Below are positions 1 to 59,549 of a stretch of DNA of 59,549 nucleotides, one piece after another (position 1 is the first letter of the stretch; every line of letters starts with the position of its first letter). The stretch is taken from the NCBI RefSeq assembly GCF_902764455.1, contig NZ_CACWVY010000008.1:5494-65042 (forward strand), written 5' to 3'. Both the position numbers and the translations under genes were made by a program. The stretch comes from an uncultured Methanobrevibacter sp. GTDB lineage: Archaea; Methanobacteriota; Methanobacteria; Methanobacteriales; Methanobacteriaceae. The notes under the pieces are model-generated. The model was given only the letters and a program-made list of their open reading frames with translations, ran no database searches and was not told where the DNA came from.

Positions 1-1
1 T

Positions 2-103
2 GAAGACTGGGAAGACTACGACGACGAAGACGACCTAGACGATGAAGACTGGGAAGACTACGACGACGAAGACGACCTAGACGATGAAGACTGGGAAGAT
101 TGG
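2..103 (+). repeat. 42-base in-frame tandem repeat, about 2.4 copies
   Basis: Units at 2-43 and 44-85 are identical; the third begins at 86 and diverges after about 15 bases. The period is a multiple of three, so copy number changes keep the reading frame. More copies may lie left of the window. Confidence 0.9.
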
Positions 104-610
104 GATGATGAAGACTGGTTGTACTACTATGATAATTTAGACTTCCTTAAAAATGGAGGATATTATCCAGCTGATTATCCTTATGATGGAAATGACACTA
201 ACGGCACTTGGAAACATTATTATGTATACAAATGTGGATATGCTACTTCATCTTCATATAAATATCATAAATATAATGAAACTGATAACGCAACTGATGA
301 TGAAGACTACAATTCTACTGAAGAAGTTTATGAAATAATGTATCATGATGCAATGGTTTTAGGTGCTTCATTCATGCCAACCTGCATGTTAGGTGCGGCC
401 TCATATGCTCCTGCTCAAAATTATGATTTCCCAATTGAAACCGGGGATTATGATTTTAATGATTATCAAAGTGTCGGTGATGAGCAAAATACCAGTGAAT
501 CTAATGAAAAACATGATGTAAGCAAAAATATTGAATTAGACAATAATTCTGAAAACAATATTCTTGCATTATTATTAGTGTTGATTGTTAGTTTTCTAAT
601 GTTATTATAA
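2..610 (+). CDS. Acidic repeat surface protein, C-terminal part (cut by window edge)
   Basis: An open frame runs in from the left edge with no stop, so the true start lies outside the window. The first 40 or so codons are a 14-residue tandem repeat, EDWEDYDDEDDLDD, coded by a near-perfect 42-base DNA repeat (2-43, 44-85 and a partial third copy). A Tyr/Asn-rich section follows, then a charged stretch, and the last 18 residues (NNILALLLVLIVSFLMLL) form one hydrophobic segment ending at the stop. That layout suits a C-terminal membrane anchor on an exposed acidic protein, although export cannot be confirmed because the N terminus is missing. A TTG at 119 could be taken for a start, but the repeat frame continues upstream of it. 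I do not recognise a known domain; function is unknown. Confidence 0.8.
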   Translation, partial: EDWEDYDDEDDLDDEDWEDYDDEDDLDDEDWEDWDDEDWLYYYDNLDFLKNGGYYPADYPYDGNDTNGTWKHYYVYKCGYATSSSYKYHKYNETDNATDDEDYNSTEEVYEIMYHDAMVLGASFMPTCMLGAASYAPAQNYDFPIETGDYDFNDYQSVGDEQNTSESNEKHDVSKNIELDNNSENNILALLLVLIVSFLMLL

Positions 611-619
611 GAAGTTAAA

Positions 620-659
620 TTAGGAAATAACTTTTCCTAACTCTTTTTTTATTTTTTTT
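620..659 (+). terminator. Hairpin plus T tract
   Basis: TTAGGAAA (620-627) pairs with TTTCCTAA (633-640) and is followed by two T runs to 659. It sits 10 bases after the stop of the acidic repeat protein gene and would end its transcript. Confidence 0.6.
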
Positions 660-722
660 ACACATCAAACTATAAAAATAATTTTTGCAATAATTTTTAT
701 ATCTTAAAAACTATTATAAAAT

Positions 723-1751
723 ATGAAAGATTTATTTGATTATGTTGATTTCGGTGATTTAAAACTAAACAGCAGAATAGTAAGAACAGGTCTGTGGGAA
801 TCCCAAAGGGAAAGTGCAGGCAATTTAACACCTGAGATATATAACCGTTATGAAAATATCGCTGCAAGCGGTGTCGGTTTAATCATTACTGAACTGTTTT
901 CCCTTTATCAAAAGGATGTTTTTTCAAAATATTCTCTTACAATGGATTATCCTCAGTTTGTAAGGGAAGCAAAGGATTTGACTGACCTTGTTCATGTATA
1001 TGACGTTCCTGTTTTTGCACAGTTGGGATTTGTCCAGTTCAATAAAAAGACAGAACAGAACATCAGAATTGAAGATGTTTCAGTTGAAGACATAAGAAAG
1101 ATTCAGACTGATTATATTATAGCTGCCAAAAAAATAGCATACGGCGGTTTTGACGGAATCCAACTTGCTTTGGGTAACTATTACTTTTTGTCAAGATTTA
1201 TTAGTCCATACTTTAACAAAAGGGAAGATAAATTTGGTGGAGATACCTACGGCCGCCTGAAGATTGTCCTGCAGATTATTAAACTTATTAAAGATACTAC
1301 TGATTTGCACATTAACTGCAGATTAAATGCATTTGACATCCAAAAGGGCGGAATGACTCTTGATGAGACTATTGAAATAGCCAAACTGCTTGAAGAAAAT
1401 GGTGCTGATTCACTTCAGATTACACGTCCACGCTCTCCTCAGTACTTTTCACGTGAAAATTATGAAAAAAGTCTTCTCGCCAGTGCCTGCAATGACATCA
1501 TTGACAATGTAGACATTCCTGTCATTATGGGAGGCGGAGTCAAAACACAAAAGCAGATCAACAATGTTTTAAACAGGACAAAAGTGGATTTTATTTCAAT
1601 GCAAAGGCCTTTTGTTGCTGATCCGAGTTTTCTTGTTGACTGGCAGCTGGAAGGTGACGGCGAGACAATCTGTAAAACCTGCAATAACTGCTACTGGAAA
1701 AAGACAGCAACCTGCTTTATAAACAGAACTCCCCAATTGAACGTCAGATAG
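723..1751 (+). CDS. Old Yellow Enzyme-like FMN oxidoreductase
   Basis: At 342 residues this matches the TIM-barrel domain of the NADH:flavin oxidoreductase/OYE family. Visible family marks are the barrel segment ending SPYFNKREDKFGG (about residues 160-172), the glycine-rich phosphate-binding turn MGGGV and RPFVADPSF near the C terminus. The usual substrate-binding His pair before the SP-NKR segment is absent: the region reads IQLALGNYYFLSRF. The C terminus carries CKTCNNCYWKKTATC, a compressed version of the cysteine set that holds a 4Fe-4S cluster in the larger 2,4-dienoyl-CoA reductase type, but no NAD-binding domain follows. A TATA-like box at 694-702 is about 26 bases before the ATG, so the mRNA may be leaderless. 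The family is clear; the substrate is not, and the His loss suggests an altered reaction. Confidence 0.85.
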   Translation: MKDLFDYVDFGDLKLNSRIVRTGLWESQRESAGNLTPEIYNRYENIAASGVGLIITELFSLYQKDVFSKYSLTMDYPQFVREAKDLTDLVHVYDVPVFAQLGFVQFNKKTEQNIRIEDVSVEDIRKIQTDYIIAAKKIAYGGFDGIQLALGNYYFLSRFISPYFNKREDKFGGDTYGRLKIVLQIIKLIKDTTDLHINCRLNAFDIQKGGMTLDETIEIAKLLEENGADSLQITRPRSPQYFSRENYEKSLLASACNDIIDNVDIPVIMGGGVKTQKQINNVLNRTKVDFISMQRPFVADPSFLVDWQLEGDGETICKTCNNCYWKKTATCFINRTPQLNVR

Positions 1752-2190
1752 CTTCAGAATAGCTTCTGAATTTTTCTAAAAAATAGTCCAGTTCCTCTTT
1801 TATCTGCATTAACGTGATGATTGGCTTGTATGTCAAAAGCGAGTTCAGTGCTATAAGCAGGGGAATTGCCTCTCCCACATTAACGTTTACAAATTCCATA
1901 TCCTGATAGGTTATTCTGAAGTTTCCGTTTAGATGCTCATCTATTTGAATGCCGTTTGGTATGAAACTTATTTGCTCTTTTTCAATGAGCTCTTCTAGGA
2001 CTTTAGTGCCTTCAAGGATATCTTTAAATTCTATTTTTTCCTTTTCCAGAAGAGGTGTGATAAAATCAAATGTAATGTCATATTCATATTTTGAATGACT
2101 GTCCCTGAAATAGCTGTCAACCATCAGATAGTTAATGAAAAGCTCGTGGTTGACTATTGAATACATCTTGTTGTTTACAATGAACTCCAT
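1744..2190 (-). CDS. Hypothetical protein, about 148 aa
   Basis: I do not recognise this protein. It starts MEFIVNNKMYS and is a soluble-looking, mixed alpha/beta sequence with a Glu/Lys-rich middle and a helical end (LMQIKEELDYFLEKF). A longer frame could start at 2271, but that would run into the 3' end of the acyltransferase gene at 2222, so the internal ATG at 2190 is preferred. There is no clear ribosome site; an AT-rich stretch precedes it. Its 3' end overlaps the convergent OYE-like gene by 8 bases. It lies 31 bases downstream of the acyltransferase gene on the same strand and could be cotranscribed with it. Confidence 0.6.
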   Translation of the reverse strand: MEFIVNNKMYSIVNHELFINYLMVDSYFRDSHSKYEYDITFDFITPLLEKEKIEFKDILEGTKVLEELIEKEQISFIPNGIQIDEHLNGNFRITYQDMEFVNVNVGEAIPLLIALNSLLTYKPIITLMQIKEELDYFLEKFRSYSEAI

Positions 2191-2221
2191 ATGTATATTA
2201 TGATTGTAATTATATATGTGT

Positions 2222-3241
2222 TTACTTGACACCGCAGACTTTTGATATATAAGGAATTTTGCTGCTTGCATATGCGATGGCCCATGAGAGAACTACAGTT
2301 ACAATAAAGAGCACAGGCAGTAATTTCAGTGAACTGACTTCCAGGTATTTTCTTAAGGTCATATAAACAATTGTATGAGTAAAATACATGGCATAGCTGC
2401 ATGTACTGATGGAAAGTACTATTTTTCCAATCACACCGTCCTCTATTTTTGTGCGCACTTTGCCTATAAATGAACCTGGATTGTTGTTTTTATATTCAGA
2501 AAGATATCTGAATGTCAGAAATACACCTGCAGCCTGCAGTACCGGAACTACTGAATGATAAGAAAAAGAAGATGTAGTATAAAATGTATTTGCACAGTTT
2601 ATTGCATAAAAAACAATGAACAAGAGAATTCCAATTAAAATCATTGCTCCGTCGGATAAATTAAACTTTTTGGTATATAAATAATGACCGAAAACCATTG
2701 TTCCGATAAATCCTGCAAAATAATCCAGTTTAAAATGATCTATTGGATTGTAATTGAATGTTTGGATTAAGAGTGTCACTGCCCATAATATCAGGAAATA
2801 TTTGACTGCCTTATCTCCATATTCCTTAATGAATGAGTTTATAATTGGAATCATGAAATAAGCACCAATCAGTTCATAGACATACCATGTAACGCCTTTT
2901 CCCAATGCCCAGTCAAGAACACCCACAGGATTTGTCTTGAGGACATAGAACTGATAGGCTGAAATAACTATTACCCAAAATATGAATGGAACGAGTATTC
3001 TGCTGAATCTCTTTTTTAAAAAAAATCCTAAATCATAATCCTTGCCAATAAGAAGCGCTCCGCTGATCATTAAAAACAGCGGCACACCAATTCTTCCAAG
3101 TTCGGTTAAAAAGTAAGGTATTGCCACTTTAAGACTGGTTGTAACGTATGGATAGAAACTGTCTACATGGCATAGGATAACTGCTAGAATCGCAATCATT
3201 CTCAGTTCATCCAGATAGAATATTCTTTGTTTTAAACTCAT
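2222..3241 (-). CDS. Acyltransferase family 3 membrane protein
   Basis: This 339-residue protein belongs to the acyltransferase 3 family, which moves acetyl or other acyl groups onto sugars at the cell surface. The N terminus holds YLDELRMIAILAVILCH, with the family's R-x10-H pair in the first membrane segment, followed by about ten hydrophobic helices and the typical loop GVPLFLMISGALLIG. It is a paralogue of the protein at 27463-28479: the two open with nearly the same sequence (RIFYLDELR) and share the middle motif. The acceptor is unknown; the nearby polysaccharide genes suggest a cell-surface glycan. An AT-rich stretch with no gene separates it from the MATE gene (3242-3366). Confidence 0.88.
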   Translation of the reverse strand: MSLKQRIFYLDELRMIAILAVILCHVDSFYPYVTTSLKVAIPYFLTELGRIGVPLFLMISGALLIGKDYDLGFFLKKRFSRILVPFIFWVIVISAYQFYVLKTNPVGVLDWALGKGVTWYVYELIGAYFMIPIINSFIKEYGDKAVKYFLILWAVTLLIQTFNYNPIDHFKLDYFAGFIGTMVFGHYLYTKKFNLSDGAMILIGILLFIVFYAINCANTFYTTSSFSYHSVVPVLQAAGVFLTFRYLSEYKNNNPGSFIGKVRTKIEDGVIGKIVLSISTCSYAMYFTHTIVYMTLRKYLEVSSLKLLPVLFIVTVVLSWAIAYASSKIPYISKVCGVK

Positions 3242-3366
3242 TTTAAACTTCCAAAATAACTATTATTAAAAATGCTTTAATTGTATATATAATAATTATT
3301 GTTGGATATTGTATATATTAATTTTTATTTAAAAATGCATAAAAGAATAAAATATTATTTTTTAAT

Positions 3367-3405
3367 AAAAAAAGTATTAAAAGAATAATCCTTTAGGGAT
3401 TATTC
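3367..3405 (-). terminator. Terminator of the flavodoxin-MarR-MATE operon
   Basis: GAATAATCC (3383-3391) pairs with GGATTATTC (3397-3405). On the minus strand the hairpin is followed by a T run at 3367-3373. The MATE stop codon lies inside the stem. Confidence 0.65.
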
Positions 3406-4785
3406 CTCATGGTGAGTGTATTTTTTAAGAGAGATTTCCTTGAATCTTCTGATAAATATTTTCGCCCAGATGTATCCGACTGTTCCTCCAACAAAACAAC
3501 CGAAAATAACTCCAGCATAAATTCCCACAACTCCCCATCCGAAGATAAAGCAGAATAAATATGCAAATACAGTTTCCAGAATCAGTGACCTTAAAAGGGT
3601 AATGAGAAGTGAGTATGTTCCCTTTCCGACACCCTGAAATACCATTGATGACATTATACCGTGAGGGATTGCAAGAACAAAGAGACTAAGTGTTGATATT
3701 GCTGTTGCAATCTGAGGTGCCAGTGCCGCACTTGCATCGGTATAGGAAAAGAGTGCTGCAATCTGGCTTGAAAATATATACATCAGTGCACCAAGGATGA
3801 TTGATATTATAAAACCTACTCTTATTGAATAGGAATGGGCAGTCTGGAGATTTTTATAGTTATGTGCCCCGTATGCCACACCTGCAACTGTCAGTACTGC
3901 AGTTCCAAGACCTATTAAAGGAATCATGGATAACTGTACAATTCTCATTGAAGCTGTATATACCGCTACCGCATCTGAATTTGCAGCTATCACAAGCATT
4001 GAGTTTATAAGGATTGCAAGAGCGGAAAATACAATGGTTTCCAGTGTTGAAGGAATTGCAACCTGAAGTGTGTCAATCATTATTCTTGAAGAGTATTTGA
4101 AGTTTTTAAGTGACAAATCAAGGTACAAGTCCCTTTTACCCCACATCCAGTAGCTCATTACGATACATGAAAGTGCTGCGGAAAAGACTGTAGCCCATGC
4201 GGCACCTGAAATTCCCATGTTCAATATATAAATAAAGATAGGATCTAAAATGATGTTCATTATTGCTGTAACCGCAATAGCTATTGTTGCACGTCTCATG
4301 TCTCCTTCTGATCTGAATATTGCTGATGCAACACCTGAATATACAAAGATTAAAAGGAATCCGAATATGATGTAGCTGTACTCTGCAGCATAGCTTATTG
4401 TGTTTCCGGCACCCATAAACTCAAGGATAGGAATCATGAACACTTCAATTAAGACTGTGAATATCAAAGATACAATTATTGACAATACAATTCCGTGAAG
4501 TGCGGCATTGTTTGCACCTTCATGATTTTTCGCACCGATACTTCTTGCAATCAGAGAATTTGCACCTGCACCTATTCCGTTTCCAAGACCGACAAGTACC
4601 ATAAATAATGGTGTAATGAATCCTATAGCGGCAAGGGCGTCGGCCCCAAGACCAGCTACCCATATACTGTCTGCAATATTATAAAGCATGATTAAAAGCA
4701 TTGACAGCATCATAGGAAGGGCCAGTTTGATAATAGCCTTTTTAGGATCTCCTGTAATCATTTCAATATTTTTACTTTTGCTCAT
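3400..4785 (-). CDS. MATE family multidrug efflux transporter
   Basis: The 461-residue protein has the length and twelve-helix hydrophobic pattern of MATE (NorM/DinF-type) antiporters, which export drugs or metabolites using a cation gradient. The N-terminal part is typical (PKKAIIKLALPMMLSMLL, then YNIADSIWVAGLG). It is the last gene of a three-gene operon: its ATG follows the MarR stop by one base, and the GGGAG ribosome site lies inside the MarR gene. Linkage to a MarR regulator suggests that expression is relieved by a ligand, probably a compound exported by the pump. The transported compound cannot be named. Confidence 0.92.
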   Translation of the reverse strand: MSKSKNIEMITGDPKKAIIKLALPMMLSMLLIMLYNIADSIWVAGLGADALAAIGFITPLFMVLVGLGNGIGAGANSLIARSIGAKNHEGANNAALHGIVLSIIVSLIFTVLIEVFMIPILEFMGAGNTISYAAEYSYIIFGFLLIFVYSGVASAIFRSEGDMRRATIAIAVTAIMNIILDPIFIYILNMGISGAAWATVFSAALSCIVMSYWMWGKRDLYLDLSLKNFKYSSRIMIDTLQVAIPSTLETIVFSALAILINSMLVIAANSDAVAVYTASMRIVQLSMIPLIGLGTAVLTVAGVAYGAHNYKNLQTAHSYSIRVGFIISIILGALMYIFSSQIAALFSYTDASAALAPQIATAISTLSLFVLAIPHGIMSSMVFQGVGKGTYSLLITLLRSLILETVFAYLFCFIFGWGVVGIYAGVIFGCFVGGTVGYIWAKIFIRRFKEISLKKYTHHEE

Positions 4786-4786
4786 T

Positions 4787-5254
4787 TTAATACTCTCCCT
4801 TATTTAATTCCATTGTTTTAACAGCAATTTCCTTTAGAATTTTCTGAAGAAGTTCCTTTTCAACATAACCTTCATCCAGTATAACCTGATCTTCCCAGCA
4901 GTTTAATATTTCAATAGCTTGAGCCAGAGTCTGCTCACCTTTTTTTGTAAGTGAAAGCTTATTCTGGCGGCGGTTGTTTTCATCAATCTCTCGTGTAATC
5001 AATCCTTTGTCTTCAAGTTTTTTAATTGACCTTGCAACGGCTCCCTTGTTCATGCTGCATCTTTGAGATATTTGTTCCTGATTTATGTTGCAGTGATTAG
5101 ATATTTCAAACAAAAGCTGTATCTGTGTTGAATTTATGTCCAAATCTGTGAGATTATGGTTGATGTATATGGTGTATCCTCTTGCAATCAGCATGATGAG
5201 TTTTGCAACGGGAAGTTCAGTTGCGTCAATCTCTTTTAAATCTTCCAAACTCAT
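4787..5254 (-). CDS. MarR family transcriptional regulator
   Basis: A 155-residue winged-helix protein. The DNA-binding part is visible as QISQRCSMNKGAVARSIKKL followed by EDKGLITREIDENNRR, the recognition helix and wing typical of MarR, with helical dimerisation segments at both ends. It lies between the flavodoxin gene (4 bases upstream) and the MATE gene (1 base downstream), with a GAGTGA ribosome site. It probably represses its own operon and perhaps the divergent acyltransferase gene through the palindromes at 5742-5769. The ligand is unknown. Confidence 0.92.
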   Translation of the reverse strand: MSLEDLKEIDATELPVAKLIMLIARGYTIYINHNLTDLDINSTQIQLLFEISNHCNINQEQISQRCSMNKGAVARSIKKLEDKGLITREIDENNRRQNKLSLTKKGEQTLAQAIEILNCWEDQVILDEGYVEKELLQKILKEIAVKTMELNKGEY

Positions 5255-5258
5255 GATT

Positions 5259-5708
5259 TCACTCTATGAATGAATCCAAATCATAATCATCATTTTTGAC
5301 TTGTTTGGTTGTAAGGCTTAATGTTTTTAATGGTTTTACTGATTTCTTTTCCATCTGTTTAAATGTGGATTCAAATCCGCTGCTTCCTGCAGTTGCAAAG
5401 AATTTGACGTTGGTGAATTTTCCTTCGTTCATTTTCAAGTATGTTATTACCGGAGATGCAGCCTTGCCTGCCCATACAGGTGTTCCTATATAGACCATGT
5501 CATATTCTGCAGGGTCGAATTTCAATGATTTTATATCTATAATCTTTTCTGTCATTGCATCTTTTCCTGCGCGGGCATAACCTATTTTTCCTTCATACTT
5601 TACATTGGATATGATTTCTTCAATATCCGAATTGGTTTTGCCTGCTATTTTTTCTGCAAGCTTTTTTGTAATGTTTGATCTTGAGTAATATGTCACTAAT
5701 GATTTCAT
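5259..5708 (-). CDS. Flavodoxin-like protein
   Basis: This 149-residue protein has the flavodoxin fold: the N-terminal FMN phosphate loop (TYYSRSNITKKLAEKIA), a middle loop with YIGTPVWAGKAASPV, and the third flavin-contacting segment FFATAGSSGFE. It would carry electrons or reduce small molecules with bound FMN. It is the first gene of the operon with MarR and MATE. A TATA-like box (5731-5740 on the minus strand) is about 27 bases before the ATG and no ribosome site is seen, so translation of this first gene is probably leaderless. The context suggests detoxification of quinone-like or redox-active compounds, which is an inference. Confidence 0.88.
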   Translation of the reverse strand: MKSLVTYYSRSNITKKLAEKIAGKTNSDIEEIISNVKYEGKIGYARAGKDAMTEKIIDIKSLKFDPAEYDMVYIGTPVWAGKAASPVITYLKMNEGKFTNVKFFATAGSSGFESTFKQMEKKSVKPLKTLSLTTKQVKNDDYDLDSFIE

Positions 5709-5730
5709 AACATATTATTATATTCTTATA

Positions 5731-5790
5731 CTATATAAACTGTTGCATTGACAACTATTGCAGTTGCAACAATGCCGTTATATATAAATG
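5731..5790. promoter_or_regulatory. Divergent promoters with MarR-type operator palindromes
   Basis: Between the flavodoxin and acyltransferase genes, a minus-strand TATA box (GTTTATATAG, 5731-5740) and a plus-strand TATA box (around 5778-5787) face away from each other. Between them lie GTTG-N6-CAAC (5742-5755) and TTGCA-GT-TGCAA (5758-5769). The second is a perfect inverted repeat of the size bound by MarR dimers. Binding here would block both TATA boxes. The MarR gene is the second gene of the leftward operon. Confidence 0.6.
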
Positions 5791-5816
5791 TAATTTATTT
5801 CATAAATAAATAGTGT

Positions 5817-6803
5817 ATGACAACAAAAGTTAGAATTAACAAATATGATAATCTGAAAGGTCTGGCCATCATTCTGATTGTTTTAGGCCATCTGGATTAT
5901 TTGGATGTCATGAACCCATTTTTTATTTCAAGATTTTTCTTTATGATAGACCTGCCTGTGTTCTTTTTTGTTGCAGGATATTTTTCTAAAATCGCAGCCG
6001 ATCAACCTATAAAGAGTTTCAAAAGGCTGATGGTACCATATTTCCTATTCTGTTTGTTGATTGAAGTTTTCCGTTTTGTCTATCTTGGATCAACAAATTG
6101 GGCAATGATATTCCTTCAGTCAAGTATGGCCATGTGGTTTTTAATTGCGCTTTTTGCAATGAAAATGCTTTTGCCTATTCTCGACAAGCTCAAATATCCT
6201 CTCATTATAGCACTGATAGCAGCAGTCTTCGTCGGAATATATGATGTACATCCAAACCTGCTTGCAGTATCACGTACATTTTCATACCTGCCGATATTCC
6301 TCTTAGGTTTCTATTTCAACAGCTATAAGGAATACTTTTCAAAGGCACATTCCAAACTCTATGCATTTTACGATAAGTACTTCTATATAATTACAGTTCT
6401 TGTGATTTTGGCCACCATAGTAGTAACCATTAAATTCAACGGTAAATTCTTCGTATTTAAGACACCATACGCAGGAAATCTATTATATGAAGCCATTAAA
6501 AAATTCATAGTTCTTGTACTGGAAATAATGTGGGTTATTATATTGAACAGAGTCATGACAAACAGGGAATGTTTCCTGACAAAACTTGGAAGAAATTCCA
6601 TGGCAATATACGTACTGCATCCATTCATATATTACACATTCAAACCAGTCTGGCCGACTATGATTTCTTCACCAACCATATCAATAGTACTCTCATTAAT
6701 ATTAACCGCAATAACAGTATTTATACTGTCAAGAGATATCGTAACAGTATATTTAAACAAATTTACAGACGGTGTTTTCAATATATTTTTCAACCCGGTT
6801 TAA
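5817..6803 (+). CDS. Acyltransferase family 3, fucose 4-O-acetylase-like
   Basis: A 328-residue multispanning membrane protein. It opens with YDNLKGLAIILIVLGHLDYL, the K-x10-H form of the family signature seen in NodX or fucose 4-O-acetylase-like members, then LPVFFFVAGYF. About ten hydrophobic helices follow. It likely transfers an acetyl group to a sugar of an exported glycan. The start is about 34 bases from the plus-strand TATA box and lacks a ribosome site, so its leader is very short. It may share MarR control with the divergent operon, which is inferred from position only. Confidence 0.86.
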   Translation: MTTKVRINKYDNLKGLAIILIVLGHLDYLDVMNPFFISRFFFMIDLPVFFFVAGYFSKIAADQPIKSFKRLMVPYFLFCLLIEVFRFVYLGSTNWAMIFLQSSMAMWFLIALFAMKMLLPILDKLKYPLIIALIAAVFVGIYDVHPNLLAVSRTFSYLPIFLLGFYFNSYKEYFSKAHSKLYAFYDKYFYIITVLVILATIVVTIKFNGKFFVFKTPYAGNLLYEAIKKFIVLVLEIMWVIILNRVMTNRECFLTKLGRNSMAIYVLHPFIYYTFKPVWPTMISSPTISIVLSLILTAITVFILSRDIVTVYLNKFTDGVFNIFFNPV

Positions 6804-6834
6804 ACTTATACATAGTTTAAACCATCTTTTTTTT
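6797..6834. terminator. Shared terminator between convergent genes
   Basis: GGTTTAAAC (6797-6805) and GTTTAAACC (6815-6823) form a perfect 9-base-pair stem, followed on the plus strand by a T run (6827-6834). The stem includes the stop codon of the acyltransferase gene, and the convergent flavin reductase-like gene ends at 6833. Confidence 0.65.
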
Positions 6835-7408
6835 ATTTGAATTTAAGACCTGTTTTAAAGCCGTCAGCTATTTTTTCACCCATGCTGTAGTAGCTGTGTG
6901 ACACGTCATCCCACGCAATCGGATTTAACAAATCAAAATCAATTTTATTTTTATCGTTTAAAATTTCCTCATCCGCCTGGATGTTGACGATTTCACCAGT
7001 AATTTGAGTGTGGCTTCCGATGTTAACAACATTCATAGTCCTGCATTCAACAGATGCCTTGAATTCATTGATGACAGGTGCATTGACCAATTCTGCCTTT
7101 TTTGTAGTGTAGCCAACATCTTTAACTTTGTCTGTATCATAACCTGAAGCTATTCCCATATAGTCTGCCTCGCTTACCTGAGAGATATCGGGAAATCCGA
7201 CACAGAACTCTTTTGAGTAGAGAATGCTTTTAAGGGTCTTTCTTTTAAGTGTGGAGTTGATTGCAATCATTATTGCCGGAGGGTGATGGGAACACATTGT
7301 GGCAAATGCCAGTGTACAGCAGTCCGCATTTCCATCCTCATCATATGCGCTTGCAACAACCGCAGGTGAGGGATACATCATTGCTCTTGGTTTTAGATTT
7401 ACTTTCAT
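6833..7408 (-). CDS. Flavin reductase-like domain protein (flavoredoxin type)
   Basis: The 191 residues match the flavin reductase-like/flavoredoxin family, which binds FMN on a split beta-barrel. Typical features are the opening YPSPAVVASAYDEDGNAD, the Cys pair and TLAFATMCSHHPPAIMIAI, and the segment KEFCVGFPD. Methanogens carry several such proteins as electron carriers or reductases. A TATA-like box around 7435 is about 27 bases from the ATG and no ribosome site is present, which suggests a leaderless single-gene transcript. The physiological partner is not evident from the neighbours. Confidence 0.88.
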   Translation of the reverse strand: MKVNLKPRAMMYPSPAVVASAYDEDGNADCCTLAFATMCSHHPPAIMIAINSTLKRKTLKSILYSKEFCVGFPDISQVSEADYMGIASGYDTDKVKDVGYTTKKAELVNAPVINEFKASVECRTMNVVNIGSHTQITGEIVNIQADEEILNDKNKIDFDLLNPIAWDDVSHSYYSMGEKIADGFKTGLKFK

Positions 7409-7444
7409 AATACTTATTAATTCAAATGTCCTATAAATAATTAT

Positions 7445-8320
7445 ATGGAAAAACTGAAAATTGCAAAAAGGATATCTGATTTTACACAGCCTCCAATCAT
7501 TACAGTTCCTCTTTTTTTAATAATATGTTATGTACTGTCATTTGAAAACGGCGTGTTTGATATAAATAAATTCATAACCATGGAGGCAATTTCAATAGTT
7601 TTTGCATCAGTATTGCCTATTTTAATCATTGTTTTCTGGGCTAAAAAACTGAATACAGATCATGACATTTCCAATCGCCAGGACAGGTACATGCCCCTTA
7701 TTGTAGGAATTATTTCATATTTTATCGGATTTTTAACCTGTATTGCACTTGATGCAGGTAATTTCCTGACAATCCTGTTTTTATGCTACTCAGTAAATAC
7801 AGGTGTAGTATTGGTGATTACATCAAAATGGAAAATAAGCGTTCACACTACCGGTCTGAGCGGTCCGGTTGCTGCACTGATATTGCTTTTAGGTCCTGTT
7901 GGTGCTGTTTTTGGAATTTTATATCCTCTTGTAATATGGTCAAGGGTTCTTCTTAAAAAACATACTCTGGCACAGGCAATCTGTGGAGGAGTTCAGGGTT
8001 TCTTTTTAACAGTTCTTGAGATGTATCTCTTCATGATTTTACTTTCAAAACCGATTTATTCCATGATTAGCCTTGAACTGTCAATACTCTATATTTTAGC
8101 TATAATTTTAACTCCTGTTCTTTTGGGAGTTTTAAGCTATATTCCAATCAGCAATTCAAGAATAGTATTTTATATAGTTGAGATACTGATGCTTGCGTGC
8201 TTTTTTGTCTTTGCACCCCTTGAGGTCTGTGGGATATCTGCATTAATAAGCCTTACATCAATAGAAGTCAGCTATTTTGCAGGCGAAGAGTTTGTCTGGT
8301 TCAGGGTTTTGAATTCCTGA
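7445..8320 (+). CDS. PAP2-like integral membrane phosphatase
   Basis: A 291-residue protein with about eight hydrophobic helices. It contains a form of the PAP2 (phosphatidic acid phosphatase) signature: RQDRYMP in an early loop, SVHTTGLSG in the middle, and SR-x5-H-x3-Q (SRVLLKKHTLAQ) where the consensus is SR-x5-H-x3-D. The His of motif 3 is kept while the final Asp is Gln and motif 1 is weak, so activity as a lipid phosphatase is likely but not certain. In archaea such proteins may dephosphorylate isoprenoid phosphates, including glycan carriers. Its last 49 bases overlap the convergent glycosyltransferase gene. Confidence 0.62.
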   Translation: MEKLKIAKRISDFTQPPIITVPLFLIICYVLSFENGVFDINKFITMEAISIVFASVLPILIIVFWAKKLNTDHDISNRQDRYMPLIVGIISYFIGFLTCIALDAGNFLTILFLCYSVNTGVVLVITSKWKISVHTTGLSGPVAALILLLGPVGAVFGILYPLVIWSRVLLKKHTLAQAICGGVQGFFLTVLEMYLFMILLSKPIYSMISLELSILYILAIILTPVLLGVLSYIPISNSRIVFYIVEILMLACFFVFAPLEVCGISALISLTSIEVSYFAGEEFVWFRVLNS

Positions 8321-9264
8321 TAGTCATCTGACTTTAAAATGTCTTTAAAAAATTTCCTTTTTACAGGTCCCAGATTTTCAAGATAGTCATTATAATATGA
8401 GGATAATTTAATTGATTCGTAGTCTTTTTTAATTAATAGATATAAACTTTCTTTGTATTTTTCTTCAATGCCCATTAAAGCATATCGAGGACCATTGATT
8501 TTGAAGGCAAGCAGGTCAAATAAATATATATCATACCACCCATTTTCAATAAAAATGTCCATTAATATCTGTCCTGCAGGAACGGTGTCTAGAAACTTGC
8601 TGTCAACAGACTCAGTTATTGATCCCTCATGCTTTCTTCTGACATACAAGTGCCTTTTTATAATTGAAACCCTCTTCGCTTTTAAAAATGTGTAAAAGAA
8701 AAATGGCATATCCTCAAAATAGATGCCTTCAGGAAACTTTGCATTTATATTTTCAAGAAAGTCCCTTCTGAATATCTTTTGAGCGGCACTTACAGATATA
8801 TCAAATAGAAAGTCTCTGCAGTCATGAGGATTGAATACTCTTGTCTCAAATTCCTCAGGAAAATTGTCCAGATTAAACCAGCTGTTTTCGGAGTAGCCAT
8901 CACCGTCATACTTTATGATTTGAAAAATAGAAATGTCACAGTCCTTTGAGCTTATCTCTCCGTAAGCAGTTTTTAAAGTATCCCTTAAATAAAAGTCATC
9001 ACCGTCTAAAAACATCACATAATCACCTCCGGCAATCTTTAATGCATTGTTTCTAGATGCTCCGGGACCCTGATTTTGCTGATTAATCAGTATGATTCTA
9101 TCATCATTGAAGCTATTTATTATATCCAAAGTGGAATCTGTTGAGCCGTCATTGACAATTATCAATTCAAAATCAGTTAATGACTGGCTTAAAACGCTTT
9201 CAATTGCTTTTCGAATATATCTTTCCTCATTAAAAACCGGCATTATAACTGAAATTTTAGTCAT
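8272..9264 (-). CDS. Family 2 glycosyltransferase
   Basis: At 330 residues this is a GT-A fold transferase that adds a sugar from a nucleotide donor. It opens with ISVIMPVFNEERYIRKAIES, has IVNDGSTDSTLDII for base binding, and the metal-binding DXD as MFLDGDDFY near residue 88. The later region (RRKHEGSITE) resembles the acceptor-side segment of the paralogues at 16327-26476. It stands alone, convergent with the PAP2-like gene. It likely works on a surface polysaccharide; donor and acceptor are unknown. The C-terminal helix pair ends without the SWKIT-PLR tail found in some paralogues. Confidence 0.88.
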   Translation of the reverse strand: MTKISVIMPVFNEERYIRKAIESVLSQSLTDFELIIVNDGSTDSTLDIINSFNDDRIILINQQNQGPGASRNNALKIAGGDYVMFLDGDDFYLRDTLKTAYGEISSKDCDISIFQIIKYDGDGYSENSWFNLDNFPEEFETRVFNPHDCRDFLFDISVSAAQKIFRRDFLENINAKFPEGIYFEDMPFFFYTFLKAKRVSIIKRHLYVRRKHEGSITESVDSKFLDTVPAGQILMDIFIENGWYDIYLFDLLAFKINGPRYALMGIEEKYKESLYLLIKKDYESIKLSSYYNDYLENLGPVKRKFFKDILKSDDYQEFKTLNQTNSSPAK

Positions 9265-9320
9265 TGATTAATAATTTGTCTGACCTGATTTAAATATTTG
9301 TAAAAAAAGAAAAAAAGGAG

Positions 9321-9934
9321 AGTGTCCGATAATTGAGTGATACTTTTAATACACTTGAAATCTTTATTCTAGATTTGAAGATTAATTTCGAGTATTTTAT
9401 TAAGTATTGCTCATTTTAACAACTCCTTGCAGAAAATGGGCTTAATGCCTATTGATCATCAGTTTAATTAAAGATTAATCTAATCTACTAATTTTATTAT
9501 AATTTTTCAGTTGAAATATTCAAGTTCATATCCGTGAATCAATTCTTGTTTAAAATGTTTTATTTTATTTAAAACTAAACAGAATATCTTTATTTTTGCA
9601 TAAAAAGAGTTATATTCATATGTGAAGAAATTCATAATTATTAAACATACAACAACACAAACTAATAAAAATAAATTCACTTCACAATCTACTTTTTTGT
9701 GATTTATATAATTTATTTGTTTCAATTTTAAAAAAATACACAAACATACAATCGTTAATGTGGTAAAAACTATTCTAAATTTAATTAAACAAGAAAAAAC
9801 AAAACGTAGAAATGTAAATATAAATATTATCGATGAATTAATAAAAAATTTCGTAATTGAGAATGAAATAATTATAGATTTAAAAATAAAATAATAAAAT
9901 GGGAGATTTGAAAATCTAATAATTATCGGACACT
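9321..9934. mobile_element. Decayed insertion sequence, copy 1
   Basis: AGTGTCCGATAATT at 9321-9334 is repeated in perfect inverted orientation at 9921-9934. These 14-base ends enclose about 614 bases of very AT-rich sequence with no intact gene. The right part (from about 9731) matches base for base over long stretches the region 11940-12128, so the two are copies of one element. The right end holds the last codons of a plus-strand transposase-like frame. A 182-residue minus-strand frame across the element is an AT-rich shadow. I cannot name the IS family. Confidence 0.7.
9751..9894 (+). pseudogene. Transposase-like C-terminal remnant
   Basis: Frame from 9751 to a TAA at 9892-9894 reads IVNVVKTILNLIKQEK and ends NEIIIDLKIK. 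The equivalent segment in the second IS copy (ending about 12090) ends NEIIVDLKIK, with substitutions mostly at conservative positions, which indicates both once coded for protein. No start or upstream domains remain. Confidence 0.55.
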
Positions 9935-10029
9935 CCCAAATAGAAAATAATCCCAGAAAAATGTAACATAAATAATTAAAGGTTTTAGAAATGAAATATT
10001 TCATTTCTAATTTTAAAAAAGAACATACT

Positions 10030-10530
10030 TTAAAATTTAATATTATTGTCTTCAAAAAACTGTCTTAGATTAACATGTCCCACTCCCAATTCATCACAGA
10101 CATGTGGAATATTATGTTTTTTTGTTGGTTTTTCATTAGTAACAACCACTGCACCATTTTTCCAACCATAAGCAATGAGCCATGGATCAGCAACAACAGT
10201 TGCATAATTTCCCCATTCATTTTCAAGAGAAGTGACAATACGGTTTCTTCGAAATTCTTCTTTATAAATTGGCAACGCTTCAATTAATGGGATGCATTCT
10301 TCTTCACCATTAAGCAATTCCTTAAATAATGTTTCATTACATTGGGATTCGATATTTAACCAATGATTTTTAATAGGTTCGGATTTTAATTCTAATTTTA
10401 CTTCAGTAATGGAAACCATAGTTCCATCATCGATTAATTCCTTTACTTTATCCCAAACTGTATCGAATACTGTAGGGAAATAATTCTCATGCATGTCAAT
10501 TAAAATATTTGTGTCAAAAACATATTGCAT
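10030..10530 (-). CDS. DUF4411 PIN-like toxin
   Basis: A 166-residue protein with the PIN-domain pattern: YVFDTNILIDMHENYFP at the N terminus (first acidic residue), a middle Glu (VKLELKSE), and VADPWLIAYG with TNEKPT near the end. It matches the DUF4411 family, which is usually found next to an XRE-ImmA/IrrE protein as a toxin-antitoxin pair. Here it follows that partner by 6 bases with a strong GGGGGT ribosome site in the upstream stop region. The expected role is metal-dependent RNA cleavage; this is family knowledge, not shown here. The pair sits between two decayed IS copies. Confidence 0.85.
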   Translation of the reverse strand: MQYVFDTNILIDMHENYFPTVFDTVWDKVKELIDDGTMVSITEVKLELKSEPIKNHWLNIESQCNETLFKELLNGEEECIPLIEALPIYKEEFRRNRIVTSLENEWGNYATVVADPWLIAYGWKNGAVVVTNEKPTKKHNIPHVCDELGVGHVNLRQFFEDNNIKF

Positions 10531-10536
10531 AACTCA

Positions 10537-11691
10537 TTACCCCCTAATCTCCAAGTCCAAACCTTTTATTTTATCTAAAGATGTATCCAAATATCTCATT
10601 GCCTGGGTGGAAGTAATTATGTCATTATCATAAGCATCCAGAATTAATCTTGTGTATGAAGCACCATCCTGTTTTCTTTTCATGGAAATTGTTGAAATAT
10701 GAGGTTCACTATTCCTTCTCCTTTCAGCATCTTTTTCCCTCATTATTTGATTATCACTTTCAATCTTTATAATCCATTCATTTTTTAATCCATCATCGAT
10801 AAAACCGCTATTATTTAACTTGTAAACAATACTCTGTTTACTAACTCCATAAATATTAGATAGTCTAGCGACTTTTAATTCATGTTTATTTTTTGTGAAT
10901 AAATGAAGGTTTTTAAATGTATCCTGAGGCATTAGTATCTCAGCAGCAACATTATTGCAAAATGCTTCTTTTTTGTTATGCTTATCCACATCACATATGG
11001 CGCTAGTTCCTTGTATTAAGTGAGCTAACTCATGCATTAATGTGAAAATTCTTCTATTATGATAATTTTTACCGTTAAGCAATATAATTGGACAATAGTC
11101 ATAATAAATTGAACATCCACTTATTTCGGATTCCAAGACCCCATTTGTTTCAAATACTAATATCCCTAAATCAAAACAAACTTCTTTCCAATGGTCTAAG
11201 AAACTTTTATGAGTTCCATCGCGATTTCCGTTATTATTTAATATCCATTTTTGTTGTGTTTCGAAATCAACATTTAGATATTCCCTAATATATTGACCTA
11301 ATTTAATAGGATTTTTCTCATTGCAAACATGTTTTTTGAAGTTTGGTATCGGTATGCCCATATCTTCATGAATTCTGATATATGCATTTCTTCTGGATTT
11401 CGCTTTTCTAATCTCTAATCTTAATTCAGGGCTAAACTCTTCTATTTTTTCATCAGATCTAAATTCAATAAAATCATCATTATCAATAGGAGGTTTTGAA
11501 AGGAAATAAAAGAATGATGGTCTTTTGTATTTTTTTGCCATGTTTCTTAAATCTGTCCATGTAGGAACCTTTTCACCAGTTTCCCATTTTTCAGCATCTT
11601 TTAGATAACCTGGCAATTCATCTAATGAAAATCCAGCATCCTTTCTAGCCCATTTTATCATTGCAGGATTTACATTAAGTGCATTTGGCAT
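10537..11691 (-). CDS. XRE-ImmA/IrrE metallopeptidase antitoxin partner
   Basis: About 384 residues. The N terminus has a helix-turn-helix of XRE type (IKWARKDAGFSLDELPGYL, then AEKWETGEKVPTW). The central part carries the zinc peptidase motif HELAHLIQG typical of ImmA/IrrE, which in characterised systems cleaves or regulates a repressor. The frame can begin at a TTG (11700), but the ATG at 11691 has GAG about 10 bases upstream and is preferred. It precedes the DUF4411 gene, and the gene order and spacing match known pairs of this kind. It may bind its own promoter; the 5' flank is AT-rich without an obvious palindrome. Confidence 0.85.
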   Translation of the reverse strand: MPNALNVNPAMIKWARKDAGFSLDELPGYLKDAEKWETGEKVPTWTDLRNMAKKYKRPSFFYFLSKPPIDNDDFIEFRSDEKIEEFSPELRLEIRKAKSRRNAYIRIHEDMGIPIPNFKKHVCNEKNPIKLGQYIREYLNVDFETQQKWILNNNGNRDGTHKSFLDHWKEVCFDLGILVFETNGVLESEISGCSIYYDYCPIILLNGKNYHNRRIFTLMHELAHLIQGTSAICDVDKHNKKEAFCNNVAAEILMPQDTFKNLHLFTKNKHELKVARLSNIYGVSKQSIVYKLNNSGFIDDGLKNEWIIKIESDNQIMREKDAERRRNSEPHISTISMKRKQDGASYTRLILDAYDNDIITSTQAMRYLDTSLDKIKGLDLEIRG

Positions 11692-11879
11692 TTTAATCAA
11701 CTCATATATTTTTATTATTTAAAAATTATCACAATTAATTTTGTTATCTCTCATAATTATAATTTACCATGACCTGATAGTTTATCTGTTGATTATATAT
11801 TTTAAGCCAGTACGGATGATAAATTTTGAATGAGTACCCCATATTACATTACAAAGTCCAAATGATAAAAAAAGAATTG

Positions 11880-12128
11880 CAAATTACTGTAAATGAATTA
11901 AATAAAAGATTAAGACAAAGAAAAACTATGTTATATTAATACACAAACATACGCCATTAATGTACTAAAAACTATTTAAACTTAATAAAACAAGAAAAAA
12001 ATGTATAAATGTAAATATAAACATTATTAACGAATTAATAAAAGATTTCATAATTAAGAATGAAATAATTGTAGATTTAAAAATAAAATAAAAAAAGGAA
12101 ATTTTAAAATTAACAAATTATCGGACAC
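11880..12128. mobile_element. Decayed insertion sequence, copy 2 (5'-truncated)
   Basis: The right end AATTATCGGACAC (12116-12128) matches 13 of the 14 terminal bases of copy 1. Upstream, 11940-12110 aligns with 9731-9915, including the frame ending KIK-stop at about 12090. A further plus-strand fragment just upstream (about 11870-11938) reads LQITVNELNKRLRQRKTMLY before a stop. No left inverted repeat is seen, so the element is truncated. The rest of 11692-11870 is AT-rich with no recognised feature. Confidence 0.65.
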
Positions 12129-12149
12129 CCCCAAAATGAATTATATGAT

Positions 12150-12830
12150 TTAAAATGTTTGTGTTCCGCTTGTAGCTGCAAGGGAAACACTTTGTGTATC
12201 CAAAAGATTGCTGTTTGAATCATATAATTTGATTGTAGCATAATCCGGATAGTAAAGATATGCATCAGCACTGGTAATGTACAGATAACCGTCATCATGC
12301 ACATGTGCAGGTACCATATTACCGTTGTTTAAGGAATTGCCGTCCCTTGAATAGAAAATCTGAACAATAACGCTTTCACCGGCATGTTCTTTTCCAACAT
12401 TGATTGACGCATAAGTCTTGTCTGCATCTGCACTTCCAGTAGAGAAACTGCCTCCCTTAATAGTCATTGACGAACTGGATGATTTGGATGAAGATGAGTC
12501 TGAAGTTTTAGAAGCAGTTGCAGGTTCATCGTCATCTGATGTGTCTACCTTGGAAGTGTTTTGAGATGCTGAATCCGCATGGTTTGCAGAATTACTGGCC
12601 GAATTTCCTGAAGTAAACATATAAACGAATGCACCTGCCAAAACAACAGCTACAATCACTAAAGCAACAATAATAATTTTGGTATTATTATTCTGTGACT
12701 TGTGTTCATTCATTGATTTAACCATACTTTCATGACTATTAGGTGCAGGCTCTGTATTCAGTGCAGTTCCGCATTTCTTACAGAATTTAGCTGTATCTGA
12801 ATTTTCACTTTGACAATTTGGACATTTCAT
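12150..12830 (-). CDS. Zinc-ribbon membrane protein with extracytoplasmic domain
   Basis: 226 residues in four parts: an N-terminal zinc ribbon (CPNCQSENSDTAKFCKKCG, residues 3-21); one membrane helix (about 51-72); a Ser/Asn/Asp-rich linker (about 73-120); and a C-terminal beta-rich domain (GGSFSTGSADADKTYASINV onward) probably outside the cell. Many Methanobrevibacter proteins share this zinc-ribbon plus helix plan, but the outer domain is not one I recognise. An AGGTG ribosome site precedes the ATG. It is a single gene downstream of the ABC operon on the same strand, separated from it in the transcription direction by a terminator hairpin. Confidence 0.8.
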   Translation of the reverse strand: MKCPNCQSENSDTAKFCKKCGTALNTEPAPNSHESMVKSMNEHKSQNNNTKIIIVALVIVAVVLAGAFVYMFTSGNSASNSANHADSASQNTSKVDTSDDDEPATASKTSDSSSSKSSSSSMTIKGGSFSTGSADADKTYASINVGKEHAGESVIVQIFYSRDGNSLNNGNMVPAHVHDDGYLYITSADAYLYYPDYATIKLYDSNSNLLDTQSVSLAATSGTQTF

Positions 12831-12904
12831 TTACAACACCTAAGAGTAAATGATAATATTTTAGTCACAATATTTAATATAGTTATTGAAAATTGTATTG
12901 AAAT

Positions 12905-12938
12905 GTAAAAAAAGAAGATTAAATTATAAAATTTAATC
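12905..12938 (-). terminator. Terminator of the amino acid ABC operon
   Basis: GATTAAAT (12917-12924) pairs with ATTTAATC (12931-12938); on the minus strand a T-rich run follows at 12905-12913. It overlaps the stop of the ATPase gene. Confidence 0.6.
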
Positions 12939-13616
12939 GTAGAATTTTCCCAAGAATTCTTTCATTCTTTGGTTATCTGATGAAAATACTTCATCAGGAG
13001 ATCCTTCCTCTACAATCACTCCTCCGTCCATGAAGATGATTGTATCTGCAACGTTACGTGCAAAGGCCATTTCGTGAGTTACGATGACCATTGTCATGTG
13101 CTGAGCAGCCAAATCCTTTATGACAGTTAAAATTTCACCTGTCAGTTCAGGGTCAAGCGCTGAGGTAGGTTCATCGAAAAAGAGTATGTCCGGATTCATT
13201 GCCAGTGCTCTAGCAATTGAAACCCTTTGCTGCTGACCTCCTGAAAGCTCGCACGGATAGGCATCTTCCTTATCTTCAAGACCCATCTGAGCCAGGAGTT
13301 TTCTTGCATGCTGGAATACTTCTGTCTTGTCTCTTTTCTGCACACGAATCGGTGCATTTGTAATGTTTTTCATTACTGAATGATGCGGGAACAAATTGAA
13401 ATTCTGGAAAACAAGTCCGAATGTTCCGTTAAAATTAATCTCTCCGCTGTCTTCCACTTCCAAATCTGTAATGCATCGAAGCAATGTAGATTTACCTGAA
13501 CCTGAAGGTCCGATTATTGCCAATACTTCACCCTTTTCGACACTGAGGGAAATATCCTTTAAAACTACATTGTCACCAAAACTTTTTTTAAGATTTTTAA
13601 TTTCAAGTAAACTCAT
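12933..13616 (-). CDS. Polar amino acid ABC importer, ATP-binding protein
   Basis: A 227-residue ABC ATPase of the GlnQ/HisP type. Walker A is GPSGSGKST (about 36-44), the Q loop is [13 protein letters not shown], the signature is [16 protein letters not shown], and Walker B is [15 protein letters not shown], with the switch His in VTHEMAFA. The stretch between Walker A and the Q loop is shorter than usual, which accounts for the small size. It is the last gene of the three-gene operon, 12 bases after the permease, with a GGGGGAG ribosome site. It powers uptake by the membrane permease; the likely substrate is a polar amino acid or similar compound. Confidence 0.93.
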
Positions 13617-13628
13617 TAAATACTCCCC

Positions 13629-14279
13629 CTATTCATAATAATCCAATCTGTTTTCAATATGCTCCATTACGAATGCAACCAGGATGTTGAATAAGTAGTA
13701 GAATAAACCTGCTACAAGCAATGCTGAAATTGAAGCATCTGCTGCTGCAATCTGTTTTGCTACTGTAAACATTTCAGGTATTGCAATTACAAATGATAGA
13801 GAAGTATCTTTTACAAGAGTAATTACTTCATTAGTTACTGAAGGAAGAATAACCTTGAACACCTGAGGCATGATAATAATAAAGAATGTTTCAACCTTAC
13901 TATAACCCAATACTTGAGCAGCTTCATATTGTCCACTGTTAATAGATTCGATTCCTCCCCTATAGATTTCAGCAAAGTAAGCCGCATAATTAATTGTAAA
14001 TGCAATGATTACCGCAATAAATCTATAATCGGCTGAAAGATTAATTCCAAATACATAATACGGTGCGAAAAATACAACAATCAACTGCAGCATCAATGGT
14101 GTACCTCTCATGACTGAGATATATAACTTCATTAACCACCTTAAAGGTGCAAAATTACTCATTCTCCCTGCGGCTATAGCCAAACCTAAAGGAAGAGAGA
14201 ATAAGAGAGTTAATAGAAATATCTCAATAGAGGTAACCATACCTCCTAGTAACTGTTCAATTACTGTAGATAATATCAT
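13629..14279 (-). CDS. Polar amino acid ABC importer, permease
   Basis: 216 residues with about five membrane helices and the EAA loop (SGQYEAAQVLGYSKVETF) that contacts the ATPase. YISVMRGTPLMLQLIVVFF is typical of the HisM/GlnP permease family. A single permease gene is present, so it would act as a homodimer. The middle gene of the operon, with an AGGGGAG ribosome site 31 bases after the binding-protein gene. Confidence 0.93.
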   Translation of the reverse strand: MILSTVIEQLLGGMVTSIEIFLLTLLFSLPLGLAIAAGRMSNFAPLRWLMKLYISVMRGTPLMLQLIVVFFAPYYVFGINLSADYRFIAVIIAFTINYAAYFAEIYRGGIESINSGQYEAAQVLGYSKVETFFIIIMPQVFKVILPSVTNEVITLVKDTSLSFVIAIPEMFTVAKQIAAADASISALLVAGLFYYLFNILVAFVMEHIENRLDYYE

Positions 14280-14310
14280 ATTATAAATTCTCCCCTCTTA
14301 ACTAATCAAC

Positions 14311-15135
14311 TTATTTGTGGATTAAAGCATCTTCAGAAATACCGTATTTTGAAGCGATTTCTTTTACAGTACCGTCTGCAAACATTTCGTCTAATGTTTT
14401 TTGTACTTTATCTCTTAAATCAGTGTTTCCGTTTTTAAATCCGATACCGTATTTTTCTGTTGTCATAGATTCATTTAAAATACTGAAACTGGTGCCGTTT
14501 TTCTGATGGATTTGGTATTCTGCAACACCACTGTCCATAGCTACTGCGTCACATACACCTGATTCAAGGTCCATGAATGCAGTATTATAATCAGCTACCT
14601 GATTTAAGGTTTTAAATGTATCTGCAATAGTTTTGTTTCCGCCTTGAAGAGCAGCCAATGCAGATGAATCTTTTTGTGTTTCAACAATTTTATCTTTTAA
14701 ACCTGAAATTGAATTAATACCGGAGTCTGATTTTACAACGAATACCTGTTTGTTATCAAAGTAAGGGTCAGACCAGGTGTAATCTTTTTCCCTGCCGTCC
14801 ATGGTAAATCCGTTCCAAATACAGTCAATAGATCCGGAATCGATTTCAGCGTCCTTTGCATCCCAATCAATAGGTTGAGCTACAAATGTCCAGTTATTTC
14901 TTTTACAAACTTCTTTTGCTAAATCTAAATCGAAACCAACATAGCTTCCATTGTCATCTTTGTATCCATATGGTGGGAATTCTGCATCAAAACCTACGAT
15001 AAAAGTGCTTTCATCATTTTGGGTTTTATTAGCATTGTTACCGCCCATAAAATCAAATAAGCCCGCACTTACAGAACCTAGCATCATTAAAGATACGAGG
15101 ACTATAACTAAAATAAAACCTATCTTTTTATTCAT
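14311..15135 (-). CDS. Polar amino acid ABC importer, substrate-binding protein
   Basis: 274 residues of the solute-binding family 3. A hydrophobic signal segment at residues 4-25 is followed by an Asn-rich linker, then FIVGFDAEFPPYGYKDDNG, GFDLDLAKEVCKR and IDCIWNGFTMDGREK, which are standard ligand-pocket segments. No lipobox Cys is seen, so it is either retained by the uncleaved N-terminal helix or released. First gene of the operon with a GGTG ribosome site, preceded by the palindromes at 15151-15182. The substrate class (polar amino acids) is a family-level inference. Confidence 0.92.
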   Translation of the reverse strand: MNKKIGFILVIVLVSLMMLGSVSAGLFDFMGGNNANKTQNDESTFIVGFDAEFPPYGYKDDNGSYVGFDLDLAKEVCKRNNWTFVAQPIDWDAKDAEIDSGSIDCIWNGFTMDGREKDYTWSDPYFDNKQVFVVKSDSGINSISGLKDKIVETQKDSSALAALQGGNKTIADTFKTLNQVADYNTAFMDLESGVCDAVAMDSGVAEYQIHQKNGTSFSILNESMTTEKYGIGFKNGNTDLRDKVQKTLDEMFADGTVKEIASKYGISEDALIHK

Positions 15136-15150
15136 TTTTAAACACCAAAA

Positions 15151-15190
15151 TTGTTATAACAATTGTAGAATATTTTTCTACATTATAATT
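15151..15190 (-). promoter_or_regulatory. Promoter and operator palindromes of the ABC operon
   Basis: TTGTTATAACAA (15151-15162) is a perfect palindrome, and TGTAGAA-N5-TTCTACA (15164-15182) is a perfect inverted repeat. A TATA-like box (AATTATAATG, 15181-15190, minus strand) lies just upstream, so both elements cover the expected start of transcription. This is a repressor-type arrangement; the regulator is not in the operon. Confidence 0.5.
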
Positions 15191-15315
15191 TCTTTATTTT
15201 AATGTATTTATTTGTTTATATTTTTTTATATTAAATTTCTATTCAATTCCAAATTAAATATATAACAATAAAAACTAAAAATAATAATGAATAGGTAAAA
15301 TTTGAGAGGGAAATC

Positions 15316-16323
15316 ATGAGCAGAAAAACAATAAGAATATGTGTTGTGGATACAGTATATACCCTTTGGCTGAGCCTTATAAAATTCGGCATAAATCAAT
15401 CTGATTATTTTGTTTTTTCAACAGGAATTCCGGAAGATATAAGAAAGAATTTCAACCATTATTTCTTTCCAAAGACAAATGTAAAGTTTTCCAAAAAATC
15501 CGGAAGAGCAATCAGCCTTTCACCAAAGGACCTTCCAGGTAATCTGGGACATGTATTTGAGATATTAAAACTAAAACGCAAACTTTCATCACTAACACAT
15601 AACAGTGACGTCAAGGTATACGGACACGGACATCTCAAATTTTCATTTCCATTATATACATGGCCTGACAATGCAATTGTTGAGGACGGATTCGGAAACT
15701 ACAATGAACTGAAAAAACCTACCAAATTCAAGTATCCCCGTCTTGCCCATTTCTGCGGATTCTATTTTAAATTCTTCAAACAGGGATTCGGAACACATGA
15801 AAATATCCATAAAATCTGTCTGACAAAAGAAAACTATCCTGATATCATTAAGGGCAAGGTTGAAATAATGGATGTGGAAGCATTGTGGCAGCAGAAAAGC
15901 GACGCTGAAAAAAATCAGATTTTAGAGCTTTTTAACATGCAAGACATATATGATAAATTTACAGACAACTCCACACTGCTTTTAACCCAGTCACTGTCTG
16001 AAGATGACCTTTTAGATTATGATGAGGAAATTGCCATATACAGGCAGTTTGTAGAAAAATATCCTGATTTGATTATCAAAACCCATCCGCGTGAGACAAA
16101 AGACTACAGGGAGATTTTCCCTGACGTTACAGTAATAGACACTCCATTTCCAATTGAAATGTTCAAGTTTCTGGGCATACCTGTAAAAAAAATACTCACC
16201 ATTTCATCAACTGCAGCTCTGAATTTCAAGGGTGATGCTGATATTGAACTTTATGAAGGCCAAACATCCCGCAAAAAGTTCAATGACAGTCTTAAAAAGT
16301 TCAGAGAAATATATAATGAATAA
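15316..16323 (+). CDS. Glycosyltransferase family 52-like protein
   Basis: 335 residues. The pattern KVYGHGHLKF, then IVEDGFGNYNEL, and late in the protein LIIKTHPRETKDYREIFP with ILTISSTAALNF resembles family 52 and related capsule sialyl- or glycosyltransferases (GT-B fold, with the HP and SS motifs binding the CMP or nucleotide donor). In bacteria such enzymes cap lipooligosaccharide or capsule. A GAGAGGG ribosome site fixes the start at the ATG at 15316. It is transcribed toward the minus-strand glycosyltransferase genes, whose last gene ends 4 bases away. The donor sugar is unknown, and I see no CMP-sugar synthesis gene in the window. Confidence 0.72.
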   Translation: MSRKTIRICVVDTVYTLWLSLIKFGINQSDYFVFSTGIPEDIRKNFNHYFFPKTNVKFSKKSGRAISLSPKDLPGNLGHVFEILKLKRKLSSLTHNSDVKVYGHGHLKFSFPLYTWPDNAIVEDGFGNYNELKKPTKFKYPRLAHFCGFYFKFFKQGFGTHENIHKICLTKENYPDIIKGKVEIMDVEALWQQKSDAEKNQILELFNMQDIYDKFTDNSTLLLTQSLSEDDLLDYDEEIAIYRQFVEKYPDLIIKTHPRETKDYREIFPDVTVIDTPFPIEMFKFLGIPVKKILTISSTAALNFKGDADIELYEGQTSRKKFNDSLKKFREIYNE

Positions 16324-16326
16324 TCA

Positions 16327-17409
16327 TCATTTCCTATCTATTTTTGATTCAAATTCCTTATAATCCTTAGATGTGAGTCCTGCATTGAATATTGACTTAT
16401 AGTATCTTTTAAGCTGTTTGAAAGCTTCTGAGGTTTTATATTCCTTTTCATGCTTTTTGAAATCCGCCTGGATTTTAGCAAAAAAGTCCTCCTTATACTC
16501 ATCTGAAGTATTCAAAAAGCGGGAGCGTATATTGTATAATTTCTTTTTGTATAGAACTGCCGCATATTCCTCGAAATTGTCATATTTTTTGGCAAGCTCT
16601 ATGATCCTGTTTCTAATCTCTATTATATCCGAGAAATTTCTCGAACCTGCATTGCTCAGCGAATCAGACCTTGTTCTGTAGTGGTGAAGATAATGCCTGT
16701 AAAACATGACCTTTTTTGCCCTGAATAATGCTTCTGTAAAAAAAGGATTGTCTTCAAATATAAGACCCTGCGGGAATCTGATATCCGATACAAGATCTGA
16801 TTTAAACACCACACCGTGAACGGCTACGGCCAGATCATACATCTTTTCGCCCAAATCCCTATATGAAAACACATTGTCTTTCACCATTTCTTCAAGAAAT
16901 TCCATCTCAAAATATGGGGTTGTGTAGTTTTTCCCGCTTACATCATCAAAGCTGCATGTTTTAAACATAAGCATGTCAAGACTGTTATTTTTGGATATAT
17001 TATACATCTGATTCAGGGCGTCAAGCTCAATATAGTCATCAGAGTCAAGAAAATAGACATATTCCCCTTTTATATATTTCATACCTGTATTACGGGCTCC
17101 AGACAGTCCCATGTTTTCCTGTGAAATGATGCGTATCCTTGAATCCTTTCTGCTGTACTCCTCAAGTATATCCGGTGATGAATCTGTAGAGCCGTCATTG
17201 ACGCATATTATTTCAATATCATCCAAAGTCTGATTTATGACGCTGTCAAGACATTGCCTCAGGTAGTTTTCGACATTATAGACAGGAATGACAACAGATA
17301 TTTTGGGCTTTTTTCTTGAAAACATTCCCTTTAAAGAAAGCCCTCCTGATTTTGAAAAAAGCAGTACGGGAACGGGTGAATTTGTGATGTTTATTGAATT
17401 TCTAATCAT
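16327..17409 (-). CDS. Family 2 glycosyltransferase
   Basis: 360 residues. After a 30-residue N-terminal extension comes the GT-A core: KISVVIPVYNVENYLRQCLD, ICVNDGSTDSSPDIL, SGARNTGMKYIKGEYV and the DXD motif FLDSDD. Its ATG overlaps the stop of the upstream transferase gene by four bases (ATGA), so the two are translationally coupled. An internal ATG at 17325 is possible but would sit almost on its ribosome site. The closest relative in the window by eye is the gene at 17406. Last gene of the UDP-sugar dehydrogenase operon. Confidence 0.88.
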   Translation of the reverse strand: MIRNSINITNSPVPVLLFSKSGGLSLKGMFSRKKPKISVVIPVYNVENYLRQCLDSVINQTLDDIEIICVNDGSTDSSPDILEEYSRKDSRIRIISQENMGLSGARNTGMKYIKGEYVYFLDSDDYIELDALNQMYNISKNNSLDMLMFKTCSFDDVSGKNYTTPYFEMEFLEEMVKDNVFSYRDLGEKMYDLAVAVHGVVFKSDLVSDIRFPQGLIFEDNPFFTEALFRAKKVMFYRHYLHHYRTRSDSLSNAGSRNFSDIIEIRNRIIELAKKYDNFEEYAAVLYKKKLYNIRSRFLNTSDEYKEDFFAKIQADFKKHEKEYKTSEAFKQLKRYYKSIFNAGLTSKDYKEFESKIDRK

Positions 17410-18557
17410 ACGTTATCTTTACGGTCTATTTTTTCATTTGCAAGTTCATTAAGTTTTGCGGATAATTCATATGACCTGTGGAAGAGTTTGAGCCTTTCCT
17501 GATTGTAACGATTTTTGATTTCAATGTTTTCCTTGAGTTTCAATTCAGTGTCTTCAAGCATATCTTCCAAATCAATACATCTGATTGACAGTTCAAACTC
17601 CCTTGGATTCTGGGATTCTATAGCACTGTAAAAGATTTCTCTGATTCTTCTGTCACTTTCCTGGAATACCTCATCATTGTCATATTCCTCTTTTTTGGAG
17701 ATGAAATACTCTTTGATTTTCTCAAAGAATACCTGCTTTATGTCAGGTTCAACCTGACTGTATCTTAAATACAGATTAGATATTACCTTATTGTAAAGGC
17801 CTTTCCTGTATTCTCTATAAAGTCCCAGGGTTTTGGTTATATCAATTAGTATTTCTGAAATGCCGATAAAGTCCATGAATGATTCGTTAGGGGTGTGAGT
17901 AATGGAACCTTCCCTTATCCTTTTGTTGCTTAAGTATTCATCATAAAAATAGTTTCTTTCGGATTTAATGAAGGTTTCTATGAAAAATACATTGTCTTCA
18001 AATATCAAATCCATGGGGAATCTTATGCCGGTCAATAAATCGCTTCTGTAGAATTTACTTGCAGGTGTAACAGCTATTTTAAAAAGCATATCCTGAGGTA
18101 AATCCTTATATGAGAATATATCTTCGCCGACAGCCTCCTTTAAATATTCCATGTCATAGTAGTTTGTCGGCTGCTTTTCTTTTGTATTATCATCGAAATT
18201 GATAATCTTGAATAAAAGCATGTCAAGGGATTTATCCTCTGCAATATTATACATTTGCTCCAATGCATTTTCATTTAACACATCATCTGAATCCATGAAA
18301 TAGGTGTATTTACCAGTAATATGATCCATTGCCGCATTACGTGCACCGGAGACTCCCTGGTTTTCCTGTGAGAGGACTTTTATTCTGTCATCTGAGGATT
18401 CATATTCCTTCAGGATATCCAGTGTGGAATCTGTAGATCCGTCATTTACACATATTATTTCAATGTCTGTGAATGTCTGAGCGCATACACTGTTTAAACA
18501 TTCCCTTAAGTATTTTTCAACATTGTACGCCGGAATAATTACTGATATCAAAGCCAT
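17406..18557 (-). CDS. Family 2 glycosyltransferase with C-terminal coiled coil
   Basis: 383 residues. The catalytic part shows SVIIPAYNVEKYLRECLNS, ICVNDGSTDSTLDIL, SGARNAAMDHITGKYTYF and MDSDDV. The C terminus beyond about residue 330 is a charged helix (LEDMLEDTELKLKENIEIK) likely to form a coiled coil. The gene follows the UDP-sugar dehydrogenase gene by one base, with AGGATG as ribosome site. This tight coupling suggests that it uses the UDP-uronic acid that enzyme makes, or adds sugars to the same glycan. Confidence 0.88.
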   Translation of the reverse strand: MALISVIIPAYNVEKYLRECLNSVCAQTFTDIEIICVNDGSTDSTLDILKEYESSDDRIKVLSQENQGVSGARNAAMDHITGKYTYFMDSDDVLNENALEQMYNIAEDKSLDMLLFKIINFDDNTKEKQPTNYYDMEYLKEAVGEDIFSYKDLPQDMLFKIAVTPASKFYRSDLLTGIRFPMDLIFEDNVFFIETFIKSERNYFYDEYLSNKRIREGSITHTPNESFMDFIGISEILIDITKTLGLYREYRKGLYNKVISNLYLRYSQVEPDIKQVFFEKIKEYFISKKEEYDNDEVFQESDRRIREIFYSAIESQNPREFELSIRCIDLEDMLEDTELKLKENIEIKNRYNQERLKLFHRSYELSAKLNELANEKIDRKDNV

Positions 18558-18558
18558 A

Positions 18559-19881
18559 TTAACATCCTATTTGATATAATTCAAATCCTTTATTTTGTAT
18601 TTTTTTATCGTAAATATTTCTTCCGTCAAAGATTACTTTCTGTTTCATCTTATCTGCAAGCCAGTCGAAGTCAGGGTTTCTGAATTCCTTCCATTCGGTA
18701 ATCAATATTAATGCATCAACATTTTCAGCTGCCGCATATCTGCTGTCAACAAATTTGATGCCTTCAAGATATTCATCATCGATTGCTTTTTTAAACTCTT
18801 CAATTGCCTGACCGTCAAATGCCTTGATTCTGGCACCTCTTTTGACAAGTTCTGATGCAACCACAAGTGATGTAGCTTCACGAACATCATCTGTACCCGG
18901 TTTGAAAGCAAGTCCCCAGATTCCAAATGTAAGGCCTGACAAGTCTTCACCGAACTTATTGACCACTTTGTTGACTAAAACCATTTTCTGATTTTTGTTT
19001 ACAATTTCAACATTTGATAATATCTTAGGCTCGTATCCATGGGTTTTGGAAGTGTTGATTAATGCCTGAACGTCTTTAGGAAAACAGCTTCCCCCGTATC
19101 CGCATCCTGCATAGATAAAATCATATCCTATTCTTCTGTCAGAACCGATACCTAAACGTACGTTCTGCACATCAGCACCTGTAACTTCACAGATGTTAGC
19201 TATTTCGTTCATGAATGATATTTTGGTTGCAAGCATTGCATTTGCAACATATTTTGTCATTTCTGCTGATTTGATATCCATCAGTACAAACCTGTCGTGG
19301 TTGTGGACGAATGTAGCATACAAATCCTTCATGGTTTCAAATACTTCCTCTTCCTCAGCGCCGATTACGACACGGTCAGGGTGCAGGCAGTCTTCAATTG
19401 CATGGCCTTCCTTTAAAAATTCAGGGTTTGAAGCCATCTTGAATTTAACATCGGAATTTCTTTCCTCTAATATTTTTTCAATATGTTCCTTAACTGCAAA
19501 TCCGGTTCCTACAGGAACGGTTGATTTAATAACAACTATTGAATCTTTTGTGATGTTGTTTGCAATATCTGATGCTGCTGAGAAAATATAATCAAGGTTT
19601 GCGCTTCCGTCTTCAGCCATAGGAGTACCGACAGCAATAAATATGATGTCAGTATTGTCAAGAGCCTCTTTGATGTCTGTGGTGAATATCAAATCACCAT
19701 GTTCCTGACTATTTTTAACCAAAGTTTCCAAATGAGGTTCGAATATCGGCAAGATATTCTTTTTTAAACCTTCAATCTTTTCTTCAACAATGTCGACACA
19801 GTATACAAGGTTTCCCATTTTTGAAAAACAGGCTCCTGTAACCAGTCCGACATATCCAGTTCCAATAACAGTAATATTCAT
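18559..19881 (-). CDS. UDP-glucose/GDP-mannose dehydrogenase family enzyme, probably UDP-glucose 6-dehydrogenase
   Basis: 440 residues, normal for the family. It oxidises the C6 alcohol of a nucleotide sugar to the acid with two NAD. The N-terminal dinucleotide fold is ITVIGTGYVGLVTGACFSKM; the catalytic Cys lies in GCGYGGSCFPKDVQAL; the central helix contains KYVANAMLATKISFMNEIA; the C-terminal domain has GIWGLAFKPGTDDVREA. These favour the UDP-glucose (Ugd) branch, giving UDP-glucuronate, although related UDP-sugars are possible. A GGAGGAT ribosome site precedes the ATG. It is part of the glycosyltransferase operon and supplies an acidic sugar donor for the surface glycan. Confidence 0.92.
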   Translation of the reverse strand: MNITVIGTGYVGLVTGACFSKMGNLVYCVDIVEEKIEGLKKNILPIFEPHLETLVKNSQEHGDLIFTTDIKEALDNTDIIFIAVGTPMAEDGSANLDYIFSAASDIANNITKDSIVVIKSTVPVGTGFAVKEHIEKILEERNSDVKFKMASNPEFLKEGHAIEDCLHPDRVVIGAEEEEVFETMKDLYATFVHNHDRFVLMDIKSAEMTKYVANAMLATKISFMNEIANICEVTGADVQNVRLGIGSDRRIGYDFIYAGCGYGGSCFPKDVQALINTSKTHGYEPKILSNVEIVNKNQKMVLVNKVVNKFGEDLSGLTFGIWGLAFKPGTDDVREATSLVVASELVKRGARIKAFDGQAIEEFKKAIDDEYLEGIKFVDSRYAAAENVDALILITEWKEFRNPDFDWLADKMKQKVIFDGRNIYDKKIQNKGFELYQIGC

Positions 19882-19894
19882 CTTTAATCCTCCA

Positions 19895-21112
19895 CTATCT
19901 GAGTTTATCCATAACCTTTCTCAGAGGTCTGGTAATTTTCCAGCTGCTTGAAGATTCCAATTCCTTATTCAATTTTTCCGCTTTTTCTATTTTTTTAGCT
20001 AGTCTTTCGTTGCTTCTTGCAAGTGAATTGTTTCTTCTAACAGTTGATGTAAATTTGTAATCTTCATAATTTTGTGAATCAAGAACAATGAGAAGTTTTC
20101 TCATGTGATTGGCAGTAAGCCTTGAGTTTGTTGATGTGTCTATTTTAAGGATTTCCTCACGGGCCTGACGGTAGAATTCCTCTGAATCCTCAATGTCAAT
20201 CTTTCTTAGAAGATGATGTATCTTGAAAACATCATATTCCTCTTGGAAATTGTCAAAGTAATGATTGGTATATCCAAATAAATCAATAACTATATCAAAT
20301 ATCTCCAAATCGTTTTCTTTTATTGAATAATTGAGATATTTCATGAATTTAGGCTTGTATTTCTCTGAAGCCTTATACATTCCGGCTTCTTCATATATAT
20401 CAAAGGTATCCTTATAGTGCTTTGCGTAATGCCTTTTTTTAAGTGAATTGTTGACCTTGAGATATGGCTTTCCGGGTACCGGAAACATATATGCATAAAA
20501 GTCTGTTTTGACTCCATAGACTCTGTCGACCTTTGATAAGGCATCTGCCATAAATACCGGATCCTGACCCCTTATCAAATCCTTGAATCTGACGTCATTA
20601 TCATCCATGAATGACTTTTTAAAGAGGTTTTTATAGAATGCCCATGGAACACCATATTCTTCAGGTGATATTACGCAGTCCTTTGAAAAGCAGTAATAGT
20701 TGTCTTCTGCGCAGTTCGGATTGTCAACAAGCCTTCTGTCCTGTGTCATTTTCTTAAGGTTTCCGCTTACGATATCCGCATCGTTTTCAATGGCCTTTTT
20801 ATAGAGAAGTTCAAGTGAATCGGCATCTACAAATATGTCATCGGCATCAATAAAACCAATGTATTCTCCTTTTGCCTCATCCATACCGTAGTTTCTGGCC
20901 TTTCCTGAACCCTGATTGGCCTGTGTGAAAACACGTATACAGTCATGATCTGCTTCAAACTTCCTTAGAAGTTCAAGGGAATTGTCTTCGGAACCGTCAT
21001 CAACGCAAATGAGCTCAATGTCTTTCATTGTCTGGTTTAAAACGCTCTCAATTGATGTTTTGATGAATTTGCTTCCGTTGTATACGGGCATTATAATAGA
21101 AACCTTAACCAT
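19895..21112 (-). CDS. Family 2 glycosyltransferase with SWKIT-PLR tail
   Basis: About 405 residues. KVSIIMPVYNGSKFIKTSIE, ICVDDGSEDNSLELL, GSGKARNYGMDEAKGEYI and the DXD motif FIDADDIF mark the GT-A core. The C terminus has a coiled-coil stretch and ends SSSSWKITRPLRKVMDKLR, a tail shared with three neighbours. The frame could begin at a GTG (21121), but the ATG at 21112 has the AGTGAT site at proper distance and is preferred. It follows the gene at 21122-22240 directly. Confidence 0.88.
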   Translation of the reverse strand: MVKVSIIMPVYNGSKFIKTSIESVLNQTMKDIELICVDDGSEDNSLELLRKFEADHDCIRVFTQANQGSGKARNYGMDEAKGEYIGFIDADDIFVDADSLELLYKKAIENDADIVSGNLKKMTQDRRLVDNPNCAEDNYYCFSKDCVISPEEYGVPWAFYKNLFKKSFMDDNDVRFKDLIRGQDPVFMADALSKVDRVYGVKTDFYAYMFPVPGKPYLKVNNSLKKRHYAKHYKDTFDIYEEAGMYKASEKYKPKFMKYLNYSIKENDLEIFDIVIDLFGYTNHYFDNFQEEYDVFKIHHLLRKIDIEDSEEFYRQAREEILKIDTSTNSRLTANHMRKLLIVLDSQNYEDYKFTSTVRRNNSLARSNERLAKKIEKAEKLNKELESSSSWKITRPLRKVMDKLR

Positions 21113-21121
21113 AATTATCAC

Positions 21122-22240
21122 TTATTTAAAAATTTTCTTAAAAGCCCTCAGAGGCTTTGTGATTTTCCAGCTTGTGGAATTGACAATTGTATTGTTTTTT
21201 GCTTCTACCTGCTTTAACTCTTTTTTGAGTTTATTGTTTTCGATTTCCAGTTCTAGAGCTTCATGCTTTACTTTGAAATCCTCAAAATCCTTTGATTCTA
21301 TTACTATATTGAATCTCTTTTTGTTTGGAGTGTAGGTGTTTTTCATGAACTCGTCATACCTTTCATGACCTATCATCTTCTGGAAATCCTTTTTCATTTC
21401 AGTGTAGAAGTATTCCTTATATTCGTCATGAACCATTCCGTATCTCATGAAGGCCAGCTGTATCTTACGGTTGTAGAGTTTCTTTTTGTACTTGTCCCAG
21501 TAGCCGTATTTCATGAAAAGGGAAATGATAATATTGTTGATTGCAAGTGTGCTTGTGTATCTCTGGTCTCCGGCACCTGTTGATGATGCGGAATGTCTTC
21601 TTCTTGTATATAAAAACTTGTTGTAAAAGTAAATCCTTTTAGCGTTGAATAAAACTTCCCATGAGAACGGATTGTCATGGAAAATAAGTCCTTCTGCAAA
21701 TTTAGCCTCGCTTTTTTTAACGAAATCAAGGTTGTAGAACTTGCACCATGGTGTAGGATTGACCTTGAATATGTAATCTCCCAAATCGTCAAAGCCGAAT
21801 ACCTTATCTCCCACAAAATCATGGAGCTCTGTCATGTCATATGGCTCTATATGATAGTATTCGCCTGTATCTTCCGCATAGTTGATTGCCGGGAAAAGGA
21901 TAAAGTCAAGGTTCTTTTCAGTTGCTATATCATAGAGTTCCTGCAGTGCTGTCAGTTCAATTGAATCATCGGCATCCATACAGTACATGTATTCTCCTGT
22001 TGCCTTTGTTATTGCAAGGTTACGGGCGGCTCCTCCACCCTTGTTTTCCTGATGATAAACCTGAATACGATTATCCTCTTTTGCAAACTCATTCAACATT
22101 TCAAGTGAACTGTCAACGGAGCCGTCATCAACACATATAAGCTCCAAATCGCTTAGGGTCTGATTCAAAACACAGTCCACCGATTCTTTTAGATAATCTT
22201 CACCGTTATAAACAGGCATTATTACTGAAACTTTAGGCAT
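21122..22240 (-). CDS. Family 2 glycosyltransferase, type A copy
   Basis: 372 residues: KVSVIMPVYNGEDYLKESVD, ICVDDGSVDSSLEML, GGGAARNLAITKATGEYM, and the DXD motif CMDADDSIE. The middle part (ATPW/PTPWCKFYNLDFVKKS, TRRRHSASSTGAGD) is closely matched by the gene at 24339, so the two are recent-looking duplicates. It ends NSTSWKITKPLRAFKKIFK after a coiled-coil stretch. GTGAT precedes the ATG. It sits 4 bases after the degenerate gene at 22245 in an operon of uninterrupted reading direction. Confidence 0.89.
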   Translation of the reverse strand: MPKVSVIMPVYNGEDYLKESVDCVLNQTLSDLELICVDDGSVDSSLEMLNEFAKEDNRIQVYHQENKGGGAARNLAITKATGEYMYCMDADDSIELTALQELYDIATEKNLDFILFPAINYAEDTGEYYHIEPYDMTELHDFVGDKVFGFDDLGDYIFKVNPTPWCKFYNLDFVKKSEAKFAEGLIFHDNPFSWEVLFNAKRIYFYNKFLYTRRRHSASSTGAGDQRYTSTLAINNIIISLFMKYGYWDKYKKKLYNRKIQLAFMRYGMVHDEYKEYFYTEMKKDFQKMIGHERYDEFMKNTYTPNKKRFNIVIESKDFEDFKVKHEALELEIENNKLKKELKQVEAKNNTIVNSTSWKITKPLRAFKKIFK

Positions 22241-22244
22241 TTTA

Positions 22245-23144
22245 TCACATTGTTCTTTTTATATCTCTTAAAGGTTTTGTCAGTGACCAGCTTTTTGAAT
22301 TCAAAATGTCCCTGTTCATTTTGTTCAATCTATTTGTCTCCTGTCTGATCCTTCTGTTTTCCATTTCAATTTCGACAATTTCATCCTTTAAATCGATTAC
22401 ATCTAATTTAATATAATAGTAAGGTATATATTTTTTAAACTCATTGAAGTCCTCAGTATATGCAATATCGTCAAAAAACATCTTATTTAAACGTGAAATG
22501 CCTACTGTAAAGTCAAGATAAAGAGGATGATATATAATCTGGATAAAATCATCTTTCAGTTTCCAGTATGTTTCCTCCTGCTCGTCTTCAGGAACGGCAT
22601 CGTAGCAATAAAATAGTTTTTTAAGCTTATAATTGAAAAATCCTTCCTTTAAAGCACCATACATCCTATAGTCTGTTAATTTAGGAAAAATACGGTTGAT
22701 TTTACTTATCGCCTCATCGATATTGCCCAGAGACTCTTCTTCAAAAACAACATCCGAATCCAAAAATGAAAATCTCACAGCAGATAAAATCACGTCAAAG
22801 TTAAAAAGATACATGTCCTTATCAAAAGTGTCCTTTATCAGGCTTTTTTTAATAAGTTTGGATGTAATCTTGAAGTCTGTTTCGAAAATGTCACCTTCAA
22901 ATCCTTCCAGTTCATATATGCCGATTTCTTCTGTGTCAAGTCCCTGACTGTTTAAAACGACATAGTCAAGGCGATTTTCTTCTGCCTTTTCGTATGCTTC
23001 AATGAGCAAATCAGGATATAAATCATCATTGACATTTTTAAAATAAACATAATCTGCATTTGAGCTTTCAAGAGTTTTGACAATTTCAATGTCTGCATTT
23101 GAGGATATATCCTCTTTTGGTGCAATGACTGATACTTTAACCAT
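22245..23144 (-). CDS. Degenerate GT2-type protein lacking the donor-binding segment
   Basis: 299 residues. It opens like its neighbours (MVKVSVIAPKED) but then jumps to ADYVYFKNVNDDLYPDLLIE, the equivalent of the region around the DXD motif. About 60-70 residues containing the DDGS and ARN segments are missing, and DXDD has become NVNDD. The acceptor half keeps the general helical pattern and the C terminus ends NSKSWSLTKPLRDIKRTM, the shared tail. The reading frame is intact with a GAGTGAT ribosome site. It is therefore either a decaying gene or a non-catalytic partner of the neighbouring transferases. I favour loss of catalysis. Confidence 0.7.
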   Translation of the reverse strand: MVKVSVIAPKEDISSNADIEIVKTLESSNADYVYFKNVNDDLYPDLLIEAYEKAEENRLDYVVLNSQGLDTEEIGIYELEGFEGDIFETDFKITSKLIKKSLIKDTFDKDMYLFNFDVILSAVRFSFLDSDVVFEEESLGNIDEAISKINRIFPKLTDYRMYGALKEGFFNYKLKKLFYCYDAVPEDEQEETYWKLKDDFIQIIYHPLYLDFTVGISRLNKMFFDDIAYTEDFNEFKKYIPYYYIKLDVIDLKDEIVEIEMENRRIRQETNRLNKMNRDILNSKSWSLTKPLRDIKRTM

Positions 23145-23153
23145 TATATCACT

Positions 23154-24275
23154 CTACCTTAACTTATGCATAAAAGAGCGGAGGTTTTCTGTAGCCTTCC
23201 AGCTTGAGGAGTTCAACAATTCTTCATTCAACTGCTTTGCGTTTTCATATTTCTCCTTGAGTTTTTCCTGCTTTTCAAGCAGTCTGAACTTCTTGAATAA
23301 AACATCAAAGTCATGGCGGTTTTCATATTTCAAAACGCCGTCAAAGAGCAATTTCTGAAGAGAGGTCATGTCCTTTTCAATGTATTTTCTGAATTCATCG
23401 TCGCTTGCAATTCTCTGGTAGTCCTCCCTTAAATCATCGAGAAACATCTGCTTGTAGAATGGTCTTATATTCATGTACCAGTGGAAGTTGGTCTTGAACT
23501 TCTTGATTAAAAGCTCATCTTTAAACTCATCAAATACCCCATACTTAAAGAATGTCTGCCAGATTAAATCGCAGATTTTAATGTAGTTTGCAAAATGCTT
23601 TGCACCTGACGTGGTGGATGATGAGGAATACCATCTTCTTTTGAAGAGATGCTTTCTTAGAAATGTAATCCTGTCTGCAGCAAAAAGTGTCTCGAAGAAA
23701 AACACGTTATCGTCAAAAACCAGTCCTTCTGGATATATGATAGAGTTTTTCATTACGAATTCTCTGTTGTAGAGCTTGGACCATGGTGTAACTGTAATGT
23801 TGAATACATGCTTTTTAATGTCTTTCCAGTTGAATACGGAATCGCCAACATCATCTGCAAGTTCGTTCATACTGTAGTTTTCCGCTTCAACAAGCTTGCC
23901 TGTATCCATATAATAGTTTATGGCCTGGAATATTACAAAGTCAACATCCCTTTCTTCTGCAACCTTGTAAGTATCTTCAAGGGCGGTAAGTTCCAGGATA
24001 TCATCGGAATCCATGAAAAATATGTATTTTCCAGTTGCAAGTTTCATTCCCCTGTTTGTCGCTACCGCATGACCTCCGTTTTCCTGGTCAATAACGGTCA
24101 TTCTCTTGTCACGTGAAGCATATTCATTTAATATTTCAAGGGATTTGTCTTTGGATCCGTCATTTACACAAATAATTTCAATATCTTCAAGTGTCTGATT
24201 GCAGATGCTGTCCAGACATTCACCAAGAAAATCCTCCACATTATAAACAGGAATTACAACTGATACTTTAACCAT
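23154..24275 (-). CDS. Family 2 glycosyltransferase, type B copy
   Basis: 373 residues: SVVIPVYNVEDFLGECLDS, ICVNDGSKDKSLEIL, GGHAVATNRGMKLATGKYIF and FMDSDDILE. The GGHAVATNRG segment replaces the usual GARN segment and is shared with the gene at 25406, its close duplicate, as is TVTPWSKLYNREFV. The C terminus is a coiled coil ending NSSSWKATENLRSFMHKLR. A GAGGT ribosome site and a separate promoter (24314-24323) precede it, so it can start a transcript of its own running to 16327. Confidence 0.89.
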   Translation of the reverse strand: MVKVSVVIPVYNVEDFLGECLDSICNQTLEDIEIICVNDGSKDKSLEILNEYASRDKRMTVIDQENGGHAVATNRGMKLATGKYIFFMDSDDILELTALEDTYKVAEERDVDFVIFQAINYYMDTGKLVEAENYSMNELADDVGDSVFNWKDIKKHVFNITVTPWSKLYNREFVMKNSIIYPEGLVFDDNVFFFETLFAADRITFLRKHLFKRRWYSSSSTTSGAKHFANYIKICDLIWQTFFKYGVFDEFKDELLIKKFKTNFHWYMNIRPFYKQMFLDDLREDYQRIASDDEFRKYIEKDMTSLQKLLFDGVLKYENRHDFDVLFKKFRLLEKQEKLKEKYENAKQLNEELLNSSSWKATENLRSFMHKLR

Positions 24276-24313
24276 TAAAAAAACCTCTATTAGTATATAA
24301 TATATTTTACTAA

Positions 24314-24323
24314 CTATATAAAC
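24314..24323 (-). promoter_or_regulatory. Internal TATA box of the glycosyltransferase cluster
   Basis: GTTTATATAG on the minus strand, the same ten bases as the box before the flavodoxin gene (5731-5740). It lies in the 63-base gap between two transferase genes, about 40 bases before the ATG at 24275, allowing a short leader with the GAGGT ribosome site. Confidence 0.5.
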
Positions 24324-24338
24324 CTTAAAGAAAAATTG

Positions 24339-25400
24339 TTATTTTAAAATTCTTTTTAGCCTATATTTAACAAAATTAGGTAAGTTTTTTCGTTTTTTCA
24401 ACTCCAGATTCTCCCTGGTCAATTCATAATTTCTGATGAGCAAATCAAACTCGCACATTGTCTTTGATGATATGACACTTTCAAAGATGAATCTGTTTTT
24501 GTCATCCAAACATTCAACAAATGATTTATCTGAGATATTTGAGAAATCCTCTTTCATTGCATCATAGAAAAGCTTTTTAAATTCCTCATGAATCTCAACA
24601 TATCTTGTATATATCCAGAAAACCTTTTTGTTGTAGAGGATATGCTTATATTTTTCAAGCTGTGAGTATTTGATAAATAGTTTTATGATGTTGTTTACAA
24701 CGTTTATTATGTTTACATATCTCTCGTCACCGGCTCCTGTTGATGAGGCGGAGTGTCTGCGTCTTGTATAGTAATAACCGTCAACAAAGGTCATTCTTTT
24801 TGCATTGAAAAGCACTTCCCAGAAAAACTGGTTGTCATGAAATATTGAATTTTCCAGAAACTTTGCACCGCTTTTTCTAACGAAATCTGCATTATAAAAC
24901 TTGCACCATGGTGTGACGCTTATGTCAAATATCAAATCTCCCAGATCATCAAAGCCGAAAATCTTGCCTTCACCGAAGGCCTTAATCTTGGACATGCTGT
25001 AGTAAGGAGTTTTGAAAAGTTCTCCTGTATCTTCCGCATAGTTCATGGCTGAAAATATGATAAAATCAAGACTGTCGGCTTCCATTTTTGCTACAAGTTC
25101 GCTGAACATTTCACTCTTGACATTATCGTCTGCATCCATGAAATAAAGATATTTACCGGTAATGTGGTTTAATGCAAAGTTACGTGCGGCTCCCCCTCCG
25201 CAGTTTTCCTGATGAAAGACCTTAACCCGTGAATCCTTTGCAGCAATTTCGTTTAAAATATCGAGTGAATTGTCTGTTGAGCCGTCATCCACACAGACCA
25301 GTTCAATATCAGAGTAGCTTTGGCCTAAAACAGACTGGCAGGCTTCATGCAAATAGTCACCGGCATTATAAACAGGCATTATAACAGATACTTTAACCAT
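24339..25400 (-). CDS. Family 2 glycosyltransferase, type A copy
   Basis: About 353 residues. It shares with the gene at 21122 the pieces KVSVIMPVYN, CVDDGS, GGGAARN, FMDADD, VTPWCKFYNADFVRKSGAKF and RRRHSASSTGAGDERY. It lacks the SWKIT tail of that copy and ends in a basic segment. The frame could start at a GTG at 25409, but AGGTGA placed five bases before the ATG at 25400 fixes the start. That ribosome site overlaps the stop of the upstream gene, so the pair is coupled. Confidence 0.88.
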   Translation of the reverse strand: MVKVSVIMPVYNAGDYLHEACQSVLGQSYSDIELVCVDDGSTDNSLDILNEIAAKDSRVKVFHQENCGGGAARNFALNHITGKYLYFMDADDNVKSEMFSELVAKMEADSLDFIIFSAMNYAEDTGELFKTPYYSMSKIKAFGEGKIFGFDDLGDLIFDISVTPWCKFYNADFVRKSGAKFLENSIFHDNQFFWEVLFNAKRMTFVDGYYYTRRRHSASSTGAGDERYVNIINVVNNIIKLFIKYSQLEKYKHILYNKKVFWIYTRYVEIHEEFKKLFYDAMKEDFSNISDKSFVECLDDKNRFIFESVISSKTMCEFDLLIRNYELTRENLELKKRKNLPNFVKYRLKRILK

Positions 25401-25405
25401 AATCA

Positions 25406-26476
25406 TCACCTCAGCTTTGATCCAATCAGTTTTAAAAGGGGTTTGTCCAATAATTCTTTAAGATGTTTGTTTTCAACTTCAAGTTCATAGTTTTTCATGT
25501 ACAAATCGAATTCCTCATGAGTCTGGGATTTAAGAACGCTTGTAAATATTGTCCTTTGTCTTTCTGTGAGATTTTCAGTGAAATATTTCCGGAAATTCTT
25601 ATCATCGTCAATCTTTTTGTAGTCATCCTTCATGGCATTAAAGAAAAGCTCTTTAAATTCATCCTGGATGTTTTTATACCAGTAGTATATTGTTCCTATC
25701 TTTTTGTCAAAAAGCTCCTTTTTATAATAGTCAAACTCGCCGTATCTGAAAAACACATCCCATATCAGGTTGCAGATATCGATATAGTTTAAAAATCTCT
25801 CATCTCCGGCACGTGTTGAAGAGGTCGGATACCATCTTCTTTTAAAGAGATGCTGGCGCAGGAAGGTAATCCTGTCTGCAGCAAAGAGAACATCCCAGAA
25901 AAATACATTATCATCAAAAACCAGTCCTTCCGGAAATGTGATATTGTTGTCTTCGATGAATCTGCGGCTGTATAGTTTTGACCATGGAGTGACTGTAATG
26001 TCAAATATATGGTCTCTGATGTCTTTATAATTAAAAACTGAATCTCCAACATAATCTGCAAGTGCGTTCATGCTGTAGTTTTCCTCTTCAAGGTATTCGT
26101 CCTTGTCCATGTAATAGTTTATTGCCTGGAATATGACAAAGTCAACCTGCTTTTTTTCTGCAAGGCTGTAGGTTTTCTCAAGTGCTGTCAAATCAAGGAT
26201 ATCGTCTGAATCCATTAAAAAAAGATATTCGCCGCTTGCCATCTGCATTCCACGGTTGGTTGCAACAGCATGACCTCCATTTTCCTGGTCAATTACTGTA
26301 ATTCTTTCGTCTTTTGCGGCATAGTCTTTTAAAATATCCAGTGATTTGTCTTTTGAACCGTCATTGACGCATATTATCTCTATGTCAGTCAATGTCTGAT
26401 TTGTTATGCTGTCAAGACATTCCCCCAGAAAGTCCTCAACATTATAAACCGGAATAACCACAGATACCTTAACCAC
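25406..26476 (-). CDS. Family 2 glycosyltransferase, type B copy
   Basis: 356 residues, first gene of the leftward cluster. It matches the gene at 23154 very closely in the first 240 residues (VYNVEDFLGECLDS, NDGSKDKSLDIL, GGHAVATNRGM, LMDSDDILD, TVTPWSKLYSRRF) and differs mostly in the C-terminal quarter. It starts at GTG (26476) seven bases after GAGGT. The cluster probably builds one branched or repeating surface polysaccharide. The donor sugar is unknown. Confidence 0.89.
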   Translation of the reverse strand: MVKVSVVIPVYNVEDFLGECLDSITNQTLTDIEIICVNDGSKDKSLDILKDYAAKDERITVIDQENGGHAVATNRGMQMASGEYLFLMDSDDILDLTALEKTYSLAEKKQVDFVIFQAINYYMDKDEYLEEENYSMNALADYVGDSVFNYKDIRDHIFDITVTPWSKLYSRRFIEDNNITFPEGLVFDDNVFFWDVLFAADRITFLRQHLFKRRWYPTSSTRAGDERFLNYIDICNLIWDVFFRYGEFDYYKKELFDKKIGTIYYWYKNIQDEFKELFFNAMKDDYKKIDDDKNFRKYFTENLTERQRTIFTSVLKSQTHEEFDLYMKNYELEVENKHLKELLDKPLLKLIGSKLR

Positions 26477-26514
26477 AATAAGACCTCAAAAAAAAATAGT
26501 GTTATTTTTGATGA

Positions 26515-26904
26515 TTAATTTAAACCATCATTAATAACCAAATTGTCTGTGCTTTTATACGGATGATTGAACATTGTACCATTGTACTGGCAGTGAATGG
26601 TATAGTTGCCGTTTTCAAAGGTTTGAAGTTCAACGTGAGCTTCACTTTTTTCATCAGTTTTTACCTGATATTTGTGCGCCCAGCCTGAATCATCCAATAT
26701 TTTAACATCAATCATTTCATTAGGATATTTATTTCTGTACTCGTCAGTCAGAAGTATATTGACGACATCGCCATTTTTCAGAGTACCGTTGTTTTCAACT
26801 TCGATTTTGGTGTTATGGCTGTTTGCAGAAATATATAAAAATGATCCTACAGCTGCAATAATAACAATTACTATAACATATATTGCAAGCTTTTTTGTAT
26901 CCAT
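26515..26904 (-). CDS. Small exported or membrane-anchored protein
   Basis: About 129 residues. One N-terminal membrane helix (residues 4-26, TKKLAIYVIVIVIIAAVGSF) is followed by an outer domain of about 95 residues with beta-sheet character (KNGDVVNILLTDEYRNKYP, KILDDSGWAHKYQVKT), resembling small Ig-like or carboxypeptidase-regulatory-like modules. The frame extends to a GTG at 26913, but AGGTGAT four bases before the ATG at 26904 sets the start. It follows the UspA gene by 9 bases and is probably cotranscribed. Function unknown. Confidence 0.72.
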   Translation of the reverse strand: MDTKKLAIYVIVIVIIAAVGSFLYISANSHNTKIEVENNGTLKNGDVVNILLTDEYRNKYPNEMIDVKILDDSGWAHKYQVKTDEKSEAHVELQTFENGNYTIHCQYNGTMFNHPYKSTDNLVINDGLN

Positions 26905-26913
26905 ATAAATCAC

Positions 26914-27339
26914 CTAATTGTTGTGAATCAGTAAAACATCAATATCAGCTGTCTTAAGAACCTTTTCAGCTACGCTTCCTATTACGAATCTGTGAATTCC
27001 ACTTTTTCCTGAAGCGGATATTACAATCAAATCGACACCTTCCTCTTCTACAACCTGATTAATGGTTTCTGCTGGAAAACCTGTTCTAACCATTGTTGTA
27101 ACCTTTATTGAGGAATCGAATTTAGCTTCCATTTTTTTAACAGCTTCTTCGGCTTCTTTTTTCATTCTGGCGTTTAATTTTCTAACTTTGTCTTTGCTTT
27201 GAAAAGCACTTGAAGTAATTTTACCTGCTACGGATATAATGATTACTTCACCGTCATCTGCAATCAAATTTGTGACTCTATCAACTTCTTGTTCAGCACA
27301 ACCTGAACCATCGGTAGGTAATAAAATTTTATTATACAT
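26914..27339 (-). CDS. Universal stress protein (UspA family)
   Basis: 141 residues with the standard UspA fold. The N terminus YNKILLPTDGSGCAEQEVD and the C-terminal ATP-binding signature ISASGKSGIHRFVIGSVAEK are clear, so it probably belongs to the nucleotide-binding type. The ATG at 27339 is preferred over that at 27345 because GGTG then lies eight bases upstream. The downstream small exported protein gene shares the transcript. Confidence 0.93.
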   Translation of the reverse strand: MYNKILLPTDGSGCAEQEVDRVTNLIADDGEVIIISVAGKITSSAFQSKDKVRKLNARMKKEAEEAVKKMEAKFDSSIKVTTMVRTGFPAETINQVVEEEGVDLIVISASGKSGIHRFVIGSVAEKVLKTADIDVLLIHNN

Positions 27340-27462
27340 TATCATTGCACCTTTTTATAAATAATTATATTTTGTAACTAATAGTTAATAAGTTTTAATT
27401 AAAAATAACTTTAAATATCAAATTTTTCAAATTTAATAATAAATATAACGGAGCAGTGTATT

Positions 27463-28479
27463 ATGTCGGGCAAATATTTGGGCAAACGTATTTTTTATCT
27501 GGATGAACTTCGGGCAATAGCAATACTGTGTGTAATCCTCTGTCATACAACAAGGATTTTTACACCGTTTCTCGAGGACCACCTTAAAATTGCCGCAATG
27601 GATTTTTTAAATGTTGTAGGAGTTGTAGGTGTCCCAATATTTTTCATGCTGAGCGGTGCACTGCTTTTGAACAGAAATTATGATCTCGGCGAATTTTTCA
27701 AAAAAAGATTTACAAGACTTATCTATCCTGCAATATTCTGGATTGCAATTGCTGCACTTGTAGGATATTATTTCTTTGACATGGAAGAAGCAATACGCAT
27801 AATAACTGCAAATGAAAGATTTACCTGGTTTGTATATGAAATGATTGGATTATACCTGATTACACCTGTCCTCAACGGATTTGTTAAGGAATACAAAATG
27901 AAAGGAGTCAAATTCTTCATCATAATCTGGTTTATAACAATTATTCTAAACACAGCAGGCCACTTTCCTTTGGGAAGTCTTGAGCTTTCCTACTTTGCAG
28001 GAGATATTGGATACTTTATGCTCGGATACTATCTTGTAAACACCGACTTTAAAATGTCCGATTTAAGCCAGTGCATAATAGGATTCCTTCTGTTTGCCGG
28101 ATTTACCGTTCTGAATTTCTATCTCAGATTCGCTAAATTCCACATTAACTGCGGATATGAAAGCATATTTGTGGCAATGGCAGGTCTTGGAATATTTCTC
28201 ATGTTCAAGGGACTTACAAACTACTTTGAAAACAAAAAAGGCGAAACTCACAACAGACTCATAAACGGATTTCTCGGCAATCTGATATTTTGGATAAGTG
28301 CCTGCAGCTACGGAATGTATTTTGTAAACAGCATAATCTTTAAGGCAATGCTTAAACTGCATTTAACAGAAGTGAAATACTTCCCGATAATTTACATAGG
28401 AGTTACACTCATTTCACTTGCGGTTGTATACCTTATGAGCAGGGTAAGCTTTTTGAAAAAAATCAGCGGAGCAGCATAG
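27463..28479 (+). CDS. Acyltransferase family 3 membrane protein
   Basis: 338 residues, ten or so membrane helices. FYLDELRAIAILCVILCH contains the R-x10-H motif, and GVPIFFMLSGALLLNRNYDL follows. It is a paralogue of the protein at 2222-3241. GGAG precedes the ATG. It forms a two-gene operon with the CPBP protease gene 12 bases downstream. It likely acylates a surface sugar; the substrate is unknown. Confidence 0.88.
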   Translation: MSGKYLGKRIFYLDELRAIAILCVILCHTTRIFTPFLEDHLKIAAMDFLNVVGVVGVPIFFMLSGALLLNRNYDLGEFFKKRFTRLIYPAIFWIAIAALVGYYFFDMEEAIRIITANERFTWFVYEMIGLYLITPVLNGFVKEYKMKGVKFFIIIWFITIILNTAGHFPLGSLELSYFAGDIGYFMLGYYLVNTDFKMSDLSQCIIGFLLFAGFTVLNFYLRFAKFHINCGYESIFVAMAGLGIFLMFKGLTNYFENKKGETHNRLINGFLGNLIFWISACSYGMYFVNSIIFKAMLKLHLTEVKYFPIIYIGVTLISLAVVYLMSRVSFLKKISGAA

Positions 28480-28491
28480 AGGTGATTATTC

Positions 28492-29172
28492 ATGTTAAAT
28501 TTAGATAACGACAGGGATTTTCCTTTCTACAACGAAATACCGAAGATGTCTAAATTAGGCTGGCTTGTACTTTTAATCTGTGTTCCCACAGCATATTTAA
28601 TCAACAGATTTCAGGGTTTTTTTGGTAATGAAATAATCTGCAGCATAATATTTGCTCTTGTGCTTCTTGTTCCCCTTCTGTATTTTTCAAACTGGAACTA
28701 TTCACTTTTTTTCCAAAAGCCGACAAAAAATGAGATTATTCTTGCAGTTGCGATGGGTCTTGCATATATTATCTATTCCAGCATATTTACAACTATTTTA
28801 TATGCAAACAAAATTCCCGATGTTTCAAACATTAATCCGAATATCATTACTCTCATATCCCTGATATTTTTCATGCTGGGTGAAGAACTGATGAAATTCA
28901 TACCGCTGATGTTCTTTTTAAGGGTATTTTATAAATATAGCTCAAACCGCACACTGTCAGTTATAGCCTCTTCTGCAATTACACTAATCTTTTTCGGCCT
29001 TATTCATCTTGAACCTGGAATAAGCATCCTTTCAGTACTTTTGATTCAGGCAGCAGGCTCAATATTTCATCTGTATGCATATCTTAAAACCAAAAACCTG
29101 TTTGTATCATATCTTGCCCATCTGATTACTGATATGACAGTAATATCTGCAGTGATGCTTGGATTTTTCTAG
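28492..29172 (+). CDS. CPBP family intramembrane metalloprotease
   Basis: 226 residues with about seven membrane helices. The CPBP (Rce1/Abi-like) motifs can be seen: GEELMKF for the Glu pair (the usual EExxxR has no Arg at the standard place), FFGLIH for the FxxxH motif, and AHLITD for the HxxxD/N motif. These residues bind zinc or form the glutamate protease site. Family members trim prenylated or small peptides, or act in bacteriocin immunity. GAGGTGAT precedes the ATG. The missing Arg leaves some doubt about activity. Confidence 0.78.
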   Translation: MLNLDNDRDFPFYNEIPKMSKLGWLVLLICVPTAYLINRFQGFFGNEIICSIIFALVLLVPLLYFSNWNYSLFFQKPTKNEIILAVAMGLAYIIYSSIFTTILYANKIPDVSNINPNIITLISLIFFMLGEELMKFIPLMFFLRVFYKYSSNRTLSVIASSAITLIFFGLIHLEPGISILSVLLIQAAGSIFHLYAYLKTKNLFVSYLAHLITDMTVISAVMLGFF

Positions 29173-29190
29173 TCAAAAAAAAAAGTAAAT

Positions 29191-29212
29191 GATGAAAAAT
29201 ATTATTTTCATC
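29191..29212. terminator. Shared hairpin between convergent genes
   Basis: GATGAAAA (29191-29198) and TTTTCATC (29205-29212) form an 8-base-pair stem midway between the convergent CPBP and glutathione peroxidase genes, flanked by A/T-rich tracts on both sides. It can serve both directions. Confidence 0.55.
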
Positions 29213-29223
29213 TATAATTTATT

Positions 29224-29763
29224 TTATAACAGCTCTTTTACTGCTTCCTTAACGTCAGCCAAATCTTCAGTAGGTTCAAACCTTCTTACGACATTTCCCT
29301 GACGGTCAACAAGGAATTTAGTGAAATTCCATTTGATGTCATTGTTGTCCTTGTAGTGTCTGTCGGTCATTTTTACGACAAGTTTGAGTTTACCTGCACC
29401 TTTACCTGTAAGACCTGTAAAAGGCTGTTCGTTTTTTAAGTATTCAAATAACGGGGATGCATTTTCACCGTTAACGTCTACTTTTTCAAAGATTGTGTAT
29501 GGAACAAGCCATTTTGATCTGCATACTTCTGTTATTTCTTCTGTTGTACCTGGAGCCTGTTTTCCGAACTGGTTGCAAGGGAAATCCAAGATTTCAAATC
29601 CTTGTTCATTGAATTCTGCGTAGATTTCGTTCAGTTCTGTGTATTGTGGTGTGAAACCACATTTGGTTGCTGAATTTACGATCAACAGTACTTTACCTTC
29701 ATATTGGCTTAAGGAAACAGGGTTTCCTTCACCGTCTTTTACTTCAAAATCGTATACTGTCAT
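29224..29763 (-). CDS. Glutathione peroxidase family thiol peroxidase (Cys type)
   Basis: 179 residues, the full length of bacterial members. The peroxidatic Cys is in NSATKCGFTPQYTEL, the Gln in FPCNQFGKQAPG, and the Trp-Asn in IKWNFTKFLVDRQG, giving the usual Cys-Gln-Trp-Asn site. It reduces peroxides, in prokaryotes mainly with thioredoxin. GGAGG lies before the ATG. This family is uncommon in archaea and was probably acquired from bacteria. It stands alone. Confidence 0.94.
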   Translation of the reverse strand: MTVYDFEVKDGEGNPVSLSQYEGKVLLIVNSATKCGFTPQYTELNEIYAEFNEQGFEILDFPCNQFGKQAPGTTEEITEVCRSKWLVPYTIFEKVDVNGENASPLFEYLKNEQPFTGLTGKGAGKLKLVVKMTDRHYKDNNDIKWNFTKFLVDRQGNVVRRFEPTEDLADVKEAVKELL

Positions 29764-29871
29764 GGTTTTTCCTCCACGTTTTTAAAATATAGTATATATT
29801 GAACATATTTAAATTTTTTCATGACTAAATTTCAAATAATTTATATTGAAAATTTAACAAATATAGTCAAC

Positions 29872-30966
29872 ATGACAAGACAAGAAACAATTGTTAGAAC
29901 AAGTATAATCGGCATTGTGGTAAATCTCATTCTTGTTGCGTTCAAGGCTGCAGTTGGTATACTTACAAATTCCATTGCAATTACCCTGGATGCCGTAAAC
30001 AATTTAACTGATGCACTGTCTTCAATAATTACAATTATCGGTGCTAAAATATCAGGAAAGGCACCTGACAAGGAACATCCCTACGGTTACGGAAGAATTG
30101 AATATTTCTCATCAGTGATAATTGTAGCTATTGTCCTGTGGGCAGGTTTTACTGCGCTTATGGAATCCTGGCCTAAGATTTTCAATCCTGACGTTACAAA
30201 TTATACTCCCGTTTCTCTATTTATCATTGCCGTTGCAGTAGCTGTGAAATTCATTTTGGGAAGATATGTAAAAGGTGTCGGAGAGTCAATTAACTCCCAG
30301 CCTCTTGTTGCATCCGGAAGTGATGCGTATTTTGATTCAATACTGTCTCTTTCCACTCTGATTGCAGCTATAATCTCACTATTTTTCCACATTTCCCTTG
30401 AGGGCATTCTGGGAGTGATAATTTCAATAGTTATTCTCAAGGCAGGTTATGACATGCTTAGAGAAACTGTCGACACCATTATAGGTGCAAGGGCAGAACG
30501 TGAAGTATCACAGCAGATTAAAAATTCAATCTGTGAAGTTCCGGGAGTCTATGGCGCATATGACTTGTTTATTCACAACTACGGACCGGAACATCTTCAG
30601 GCATCCGTTCATGTAGAGGTCGACGATACATTAACTGCCGTTGACATCCAGAAGCTTACAACACAGCTTCAGCGAAAGATATATGACGAGTTTTCAATTC
30701 CCCTTGTTGCTGTTGGAGTATATGCGCGAAACGACAAATACAAGGACATACGAAACGACCTTGATGAGATTGTAGAAAAGTACGATGAAATCATTGAAAT
30801 TCACGGATTTATCGTATATGAGGAAGAAAAGATTGTTTCATTTGATATCATAGTTGATTTTGATGCCGACAGAAATGCAGTCAAAGAGAAGGTTTTAGAT
30901 GAAATCAAATCCAAACATCCTGAATTTGACTACATGATGATTGATGACTATGACGTATCCGATTAA
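29872..30966 (+). CDS. Cation diffusion facilitator (CDF) transporter
   Basis: About 364 residues with six membrane helices in the first two thirds and a cytoplasmic ferredoxin-like domain at the end (QQIKNSICEVPGVYGAYDLF onward), longer than the minimal family. The metal site reads NNLTD in helix 2 and DAYFD in helix 5. This N/D-x3-D pairing is closer to Mn/Fe-type than to the His-containing zinc-type CDFs. The DKEHPYGYGRIEY loop is typical. A start at 29821 is possible, but the ATG at 29872 (MTRQETIVRT) begins the conserved part. Single gene. Confidence 0.88.
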   Translation: MTRQETIVRTSIIGIVVNLILVAFKAAVGILTNSIAITLDAVNNLTDALSSIITIIGAKISGKAPDKEHPYGYGRIEYFSSVIIVAIVLWAGFTALMESWPKIFNPDVTNYTPVSLFIIAVAVAVKFILGRYVKGVGESINSQPLVASGSDAYFDSILSLSTLIAAIISLFFHISLEGILGVIISIVILKAGYDMLRETVDTIIGARAEREVSQQIKNSICEVPGVYGAYDLFIHNYGPEHLQASVHVEVDDTLTAVDIQKLTTQLQRKIYDEFSIPLVAVGVYARNDKYKDIRNDLDEIVEKYDEIIEIHGFIVYEEEKIVSFDIIVDFDADRNAVKEKVLDEIKSKHPEFDYMMIDDYDVSD

Positions 30967-31014
30967 ATTAATGATTAAATACTAGATAAAACATAGATTT
31001 ATATAGGTGAATAT

Positions 31015-31371
31015 ATGGAAACCAAAAATGTGATTTTAATTGTTATTGCTATTTTGGTAATAGCTCTTGCAGGTCTTGCAGCTTTCATCTATATGAGTGA
31101 CAGCAATTCACTTAACATTAACAATGCTACAAACCATAACAATACTACAAAAGTTATTAATGTAGATAAAGCAAACAACACTACTGTTGTCGGAGACAAT
31201 TCCACAAGACTCAACAATACTAACAATACCAATAACACAACTTATAAAGTATACAATCCTCAAAGTGACTCCTATGTTCCTGTCATCGGTGAAAAATACG
31301 ATGATGAAGTTAACAGATGGTACACTTATGACAGTGATGGTGTAAGATACTATAATACAAGAATTAATTAA
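31015..31371 (+). CDS. Small Asn-rich exported protein
   Basis: 118 residues. An N-terminal membrane helix (residues 5-28, VILIVIAILVIALAGLAAF) is followed by an Asn/Thr-rich low-complexity stretch with many potential N-glycosylation sites (NNTT, NNTN, NNTT) and a short C-terminal segment with several Tyr. AGGTGA precedes the ATG. It follows the CDF gene by 48 bases on the same strand. It is probably an extracytoplasmic protein held by its N-terminal helix; function unknown. Confidence 0.7.
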   Translation: METKNVILIVIAILVIALAGLAAFIYMSDSNSLNINNATNHNNTTKVINVDKANNTTVVGDNSTRLNNTNNTNNTTYKVYNPQSDSYVPVIGEKYDDEVNRWYTYDSDGVRYYNTRIN

Positions 31372-31392
31372 TTTTAATTCTTCTTTTTTTTA
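31361..31392 (+). terminator. Hairpin and T run
   Basis: GAATTAA (31361-31367) and TTAATTC (31374-31380) followed by a T-rich run to 31392. The stem covers the stop of the Asn-rich protein gene, with a convergent gene ending at 31396. Confidence 0.5.
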
Positions 31393-31395
31393 TTT

Positions 31396-31695
31396 TTATT
31401 CTTCTTCTAAAAATACAGAATTAATCAGATTGTCCCTGTATGCGGTTTCATCTTTTAAGCTTTCTATATGATGTATTACATTGAGTTTTAAATCTTCCAG
31501 CTTTATTCTGGATTCCAAATCGTTAAAATCAACCTGAAAACGTAAAATATACCTGATTTCCATATCATAGTCGTATATTACCCAGGTGGGGCCGTTGATG
31601 TCGAGAAGCTGGATAGACCACTCAGACATTATATCTGTGATTTGACGTGTGGTTTCATCAACGTCAAAATCAGCAAAGAAGAGCAATTCTTTCAT
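31396..31695 (-). CDS. Hypothetical protein (99 aa) at the end of the SseB cluster
   Basis: A small acidic protein, MKELLFFADFDVDETTRQI, with no recognised domain. Its start overlaps the end of the upstream gene by four bases, so the two are translationally coupled, which suggests they act together. It is the last gene of the leftward operon from about 36044. No membrane segment. Confidence 0.65.
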   Translation of the reverse strand: MKELLFFADFDVDETTRQITDIMSEWSIQLLDINGPTWVIYDYDMEIRYILRFQVDFNDLESRIKLEDLKLNVIHHIESLKDETAYRDNLINSVFLEEE

Positions 31696-31982
31696 TGGTA
31701 AAAATCCTCAGGTTCTGTTTTAATCTGGTTCATTTCGATTTCTTCCGGATTGAATATGCCGAACATTGTTATTTCACATTTTTTAATTGACATTGGCTGG
31801 GACATGTTTTCATTTTCAAGTGAAATGAGACATATGCTTATCCATTCCTCATCTTCTGAAATGTATTTGCATGGCTCAAAGAGCTGAAAACGTGTCATTA
31901 ATGTTATAAGCAGGTCATCTATTTTGGTATCTTCGTTTTTGCACTGGCGATTAAGCTCTAAAATTCTTTCTTTAATATTCAT
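31692..31982 (-). CDS. Hypothetical protein (96 aa)
   Basis: A small acidic protein with ITLMTRFQLFEPCKYISEDE in the middle. No known domain is recognised. The gene is four bases after the metallopeptidase-like zinc-ribbon gene and overlaps the next gene by four bases, so it belongs to the same operon. No signal peptide or membrane helix. Confidence 0.65.
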   Translation of the reverse strand: MNIKERILELNRQCKNEDTKIDDLLITLMTRFQLFEPCKYISEDEEWISICLISLENENMSQPMSIKKCEITMFGIFNPEEIEMNQIKTEPEDFYQ

Positions 31983-31986
31983 CTAA

Positions 31987-33120
31987 TTACTCCAAATTAA
32001 TATTATATTGTTCTAATGTATCGATATTATCCATTGCAACTGCAAATCCGTCATAGAGAATGAATCTGACGGCTCTTGTTAAACCTTCCTTATTTAATAA
32101 TGTACAGTTTTCAAGTGCAAGATTTTTATAATCCGGCTGGTCCATAATGTCTGATTTGAACTGATTTTTAATGTCTTTAAGTAAATCGGCATTAATGAAT
32201 GATTCAAGAATATGCTTTATGGCAATTGCAAAGGTATTTCCGATTGTCTTTAGCATTTCTATTTCCTCATCTGCAATATCTATTGAATTTTGAATGTTTA
32301 AAAATGATGAGTAGTCCTGAAATCCGTATAATGTAAATCTTCCCTCAACTGTGTGGGCAGCATATTCATCCACCAGCTGGTTTAATGGTGAATATGAAAG
32401 AATGAATGTTACAATTGACTCGATTTGACTTGTCTTGTCGCAGTCAAGAATCTGGCATAATGTATGTGAAAGGATTTCCTTGTTTAGAAAATGTGTAAGC
32501 TCATGAATCAGAGTTGTAATCTGCAGTACGTCCAGCTGCCTGTCGTCAATATAGATTTTATTGAACTCATAGTATCCGAGTTCAGGTCCGTATGATTTGT
32601 ATTCCACATTAACAAATGACTTGCAAAAAAGCATTATCTTTTCAAGAACTGACAAATCATCAAGCAGTATGTCATTTTTCTTTATTGTGCGGTCAAGCCT
32701 TCTAATGGCAGATCGTCTGATTTTTTCTGAAATGGCATTAATGTCAAAGCTGTTTATGTTGATTTTTTCGAGGTTTTCAAAGGTTAAAATTTCATTAAAA
32801 TCATCATAGTGATTATTACCCTTAATGCGAAATTTCGGATTTAACTGAATCTGATTTATATCGACATCCTTAATATCCTTAAGTGCAACTCCGCAGTCAA
32901 GACAGAAATTTTCCTCACTCGGATATTTCTTATGGCATTTCGGACAGAATTTTGAAGGAATGAAAGTATCCTCAATGGCTTTACTATAAAAACAAGGTTC
33001 GTAATCAGCCATCATATTCATTTTAAGCTCATTAGCATCATTATTATATAAGACAGAGTTAATCAGAACTTCCTTGTCAATATCAGCATATGTAAATTTT
33101 GATAGAGATTTATAATCCAC
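31987..33120 (-). CDS. Zinc-ribbon protein with HExxH metallopeptidase-like motif
   Basis: 377 residues, begins at GTG (33120) after GGGTGAT. A central zinc ribbon (CPKCHKKYPSEENFCLDCG, about residues 58-76) is followed by an all-helical region with ITTLIHELTHFLNKEIL (about 204-220), an HExxH motif as in gluzincin peptidases. A third metal ligand is likely among the acidic residues in LNQLVDEYAAHTVEGR, which resembles the ExxxAxxxE region downstream of HExxH in other such proteins. No membrane helix, so it is predicted to be cytoplasmic. It is adjacent without gap to the zinc-ribbon membrane protein gene. Substrate unknown. Confidence 0.7.
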   Translation of the reverse strand: MDYKSLSKFTYADIDKEVLINSVLYNNDANELKMNMMADYEPCFYSKAIEDTFIPSKFCPKCHKKYPSEENFCLDCGVALKDIKDVDINQIQLNPKFRIKGNNHYDDFNEILTFENLEKININSFDINAISEKIRRSAIRRLDRTIKKNDILLDDLSVLEKIMLFCKSFVNVEYKSYGPELGYYEFNKIYIDDRQLDVLQITTLIHELTHFLNKEILSHTLCQILDCDKTSQIESIVTFILSYSPLNQLVDEYAAHTVEGRFTLYGFQDYSSFLNIQNSIDIADEEIEMLKTIGNTFAIAIKHILESFINADLLKDIKNQFKSDIMDQPDYKNLALENCTLLNKEGLTRAVRFILYDGFAVAMDNIDTLEQYNINLE

Positions 33121-33456
33121 TTAAATCACCCTCACTAATAAAAAACTAACAATCCAAACAACTGCAGCTAATGCGATAATTACGATTCCGTATGTCTTTG
33201 CTTTTTCGCTGTCTTTACGGGTAATGAGATATATTCCGAAAATCGCACCAATAAGAGGACTGATAAATGCAAATATCACTCCGAGAACTGTTGCAAGAGT
33301 ATGGCTTTTTTCGAATACCTGCGGAGTATAGGTAGTATGTACGGCATTATCTCCTTCGGGAGGAATATTTCTGCCTGACAAATCAAATCCGCAGTTTTTG
33401 CAGAATTTTGCCTCATCAACCAGTTTTTCACCGTAGCTTGGACAGTATTTAGACAT
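33121..33456 (-). CDS. Zinc-ribbon two-helix membrane protein
   Basis: About 111 residues, starting MSKYCPSYGEKL after a perfect GGGAGGT. The ribbon has lost one of four cysteines: CPSYG instead of CPSCG, while the second knuckle CKNCG is intact. A linker leads to two membrane helices (TLATVLGVIFAFISPLIGAI and YGIVIIALAAVVWIVSFLL). The frame could extend to 33513, but that part overlaps the upstream gene. Likely a small cytoplasm-facing membrane protein; function unknown. Confidence 0.75.
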   Translation of the reverse strand: MSKYCPSYGEKLVDEAKFCKNCGFDLSGRNIPPEGDNAVHTTYTPQVFEKSHTLATVLGVIFAFISPLIGAIFGIYLITRKDSEKAKTYGIVIIALAAVVWIVSFLLVRVI

Positions 33457-33457
33457 T

Positions 33458-34093
33458 TTATACCTCCCTGAATACCCTTTCAAGCAGGTGTTCTTCTGAT
33501 TTGTAAAAGTCAAGCTGGAGTTCTGTTTGAAGATATCCCGGTGCGTTTAGAAGTTCCATCATTGACTTCCATGGCCCGTAAACTTTTTCGCCGCCTTCAG
33601 CTATGCATCGCTCCAGTGCAATCGGCAAAGTTCCCATTACTGAGTCTGGAAGTATAACTGTAGAGCTATCAAAACTTTGATTATTATTGTACAATTCATT
33701 TGCTACAAGTTCCGCCAAATAATAATCAACAGGATCACTTGAACTATCTAAATTATCGATGATTGTTTCATTATTTTTAATGGATATCTTGAAGAGGTTT
33801 TCACCTTCCATAAAGTAGACCTCACCCACATCAAGAGGCTGTGCAAAATGGGGGTTGTCGGTTTCAAAGTTTAAAACAGGTTCCTCTAAAAGTTCTTCAG
33901 AGCCGTCATCATATGAAAGGGTTGAAAAGTCAAAAGGATTTTCCGGATAAGGCTTCATCATTTGTTTAACCTCATTGGAAACAGTTTCCTTCAGGTCTTC
34001 CTCTCCGGCAATCTTTTTTAAAAGTCGGATTATTTCCCGGTTCTGCTCTTCAATGTTCTTGTTGATTTTTATTAGTTCAGACAATTCGGACAT
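33458..34093 (-). CDS. Coiled-coil protein of the SseB cluster, unknown function
   Basis: About 211 residues. The N terminus (LSELIKINKNIEEQNREI) is a coiled coil with heptad spacing of Leu and Ile. The rest is acidic and contains no domain I recognise; a late segment reads LPIALERCIAEGGEKVYGPW. An AAAGGT site lies six bases before the ATG at 34093, which is preferred to the in-frame ATG at 34114. It lies 26 bases after the SseB-like gene in the same operon. Confidence 0.65.
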   Translation of the reverse strand: MSELSELIKINKNIEEQNREIIRLLKKIAGEEDLKETVSNEVKQMMKPYPENPFDFSTLSYDDGSEELLEEPVLNFETDNPHFAQPLDVGEVYFMEGENLFKISIKNNETIIDNLDSSSDPVDYYLAELVANELYNNNQSFDSSTVILPDSVMGTLPIALERCIAEGGEKVYGPWKSMMELLNAPGYLQTELQLDFYKSEEHLLERVFREV

Positions 34094-34119
34094 GATTATA
34101 CCTTTTGTTTTCATTAATA

Positions 34120-35028
34120 TTATAAGTTGATGTCAAATAAGTAATAGATTGACTCGCACAGACCAGGGTCATTTGCAAATTTTTCAAAACCCAGGGAGTA
34201 TCTCAAAAGCATCTGCCTTGATATGAGGACATTGTCGCTTTCGGGGTTTAAAATTATTCCGTCCATGTCTTCTGTAAGGACAAAATTCACAAGTGTTGCA
34301 AGATTTACAAGCTGCGAGTATTTGAATTTGGATGTATTTACACTGGCCATTTTATCTGCGGATGAAAATATGGTTGCATACTTTCCCCCTACCCTGTCTG
34401 TGTGCATGCTTGCAAGAGGGCCAGTCTCTTTCTGGTCGATTATTCCGTCTTTCATATACTCTGTGAGGTCATAATCAGCAAGCATCAGTGTAAGTATATG
34501 TGAATTTGAAAGCTTTTCAAAAAGCATCTCATATTCTCCAATGTTTAGAGGATCTTCAATAAAACTTTCAAGCTCCTTATTGTCAATGTTTTTAACAATT
34601 TCCTTAAGTTCTTGCGGAGTATATGGGTTGTTTGAATAGAAGCTAGTTTTTGGAATATTTTTGATGCTCAGGATAAATTCCTTTTTAAACAGATACTTTT
34701 CAGAAGCAGGATTAAGAATATAGCCTTCTATTTTTGAAGTTTTCAGTATATTCTGGTAAAGCTCGAAGGAGTTGTTTAAAACTTCAATGTCTTCGTCCCT
34801 GAAGAATTTTCTGAATTCGTCCAGGTCTGTAAAAAGAGGAGTTATCTTTCCGTATTCATCATCATATATGATGAAGTTAAGAGTATTGTTCTCTCTTTTT
34901 GCCGGAATATATAAATTTGAATACCTGAATTCATTAATCAGTCTTGTAAGCAAGTCTTCGGTGATTTCGTTATTGTTTGAATAGATATCTTCAATAACCA
35001 ATCTTAAATGTTCGTGTGTTATCATCAT
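34120..35028 (-). CDS. Tandem SseB-like domain protein
   Basis: 302 residues with two SseB N-terminal-type units. The first is clear: YIPAKRENNTLNFIIYDDEY, then ITPLFTDLDEFRKFF and SKIEGYILNPASEKYLFKK. The second is weaker, with ATIFSSADKM and TEDMDGIILNPESDNVLISR. The LFT and GIILNP pieces are the hallmark of the family, which is found with secretion systems and serine-sensitivity genes in bacteria but has no firm biochemical role. It is a paralogue of the next gene (35103). No signal peptide or membrane segment. Confidence 0.72.
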   Translation of the reverse strand: MMITHEHLRLVIEDIYSNNNEITEDLLTRLINEFRYSNLYIPAKRENNTLNFIIYDDEYGKITPLFTDLDEFRKFFRDEDIEVLNNSFELYQNILKTSKIEGYILNPASEKYLFKKEFILSIKNIPKTSFYSNNPYTPQELKEIVKNIDNKELESFIEDPLNIGEYEMLFEKLSNSHILTLMLADYDLTEYMKDGIIDQKETGPLASMHTDRVGGKYATIFSSADKMASVNTSKFKYSQLVNLATLVNFVLTEDMDGIILNPESDNVLISRQMLLRYSLGFEKFANDPGLCESIYYLFDINL

Positions 35029-35102
35029 ATTAAATATATGTCTTTTTGCACTTAAAAAATTATATTCAAAAAAATAAGATTGAGGAATGGATTAACCATT
35101 AC

Positions 35103-36044
35103 CTAAATTAAAAATGCATAGTCAAGGGAGTCCCTGAATCTGCCGTCTTCTGCTATGAGTTCAATTCCCCTTGCCTGTGAGAGAATCTCTTCTCTTAAAA
35201 TATAGTATTCAAGGGAATTCGGATTTATGACAATACCGTCCATGTCATTTCTCAGGACAAATTCAAACAGGTCAGTGAGAACTGTAATCTGTCCGTAAAA
35301 GTTGGCTTCACTGTCTTTTAGGGTTTCGGCCATTTCCTCTTTGGAGGTAAAAATCATTGCCATATGAATCGGATCATCATCAATGACAAAGAGACTGAAT
35401 CCGTCGACATCTGATGATTCGATTATGCCGTCTTGTGCAAACTCATCAAGAGGTTCATCGCTTATGACTGCATTTAAAAGGTGTGAATTTGAAAGCTCCA
35501 CCATAAGAGGTTCCAAATTATCATGGTCAGCGTCATTTTTCAAAAATGAAACAAACTCCTCATTTCCAGGATTTTCGAAAATCTCTTTGAGTTCCTCTTT
35601 GGAGCATGCATCCTCATCATCATCTGAAAATGATACAGGACTGCCGGTTGGAATTTCAGCAAGGAAATCCTTATCAAAAGGTATGCACATTCCTTCCAGG
35701 TCAATGATAATTCCGTCAACACCGCTTTCTTTTACAATTTCCAGATAAAGTTCAAAGTTATTGTCCAGAGGTTCAAACTCACTGTCATCACCCTGATGCT
35801 TTTCAAACTCCTCAACGTTTGTAAAGAGAGGAAGGTATGTTGAATCATCATCTTCGAAAACTACATTTTCGAATACTAATTCATCTTCTTTTTCAACAGC
35901 AGGTATCAGCAAATTGGAAACTCGCAATTCTCCAATGAGATTAAGTAAAAGTTCCATAGGAATTTCTTCATTATCATCCAAATAGAGTTTTGCATGTTCC
36001 AATGTGTATGTTAAATGTTTATTTTTTATAAGCATTACGTCCAT
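35103..36044 (-). CDS. Tandem SseB-like domain protein
   Basis: 313 residues, strongly acidic. The same two-unit plan as its neighbour: LLIPAVEKEDELVFENVVF, YLPLFTNVEEFEKH, DGIIIDLEGMCIPFDKDF in the first half; MIFTSKEEMAET and DMDGIVINPNSLEYYI in the second. GAAGGT precedes the ATG at 36044. It is the first gene of the operon running to 31396, preceded by a 26-base palindrome (36071-36096) at the promoter. A 74-base gap separates it from the second SseB-like gene. Confidence 0.72.
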   Translation of the reverse strand: MDVMLIKNKHLTYTLEHAKLYLDDNEEIPMELLLNLIGELRVSNLLIPAVEKEDELVFENVVFEDDDSTYLPLFTNVEEFEKHQGDDSEFEPLDNNFELYLEIVKESGVDGIIIDLEGMCIPFDKDFLAEIPTGSPVSFSDDDEDACSKEELKEIFENPGNEEFVSFLKNDADHDNLEPLMVELSNSHLLNAVISDEPLDEFAQDGIIESSDVDGFSLFVIDDDPIHMAMIFTSKEEMAETLKDSEANFYGQITVLTDLFEFVLRNDMDGIVINPNSLEYYILREEILSQARGIELIAEDGRFRDSLDYAFLI

Positions 36045-36070
36045 GGAAAACCTTCTTTACATTTTGTTGT

Positions 36071-36096
36071 TATAATATATGTTCTCATATATTATA
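36071..36096 (-). promoter_or_regulatory. Perfect palindrome over the SseB operon promoter
   Basis: TATAATATATG (36071-36081) and CATATATTATA (36086-36096) are perfect 11-base arms around TTCT. It contains the TATA-like sequence expected 25-30 bases upstream of the transcription start for the gene at 36044. A dimeric repressor could cover the TATA box; the divergent winged-helix gene at 36211 is a candidate. Confidence 0.5.
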
Positions 36097-36210
36097 AAAG
36101 TTAATGGTTATAGTTTGTTGATAAGCAGTATTAAACCGTTAATACACAAAAAATAGCAAATTAATATTCAATAAATAAAAATGTCTTATAGTTAAAATAA
36201 AGAATTATCT

Positions 36211-36498
36211 ATGTCCCATGAAGATAATGAAAAAGAAATATGGTCAATGATAGGATTTGTGAAAGTTTCACCCACACGATACAAAACATTAAAGGCATTG
36301 GAAAAGGAATTTCTCATACCTACCGAAATCGCACAAAATTCAGGCCTAAGAATAACACAGGTGTCAAATGCACTTCATGATTTAAAGGAGAAAAATCTCG
36401 TATTCTGTGAAAATGAAGAAGCAAAAAGAGGCCGAATATACAAAAATACTGAAATGGGCATGAAAGTTCTTCAAAAAATTGATGACAACACTTATTAA
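36211..36498 (+). CDS. Small winged-helix DNA-binding protein
   Basis: 95 residues: SPTRYKTLKALEKEFLIPTE, then LRITQVSNALHDLKEKNLVF and a wing ending RGRIYKNTEMG. This is an ArsR/MarR-like winged helix without metal ligands. A TATA-like box about 24 bases before the ATG suggests a leaderless mRNA. The 3' end overlaps the convergent HIRAN gene by four bases. It is a paralogue of the gene at 37330 and may regulate the divergent SseB operon. Confidence 0.85.
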   Translation: MSHEDNEKEIWSMIGFVKVSPTRYKTLKALEKEFLIPTEIAQNSGLRITQVSNALHDLKEKNLVFCENEEAKRGRIYKNTEMGMKVLQKIDDNTY

Positions 36499-37322
36499 AC
36501 AATTTTGGCAATTATATATTCATAAAGATATAAAAACATCACCACAGCTTTTTTAGGAGCACTCTTTCTGATTTCACTGGCGCTTTTAACACCTTCAATC
36601 ATCGTATGAGGACTGTTTGCAACATAACCTATCGTCATTCCATTTGCCTCGACTCTTATTGCATCGCTGTCATGTTCGTTGTCATCTTCAGGGATTAAAT
36701 CAACTTCAAGACCTTCTCTAATCAAATCAAAGCTCTGGTAAAACTGAGTTCCGGTAATGCAAATGAGAGTGTCTTCTGTTGTTTTGATATATTGTGTGTG
36801 TTCGTCAAGCACTGCAATCTCATCCTGGAGATTTTCCGCTATCATATAACATTTTTTGGATTCAAGCTTGTCTCCAAGACAGTCCAGTATGCTTCCCTTG
36901 AGATACCAGAACTTTTCCATATCCAAATCCTGTGAGATATATGCAGTGCTTTCGATTGCTTCTGTTATGATTTCAAGTGCCTTATTTTTATCGTTGAGTG
37001 AATTTGCCCAGGCATAAAGCATGTTGATTTTATTTAAAAGAACATCCTCGCTGAATTCCATTTCAAGTGATTTGTCAAATGCTTCCAGTGACTGTCTGTA
37101 TTTGTAGAGCTTTTGTAAAATAAGTCCTTTGGTGTTGTAGTAGTCCGGTTTTGAATTGTCCTTTTCAATGGCAAGACTGATTAGTGTAAGGGCTTCCTTG
37201 TCTCTTCTTTTTTGGTGTAATTTTAAAGCTTCTTGGCTGAATATGTCTGCACGTGTGAGTTTTTGTGTTTTTTGGGGTTTTGTCCATCCATCAAGAGTTT
37301 CTCTGTCTTTCTGGACTGTCAT
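36495..37322 (-). CDS. TPR-HIRAN domain protein
   Basis: 275 residues. Residues about 25-165 are helical TPR-like repeats (ALTLISLAIEKDNSKPDYYN, YRQSLEAFDKSLEMEFSED). The last 90 residues match a HIRAN domain: LICITGTQFYQSFDLIREGL, DLIPEDDNEHDSDAIRVEAN and MTIGYVANSP. HIRAN domains in Rad5/HLTF bind DNA 3' ends or stalled forks; standalone prokaryotic ones are less well known. GTGAT precedes the ATG, 7 bases after the winged-helix gene. The combination suggests a DNA-binding adaptor with a protein-interaction part. Confidence 0.78.
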   Translation of the reverse strand: MTVQKDRETLDGWTKPQKTQKLTRADIFSQEALKLHQKRRDKEALTLISLAIEKDNSKPDYYNTKGLILQKLYKYRQSLEAFDKSLEMEFSEDVLLNKINMLYAWANSLNDKNKALEIITEAIESTAYISQDLDMEKFWYLKGSILDCLGDKLESKKCYMIAENLQDEIAVLDEHTQYIKTTEDTLICITGTQFYQSFDLIREGLEVDLIPEDDNEHDSDAIRVEANGMTIGYVANSPHTMIEGVKSASEIRKSAPKKAVVMFLYLYEYIIAKIV

Positions 37323-37329
37323 TTAATCA

Positions 37330-37596
37330 CTACTCTTTGTCTATATAATCGGCTATTTCTCTTCCGACATCTGTCAGGCGGTAAATCCTGTTTTTTCTGT
37401 TTTGTTCATTAATGCATTCTGCAACTTCACATTCCTTGAGCTGCTTTAGGACATGGGAAATGTGATTTACTCTGATTCCTGCATCCCTTGCGATTACAGT
37501 CGGAGTTTTATCCTCATCCTTAAGAGTCTTTACGACCCTGGCCCGGTATGATGATATGTTTACATATGCATATTTTTTCAATGTTTCATCATCCAT
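37330..37596 (-). CDS. Small winged-helix DNA-binding protein
   Basis: 88 residues: YRARVVKTLKDEDKTPTVIA, then IRVNHISHVLKQLKECEVAE and a wing ending RKNRIYRLTDVGREI. It is a paralogue of the protein at 36211. GTGAT lies before the ATG. It is cotranscribed with the downstream TPR-HIRAN gene and probably regulates this local cluster. Confidence 0.85.
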   Translation of the reverse strand: MDDETLKKYAYVNISSYRARVVKTLKDEDKTPTVIARDAGIRVNHISHVLKQLKECEVAECINEQNRKNRIYRLTDVGREIADYIDKE

Positions 37597-37643
37597 GATA
37601 TCACATGTTAATATCTTGTTTATAATGTTAAAATATTTTTCTG

Positions 37644-38729
37644 TTATTTGTAGTCATCTACGGATTTTATGAGAATGTCCATGTCATCAATGAGACTGTC
37701 GACATCATCTTCTTTAGCATCGTCTATGCTTAAAACCAGTTCATTGGCCAAAGCATCCATCTTGGAGATGATTTTCTTTAATATATCAACTTTTGCATCA
37801 AGCTCCTGTCTGATTCTTGGAGTGTCATCACTTGCAAGCTTAATAATGTTCATTGCAGACTCGTACTGACTTTTAAAGAGTTTACTTGCATTGTCAACAG
37901 ATGATATGAATCTTGTATATGTAAGCTGAGGAGGTGCAAAACGCTTTTCAATAAGCTCTCTTGCAGCTTTCTCCTTTGAATCGAATTTGACATTCAACTC
38001 TTCAATTTCCCTTTTGTAAACCAGTAAATCCTCATCGATTCCATCCTTTTGAGACACCGGTATTTCAGCCTCTTTCGGCTTTTCAATTTCAGCCTGCTTT
38101 TTGACTTGCTTAGGCTTTTTAGGTTCTTTGATTTTTTTGACACCTGGATCCTTATTGGTGAGCTTGTGGATTATAAAACCTGCTATAAATATAGGAAGGG
38201 TAAAAACTGCAGCTACAATTACACCTACAAAGAGATTTTTGGATACTGCAGTTCCAAGAATGGTAAAACCGACAAATAGAACAATGCTTATTATTTTTGT
38301 TTTTGAAAGTCTGAAATAACCTGTCTTTTTGTCCTGCCAGTAAAAAAGGAGATTGCCCATATCACTTAAAAGTCCGTAATCACTGCTTTCAAGCTGATTT
38401 TGGGAAGGATGTGAGATTACTTTGTGTAAGACATAACTTACAAGAAATGCCAGTGCAGTAAATATTAAAGTAAGGCCCAGCACTCCAAGAGGATATGGTG
38501 AAGTAATGCATGTCAGTATCAATACAACAAAAACAAAGATTGAAAATACCTTTGTTTTTGAAATCATGTAGTAATTGTTATAGTTCCAGTAGAACAGTTT
38601 GTGTGTTAGGGAGTCGTCAGGTACTGTAAGTTCACCTGAAAGCCTGAATGATTGTGATTTGCAGTTAGGACAGAATTTCGCATTTCCGTTGACCCTTTTT
38701 CCGCAGTTATTGCATATCTTATATGTCAT
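37644..38729 (-). CDS. Zinc-ribbon membrane protein with XpaC-like C terminus
   Basis: About 361 residues. N-terminal zinc ribbon (ICNNCGKRVNGNAKFCPNCK), two pairs of membrane helices (about residues 55-105 and 140-185), a Lys/Pro/Glu-rich linker, and a helical C-terminal domain (FISSVDNASKLFKSQYESAM, then QELDAKVDILKKIISKMDAL). The helices plus coiled-coil end resemble XpaC proteins, which accompany TelA-type toxic anion resistance genes. The start at 38729 is chosen because GGTGG is then six bases upstream; it overlaps the AAA+ gene by 11 bases, so translation is coupled. Function unknown. Confidence 0.65.
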   Translation of the reverse strand: MTYKICNNCGKRVNGNAKFCPNCKSQSFRLSGELTVPDDSLTHKLFYWNYNNYYMISKTKVFSIFVFVVLILTCITSPYPLGVLGLTLIFTALAFLVSYVLHKVISHPSQNQLESSDYGLLSDMGNLLFYWQDKKTGYFRLSKTKIISIVLFVGFTILGTAVSKNLFVGVIVAAVFTLPIFIAGFIIHKLTNKDPGVKKIKEPKKPKQVKKQAEIEKPKEAEIPVSQKDGIDEDLLVYKREIEELNVKFDSKEKAARELIEKRFAPPQLTYTRFISSVDNASKLFKSQYESAMNIIKLASDDTPRIRQELDAKVDILKKIISKMDALANELVLSIDDAKEDDVDSLIDDMDILIKSVDDYK

Positions 38730-40188
38730 TGTCATCCACCAAAAAGTCTTCATAAGTTAAAGTGTTCAGTTCTTCATCTGTAATGTCATCTTTTAAGGCA
38801 AGTCTGTTTGCCTGTGCTGTTAAAACCTCTTCAAATAGATTTCTCACAGCCCTTGCATTTGCAAAGTTTTCGGATTTGTTTTCATACATCTTCTCGCAGT
38901 ACTGTTTTATATACTCGTCTGCCGCTTCATCTAGTGTCAGATTTGCGTCTGATGCCATAAGCTTGAAAATATTGTAGAGCTCCTCGCCGTTGTAGTCCTC
39001 GAAGTATATGAACTTGTTGAATCTGGACTCAAGACCAGGGTTTGAGTGAAGAAAACTGTCCATAAGGGCAGGATAACCTGCAACAATAACAATCAAATTG
39101 TCACGCTTATCCTCCATTGCCTTTAAGAGCGTATCTATTGCTTCCTTTCCGTAGTCGTTTTCACTGCTCTGGTTGAGTGCATATGCCTCATCTATAAACA
39201 GGATTCCTCCAAGAGCGGACTGGATAACATCCTGGGTTTTTATTGCGGTCTGACCTACGTATCCGCCAACAAGACCTGACCTGTCGGTTTCAACGAGATG
39301 GCCTTTTGAGAGAAGTCCGATTTCATGATATATTTTTGAAAGAAGCCTTGCAACAGTTGTCTTTCCGGTTCCGGGATTGCCTGAAAAAACCAGATGAAGA
39401 CTCATCGGGGTCTGCTTTATCCCACGTTCCTCTCTAATCTTTCTGATTCTTACAAGATTTATAAGGGAGTTTACATCCTTTTTAACCTTTTCAAGACCTA
39501 TAAGTTTATTTAAATCTTCAATAAGCTCGTCAAGTGATTTTGACTCTTCGACTTCCTCTTCTTTTTGCTTGGAAATTTCAGGCCGGGTTTCAGGCAGATC
39601 TGTTGATATTTCATTTTCCTTCATGTAGTTTTGAAGCCTTTTTATGTATGATACATACATCTCCAGTACATCTTCATCGAGATTATTGTCGACAGTTATG
39701 AAAAACTTTCCGAGGAATTTATAGCAGTCAAAAAGCTGTGCGCATGAATTGATATTGTTCATGTCATATTTCAATCCGAACTGGTCGATTTCATGAAGCG
39801 CAACAAATGAAAGAGGAATTTCCTCATCGAGCTTCAGTTCGCTGAGGGAGAGTATATCATCAGCAGTGTAGCTGGTATTTAAAAGTGAATTTATAAATTC
39901 AACTTCATTATCGGTTATTTTGCCGTCTCCAAGACCAAGATAACTGAACCACTTGAATAAATCATCAAGAACAATGGTTTTAAGGTTCATGCAGTCGAAC
40001 TGCTCCAGTGCCGGTGAAAAGTCTGAAAATACTCCAACAGTATTCAAAAGAAATGTGAAACTGTTTAGATAATCATTAAGATAATCCATCTGAATTTTTT
40101 CAACCTCGCTGGCGCAGGAGGGACATGTCACCTGTGAGCTGTCAAGGATTTTACCGCAATTGTTACAAATAGTCCACTCTAACATCAT
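38719..40188 (-). CDS. Zinc-ribbon CbbX-type AAA+ ATPase
   Basis: 489 residues in three parts: a zinc ribbon (ICNNCGKILDSSQVTCPSCA) nearly the same as in the downstream gene; a helical domain with an EF-hand or TerB-like stretch (LGLGDGKITDNEVEF, about residues 88-102); and a AAA+ domain of the CbbX/SpoVK/EccA type from about 230. Walker A is FSGNPGTGKTTVARLL, Walker B is GILFIDEAYAL, sensor 1 is LIVIVAGYPALMD, and arginine finger candidates lie in PGLESRFNKFIYF. Such ATPases remodel protein complexes. The shared zinc ribbon suggests it works with the adjacent XpaC-like membrane protein. The start may be 40188 or the next ATG. Confidence 0.82.
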   Translation of the reverse strand: MMLEWTICNNCGKILDSSQVTCPSCASEVEKIQMDYLNDYLNSFTFLLNTVGVFSDFSPALEQFDCMNLKTIVLDDLFKWFSYLGLGDGKITDNEVEFINSLLNTSYTADDILSLSELKLDEEIPLSFVALHEIDQFGLKYDMNNINSCAQLFDCYKFLGKFFITVDNNLDEDVLEMYVSYIKRLQNYMKENEISTDLPETRPEISKQKEEEVEESKSLDELIEDLNKLIGLEKVKKDVNSLINLVRIRKIREERGIKQTPMSLHLVFSGNPGTGKTTVARLLSKIYHEIGLLSKGHLVETDRSGLVGGYVGQTAIKTQDVIQSALGGILFIDEAYALNQSSENDYGKEAIDTLLKAMEDKRDNLIVIVAGYPALMDSFLHSNPGLESRFNKFIYFEDYNGEELYNIFKLMASDANLTLDEAADEYIKQYCEKMYENKSENFANARAVRNLFEEVLTAQANRLALKDDITDEELNTLTYEDFLVDDNDI

Positions 40189-40403
40189 ATTAACATTCTA
40201 TAATTAATGATATTTAAACATGTTAATTTAAACTCCCGATTAAGTGAATCACTTTTAAAGTCAAAACAATAATTATTTGGAATTATAATATTGATTTTAC
40301 ATTCTAATTTTGATAAAACAACATTAACAATAACTATTTAAATAATTAAAGACATATTACTATTTAATTAAAAAATAAACTGGTATTATCAGTATTTGAA
40401 GTC

Positions 40404-40433
40404 AATTTTACCATGTGGCGACAATTTTACCAA
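40404..40433. repeat. CAATTTTACCA direct repeat
   Basis: CAATTTTACCA occurs at 40404-40414 and 40423-40433, 19 bases apart, just before the gene at 40457. The spacing of about two helical turns would place two protein-binding sites on one face of DNA. The rest of 40189-40456 is AT-rich with no other recognised feature. Confidence 0.45.
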
Positions 40434-40456
40434 GTCAGACAATCGAGGGAAAAACT

Positions 40457-41059
40457 ATGAATTATAATTTAAAAAGAGATTATGAATTTGTTTCACCTGA
40501 AAATGAAATCTGTGAATTTATCAACACTAACAAGAACACAATTGAAATACTTAATGAAATCAGACCTGATTTAGTTAAATATTTTCCGGACAGTACTGTT
40601 TCACTTGAGATAAGTGATGAATTAGATTGGACAACCGAAAGAAAGCTTCTTGTTAATGTTTCTGTTGAAGAGGAAACATTTTTTAACGGAATGCTAACCC
40701 GTTTCAATGAAATCTATCAGACAATTGATTATTTAATTGAAGATATCTTTTGCCCTATAGTACTGTTTCCGGAGCTGGGTAATGACAATTATGATAGAAT
40801 GAGCTACTATAGTCCAATCAATCTCATTGCAAGAACCGCTTATTTCAACAGCGATTTTGATAAAAACATGCAGCGTGAGATGACATTAAGAGACATTCCA
40901 AAATCACAAAAGAAAGAAGAAGTCCTTGAATACTGCAAAAATCACCCATCAGCGGACATATCAGACATAGTATTTGATTTGCGCCTTGATTTATTTGATG
41001 TTGATGATATAATTGACGAATTGGAAGAAAATGGAATAAAATTGGATATTAAATATTAA
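40457..41059 (+). CDS. Hypothetical protein, about 200 aa
   Basis: Starts MNYNLKRDYEF after GAGGGA; an upstream in-frame extension to 40415 lacks a ribosome site. The protein is acidic and soluble. The final 50 residues (KKEEVLEYCKNHPSADISDI followed by VDDIIDELEENGIKLDIKY) look like a small helix-turn-helix or winged-helix module. The N-terminal 150 residues match no family I recognise. It stands alone on the plus strand among minus-strand genes. Confidence 0.65.
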   Translation: MNYNLKRDYEFVSPENEICEFINTNKNTIEILNEIRPDLVKYFPDSTVSLEISDELDWTTERKLLVNVSVEEETFFNGMLTRFNEIYQTIDYLIEDIFCPIVLFPELGNDNYDRMSYYSPINLIARTAYFNSDFDKNMQREMTLRDIPKSQKKEEVLEYCKNHPSADISDIVFDLRLDLFDVDDIIDELEENGIKLDIKY

Positions 41060-41130
41060 TTGAGGGATATAATGACCACATATTTAAATAAATCATCATC
41101 TGCCTAAACGAAAATAACTTCATCACTATT

Positions 41131-41457
41131 TTAGTGCTGATTTAACCGTAATTTTCTCCAATCCATCCCCTGATTGTTCGGATATCTGCAGTCATAGCAA
41201 TATCCATCATAGTTTTCAGATTCGCATTCAGGACATACATCATCATCTTCTTCAAATACTATTTCATTTTCCTCCTTAGGTTCTTCATTAAAACTTAACA
41301 GACATACCCATTCCTCATATATTTCATCAACAAGGTTTCCATAGCTTTCGCACTTATAAACGTAATCTGTATCAATCCATTCTCCGCAGTAGGGACATTC
41401 ATAATATATATCCTCTTCTCTGATATCATCACCGCATAATGGGCATTCAATTATAAT
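41131..41457 (-). CDS. Zinc-ribbon protein with apparent ATT start
   Basis: A 108-codon frame ending in TAA at 41131-41133 codes for a protein with six CxxC-type knuckles or parts: IECPLCGDDIREEDIYYECP, YCGEWIDTDYVYKC and CPECESENYDGYCYDC near the end. No ATG, GTG or TTG occurs in frame before the conserved part. GGAGG (41465-41469) lies seven bases before an ATT at 41455-41457, the best start. It is therefore either a real gene with a rare start codon or one whose start was lost. Acidic centre (EENEIVFEEDDD). Role unknown; zinc binding is likely. Confidence 0.6.
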   Translation of the reverse strand: MIIECPLCGDDIREEDIYYECPYCGEWIDTDYVYKCESYGNLVDEIYEEWVCLLSFNEEPKEENEIVFEEDDDVCPECESENYDGYCYDCRYPNNQGMDWRKLRLNQH

Positions 41458-41483
41458 TAAAACTCCTCCAAATTATTTTCACA

Positions 41484-41654
41484 TTATTCATCGTAAAAAT
41501 CTGAATCTACATATCCTATTTCTTCTGCCTCCTCAAAGTTGAGGCCATCATCATAATTATCCCAGTCTTCGCTGTCTGACAAGTCAGATCCGCACTCGCA
41601 GCATATTGCATTGCTGGAATCATTCAGACATCCGCATACTCTGCATGTTATCAT
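41484..41654 (-). CDS. Small zinc-ribbon protein (56 aa)
   Basis: Reads MITCRVCGCLNDSSNAICCE followed by CGSDLSDSEDW and an acidic tail. Two CxxC pairs (CRVC and CCEC) form a zinc ribbon. AGGTG lies before the ATG at 41654, and the TAA is at 41484-41486. It precedes the 108-codon zinc-ribbon gene on the same strand with a 26-base gap. Too small to be noted by length filters; a regulator or small adaptor is possible. Confidence 0.72.
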   Translation of the reverse strand: MITCRVCGCLNDSSNAICCECGSDLSDSEDWDNYDDGLNFEEAEEIGYVDSDFYDE

Positions 41655-41769
41655 TTTACACCTCGATTAAAATATTGTGAGTTCGTCATATTGTGTACTC
41701 AAATAATATACTTCTTGTTAATATTATATTATCACATTATGGATTAAATTATTTTCCACATTATTAATA

Positions 41770-44358
41770 TTACCTCTTCTTTTGATAGTTCAGATTAATT
41801 CTTTCTGCCTGCGCAACCGGTTTATTTGCCATAGACTGTTTTCTTGCACCATTTGAAAAGAACTCGCTTTCTAATCCATACATTTCATCAGGATTGAAGA
41901 CACCCATTTTTGTCAGAAGCTTGAATCTGTTTTTAAACCATGAAAGCTGCCTGTCATCACAGTAGATTCCTGATTTGAAAAAGTCTTTCAGTATCCTCTC
42001 ATCATCTTCAAACTGGCCGTCCTTTCTGTATATAAATGACAGCTTTTTGTATGGATAGTAGTCATTTACAAAAAGTTCATGACTCAAAAGTCTCAGGCAG
42101 AACTCACGTGCATTTCCATACTGCTTTTTGCTGATGTATCTTTCGGCCTCTATAATCAAATCCCTTTTGATGTCAATTTTTTCATCATATGAGAGATTCC
42201 CATCAATCTCCATAACTGAATCAATATATAGTGGATCAAGTGTTGATTTTGATGGTTTTTTTCTTGAATCCTTTTTCATCTTGATTATTTTGACTGAAAG
42301 AGGAGGGCTTGTTGTGAGATTGACCTTTCCGATCTTTCTCATCTGGAGAAATTCGTTTTCAAGCTCGCCCATATTGGAATCATAGTCAAAATATCCCATA
42401 TTGTCCAGAAGTTTAAGCCTTTTTTTAAAGTCGTTCAGGGTGTTTTTGGTTGCATAGATTCCTGATTTTAAAAACTTAACGAAAGTTTCGGTTTCCTGCT
42501 CGTACATGAATGCCCTTTCATAGGATTCGGCAAGCTTTTGATATGCATAATAGTCATGTTCAAAGAGTTTATTTGAAAGCAGTTTCCGATAAAATACAAT
42601 CGCCTTTTGTGTTTCATCATTTTTTAAAAGCTCTTCACCCTTACGTATATATTCATATTTCAAATCCACCATCTTTTTAAAGTCAAGACCGGTTAACATA
42701 TCTACATTAACATTATCTTCTCTTGGAGTGAACCGGTCTATTGCATCCCTGAATGTGTCCGGAATAAAGTGGTTGTCCTGACTGTCCTCGGAGATAAAAC
42801 CTGTCAGACGATTGTCTATAAAATAGGTTGTGCAGTAATCCTCTTCAAATCTCATTCCCCTTCCGTGTGTCTGAACCAGGGAAAGGGATGTCTTGTAGCT
42901 GTACCATTTGGAGTCAAAGGCATTTCTTGTGTAGGTCTGCTTGTCTCCCAAATCAGGATAGGGAATCTTGTAAATTATTTGAAATCTGCATTCCTCTCCC
43001 GGAAGATCCACACCTTCACCAACTGATGGTGACACCAGAACAAGAGGTTTTCTGGATTTTTTAAACTCATCAATGACATCCGCTCTGTTTTGAGCATCAT
43101 GATAGATAAATCTGTCGCTTGAAATCTCATCAATTATAAAGTCCCTGCATCTTGAGCTTACTGTGTGGATTATACCCTTGTCGTTTTTATGCTTTTCAAG
43201 AATTTCCTTTAATGTATCAATTGTTCTAGGAGCGGATTCGGCGATATGCTTTCTTGACATGTTAAACTCGGAATATGTTTTAATCGGATTTCTTTTAATG
43301 TCAAAGGGGCTTTTTCGCCTTATTGCATATATCTCATCGGGTGAAATTCCAAGCCAGTGTGCAAAAAGCCTGTAATCAAGAATGGTTGCACTCATAAAAA
43401 GACACACGTCAGCATATTTGAACAGTGTATTTTTGGCATAATTATCGATTTTAAGAGGCTTGAACTGAGCTATTTCAAAATCTCTGTCGTAGTCAAATAT
43501 CCACATCTTCGGGTCAAATTCCAAGTGTGTTAAAAAACGCTTGCAGTCGCCAATCTTGTTTTTAATGAAGATTTTCTTTTCTGAAAGTTCCGGCCTGTCA
43601 ATATCCCTGATTTTGGAGAGTTCGTTTTCATATCCCTCTTTAATTTTAACTACAAAACTGATCCAGTCTGTATAGTCACTGGTGGCGAGCTCGTCAATAC
43701 GCTGCTTTGAAAGATTTATCTTCAGATATTCCTTCAAATCCTTTCTTTCAAATTCCAACGTCAGCTGGCTCATTATCATGTTTTCGATGTTGTGGGCCTC
43801 ATCACAAATCATGATGTCTCTTGGAAGAAAGTCCTCAACATAATTAAGCTCCAAAAACATGTATGGATAGTTTGCTATTGTAACATCAGCCATCATTGCC
43901 TGAAACTTCTGATAGTAATAGTTGCAGGTGTTTTTCTTTGTTATTTCACATGTTGAGTGGTTTTTAAGCGAATATCTGCAGGCATAGCCCTCAACGACAC
44001 ACCTTCCAAAATCACAGGTCTGTTTGACCCCATCCTCAAGATACCTTTTGCACTTGAAATTACCTCTTCCCTTAACCAGTTTAAAGCCCAAATTTTTGAA
44101 ATCCCCCAGGTACTGGTTCTGGAGCTGCTTTGTAATTGTGAGAATATATGATGAGTCAAACATCCCAGCTAAAGTCGCTGCAATGGCAGATTTTCCAGTA
44201 CCTGTTCCTGCCTCAAGGACAATGTATCTGTAACCTCTGTCTATAGCCCGCTTGATTTCTGATATTGTTTCAAGCTGAAATTGTCTTGCCTTGCTGAATG
44301 GAAAATGTTTTGCTGCCTGAGGGTTGATTTTTGAATAATTGCTGTACTGCCATATCAT
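41770..44358 (-). CDS. XPD/DinG-like superfamily 2 helicase with duplicated C-terminal domain
   Basis: About 862 residues. Helicase motifs: Walker A EAGTGTGKSAIA, DEAH as ICDEAHNIENM, and motif VI QTHGRGMRFEE. Between motifs I and II a cluster of Cys (KCKRYL, CDFGRC, CRYSL, CEITKK, CNYYY) matches the Fe-S domain of Rad3/XPD/DinG helicases, which unwind DNA 5' to 3'. After the helicase (about residue 560) come two copies of a TPR-like module; the second begins ERYISKKQYGNAREFCLRLL and both contain FFKSGIY or FLKSGIY. The frame runs to 44376; the ATG at 44358 (MIWQYSNYSK) fits the helicase start better. No neighbour is coupled. Confidence 0.85.
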   Translation of the reverse strand: MIWQYSNYSKINPQAAKHFPFSKARQFQLETISEIKRAIDRGYRYIVLEAGTGTGKSAIAATLAGMFDSSYILTITKQLQNQYLGDFKNLGFKLVKGRGNFKCKRYLEDGVKQTCDFGRCVVEGYACRYSLKNHSTCEITKKNTCNYYYQKFQAMMADVTIANYPYMFLELNYVEDFLPRDIMICDEAHNIENMIMSQLTLEFERKDLKEYLKINLSKQRIDELATSDYTDWISFVVKIKEGYENELSKIRDIDRPELSEKKIFIKNKIGDCKRFLTHLEFDPKMWIFDYDRDFEIAQFKPLKIDNYAKNTLFKYADVCLFMSATILDYRLFAHWLGISPDEIYAIRRKSPFDIKRNPIKTYSEFNMSRKHIAESAPRTIDTLKEILEKHKNDKGIIHTVSSRCRDFIIDEISSDRFIYHDAQNRADVIDEFKKSRKPLVLVSPSVGEGVDLPGEECRFQIIYKIPYPDLGDKQTYTRNAFDSKWYSYKTSLSLVQTHGRGMRFEEDYCTTYFIDNRLTGFISEDSQDNHFIPDTFRDAIDRFTPREDNVNVDMLTGLDFKKMVDLKYEYIRKGEELLKNDETQKAIVFYRKLLSNKLFEHDYYAYQKLAESYERAFMYEQETETFVKFLKSGIYATKNTLNDFKKRLKLLDNMGYFDYDSNMGELENEFLQMRKIGKVNLTTSPPLSVKIIKMKKDSRKKPSKSTLDPLYIDSVMEIDGNLSYDEKIDIKRDLIIEAERYISKKQYGNAREFCLRLLSHELFVNDYYPYKKLSFIYRKDGQFEDDERILKDFFKSGIYCDDRQLSWFKNRFKLLTKMGVFNPDEMYGLESEFFSNGARKQSMANKPVAQAERINLNYQKKR

Positions 44359-44489
44359 AATACTTCTAAACACCATATATTTTTTAAAAACACTATTTAC
44401 TTGATTATTTAATTACACTTTATTTAAAGTTCATGACAGAGCATTTGATAAGTAATATCATTAATTATATAATTTCATTTAGCATCTGA

Positions 44490-44657
44490 TTAAAATACTG
44501 TATCACAAAATACACATTTATCTCTTAATAGCACTTCTCTTGCAGTTTGGACCGTGCCCTGTTTTGTAAATTCCCTAACTGATGTTAATAGATTGGCTTA
44601 AAGTGCCCTGCGGGTAAGGCAATAATCTCCACCCGCAAAACATCCTCGTCTTGCCAT
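44490..44657 (-). pseudogene. Small interrupted gene
   Basis: An ATG at 44657 stands five bases after GAGTGAT and opens MARRGCFAGGDYCLTRRAL, then a TAA at 44598-44600. The same frame continues without further stops as ANLLTSVREFTKQGT and ends KCVFCDTVF at a TAA (44490-44492). It has four Cys in two spaced pairs (C-x6-C and C-x2-C). A single nonsense codon splits an otherwise coherent 55-residue product. I do not recognise the protein. The remainder of 44359-44714 is AT-rich without features. Confidence 0.4.
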
Positions 44658-44714
44658 GATAAATCACTCTTTTTTAATTAATGGTTTAATTGAAACATGA
44701 TTTAAAAGAATCTG

Positions 44715-47700
44715 TTAAATATTATTTTCATTTAAATACAATTCACTTGCAAATTCTTTTGGCTTACAGAAGTATCTGTATGAACATCTCACACATTCAT
44801 CTTGCCTTTCCGGTTTTTTTACAAAAACTCCTTTATCGATTTGACATGCCACTTCATTTAACATGTTCAATTCATCACTCATTACATTTTCATCAATTTC
44901 AACTTCATAAGGATGATCATTTAAAACAAAATGAATAATCGCTTTTTTAATTTTATATTTATTGTATTCAGGCAGATCCCATAATGCAGAAGCATAAATA
45001 TAGGACTGTTTTTTATAACCTTCAATGTGGTCTTCATCAAATTCTGCATATTTATAATCAAGAATAACAATTTCATTTTCTGAGGTTTTATAGATTAAAT
45101 CAATTGCCCCGTTTAAAAGGTATTCTCCTCTGAATATTTCAAAGTCAAATTCAGCTTCAAGGACTTCACGGTTTACGGAATAAGTCTCATAATAATTAAT
45201 GACATTTGTTTTAAATTCCTCAAATTCATCAGGATTTTCGTCAATGTCGAACATAGATTTATAGGTATCATATGTGATTTGTGAGAGCTCGTCTCTATTT
45301 AGTTTTATGCCTTCAATGAGTTTCAGGTTGCATTTTTCCATTATTTCATGAAATACTGTTCCTCTGTTTGCTGCTTTTGCACCGGAACGTCTGAAACCTA
45401 AATTATAACCCAAATCATATTTGAATGGGCATGAAATGTATTTTGTGTATTTTGAATAGTTCAGCACAACAGGTCCACTATCACTTTCTGCGTAATGTTC
45501 CATGATTTTTACATTGCTTAAATCTTCAAGATTGAATGGAGTGGTGTAATCTCTAATTCTTTCGATTTGTTCAGGCACTTTCTTGAGTGTAGAGAGTATC
45601 AAAAGGTCGGCGGCTCTTGTCATTGCAACATAAAGAACCCTGTCCTCTTCTTCAATATTCAGCTGATTTTCCTCTTCAATTGTGATAAATTCATGTTTTA
45701 AATTGCCATTATTGTCTTTTTTAAGAATTGTTTTATATTTTAAGCATTCATTTGGTGTGTAATACGTATCATTTGGGAAAATGAAATCTTTTTCACGATT
45801 AGGATCTTTAGAAATCATTGGAAACTTGTCCTTTTCAAGAGACGTGATGATTGTTACCGGAAACTCAAGGCCCTTGGCTGCATGAATTGTCATGAGCTGA
45901 ACGCCTTTTGTTTCGCTTTGATATGAATCGTAATTGGATATTGAGCTATTTAAAAAGAACAATACACCTCTAAAATCAGTTTCTGATATGAATGATTCAT
46001 AATTTGAAATTGTTTGGGTCAGTTTTGCAATGTTGGCGATTTCTGCATAATCAAGCTCATAGTCAAAAATATTACTCAATGCAACCAGCCGGTAGAATAC
46101 ATCCAGTATTGTTGGAGGCTCTTCTGCTTCAATTTCGGTTTTGATTTCACCCAATTTTTCAAAAAACTGCCTATCTTTTGGATTTTGGATTTTATCCAAA
46201 TCAATTTCAGGCATTTTGATGTTTTTAAAGATTTCACAGATTCTGTCCTGATTTTCTCTTTTTTTAACTCTGTGTACTTTATCAACGGAATATTTATTCT
46301 CTTTACCTGCCAATTCATTTTCAATTCTGGTAACTTCCTCGTAATATGAATCCTGCAGGTCACAAAGATAGGATTTGGTTGAATTGTCAAGTGATATAAA
46401 TGGGGTGTCGAAGTATAAACCACAAAATGCTTTAAGGTTTAATTCATCTAGTTCATCATTGGATAGAACATAACCAACATTGGTATTTCTGGATACATAC
46501 CACAGCATGGTCAGGACTGTTTTAACCTCTTCTTTTGAAGACAAATCACTCTGACCCCTAATTGAATAATCAATATTAGAATCACTGTTGAATTTTTCAA
46601 TTAAAGCGGCAATGGTTTTATCAGTGTGCTTTCTGTATAATACTGCAACATCAGAGTAATCCTTAATCAGATTGTTTAGTTTCAAGTATTTTATAATTTC
46701 ATAAACATTTTCAGCCTCATCATCACTATTTTTATTTTCAAGTAAAAAATTAGGATTATTATATCCCTTGCCGTTACTTACCATATGTTTTTGAGAAGTT
46801 TCCTTTCTTTGAGGAGCAATGAAAGCCTCGGTCAATTCAACAATACTGTCAGTTGATCTGAAATTGACATCCAGGCTTAAAACATCCGGTGAGTCAAGTC
46901 TGATAAGCTCATCGAAAAAGTCATTGAATGAACTTCTAAAAGCATAGATATGCTGGTCAACATCACCAACAGCCGTAAAGTAATCACAGTTTGCTCTTAA
47001 AGTCTCAAAAATCCTAAACTGCAGAGGATCAGTGTCCTGAAACTCATCAACAAAGACTGTAGTGTATTTAGTGATTGGGTCTTTTTTAAGCTCTTCCAAT
47101 GCCTTCAGCTGTAAAGTGTCATAATCAACATAATTATACTCATCAAGAAGTTTCAAATACTTTGGATAGGCCTTTGCAATTTGTAAGTATCTTGCATTAT
47201 ACCATGATTTGGAAAAGAGTCTTGACTCATCAAATTCATCAGGATTTTTCTTTTTTTCCTTTTTTAGAGGCTCATCATAATCATCAATGCGCTTTTTGGA
47301 AAAATAATCTAAGGATTTAATAAAATCAACGTATTCTTTAGTAATTACTCTTGAATCACTGATTTTTTTAGTTAATTCATTAGTATCAACGTTAAAACAT
47401 GTATATTCTCCGAATTTATTTAATACTCCTGGAAACTGATAATCCAAAACAGTGTTTTCGTTTATAAAACCAAGTTCATTTTTAAATTTTTGAATGAATA
47501 ATGTCTTTTTTTCGGAAGTATCATCATCAAGTAAATTCAGAGACATGTTTTTTGTCTTTAGATATTCAAGACAGAATGAATGGATTGTGGAAATCTGCAT
47601 CTTTAAAACTGTTGAATTAGAAAGTTCCTGCCTTAATTTAAATTTTAAATTATCAGCCGCTTTGGTTGTAAAGGTAATTACAAGAAACGATTCTGGATCA

Positions 47701-47831
47701 ACACCCTTTTTAATCAGCTCTTTAATCCTCTCAACAAGGATAGTAGTTTTACCTGAACCGGGACCCGCTTCAATTAAAAGAGTTCCTTTTCCATATTCAA
47801 TTACTTTCTTTTGATTTCCTACAAATTCCAT
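44715..47831 (-). CDS. UvrD-type helicase fused to PD-(D/E)XK nuclease with Fe-S cysteines
   Basis: 1038 residues. Superfamily 1A helicase: Walker A IEAGPGSGKTTILVERIKEL, motif II VFVDEFQDTDPLQFRIFETL, motif VI LYVAMTRAADLLI. The C-terminal 230 residues are a RecB-like nuclease: YLLNGAIDLIYKT and IVILDYKYAEF give the D...D-x-K site. A Cys at the front of the nuclease (SCPFKYDL) and three at the end (CVRCSYRYFC) are placed like the Fe-S cluster cysteines of AddB/AdnA nucleases. The ATG at 47831 with GGAGTGA is preferred over the GTG at 47840. It likely processes DNA ends in repair or defence as a single polypeptide. Confidence 0.9.
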   Translation of the reverse strand: MEFVGNQKKVIEYGKGTLLIEAGPGSGKTTILVERIKELIKKGVDPESFLVITFTTKAADNLKFKLRQELSNSTVLKMQISTIHSFCLEYLKTKNMSLNLLDDDTSEKKTLFIQKFKNELGFINENTVLDYQFPGVLNKFGEYTCFNVDTNELTKKISDSRVITKEYVDFIKSLDYFSKKRIDDYDEPLKKEKKKNPDEFDESRLFSKSWYNARYLQIAKAYPKYLKLLDEYNYVDYDTLQLKALEELKKDPITKYTTVFVDEFQDTDPLQFRIFETLRANCDYFTAVGDVDQHIYAFRSSFNDFFDELIRLDSPDVLSLDVNFRSTDSIVELTEAFIAPQRKETSQKHMVSNGKGYNNPNFLLENKNSDDEAENVYEIIKYLKLNNLIKDYSDVAVLYRKHTDKTIAALIEKFNSDSNIDYSIRGQSDLSSKEEVKTVLTMLWYVSRNTNVGYVLSNDELDELNLKAFCGLYFDTPFISLDNSTKSYLCDLQDSYYEEVTRIENELAGKENKYSVDKVHRVKKRENQDRICEIFKNIKMPEIDLDKIQNPKDRQFFEKLGEIKTEIEAEEPPTILDVFYRLVALSNIFDYELDYAEIANIAKLTQTISNYESFISETDFRGVLFFLNSSISNYDSYQSETKGVQLMTIHAAKGLEFPVTIITSLEKDKFPMISKDPNREKDFIFPNDTYYTPNECLKYKTILKKDNNGNLKHEFITIEEENQLNIEEEDRVLYVAMTRAADLLILSTLKKVPEQIERIRDYTTPFNLEDLSNVKIMEHYAESDSGPVVLNYSKYTKYISCPFKYDLGYNLGFRRSGAKAANRGTVFHEIMEKCNLKLIEGIKLNRDELSQITYDTYKSMFDIDENPDEFEEFKTNVINYYETYSVNREVLEAEFDFEIFRGEYLLNGAIDLIYKTSENEIVILDYKYAEFDEDHIEGYKKQSYIYASALWDLPEYNKYKIKKAIIHFVLNDHPYEVEIDENVMSDELNMLNEVACQIDKGVFVKKPERQDECVRCSYRYFCKPKEFASELYLNENNI

Positions 47832-48152
47832 ATTATTCACTCCTTAGTAATAATATTGTGTTTATAAATATATAATTTATTTGAATTTAATTTCAAAATT
47901 AATAGATTTTTTAATAAATTTTTGCTTTAATCAATTAGTATTACGTTTTAATTCTTGTCCTGGAGAAATTTGTGTTCCAATATGGATTCCTCTTGAAATT
48001 GTCCATCCTAACTATTACAAGCAGTTAAAAGAGTATCATCAGTATTTATTTTTTACTTGAGAAGCAAATCAGTGAATTCTAATAAAAATAGGGAAATGTA
48101 TTAATTATAAAATATATAGATAGATATAAAATGAATATAAAAGGTGTTAAAA

Positions 48153-48650
48153 TTGAAATTTAAAAAATGGATAATATTGAGTTTATTAGTTTTATTAACT
48201 ATTTCTGTAGTTAATGCAGCAGATACTCATACTTTAACTGTACAAGATACTGATACAAATGAAAGTGTTTATTGGAAATTTACGGGTATTGATTCCAACG
48301 CATATAGTCATTTATACGATTATTGTTTAATAACTACTGCTGATGGTAATAATTATTATTTAAATGCAAATCATGCAACTAGCATGTGGGAATATGAACC
48401 TGCATTTTATGCTATTGATAAAGCAGTAATGGATGCGGAGTCAAATGGTAAATATTATATATATTCTACTCAAGGAATTGGAGTGATTGATACAGGTAAT
48501 GACAATACCTCACCAGATTTAAAATATGGATTTAGCTTCAAAAATACTAACAATATGACTATTGAATGGCAAAAAGGAAAAGATGTTGGAATGGATCATG
48601 ACACAAGAGAAATAACTTCTATAACAATAGATGGTAAAAAAATCTTTTAA
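48153..48650 (+). CDS. Small secreted protein
   Basis: About 165 residues. A signal peptide (KKWIILSLLVLLTISVVNA) with a likely cleavage after VNA precedes a mature part of about 140 residues rich in Asn, Tyr and Asp, with beta character. No family recognised. Translation probably begins at TTG (48153), six bases after AAGGTG; a GTG at 48144 overlaps that ribosome site. It is single and on the strand opposite its neighbours. Confidence 0.68.
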   Translation: MKFKKWIILSLLVLLTISVVNAADTHTLTVQDTDTNESVYWKFTGIDSNAYSHLYDYCLITTADGNNYYLNANHATSMWEYEPAFYAIDKAVMDAESNGKYYIYSTQGIGVIDTGNDNTSPDLKYGFSFKNTNNMTIEWQKGKDVGMDHDTREITSITIDGKKIF

Positions 48651-48804
48651 GAAAGAATCTGTCCAATATTTCAATTTTTTAGAATTTTGATTTTGAATAT
48701 TGAATCAATTATTTGAGGTTTGAAGTGTATTTACACAAAACACTTCCTATCTCTTGATATTTTATCTAATTTATACACCAGGCTATTTTTTTCCTTCTTG
48801 TCTA

Positions 48805-48899
48805 ATTTCAATCTCATTCTAAATCTGATTCTATGTTGTGAAGACTTTACTATTGATGTTTTCATATTTATTTCAATCCCATTATAGGTCTGATTCCAG
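48805..48899. CRISPR. Relict CRISPR unit: two degenerate repeats and one spacer
   Basis: Two 30-base segments, 48805-48834 and 48870-48899, both begin ATTTCAATC and share TCTGATTC near the end; they agree at 24 of 30 positions. They are separated by 35 bases, the normal spacer length. The form ATTTCAATCCCATT...GGTCTGATT is familiar from type I-B arrays in methanogens. No third repeat at the expected positions on either side. It lies in the gap 48651-48946, which holds nothing else recognised. Confidence 0.5.
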
Positions 48900-48946
48900 A
48901 CGAGCACTTTGGAATGCTTAAATATGTCGAAACAAAATAATTATCA

Positions 48947-50809
48947 TTATTCCAATCTTTCCTTAAAATAAGCCTGAAGCAACATGTCTTCACAGTAAAC
49001 ATAGCATCCTTTCATTCCACGTGTCATTAAAGTCCTATAAGTATTCTTAATTATTTCATCAGCAAGTTTTAAAGCCTGTTGAGGATTTTCTTTATATCTC
49101 TTTTTAATTCCTTTCAAAGACTGGTCTGTTCTTGCCCTTTGTGTAAAATCAGTTACAATATGTTCCCCGTCAAATCTCATGTCATTTCCGATTATTACTC
49201 CGACATAATCAAATTCAAGACCCTGAGAAGTGTGAATACAACCGATTTCATTAACTGAAGTCTCATCGATTGCCCAAGTATCAGAGTTTCCCAAGTTCCA
49301 GCTCATCGAAAAGTCATCAATCACAATATCGTGAACCTCAGAATTATTCTTTCCTTCCTTTATCCAGTTCCAGCAATAACCTGCCAATAATCTTGCGTTA
49401 TTATTTGTATTTTTCTCAAAAATTAAATCTCTCAACTCACCTGGTGAATCAACAACTCTGAAATCATAGTCAAAGTCAAATCCGTCAAAATTTGCAGTTT
49501 CTTCAATTTCAAGAACATCATTCAGCCAGGACAGGTACCCGTCTGATCCGTTGCATCTGAATTGTGATTCAAGTTTAATATATTCCACTTCTGCATCAAA
49601 ATATTTGCCAAATTCACGAATGACCTCAATGCTGCCGTAATCATTAATGCTGATTTTTTGATGTTTGTCTATGAAAAATACTGAAAACTTGGAGGCATTG
49701 ATGATTTCTTTTACCTGATTTTCACCCAGATTACTGAAAAGACCTGATTTTTCATTCAGACGATGGGCTTCATCAACTATTATTGCATCAAATTCATTGG
49801 ATTTGGACTGTGTGAATGAACCTGAACCCTTAAATAAATTTTTCAAATAGCTCATGGAATGTTTTCCTCCGCGAAGCTTTTCATAAAAGACATTTCTTGG
49901 AGCAGAATTTTTAGTGACATAAAGTGATACCATATCATCCGCCATAATGTCCACAAGCAGATTAATGGCCACTACGGATTTGCCGGTTCCCGGACCGCCT
50001 TCAACTATCAAAATCCTTTTTGTATCATCGAGATAACTTTCACGAGCCATTTTAATAGCTAACTCATAAGCAATCTTCTGTTCATCAATCATGACAAATT
50101 CCTTATTTCCCTCAAGCATGTTTGAAAGGGTATCCTGCAGTTTTTTGGAAGGTCTGATTTTTCCATTGTCAATTCTGTATAATATGTTTGAACTGTCACC
50201 GTATTTGACATATTTTTTGATGAAATCTCTGAGTTTTAAAACATCTCTTTTTCCATACAACGGCGCTTCATCATAATAAGGCTTATAAATTTCATCCTTA
50301 AGAGGATCATCACTTTTAAAGTCATAGTTATGAAGATATGCACATGGAAATAGCCCAATTTCATCTTCTTCAACAGTCTGATTGAAGTTTCTGATTAAAG
50401 AGGCATATGACCAGACCTGATAAGATGGATGTGTGGTTTCACGAATTCCCCCACCCAAATAAGTTTTTACAACCCCGTCTTTACCTGCCACCTTCTGTGC
50501 TGAATCCCATTGTTTAAGCTCAATGATAACTACAGAATCATCCTGAAACCTGTTTAGTCCAGTCAATATAAAATCAATTCTTTTAGAAGTTGTCGGAATT
50601 GTAAATTCAATGGCTACGCCGCAATCAGATGGAATTTCCGAATCATTTAAAACCTTATACATGTATTCCATGGAGTTTTCCCATGACCTTATCTGTGATT
50701 TTGCTGATTTTCCAATCTTTTCCTTATAAACATCATAAATTTCATCGGTAATAGATCCAACCAGAACAGAATCGCAAAATTCCTGTTTTGTAGCTTCATA
50801 AACAATCAT
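48947..50809 (-). CDS. Nuclease-linked DUF2075 (Schlafen group 3-type) helicase
   Basis: 620 residues. The first 200 contain a PD-(D/E)XK-like nuclease site: RIDFILTGLNRF followed by VVIIELKQW. From about residue 260, a superfamily 1 helicase domain of DUF2075 type: Walker A VEGGPGTGKSVVAINLL, motif II AIIVDEAHRLNEKSG, then ESQFRCNGSDGYLSW and IHTSQGLEFDYVGVIIG. This architecture appears often in bacterial defence islands, so a role against foreign DNA is possible. GGAG lies before the ATG. The gene overlaps nothing and follows the MazG-like gene by one base, so the two share an operon. Confidence 0.87.
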   Translation of the reverse strand: MIVYEATKQEFCDSVLVGSITDEIYDVYKEKIGKSAKSQIRSWENSMEYMYKVLNDSEIPSDCGVAIEFTIPTTSKRIDFILTGLNRFQDDSVVIIELKQWDSAQKVAGKDGVVKTYLGGGIRETTHPSYQVWSYASLIRNFNQTVEEDEIGLFPCAYLHNYDFKSDDPLKDEIYKPYYDEAPLYGKRDVLKLRDFIKKYVKYGDSSNILYRIDNGKIRPSKKLQDTLSNMLEGNKEFVMIDEQKIAYELAIKMARESYLDDTKRILIVEGGPGTGKSVVAINLLVDIMADDMVSLYVTKNSAPRNVFYEKLRGGKHSMSYLKNLFKGSGSFTQSKSNEFDAIIVDEAHRLNEKSGLFSNLGENQVKEIINASKFSVFFIDKHQKISINDYGSIEVIREFGKYFDAEVEYIKLESQFRCNGSDGYLSWLNDVLEIEETANFDGFDFDYDFRVVDSPGELRDLIFEKNTNNNARLLAGYCWNWIKEGKNNSEVHDIVIDDFSMSWNLGNSDTWAIDETSVNEIGCIHTSQGLEFDYVGVIIGNDMRFDGEHIVTDFTQRARTDQSLKGIKKRYKENPQQALKLADEIIKNTYRTLMTRGMKGCYVYCEDMLLQAYFKERLE

Positions 50810-50810
50810 A

Positions 50811-51125
50811 TTAAAACTCCGTATACTTTAAGGCATTTCCCTTTGACTTGTCAATGGGATACTTTATTGCATTTTTCTCCATTTTATCAAAAATTATTTC
50901 GTTAATGTCCAAATCCAATGCATCCGCCATATACATGCAATAAATCAGAACATCGGCAAGTTCCTCTCCGACTTCTTCAATATCATACTCCTTGCCCCAC
51001 TGAAAATGCTCCAGAAGTTCAGCAGCCTCAATGGAAATTGATTTTGCAAGATTTTCAGGAGAGTGAAATTTCTTCCAGTCACGTTCCCTTTGAAATTTTA
51101 TTAATTCAGACATTACATCATCCAT
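50811..51125 (-). CDS. MazG-like nucleotide pyrophosphohydrolase
   Basis: 104 residues, one all-alpha NTP-PPase domain of the RS21-C6/MazG-like type. The metal ligands appear in SIEAAELLEHFQWG and VGEELADVLIYC (EExxD pattern), and FQRERDWKKFHSPENLAKS is a typical opening. It hydrolyses (d)NTPs to monophosphates, in this family often dCTP or modified nucleotides. AAGGT lies before the ATG. It is the first gene of a two-gene operon with the nuclease-helicase gene, an association that fits house-cleaning or nucleotide-depletion defence. Confidence 0.88.
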   Translation of the reverse strand: MDDVMSELIKFQRERDWKKFHSPENLAKSISIEAAELLEHFQWGKEYDIEEVGEELADVLIYCMYMADALDLDINEIIFDKMEKNAIKYPIDKSKGNALKYTEF

Positions 51126-51897
51126 AAGAAAACCTTCTACATTATAAACAATTTTATACCTACATTACAATATTTACAAATAATTATTTAAATATTTTTT
51201 ATCAATTCTTTTTTTATTGTTATGTGCAATTTGTGCTTTTTGTAAAAAAAATGAAATAACTGATATAAAATGAGAAAAAGCAATTTGATACTATTTTAAC
51301 TAATCCTATTGCAGAAAATGAACAAAAATCTTTTAAATTAAGACTATCGACAATGACACTTATTGTTTTACTTTAAATATGATCATCAAAGATTTTCTGA
51401 AAATGCAATATCAATAATAAAAAAATTTTTCTACAAATATTACAGATTATAAAAGTTTATGCATTTAAAAAATAGCTAATAAATATAAACAATACAAAAA
51501 CAAATAGTGGATATATTCAGTGGATTTTATGAAAAGAATTATAATTCATTACCTATTTTCTTAATAGATTATATCCATAATTCCAGATCTTTATGTAAAG
51601 GACTGACAATTTGATAAGTTACTTAGAACTGTCGAATTATAAAAATTAAATTCAAATAAGCATGTACACATAAAGGCTTAAACATCCATATCATGAAAAA
51701 AACCATTTACACATTAAATGGACTACTGACTATATAATTCCACAAAATCATACTCAAAAAAGGAATAAAAGAATAATACTAATCCATAATCAGCACATAT
51801 TGGCCAGTAGGTAATCTGACTTTATCCAAATAAATATTATAACTATAAAATAAAAAATGAATAATTTTTATAGAAGATATTGAGCTTGGATAGAAAA
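51126..51897. other. AT-rich region without recognised genes before the CRISPR array
   Basis: About 770 bases, with many stops in all frames. The only frame of note over the right end (51779-51961) crosses into the array and is not credible. Possible decayed coding pieces exist (for example a plus-strand stretch about 51305-51380 reading LTNPIAENEQKSFKLRLSTM), but nothing can be identified. Part may be a leader if the array is read rightward. Confidence 0.5.
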
Positions 51898-52187
51898 GTT
51901 TCCATACTATTAAGTCTATTTTAAACATAACATTCCTTGATTGTACCAGCACACATACCATTAGTTTCCATACTATTAAGTCTATTTTAAACCCCCTATG
52001 CAGTCCGGCAGCAAGTTCTTACTATTCATGTTTCCATACTATTAAGTCTATTTTAAACTATTCATAAAATTACTAAAATTCAGCCCCCTTAGTGTTTCCA
52101 TACTATTAAGTCTATTTTAAACTGTTTCATGTACACTGTCTCTGCTTCTTCCTTGGAGGTTTCCATACTATTAAGTCTATTTTAAAC
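51898..52187. CRISPR. CRISPR array: 5 identical 29-base repeats, 4 spacers
   Basis: Repeats at 51898-51926, 51964-51992, 52030-52058, 52094-52122 and 52159-52187 are identical; each starts GTTTCCATAC and ends TTTTAAAC. Spacers are 37, 37, 35 and 36 bases. Read on the minus strand the repeat ends TATGGAAAC, similar to the AUUGAAAC-type handle of many type I-B and III crRNAs, which suggests minus-strand transcription and a leader on the right. On that side a 35-base spacer-sized stretch (52188-52222) follows the fifth repeat, but no sixth repeat. No cas gene is present in this window. Confidence 0.93.
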
Positions 52188-52281
52188 TGTGCTTTACATG
52201 GATATGGTGGATTACTCGACAGTTTTTAATAGTTACCAAATGCTCTCTTGGTAAAATTGAATTTAGTAAGAGGTATTAAAT

Positions 52282-53403
52282 ATGACTATGAAAACTGACG
52301 CCGACCTCATCACCTATTTTGGTACGACACGAAACCTGAAAAAAAGCACTATTGATTCCTACACTATCTACATAAGAGAATACAGCAGGTTCAATGACAA
52401 AACAATGGTTGAACTTCTTGAAGAAGCTGAAAATGAAGAGGAAGAAGGAATCCGTTGGAAACACAGGACTTTAAGAAAAAGACTGTTGAGCTTTAGAGCA
52501 CATCTCTATGAAAAACACGCATACATCACTGCCAAAACCAGATTCAGTAAGTTACTCGCATTTTACAGACATTTCGAAATAGAGATCCATCCATTGCCTC
52601 CAATCAGTAACAAAAACATAGATGAAGTAGCTATTAGCTTTAAAGACTTGCCTGACAAAGACATTATTAAAAAAGCTTTGAAAATTTCCACACCACTTAT
52701 GAGATCAATAATTCTTTTTATGAGCTCATCAGGATGTGCAAGAATGGAAACACTAAACCTGACCATAGGAGATTTTGTAAAAGCAACAGAAGACTATCAC
52801 AGAAGCAATGACATCTATGAAGTATTGAGAAGGTTGAAAAACAATCAGACCGTTGTACCACTGTTCTACCTAAGGAGGCAAAAAACAAACAAATATTATT
52901 ATACATGCTGCAGCCCTGAAGCAACAACAGAAATAATCAATTATTTGTTAAGTGAACAAAGGTATCTTCAACCTGACTCCCCATTGTTTAAAATCAATGA
53001 CCAGGAGTTCTTGAAAAGATTCAGATCCATCAACAATCAGTTAAGCCTTGGCAAAGTCGGACACAACATCCGTTTCCGTAGCCATATGCTAAGAAAGTTC
53101 CATGCAAGCCAACTTCGTGAAAGCGGGTTGGACATGGACACCATCGATGCATTGCAGGGCAGGGCAAAAACTGAAGTAAGGCAAAGCTATTTCTTTGACA
53201 ACCCTGAAAACATAAGGGAATCTTACATTGGCCATATGGATTGTTTAACAATCAATTTGGATGTCAACTCCATTGATATCAAAAGTCCTGAATACTTCAA
53301 ACTGGAAAATGAAAACAGGTCCTATCAGAATCAGATGGATGAGCTTAATGGAAAGCTTAATTTCATCATGCAGCATATTGATGAAGACATTGGACTTTCC
53401 TAA
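52282..53403 (+). CDS. Tyrosine recombinase (integrase)
   Basis: 373 residues. The N-terminal 110 residues form a SAM-like core-binding domain (LKKSTIDSYTIYIREYS). Catalytic residues can be placed: R154 in GCARMETLNL, a Lys in the hairpin near 201-204 (RRQKTNKYYY), H268 and R271 in SHMLRKFHASQL, an Arg where the third His/Trp usually stands (LQGRAKTEV) and the nucleophile Y303 in RQSYFF. The final 60 residues are an extra tail with NQMDELNGKLNFIMQHIDED, perhaps a coiled coil. AAGAGGT precedes the ATG. It lies between direct repeats and next to a CRISPR array. Confidence 0.92.
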   Translation: MTMKTDADLITYFGTTRNLKKSTIDSYTIYIREYSRFNDKTMVELLEEAENEEEEGIRWKHRTLRKRLLSFRAHLYEKHAYITAKTRFSKLLAFYRHFEIEIHPLPPISNKNIDEVAISFKDLPDKDIIKKALKISTPLMRSIILFMSSSGCARMETLNLTIGDFVKATEDYHRSNDIYEVLRRLKNNQTVVPLFYLRRQKTNKYYYTCCSPEATTEIINYLLSEQRYLQPDSPLFKINDQEFLKRFRSINNQLSLGKVGHNIRFRSHMLRKFHASQLRESGLDMDTIDALQGRAKTEVRQSYFFDNPENIRESYIGHMDCLTINLDVNSIDIKSPEYFKLENENRSYQNQMDELNGKLNFIMQHIDEDIGLS

Positions 53404-53409
53404 ATTAAA

Positions 53410-53440
53410 AAGTGGAATTGAATATTCCACTTCTACTTTT
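53410..53440 (+). terminator. Terminator of the recombinase gene
   Basis: AAGTGGAAT (53410-53418) pairs with ATTCCACTT (53424-53432) and is followed by T-rich sequence. It lies inside the element, before the right direct repeat. Confidence 0.6.
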
Positions 53441-53648
53441 ATTTTTTCAAAACTCTCCATAAATACATTTTTTCATATATCATTTTTTTGAAAATAATAG
53501 TTACCAAATGCTCTCTTGGGAAAATCCCATATTTTTAATTAATCTTAATATATCAAATAGGAATCACATATTTCAGATGCTTTTTTTGACAAAAGCGTAA
53601 AATTGTAAATTTGGTGATGGTTGAGATCCTGGAAATGTGACTCTCTAC

Positions 53649-54086
53649 TCATTTTTCATAAACTTTGCCTATAGATTTATCCCATCTCTCTACAGGTTTA
53701 ATTAATCCTTCTCCATCAACCATTCCACCTTGCAAGATATTTTTAGCTACTTGGCTGATGTCGATTTTACGTGCCCACAAAATTAAAGTTAGCTTTTGCT
53801 CTTGTGATAATTTGTTTTCCTTATCAACAAGAATCATATTAACATTAGCTTTATCAATTCTGTTTTTCAAGATACCTGAAGTGTAACCATCAAGTTTTAC
53901 AGCATAACGAGCATTAGCTATTGTCTTATTTATTACAGGAGGAAGTGCATCCGGCAAGTCAAGGCCTGTATTAATTCCATCAGTTTTAGGCTGCCTTTCA
54001 TCCTCACCCCAATAGCTACGCTTGGTATTGTACTGCTCTACACGGTTGTTCAATAATCTAGTTTTAATATAATCAGAAATTCCCAT
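53649..54086 (-). CDS. Possible phage structural gene fragment
   Basis: 145 residues beginning MGISDYIKTRLLNNRVEQYN. The segment LDLPDALPPVINKTIANARY and the later WARKIDISQVAKNILQGGMV with GLIKPVERWDK recall N-terminal parts of archaeal phage portal-type proteins, but portals are three times longer. The downstream region codes for nothing further, so this would be a truncated relic. The assignment is tentative; an unrelated small protein remains possible. No ribosome site is seen before the ATG at 54086. Confidence 0.4.
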   Translation of the reverse strand: MGISDYIKTRLLNNRVEQYNTKRSYWGEDERQPKTDGINTGLDLPDALPPVINKTIANARYAVKLDGYTSGILKNRIDKANVNMILVDKENKLSQEQKLTLILWARKIDISQVAKNILQGGMVDGEGLIKPVERWDKSIGKVYEK

Positions 54087-54216
54087 AATAATCATATCAT
54101 ATTTTTTATTATAATATTTATTATATTTTATATATAAAATAAGTAATAAAATTAATGTGGGAGGATAGTACAGAAGAATTTAAAATAAAAAAGAGAAAAA
54201 ATAAAGGAGGAATCCC

Positions 54217-55827
54217 TTATTTTTTTACCTTAACTGCTTTAGTAACAGTTAATTTACCGTATATTGCTTGATATTTGATTTTTTTACCTATTTTAAGTTT
54301 TTTCAAAACAGTTTTTTTGATAGTAACTTTTGCAATACCCTTTGAATTAGTTTTTGCAGAGTATTTTTTACCATTAAATTTGAAAGTAATCTTTTTATTT
54401 TTTAGTGGTGTTTTTCCTTGTTTAAGAGTGACTTGCAAAACTAATTTTTTAGCACTTTTCTTTACATTAACTGTTTTGAGGGATAAACTTATTTTATTCT
54501 TTTTAGGAGTATCTTTTTGGGTTGACGGAGTTGTTGATGAAGTGTTTTCTTTTGTACTTGAATTTTCTTTAATATCTGAATCCGAAGTATTTTGTTTGAC
54601 ATTAATTTCATTTGGAACATCGAATGTGATATTTTGAAATACATATTCATCACCCGCTCTAATCAATTCTAGCCTATATTTTCCAGAATATAATTCATTT
54701 GGATTAATAACATGTTCTATATTAATCCTTTTTGGAGAAATACCAGAATATCTTTTATCAATCTTTAAAGTATTATTTGAATCATAAATCTTCAAATAAA
54801 AATTGTATTTATTATATTCTACTGTTGAAGGTAAGGTTAGATTAATTTTTCCACCAGTCTCTTGAGTGATATTAATAGGTGAAACATTAATTGAATATTT
54901 TTGTTCTGAATAGATGTTTAAATAAAAGTCTTTCATTACATACTCTTCTTTGCAATTAAATATGGTGACATGATACCTTCCAGGACTACAGTACGGTTTA
55001 ACATCTATGGTTGTACTTTTAGCGTTGTATGTGGAATTTATATATTTATTTAGAATAGATCTTTTGGTATCAGGATTATAAATACTTATTCTATAAGCGA
55101 ATTTATATTTATAATAATTTGGTGCATAGGTTAAATAATTTATAGTTATCTTTCCACCGGATTCATAAGTAATATCACCGCAAGTAATATTAAGTTTATA
55201 AGCGCCCCAAGGTGGTAAATCAGCCATAACTGTGCAATTTTTTGTACCTAATATTTTCCCATCTTCACTATTTCTTATTGTTATTCGATAATTTCCAGGA
55301 CCCAATGTTCTATCAACAGTACATCTGCGATAGATTGTTTTATATTCTCCATTTTCTTTTACAAATTCTCCAGTATATTTTTCACTGATATATAATGGTG
55401 ATGAAACTGAACCTGCATGTAGTGTAAAATAAAAACTATATTTGTAATCTGAGTATTTACTAGTAGAATTAAATTTAAGATATACTGCAAATCCAGTGAC
55501 TCCATTAGTGCTACCTATTGATCCAATTTTACTAACATAATAAGCATTTGATGGAATATTGCTTAAAACATCATCACTATCCTCTGCAGAAATTTGATTA
55601 TCATCATAACTAGATGTTAAAATTTCATATTCATCAGTAAAGTCATCAACTGTTTGATAATTACTGTCCTTCAATTCAAGATTATAATCTTCTTTAATAT
55701 TAAAATCATCTATGTTATTTTCAATAGATATTGTTTCAGTTGTATTGTTGTCAGCTGCATTAACTGACCCAATTAACAAAATTCCAAATAACAATAATGA
55801 TAAAATTATCATTCTTTTTAATTTCAT
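54217..55827 (-). CDS. Adhesin-like surface protein
   Basis: 536 residues. Signal peptide (residues 5-25, RMIILSLLLFGILLIGSVNA), an acidic low-complexity region (about 26-88), then three copies of a beta-rich module of about 100 residues with YKYSFYFT, YKYKFAYRISIYNP or YNKYNFYLKIYDSNN at equal places. A Ser/Thr-rich linker leads to a basic Ig-like domain (KKNKISLSLKTVNVKKSAKK to the end) typical of Methanobrevibacter adhesin-like proteins, where the lysine-rich end is thought to bind the pseudomurein wall. Related to the next protein at 56035. A T-rich sequence after a weak hairpin lies downstream. Confidence 0.85.
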   Translation of the reverse strand: MKLKRMIILSLLLFGILLIGSVNAADNNTTETISIENNIDDFNIKEDYNLELKDSNYQTVDDFTDEYEILTSSYDDNQISAEDSDDVLSNIPSNAYYVSKIGSIGSTNGVTGFAVYLKFNSTSKYSDYKYSFYFTLHAGSVSSPLYISEKYTGEFVKENGEYKTIYRRCTVDRTLGPGNYRITIRNSEDGKILGTKNCTVMADLPPWGAYKLNITCGDITYESGGKITINYLTYAPNYYKYKFAYRISIYNPDTKRSILNKYINSTYNAKSTTIDVKPYCSPGRYHVTIFNCKEEYVMKDFYLNIYSEQKYSINVSPINITQETGGKINLTLPSTVEYNKYNFYLKIYDSNNTLKIDKRYSGISPKRINIEHVINPNELYSGKYRLELIRAGDEYVFQNITFDVPNEINVKQNTSDSDIKENSSTKENTSSTTPSTQKDTPKKNKISLSLKTVNVKKSAKKLVLQVTLKQGKTPLKNKKITFKFNGKKYSAKTNSKGIAKVTIKKTVLKKLKIGKKIKYQAIYGKLTVTKAVKVKK

Positions 55828-56034
55828 TATTAAAACCCTTTAATTTTTAATAATAATATTTCTTAATTAATAGTTATATATAATTTAAGAAAATAATTTT
55901 ATTTTTTGAGAACATTTTAAAATGAACAAATTTTATTTCATTATCCATAACAAGATTAAATTTATTAATTATACGATGCGCTATAAAATGAATCCTAATT
56001 AAAAAAATAGAATAAATAAGTAGATTGGATTCAT

Positions 56035-59000
56035 CTACTTAATTTTAATATTAACTTTTTTAGTTACTTTATTGTAGTATTTATTGCCTGTGTATGTAAT
56101 TACTGATTTAAAAATACCTTTTTTAGTTAATTTGGTAATTTTAAATGTAGCAACACCTTTACTATTAGTTTTTGCAGTATAAGTTTTCTTATTAACTTTA
56201 ATAGTAACCTTAGTATTCTTCATAACCTTATTTAAATTATTCTTTAAAGTTATTGAATACTTTTTAGTTTTAACAGACTTCTTAAATGTCTTAGCTTTAG
56301 CAGTAATTTTAGGAGTTGCTTTCTTAACATTTACTTTAACAGACTTAGTCATTTTTTCAAATATCTTATTACCATTAAAAGTTATTTTTACTGAGTATAA
56401 TTTAGGAACTAAACCCTTAGTAGAAACTTTAATTTGACCATTTGAATTAGTAGTTAAAGTTTTTACACCATTACCCATATCTATTAATATATCAACTCCA
56501 TCAAGGATATTGCCAGCATTATCTTTTAATGTAACAACTAAATTATCATTAACATTATAGACCACATTCACATCTGATGAAGATAATGAAACTTTAAGTT
56601 TATTAACCACAACTTTAGTAATGGTGGTTGATTTATCATAAATATCATTTCCATCATAAGTGATTGTTGCGGTATAAATATTTGGATTTAATCCTTTAGT
56701 TGAAACTTTAACTTGACCATTTGCGTCTGTAGTTAATGATTTTACTCCATCAAGATTTACAATTATTTTTCCACCAACAATAGCTTGACCATATTTATCT
56801 TGGATAGTTACAACTAGATAGTCATTATTATTATAATTTGTTGTTACATCCTTGGTAATTATATCTACTGAGTTCTTATATAATACTAAACTTGCTGTGT
56901 CCATCACATAATTATCTTGATAATTTATAATTTTGATAGTATACTCACCTGCACTTAAAATTTTATTATCAACAGTATAATATTCATACTCCTCTAAATG
57001 CCAATTACTAAACCTTTTACTAATTTTTTCAACATTATTTGAATCATAAATTTTTAAATAAAAATCATAATCATAAGTACAACTATGATTTGGTGGATCA
57101 ATTTTTATAGGAATAGTTACATTAGAATCATAAAATACCATTATATCATTAACAGAAGCAGAATAATAATTATGAGGTATAGATTGAATATTTAAATTTG
57201 CAACACTCATTAAACCGTTATCTCCATTATTAATAATTTTAATAGTATAGTTTCCCGGAGTAAATATATTTTTATCAAGTTTATAAGTTTCTTTATAACC
57301 CAAGTACCATACATTAAGATCAAACTCATTAAATCTTTGACAAATTAATTCATTACCATTTGAATCAAAAATTTTTAAATAAAAATCATAGCTATACGAA
57401 CCATCAGATGTTTCAGAAATATAAATATCAATATAATTTTTAGAATTTAATTCAATACTTGTATTCTGAACAGTAACTGAATAATCTAAATTACTTAATG
57501 ACCCTACAATTAATTTAGCAGAATCCATAACAAAATTTCCTTCAGTATCAACCAAATTAACTGTATACACTCCAGTTGAAAATGTTGAACCAATATTGGC
57601 ATATTCAGTACAGGAATAAGTTCCTTCATTTTTAAATCTTTGACTAATCTTTAGACGACCCTTCGGATCATAAACTTTTAAATAAAAATCATAACTAAAT
57701 TTGGAATTTGGTTCAATTCGAGAAATATATATAGTAATTCTACCATTTTCTCCTTTTTCAATAGAAACATCTGAAAGAATCCTTGCTGAATAATCAGAAC
57801 CCGGTTTTGGTTTTACTATCAATTTTGAGTAACAATTAGGAGAACTTTTGTTATAATTTATTAATCTAATTGCATAATCCCCTGATTTTAAAGACATAGG
57901 ATTGAAACTATAACTTTCAACACAACTTGAATTAGAAGAATTAGAATATCTTTTACTAATTATTTCATTATTATTTGAATCATAGACTTTTAAATAAAAA
58001 TCATAATAATAATTACCATTATAAGCTGGATAAATGTTCATAGTAATATTTCCATTAGTTCCATAATTTATAGTAGTATCTGAAACAACCATAAGATAAT
58101 TATAATCCAAACTATTTTCAACAATTAAACTAGCTGTATCTAAATTCTTCCCTCCAGATGATATAATCTTGATAGTATAATTGTCAACTTTTAAGTGAGA
58201 AGTATTAAGTTTAACTGAAACGGTTCCCCAATTTGAACCTTTACAATATTGATGAATCAGCCTATTATTTTGTGAGTCATAAATATTTATATAAAAAGCA
58301 TAATTATTAGATGGATTTTCATTATCTTTGAAGACATTTAAACGAAATGTATTAGTGGTTCCAAAGGTAAAATACTGATCATCAATATCAACAGAATATC
58401 CTGGCCCAGTATTTGAATTAGTAGTTAATATAGTCAATTTTTTAGAAGAATATGTTATATCTCCAATACAAATATTAACAGAATATGTGCCTGCTGATAA
58501 GTCATTTGCTTTAATAGTATAATATAAAATGTCTTTAGGATTACAATTTGTATTAATGTATCTTTTATTAATTTTTAGATTATTATTCGAATCATAAACT
58601 TTCAAATAAAAATCATATTTATAAATATTATCATCATATTGAATAACAGTCATTGTAATTTCTGTATTTTCTCCTTTTTTTATAGTAGTATTGCTCAATT
58701 CAAGTTCAACTTTATAATTAGCTTTATGTGTAATAGTTAAAGAAGTAGTAGCTTTCACTTGATTTGATGAAACAAACTTAACCACATACTTTCTTAATGC
58801 AAAAATATGATAATATTCACTGTCTATTTTAGTAGAATCAACACAATATAATAAATTAGTATCGCCTCGACCACTACCAGAAAATTTATCGCTCGTTAAT
58901 ATTAATTTACTATTTTCATCATAAATTTCAAGATGAAAATCATATGAATATGGTAAAGGTTGAGCTAAATTATTTTCATATGATTTAAGTGTTATTCCAA

Positions 59001-59385
59001 TGGCAACGGTATTTCCATAATTTGTAGTAACTGAAGGCATAACAATTTTATAGTCTATATCCTCAGAAGTCACACCTAAAATATCATTTAATTGTTTATA
59101 TCTAGTATCACTTCCATTTGGATAGTTTTCATAATTAACATTAGTTGAATTATTAATTTTTGTGTTATCTTCTATGAACTCCACGTTATTGATTTCATTT
59201 TGATTTCTTGTTAAATCATCATTAATTTGGTTTGATATATCCACATCTGATGATTGCATTATTGAATCATTGCTTTCTGTGAAAACTAATTCATCAGTAT
59301 CATTAAATTCAGAAGCAGATACACTAGCAACACTAATCAAACAAATTATCAAACAAATGATGAATATAATTTTTTTATTTATCAT
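56035..59385 (-). CDS. Large adhesin-like surface protein with seven modules
   Basis: 1116 residues. A signal peptide (residues 5-24) is followed by an acidic Asn-rich region (25-105) and seven beta modules (about 110-840), each holding a version of YDFYLKVYDSNNN followed by a KRY or QRF end. Three Ig-like domains close the protein: two with TTNSNGQIKVSTKGL or near-identical text, and a last Lys-rich one with TYTAKTNSKGVATFKITKL. GGTGG lies before the ATG. It is a secreted wall-associated protein of the adhesin-like class, probably mediating contact with host or other microbes. Repeats make copy-number change possible. It shares modules with the neighbour at 54217. Confidence 0.87.
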   Translation of the reverse strand: MINKKIIFIICLIICLISVASVSASEFNDTDELVFTESNDSIMQSSDVDISNQINDDLTRNQNEINNVEFIEDNTKINNSTNVNYENYPNGSDTRYKQLNDILGVTSEDIDYKIVMPSVTTNYGNTVAIGITLKSYENNLAQPLPYSYDFHLEIYDENSKLILTSDKFSGSGRGDTNLLYCVDSTKIDSEYYHIFALRKYVVKFVSSNQVKATTSLTITHKANYKVELELSNTTIKKGENTEITMTVIQYDDNIYKYDFYLKVYDSNNNLKINKRYINTNCNPKDILYYTIKANDLSAGTYSVNICIGDITYSSKKLTILTTNSNTGPGYSVDIDDQYFTFGTTNTFRLNVFKDNENPSNNYAFYINIYDSQNNRLIHQYCKGSNWGTVSVKLNTSHLKVDNYTIKIISSGGKNLDTASLIVENSLDYNYLMVVSDTTINYGTNGNITMNIYPAYNGNYYYDFYLKVYDSNNNEIISKRYSNSSNSSCVESYSFNPMSLKSGDYAIRLINYNKSSPNCYSKLIVKPKPGSDYSARILSDVSIEKGENGRITIYISRIEPNSKFSYDFYLKVYDPKGRLKISQRFKNEGTYSCTEYANIGSTFSTGVYTVNLVDTEGNFVMDSAKLIVGSLSNLDYSVTVQNTSIELNSKNYIDIYISETSDGSYSYDFYLKIFDSNGNELICQRFNEFDLNVWYLGYKETYKLDKNIFTPGNYTIKIINNGDNGLMSVANLNIQSIPHNYYSASVNDIMVFYDSNVTIPIKIDPPNHSCTYDYDFYLKIYDSNNVEKISKRFSNWHLEEYEYYTVDNKILSAGEYTIKIINYQDNYVMDTASLVLYKNSVDIITKDVTTNYNNNDYLVVTIQDKYGQAIVGGKIIVNLDGVKSLTTDANGQVKVSTKGLNPNIYTATITYDGNDIYDKSTTITKVVVNKLKVSLSSSDVNVVYNVNDNLVVTLKDNAGNILDGVDILIDMGNGVKTLTTNSNGQIKVSTKGLVPKLYSVKITFNGNKIFEKMTKSVKVNVKKATPKITAKAKTFKKSVKTKKYSITLKNNLNKVMKNTKVTIKVNKKTYTAKTNSKGVATFKITKLTKKGIFKSVITYTGNKYYNKVTKKVNIKIK
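56870..59055 (-). repeat. Seven protein-level repeats in the large adhesin-like gene
   Basis: Units of about 95-110 codons recur with the core YDFYLK-YDSNN at regular distance. Divergence between units is considerable at DNA level, so the repeats are old, except short blocks around the core (for example the coding for YDSNNN). Confidence 0.7.
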
Positions 59386-59549
59386 TATTCCACCACATTT
59401 ATATATTATATGTATTCTATTAAATTAATAAATAATTTATGAATAATTCGGACTCTTTCAAAAACTTTGTTGATTTGAAATTTTTTGATGAAAATTAGTT
59501 GTGAATTTTTAATTTTATCTAAAAATAGTTAAATTTAATAAATAGGCGG

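Follow-up and report, generated by a model that had tools for sequence, protein, structure and literature searches.

Within the window (the whole stretch of 59,549 nucleotides that was analysed), twelve reading frames at 31396-40188 were all found in place by an ORF check. They form two operons which are joined by a divergent winged-helix gene, wH95; this gene lies on the plus strand, and all the others, including the helicase genes described below, lie on the minus strand. The coupled starts reported in an earlier note on this DNA were confirmed by gaps and overlaps of -17 to 7 bp: AAA and XpaC-like overlap by 17 bp, wH88 and TPR-HIRAN are 7 bp apart and SseB302 and CC218 5 bp apart, and the junctions after SseB302/CC218 measure 1, 0, 4 and -4 bp, the last being the overlap of p96 and p99. 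Scattering in relatives had been named beforehand as evidence against a cluster; the genes are instead linked in most species, and about 40 Methanobrevibacter species, almost all of them represented by rumen or gut genomes, keep the order of the twelve genes. In other genera, as far as these were searched, no such cluster was found. The cluster is conserved and unnamed, with a gene order far beyond chance, and our literature search returned nothing directly relevant to this gene set.

Sequence comparison indicates that the cluster members co-occur and co-evolve. Among the loci which hold both genes of a pair, direct adjacency was observed for AAA and XpaC-like in 24 of 25, SseB302 and CC218 in 23 of 27, CC218 and ZnTM in 25 of 26, ZnTM and HExxH in 20 of 20, and p96 and p99 in 14 of 14. 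Across 67 genomes of the genus, 39 carry both AAA and CC218, 2 only AAA, 5 only CC218 and 21 neither (Fisher p 1e-10, a value that ignores shared ancestry). The pairwise distances of AAA, XpaC-like, DinG, SseB302, CC218 and HExxH correlate at 0.5-0.9 among themselves, whereas their correlation with the flanking CDF and GPx genes is only 0-0.45. The distribution is patchy, with an ATPase match in half (39 of 78) of the family's good genomes. The set is split in some genomes (L125, L126), CC218 lies about 70 kb away in G043, relatives of p99 and CC218 are also present outside the cluster, and HIRAN, SseB313 and wH88 are often missing from related loci.

One of two helicase genes beside the cluster encodes a UvrD helicase with a PD-(D/E)XK nuclease domain (44715..47840; Pfam UvrD 1.5e-52, PDDEXK_1 1e-20). 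Six or seven other loci also have it on their upstream side; it is a frequent neighbour whose membership is uncertain. The other encodes a DinG/XPD-type helicase with an extended C-terminus (41770..44376; Pfam Helicase_C_2 and DEAD_2), which lies within 11 kb of AAA in 12 of 26 related loci, usually inside the operon, and its distances covary with those of AAA, SseB302 and CC218. By linkage and covariation, DinG is counted as a member of the system. Since this member lies at 41770-44376, the interval 31396-40188 is too short, and the system extends to the helicase. A Schlafen-type helicase and an integrase are also present in the window.

The ATPase gene (AAA, 38719..40188) encodes a 489-aa protein with a zinc ribbon, a helical N-domain and an AAA+ domain. 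Its earlier description as a zinc-ribbon ATPase of the CbbX/EccA type was upheld by matches to Pfam AAA and AAA_lid_6 and by similarity to SpoVK, CbbX and EccA. The NCBIfam scores for SpoVK, CbbX and EccA (308, 256 and 250 bits against equivalog cut-offs of 423, 459 and 467) are below every curated cut-off, and the protein is not classed as SpoVK, CbbX or EccA proper. The closest PDB structures are CbbX (about 267 aa aligned with the AAA domain, E 4e-61) and EccA1 (E 2e-48), and we place the ATPase in the SpoVK-CbbX-EccA clade by its most similar families and AAA_lid_6. The clade signature consists of GY in sensor-1, a conserved Asn before the Arg finger and a sensor-2 Arg (PMC10659427). In AAA, the GY of sensor-1, a YVG pore loop and the sensor-2 Arg are all invariant, as are four Cys in the relatives, and G371 Y372, N383, R389, R446 and R449 are invariant in 23 sequences. 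The Arg four residues past the Asn in CbbX and EccA1 is Glu in AAA, and which Arg the signature intends is ambiguous. Because this Arg, which precedes SR in the NPGxRSR motif of CbbX and EccA1, is replaced by Glu, catalysis may differ from that of the two enzymes. The TerB-like part suggested earlier was supported by neither profile nor predicted fold of the N-domain: TerB was not among the profile matches listed, and no PDB fold matched (best E 0.5). A second ATPase form (L112-L117) was considered as a variant cluster and dropped because its neighbours look like general stress or housekeeping genes.

CC218 (33458..34114) had been described as a coiled-coil protein. The N-terminal coiled coil stood, but a larger Lon-fold domain at residues ~91-218 had been overlooked, which was detected by profile, AF2 and Foldseek. 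The CC218 profile matches the BrxL C-domain in a PDB profile search and matches archaeal BrxL directly, the AF2 model has a pLDDT of ~90 within the domain, and Foldseek returned BrxL as the best match, followed by Lon. From profile and predicted fold, the domain is judged to be a homologue of the BrxL C-terminal Lon-like domain. An active Lon (S16) protease is ruled out by the missing catalytic Ser-Lys dyad: the Lys site, positioned by eye on the Lon motif, is P, A or H in 22 of 22 sequences, and there is no conserved Ser. The N-terminal DNA-binding region and central AAA+ region of BrxL are absent, and only the coiled coil precedes the domain. Profile comparisons of CC218 with SseB and with p99 revealed no relation, some CC218 relatives occur alone, and two viral contigs match CC218 by its coiled-coil motif only.

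The HExxH gene (31987..33120) encodes a 377-aa protein with a zinc ribbon and a zincin metalloprotease domain, in which H206, E207, H210, D251 and E252 are invariant. The HExxH motif had been pointed out before, and HELTH...DEYAAH is indeed fully or almost fully conserved among 19 relatives. With HExxH and the downstream Glu both conserved, the protein is predicted to be a zincin with an intact site. DUF6782 was matched by 16 of the 19 members and M78 (IrrE/ImmA, Pfam PF06114) by 12, the latter weakly and under the cut-off (best E 2.9e-4). Next to it lie two small proteins: p96 (31692..31982; no known family, 19 relatives) and p99 (31396..31695), which is very conserved (77% mean column identity). 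p99 was found in 1 of 20 genera, and it is genus-wide and also occurs outside the cluster. Elsewhere it adjoins uracil-DNA-glycosylase-like or dCTP-deaminase-like genes (neighbour names assigned by eye), and in other species it also stands beside UspA genes. Because p99 is genus-wide and stands next to such genes elsewhere, finding it on its own is no sign of the system, and its use as a marker was rejected. Profile comparisons of p99 with p96 and with SseB showed no relation.

The two tandem-SseB proteins were borne out, with two Pfam SseB matches in each and PF07179 scores of 47.9 and 66.3 bits against a cut-off of 21. SseB302 (34120..35028; Pfam SseB 1.9e-12) is a core member, present in 21 of 26 loci with a mean column identity of 73%, and no relative of it was found on viral contigs. 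SseB313 (35103..36044; 3.9e-18) is optional, fast evolving and present in 13 of 26. The zinc ribbons and winged helices named in the earlier note have sub-threshold Pfam support. ZnTM (33121..33456), a zinc-ribbon transmembrane protein of about 111 aa with a weak Pfam zinc-ribbon match, is present in 21 of 26 loci; it probably starts at ATG 33456 rather than TTG 33513 because its relatives begin MSKFCP, and in the window Tyr replaces one ribbon Cys. The protein called XpaC-like (37644..38735; start at 38753 or 38735) has, in an alignment of 17 relatives, a zinc ribbon, hydrophobic segments and a conserved C-terminal helical region. It belongs to no known family, Pfam giving only the zinc ribbon. 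Its name found no backing: XpaC was not among the best 25 of 105 families listed for the 17 members at E values up to 10. Weak Pfam winged-helix matches were obtained for the optional wH88 (37330..37596; 88 aa, 6 of 26 loci) and for wH95 (36211..36498; 14 of 26 loci), which diverges from the SseB operon across a 166-bp spacer and is a probable regulator. A conserved operator was sought in the wH95-SseB313 spacer, where only AT-rich words were found. TPR-HIRAN (36495..37322; 275 aa) is optional, with both domains verified by Pfam (HIRAN 1.2e-6, TPR 1.3e-6); it occurs in 11 of 26 loci, and paralogues are nearby in several species.

We propose, with a probability of about 0.42, that in rumen Methanobrevibacter the cluster encodes a single multi-protein system for AAA+ remodelling, linked to the membrane and coupled to DNA by a helicase, in which a dead Lon domain acts as scaffold alongside a protease of the stress type. 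A physical complex of its proteins is inferred because the genes are linked. In the proposed system, the hexameric motor of the SpoVK-CbbX-EccA clade (38719-40188) would thread or remodel a dedicated target, and the zinc-ribbon membrane proteins encoded nearby may hold it at the membrane. CC218, through its coiled coil and dead BrxL-type Lon fold, could serve as a ring scaffold or adaptor which replaces a proteolytic chamber, and the tandem SseB proteins may be adaptors or substrates. The zinc protease would cleave as a regulated switch, perhaps in the manner of IrrE/ImmA and perhaps on the linked winged-helix proteins, and DinG, plus TPR-HIRAN where present, may connect the system with DNA that is damaged or foreign. 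The membrane-linked remodelling or stress complex suggested in the earlier note fits the clade ATPase, the two membrane proteins, the zinc protease and the conserved operon; its XpaC and TerB parts did not hold, and it missed the pseudo-Lon domain and the helicase. In a more specific version, a SpoVK/CbbX-clade ring would work in trans with a stand-alone dead BrxL-type Lon domain, and this two-subunit AAA+ machine, together with the zinc protease, SseB adaptors and DinG, would serve one archaeal genus against stress or viruses; this version is rather doubtful.

Defence genes including BREX lie on the variable flank, and therefore antiviral defence is the main rival, which we regard as unlikely. 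Here, DinG and sometimes the UvrD-nuclease would process foreign DNA, the ATPase and dead-Lon protein would form a two-subunit BrxL-like motor, and the zinc protease or membrane proteins would be the effector against viruses or plasmids. The homology of CC218 to the BrxL Lon domain, the patchy spread of the ATPase, the recurrent UvrD-PD-(D/E)XK gene, and the Schlafen-type helicase and integrase are in line with this, as are a complete-looking BREX set directly next to the cluster in G067 and, upstream of it in G089, the remains of a BREX system accompanied by restriction-like genes. However, BREX appears only as a neighbour in these two genomes, with no BrxC, PglX or PglZ in the conserved set; the core has no constant nuclease or toxin, and PADLOC matched no system to it, its hits being general models for AAA proteins and helicases. 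The flank with CDF, GPx and UspA is stable and the defence genes are confined to the variable side; the cluster is restricted to a single genus, and the viral contigs lack SseB302 relatives.

An envelope or secretion chaperone, in which the ATPase, like EccA or SpoVK, would act on envelope enzymes or exported proteins by activating or unloading them, with the membrane proteins as its docking site, would agree with the two core membrane proteins and with the clade, whose members have roles in T7 secretion and in the synthesis of the envelope (PMC10659427). We consider it improbable: no secretion apparatus was seen with the cluster, the conserved set has neither secretion pore nor envelope enzyme, and the helicase and HIRAN are left unexplained. 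The genes could also be several small independent units sharing a chromosomal hot spot, given the split versions (L124/L125, L126/L127), the lone CC218 relatives and the p99 genes that other species carry next to UspA and uracil-DNA-glycosylase-like genes, but the nearly constant adjacency of genes that overlap or lie 0-7 bp apart, and a co-occurring, co-evolving core, make this very improbable.

The proposal provides a testable molecular hypothesis for a conserved, functionally unassigned operon of rumen methanogens, and the two-subunit machine, if true, would reveal a dead-Lon function outside BREX. CC218 is a small stand-alone dead-Lon domain which can be used to study the job of the BrxL C-terminal domain apart from BREX. 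The ATPase is also a case of a SpoVK-CbbX-EccA-clade member genetically tied to peptidase-fold partners.

Compared with known systems, the cluster shares features with several. Known clade members are dedicated chaperones (PMC10659427), and AAA has in common with them the GY of sensor-1, the pore loop, the sensor-2 Arg and a variable N-terminal domain (PMC10659427), but its N-domain is a zinc ribbon with an unmatched helical bundle, and it is operon-linked to Lon-fold and zincin proteins, whereas the published clade survey reports no peptidase association (PMC10659427). CC218, like the Lon-like domain of BrxL from the antiviral type I BREX system, has no Ser-Lys dyad (PMC10164562), but it stands alone at 218 aa with its own coiled coil and without an AAA+, OB or HTH region. 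The zinc protease resembles M78 proteins (IrrE, ImmA) in its weak profile match, its HExxH with downstream Glu and the winged-helix genes nearby, and differs from them in its zinc ribbon and in having winged-helix proteins as the nearby regulators. The resemblance to the Ter/TelA-XpaC stress systems goes no further than a broad combination of an ATPase with membrane proteins and zinc ribbons; unlike in those systems, TerB and XpaC are not among the matches listed, and the N-domain of the ATPase lacks a TerB fold.

At the sequence level, a real conserved system is established. All twelve reading frames of the earlier note are present at 31396-40188, within 59.5 kb of contig 8 of a 2.75-Mb genome, and its proposed check of gene order was borne out across Methanobrevibacter, where adjacent pairs are retained with almost no exceptions. 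With the ATPase (38719-40188) and with the zincin, an HExxH protein (31987-33120), as queries, we scanned 139 genomes of the family and mapped the genes in retrieved regions of at most 20 kb. Within 11 kb of the full ATPase at 26 loci lay the XpaC-like protein (37644-38735; 21 loci), SseB302 (34120-35028; 21), the zinc-ribbon protein ZnTM (33121-33456; 21), CC218 (218 aa, 33458-34114; 20), the zincin (17), p99 (31396-31695; 16), the winged-helix protein wH95 (36211-36498; 14), p96 (31692-31982; 14), SseB313 (35103-36044; 13), a DinG/XPD-type helicase (12), TPR-HIRAN (36495-37322; 11) and wH88 (37330-37596; 6), with part of the absences falling at contig ends. The set is split at L124/L125, where p96-p99 and the zincin lie apart from AAA-DinG-SseB302-CC218-ZnTM, and at L126/L127, where p96-p99 alone do so.

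Across 67 genomes of the genus, 39 carry both ATPase and CC218, 2 only the ATPase, 5 only CC218 and 21 neither, in counts that ignore kinship. Pairwise distances of the ATPase, XpaC-like protein, DinG, SseB302, CC218 and zincin correlate with one another at 0.5-0.9, and at 0-0.45 with those of the flanking CDF transporter and GPx; these slow flanking genes give noisier distances, and the correlation is therefore supporting evidence only. In a scan of about 85,000 species genomes, SseB302 gave 28 loci, every one titled Methanobrevibacter, and titles naming a host pointed to ruminant sources; p99 was found in one of 20 genera. The DinG/XPD-type helicase is an additional member of the system: it lies within the operon in many species, for example in the order AAA-XpaC-DinG-SseB302-CC218 (L072, L078, L096) or DinG-AAA-XpaC (L065, L066, L068, L070), and its distances track those of the core proteins. 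In the window it is shifted upstream (41770-44376), and the genome holds three more distant paralogues.

The cluster looks like two operons, because spacing is tight in both runs (-17, 47 and 7 bp from the ATPase to TPR-HIRAN; 74, 5, 1, 0, 4 and -4 bp from SseB313 to p99) and wH95 lies on the other strand. The latter gene is convergent with TPR-HIRAN (4-bp overlap) and divergent from SseB313 across a 166-bp spacer, which looks like the position expected for a regulator of the second operon. ZnTM probably starts at 33456, since its relatives begin with MSKFCP; one zinc-ribbon Cys of the window copy is Tyr (CPSYG), where nearly all relatives keep Cys. Pfam confirmed the earlier calls of two SseB domains in each protein of the pair, of TPR and HIRAN, and of the ATPase (AAA plus AAA_lid_6), and gave sub-threshold matches for zinc ribbons in four proteins and winged helices in two.

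As to function, where we infer every step, a remodelling complex is the best-supported reading, at a probability of roughly 0.4, and its main rival, antiviral defence, seems rather unlikely. Upstream flanks vary among loci. In one genome (region G067:C19:17000-35058), a type I BREX locus (BrxL, PglZ, BrxC, BrxB, BrxA) directly adjoins the XpaC-like/DinG/AAA end, and another (G089) has restriction-like genes and what is left of a BREX locus on the upstream side. PADLOC, a set of defence-gene models, repeatedly gave UvrD- and Cas4-like matches among 80 upstream proteins, and among 67 downstream proteins one with E1-E2-type matches and no other among the matches listed. The other flank is stable (u118, CDF, GPx, UspA-like). 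Thus, the cluster has a variable flank prone to defence genes on one side and a stable flank on the other. A fusion of a UvrD helicase with a PD-(D/E)XK (Cas4-like) nuclease domain (44715-47840) is a recurring upstream neighbour, found at six or seven other loci and not constant. Gabija or CRISPR, suggested by the GajB/Cas4 matches, was rejected, since generic UvrD and PD-(D/E)XK folds explain them. Farther along lie a Schlafen group 3 (SLFN-g3) helicase protein (48947-50809), a possible defence gene, and an archaeal phage-type integrase (52282-53403) followed by a short frame (53649-54095) that looks by eye like part of a phage portal and has no Pfam match; the last two may be a remnant of an integrated element.

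For CC218, labelled a coiled-coil protein in the earlier note, the predicted structure has an N-terminal helix (3-35), followed by a low-confidence linker and a domain (91-218, pLDDT about 90) that the label missed. Foldseek ranked BrxL chains first (E 2e-5) and Lon proteolytic domains next, and the CC218 profile matched reading frames of about 680 aa in other Methanobacteriaceae (E 1e-7 to 1e-10); the two checked are BrxL by PADLOC and BREX context, with the match on the Lon domain. Profile-to-PDB comparison, predicted fold and direct homology to archaeal BrxL thus agree on a BrxL-type Lon fold. With the family placed on the Lon motif by eye, the residue in place of the catalytic Lys is Pro in 19 members, Ala in 2 and His in 1, and Ser is nowhere conserved in the stretch that aligns to the Lon Ser region. 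Stand-alone CC218 relatives (about 214-251 aa) also occur beside housekeeping-like genes at four loci (L185-L188) in species without the cluster.

In the zincin, the positions expected to bind metal carry HELTHF and DEYAAH without variation among 19 sequences, of which 16 match DUF6782 and 12, weakly, M78 (IrrE/ImmA). Zincin paralogues are frequent across the genus; one makes up the C-terminal portion of a protein of 697 aa (L066:8-2101), whose neighbouring gene carries a type I specificity domain. The ATPase falls near SpoVK, CbbX and EccA in NCBIfam, below the equivalog cut-off of each, and has four invariant ribbon Cys, a GY sensor-1, NPG...SR, a sensor-2 Arg and a pore-loop YVG. Its N-domain was modelled at pLDDT 88 and matched the zinc ribbon and no PDB fold beyond it, so the TerB idea is unsupported. 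In species that lack the cluster, a second, longer form of the ATPase (L112-L117, L082-L093; about 550-600 aa, with an overall identity of about 45%) is found next to a rubrerythrin-like gene.

Compared with known systems, the component parts are of known kinds, and their combination appears new within what was searched. The nearest solved structures of the ATPase are CbbX and EccA1, from which it differs in that the first Arg of 'NPGFRSR' (CbbX) or 'NEGLRSR' (EccA1) is Glu in all 23 sequences. The Lon-like domain of BrxL itself has no dyad and mediates contacts between rings (PMC10164562; also PMC12839542), and CC218 likewise has a Lon-like domain without the catalytic dyad. A published survey describes members of the SpoVK-CbbX-EccA clade as dedicated chaperones whose N-domains vary, and reports no evidence that they associate with peptidases (PMC10659427). 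Our ATPase therefore departs from that survey in its operon link to a zincin and a Lon-fold protein, a link that is genetic and does not imply contact. A stand-alone BrxL-type dead-Lon domain beside an ATPase of this clade also appears to be new within what was searched.
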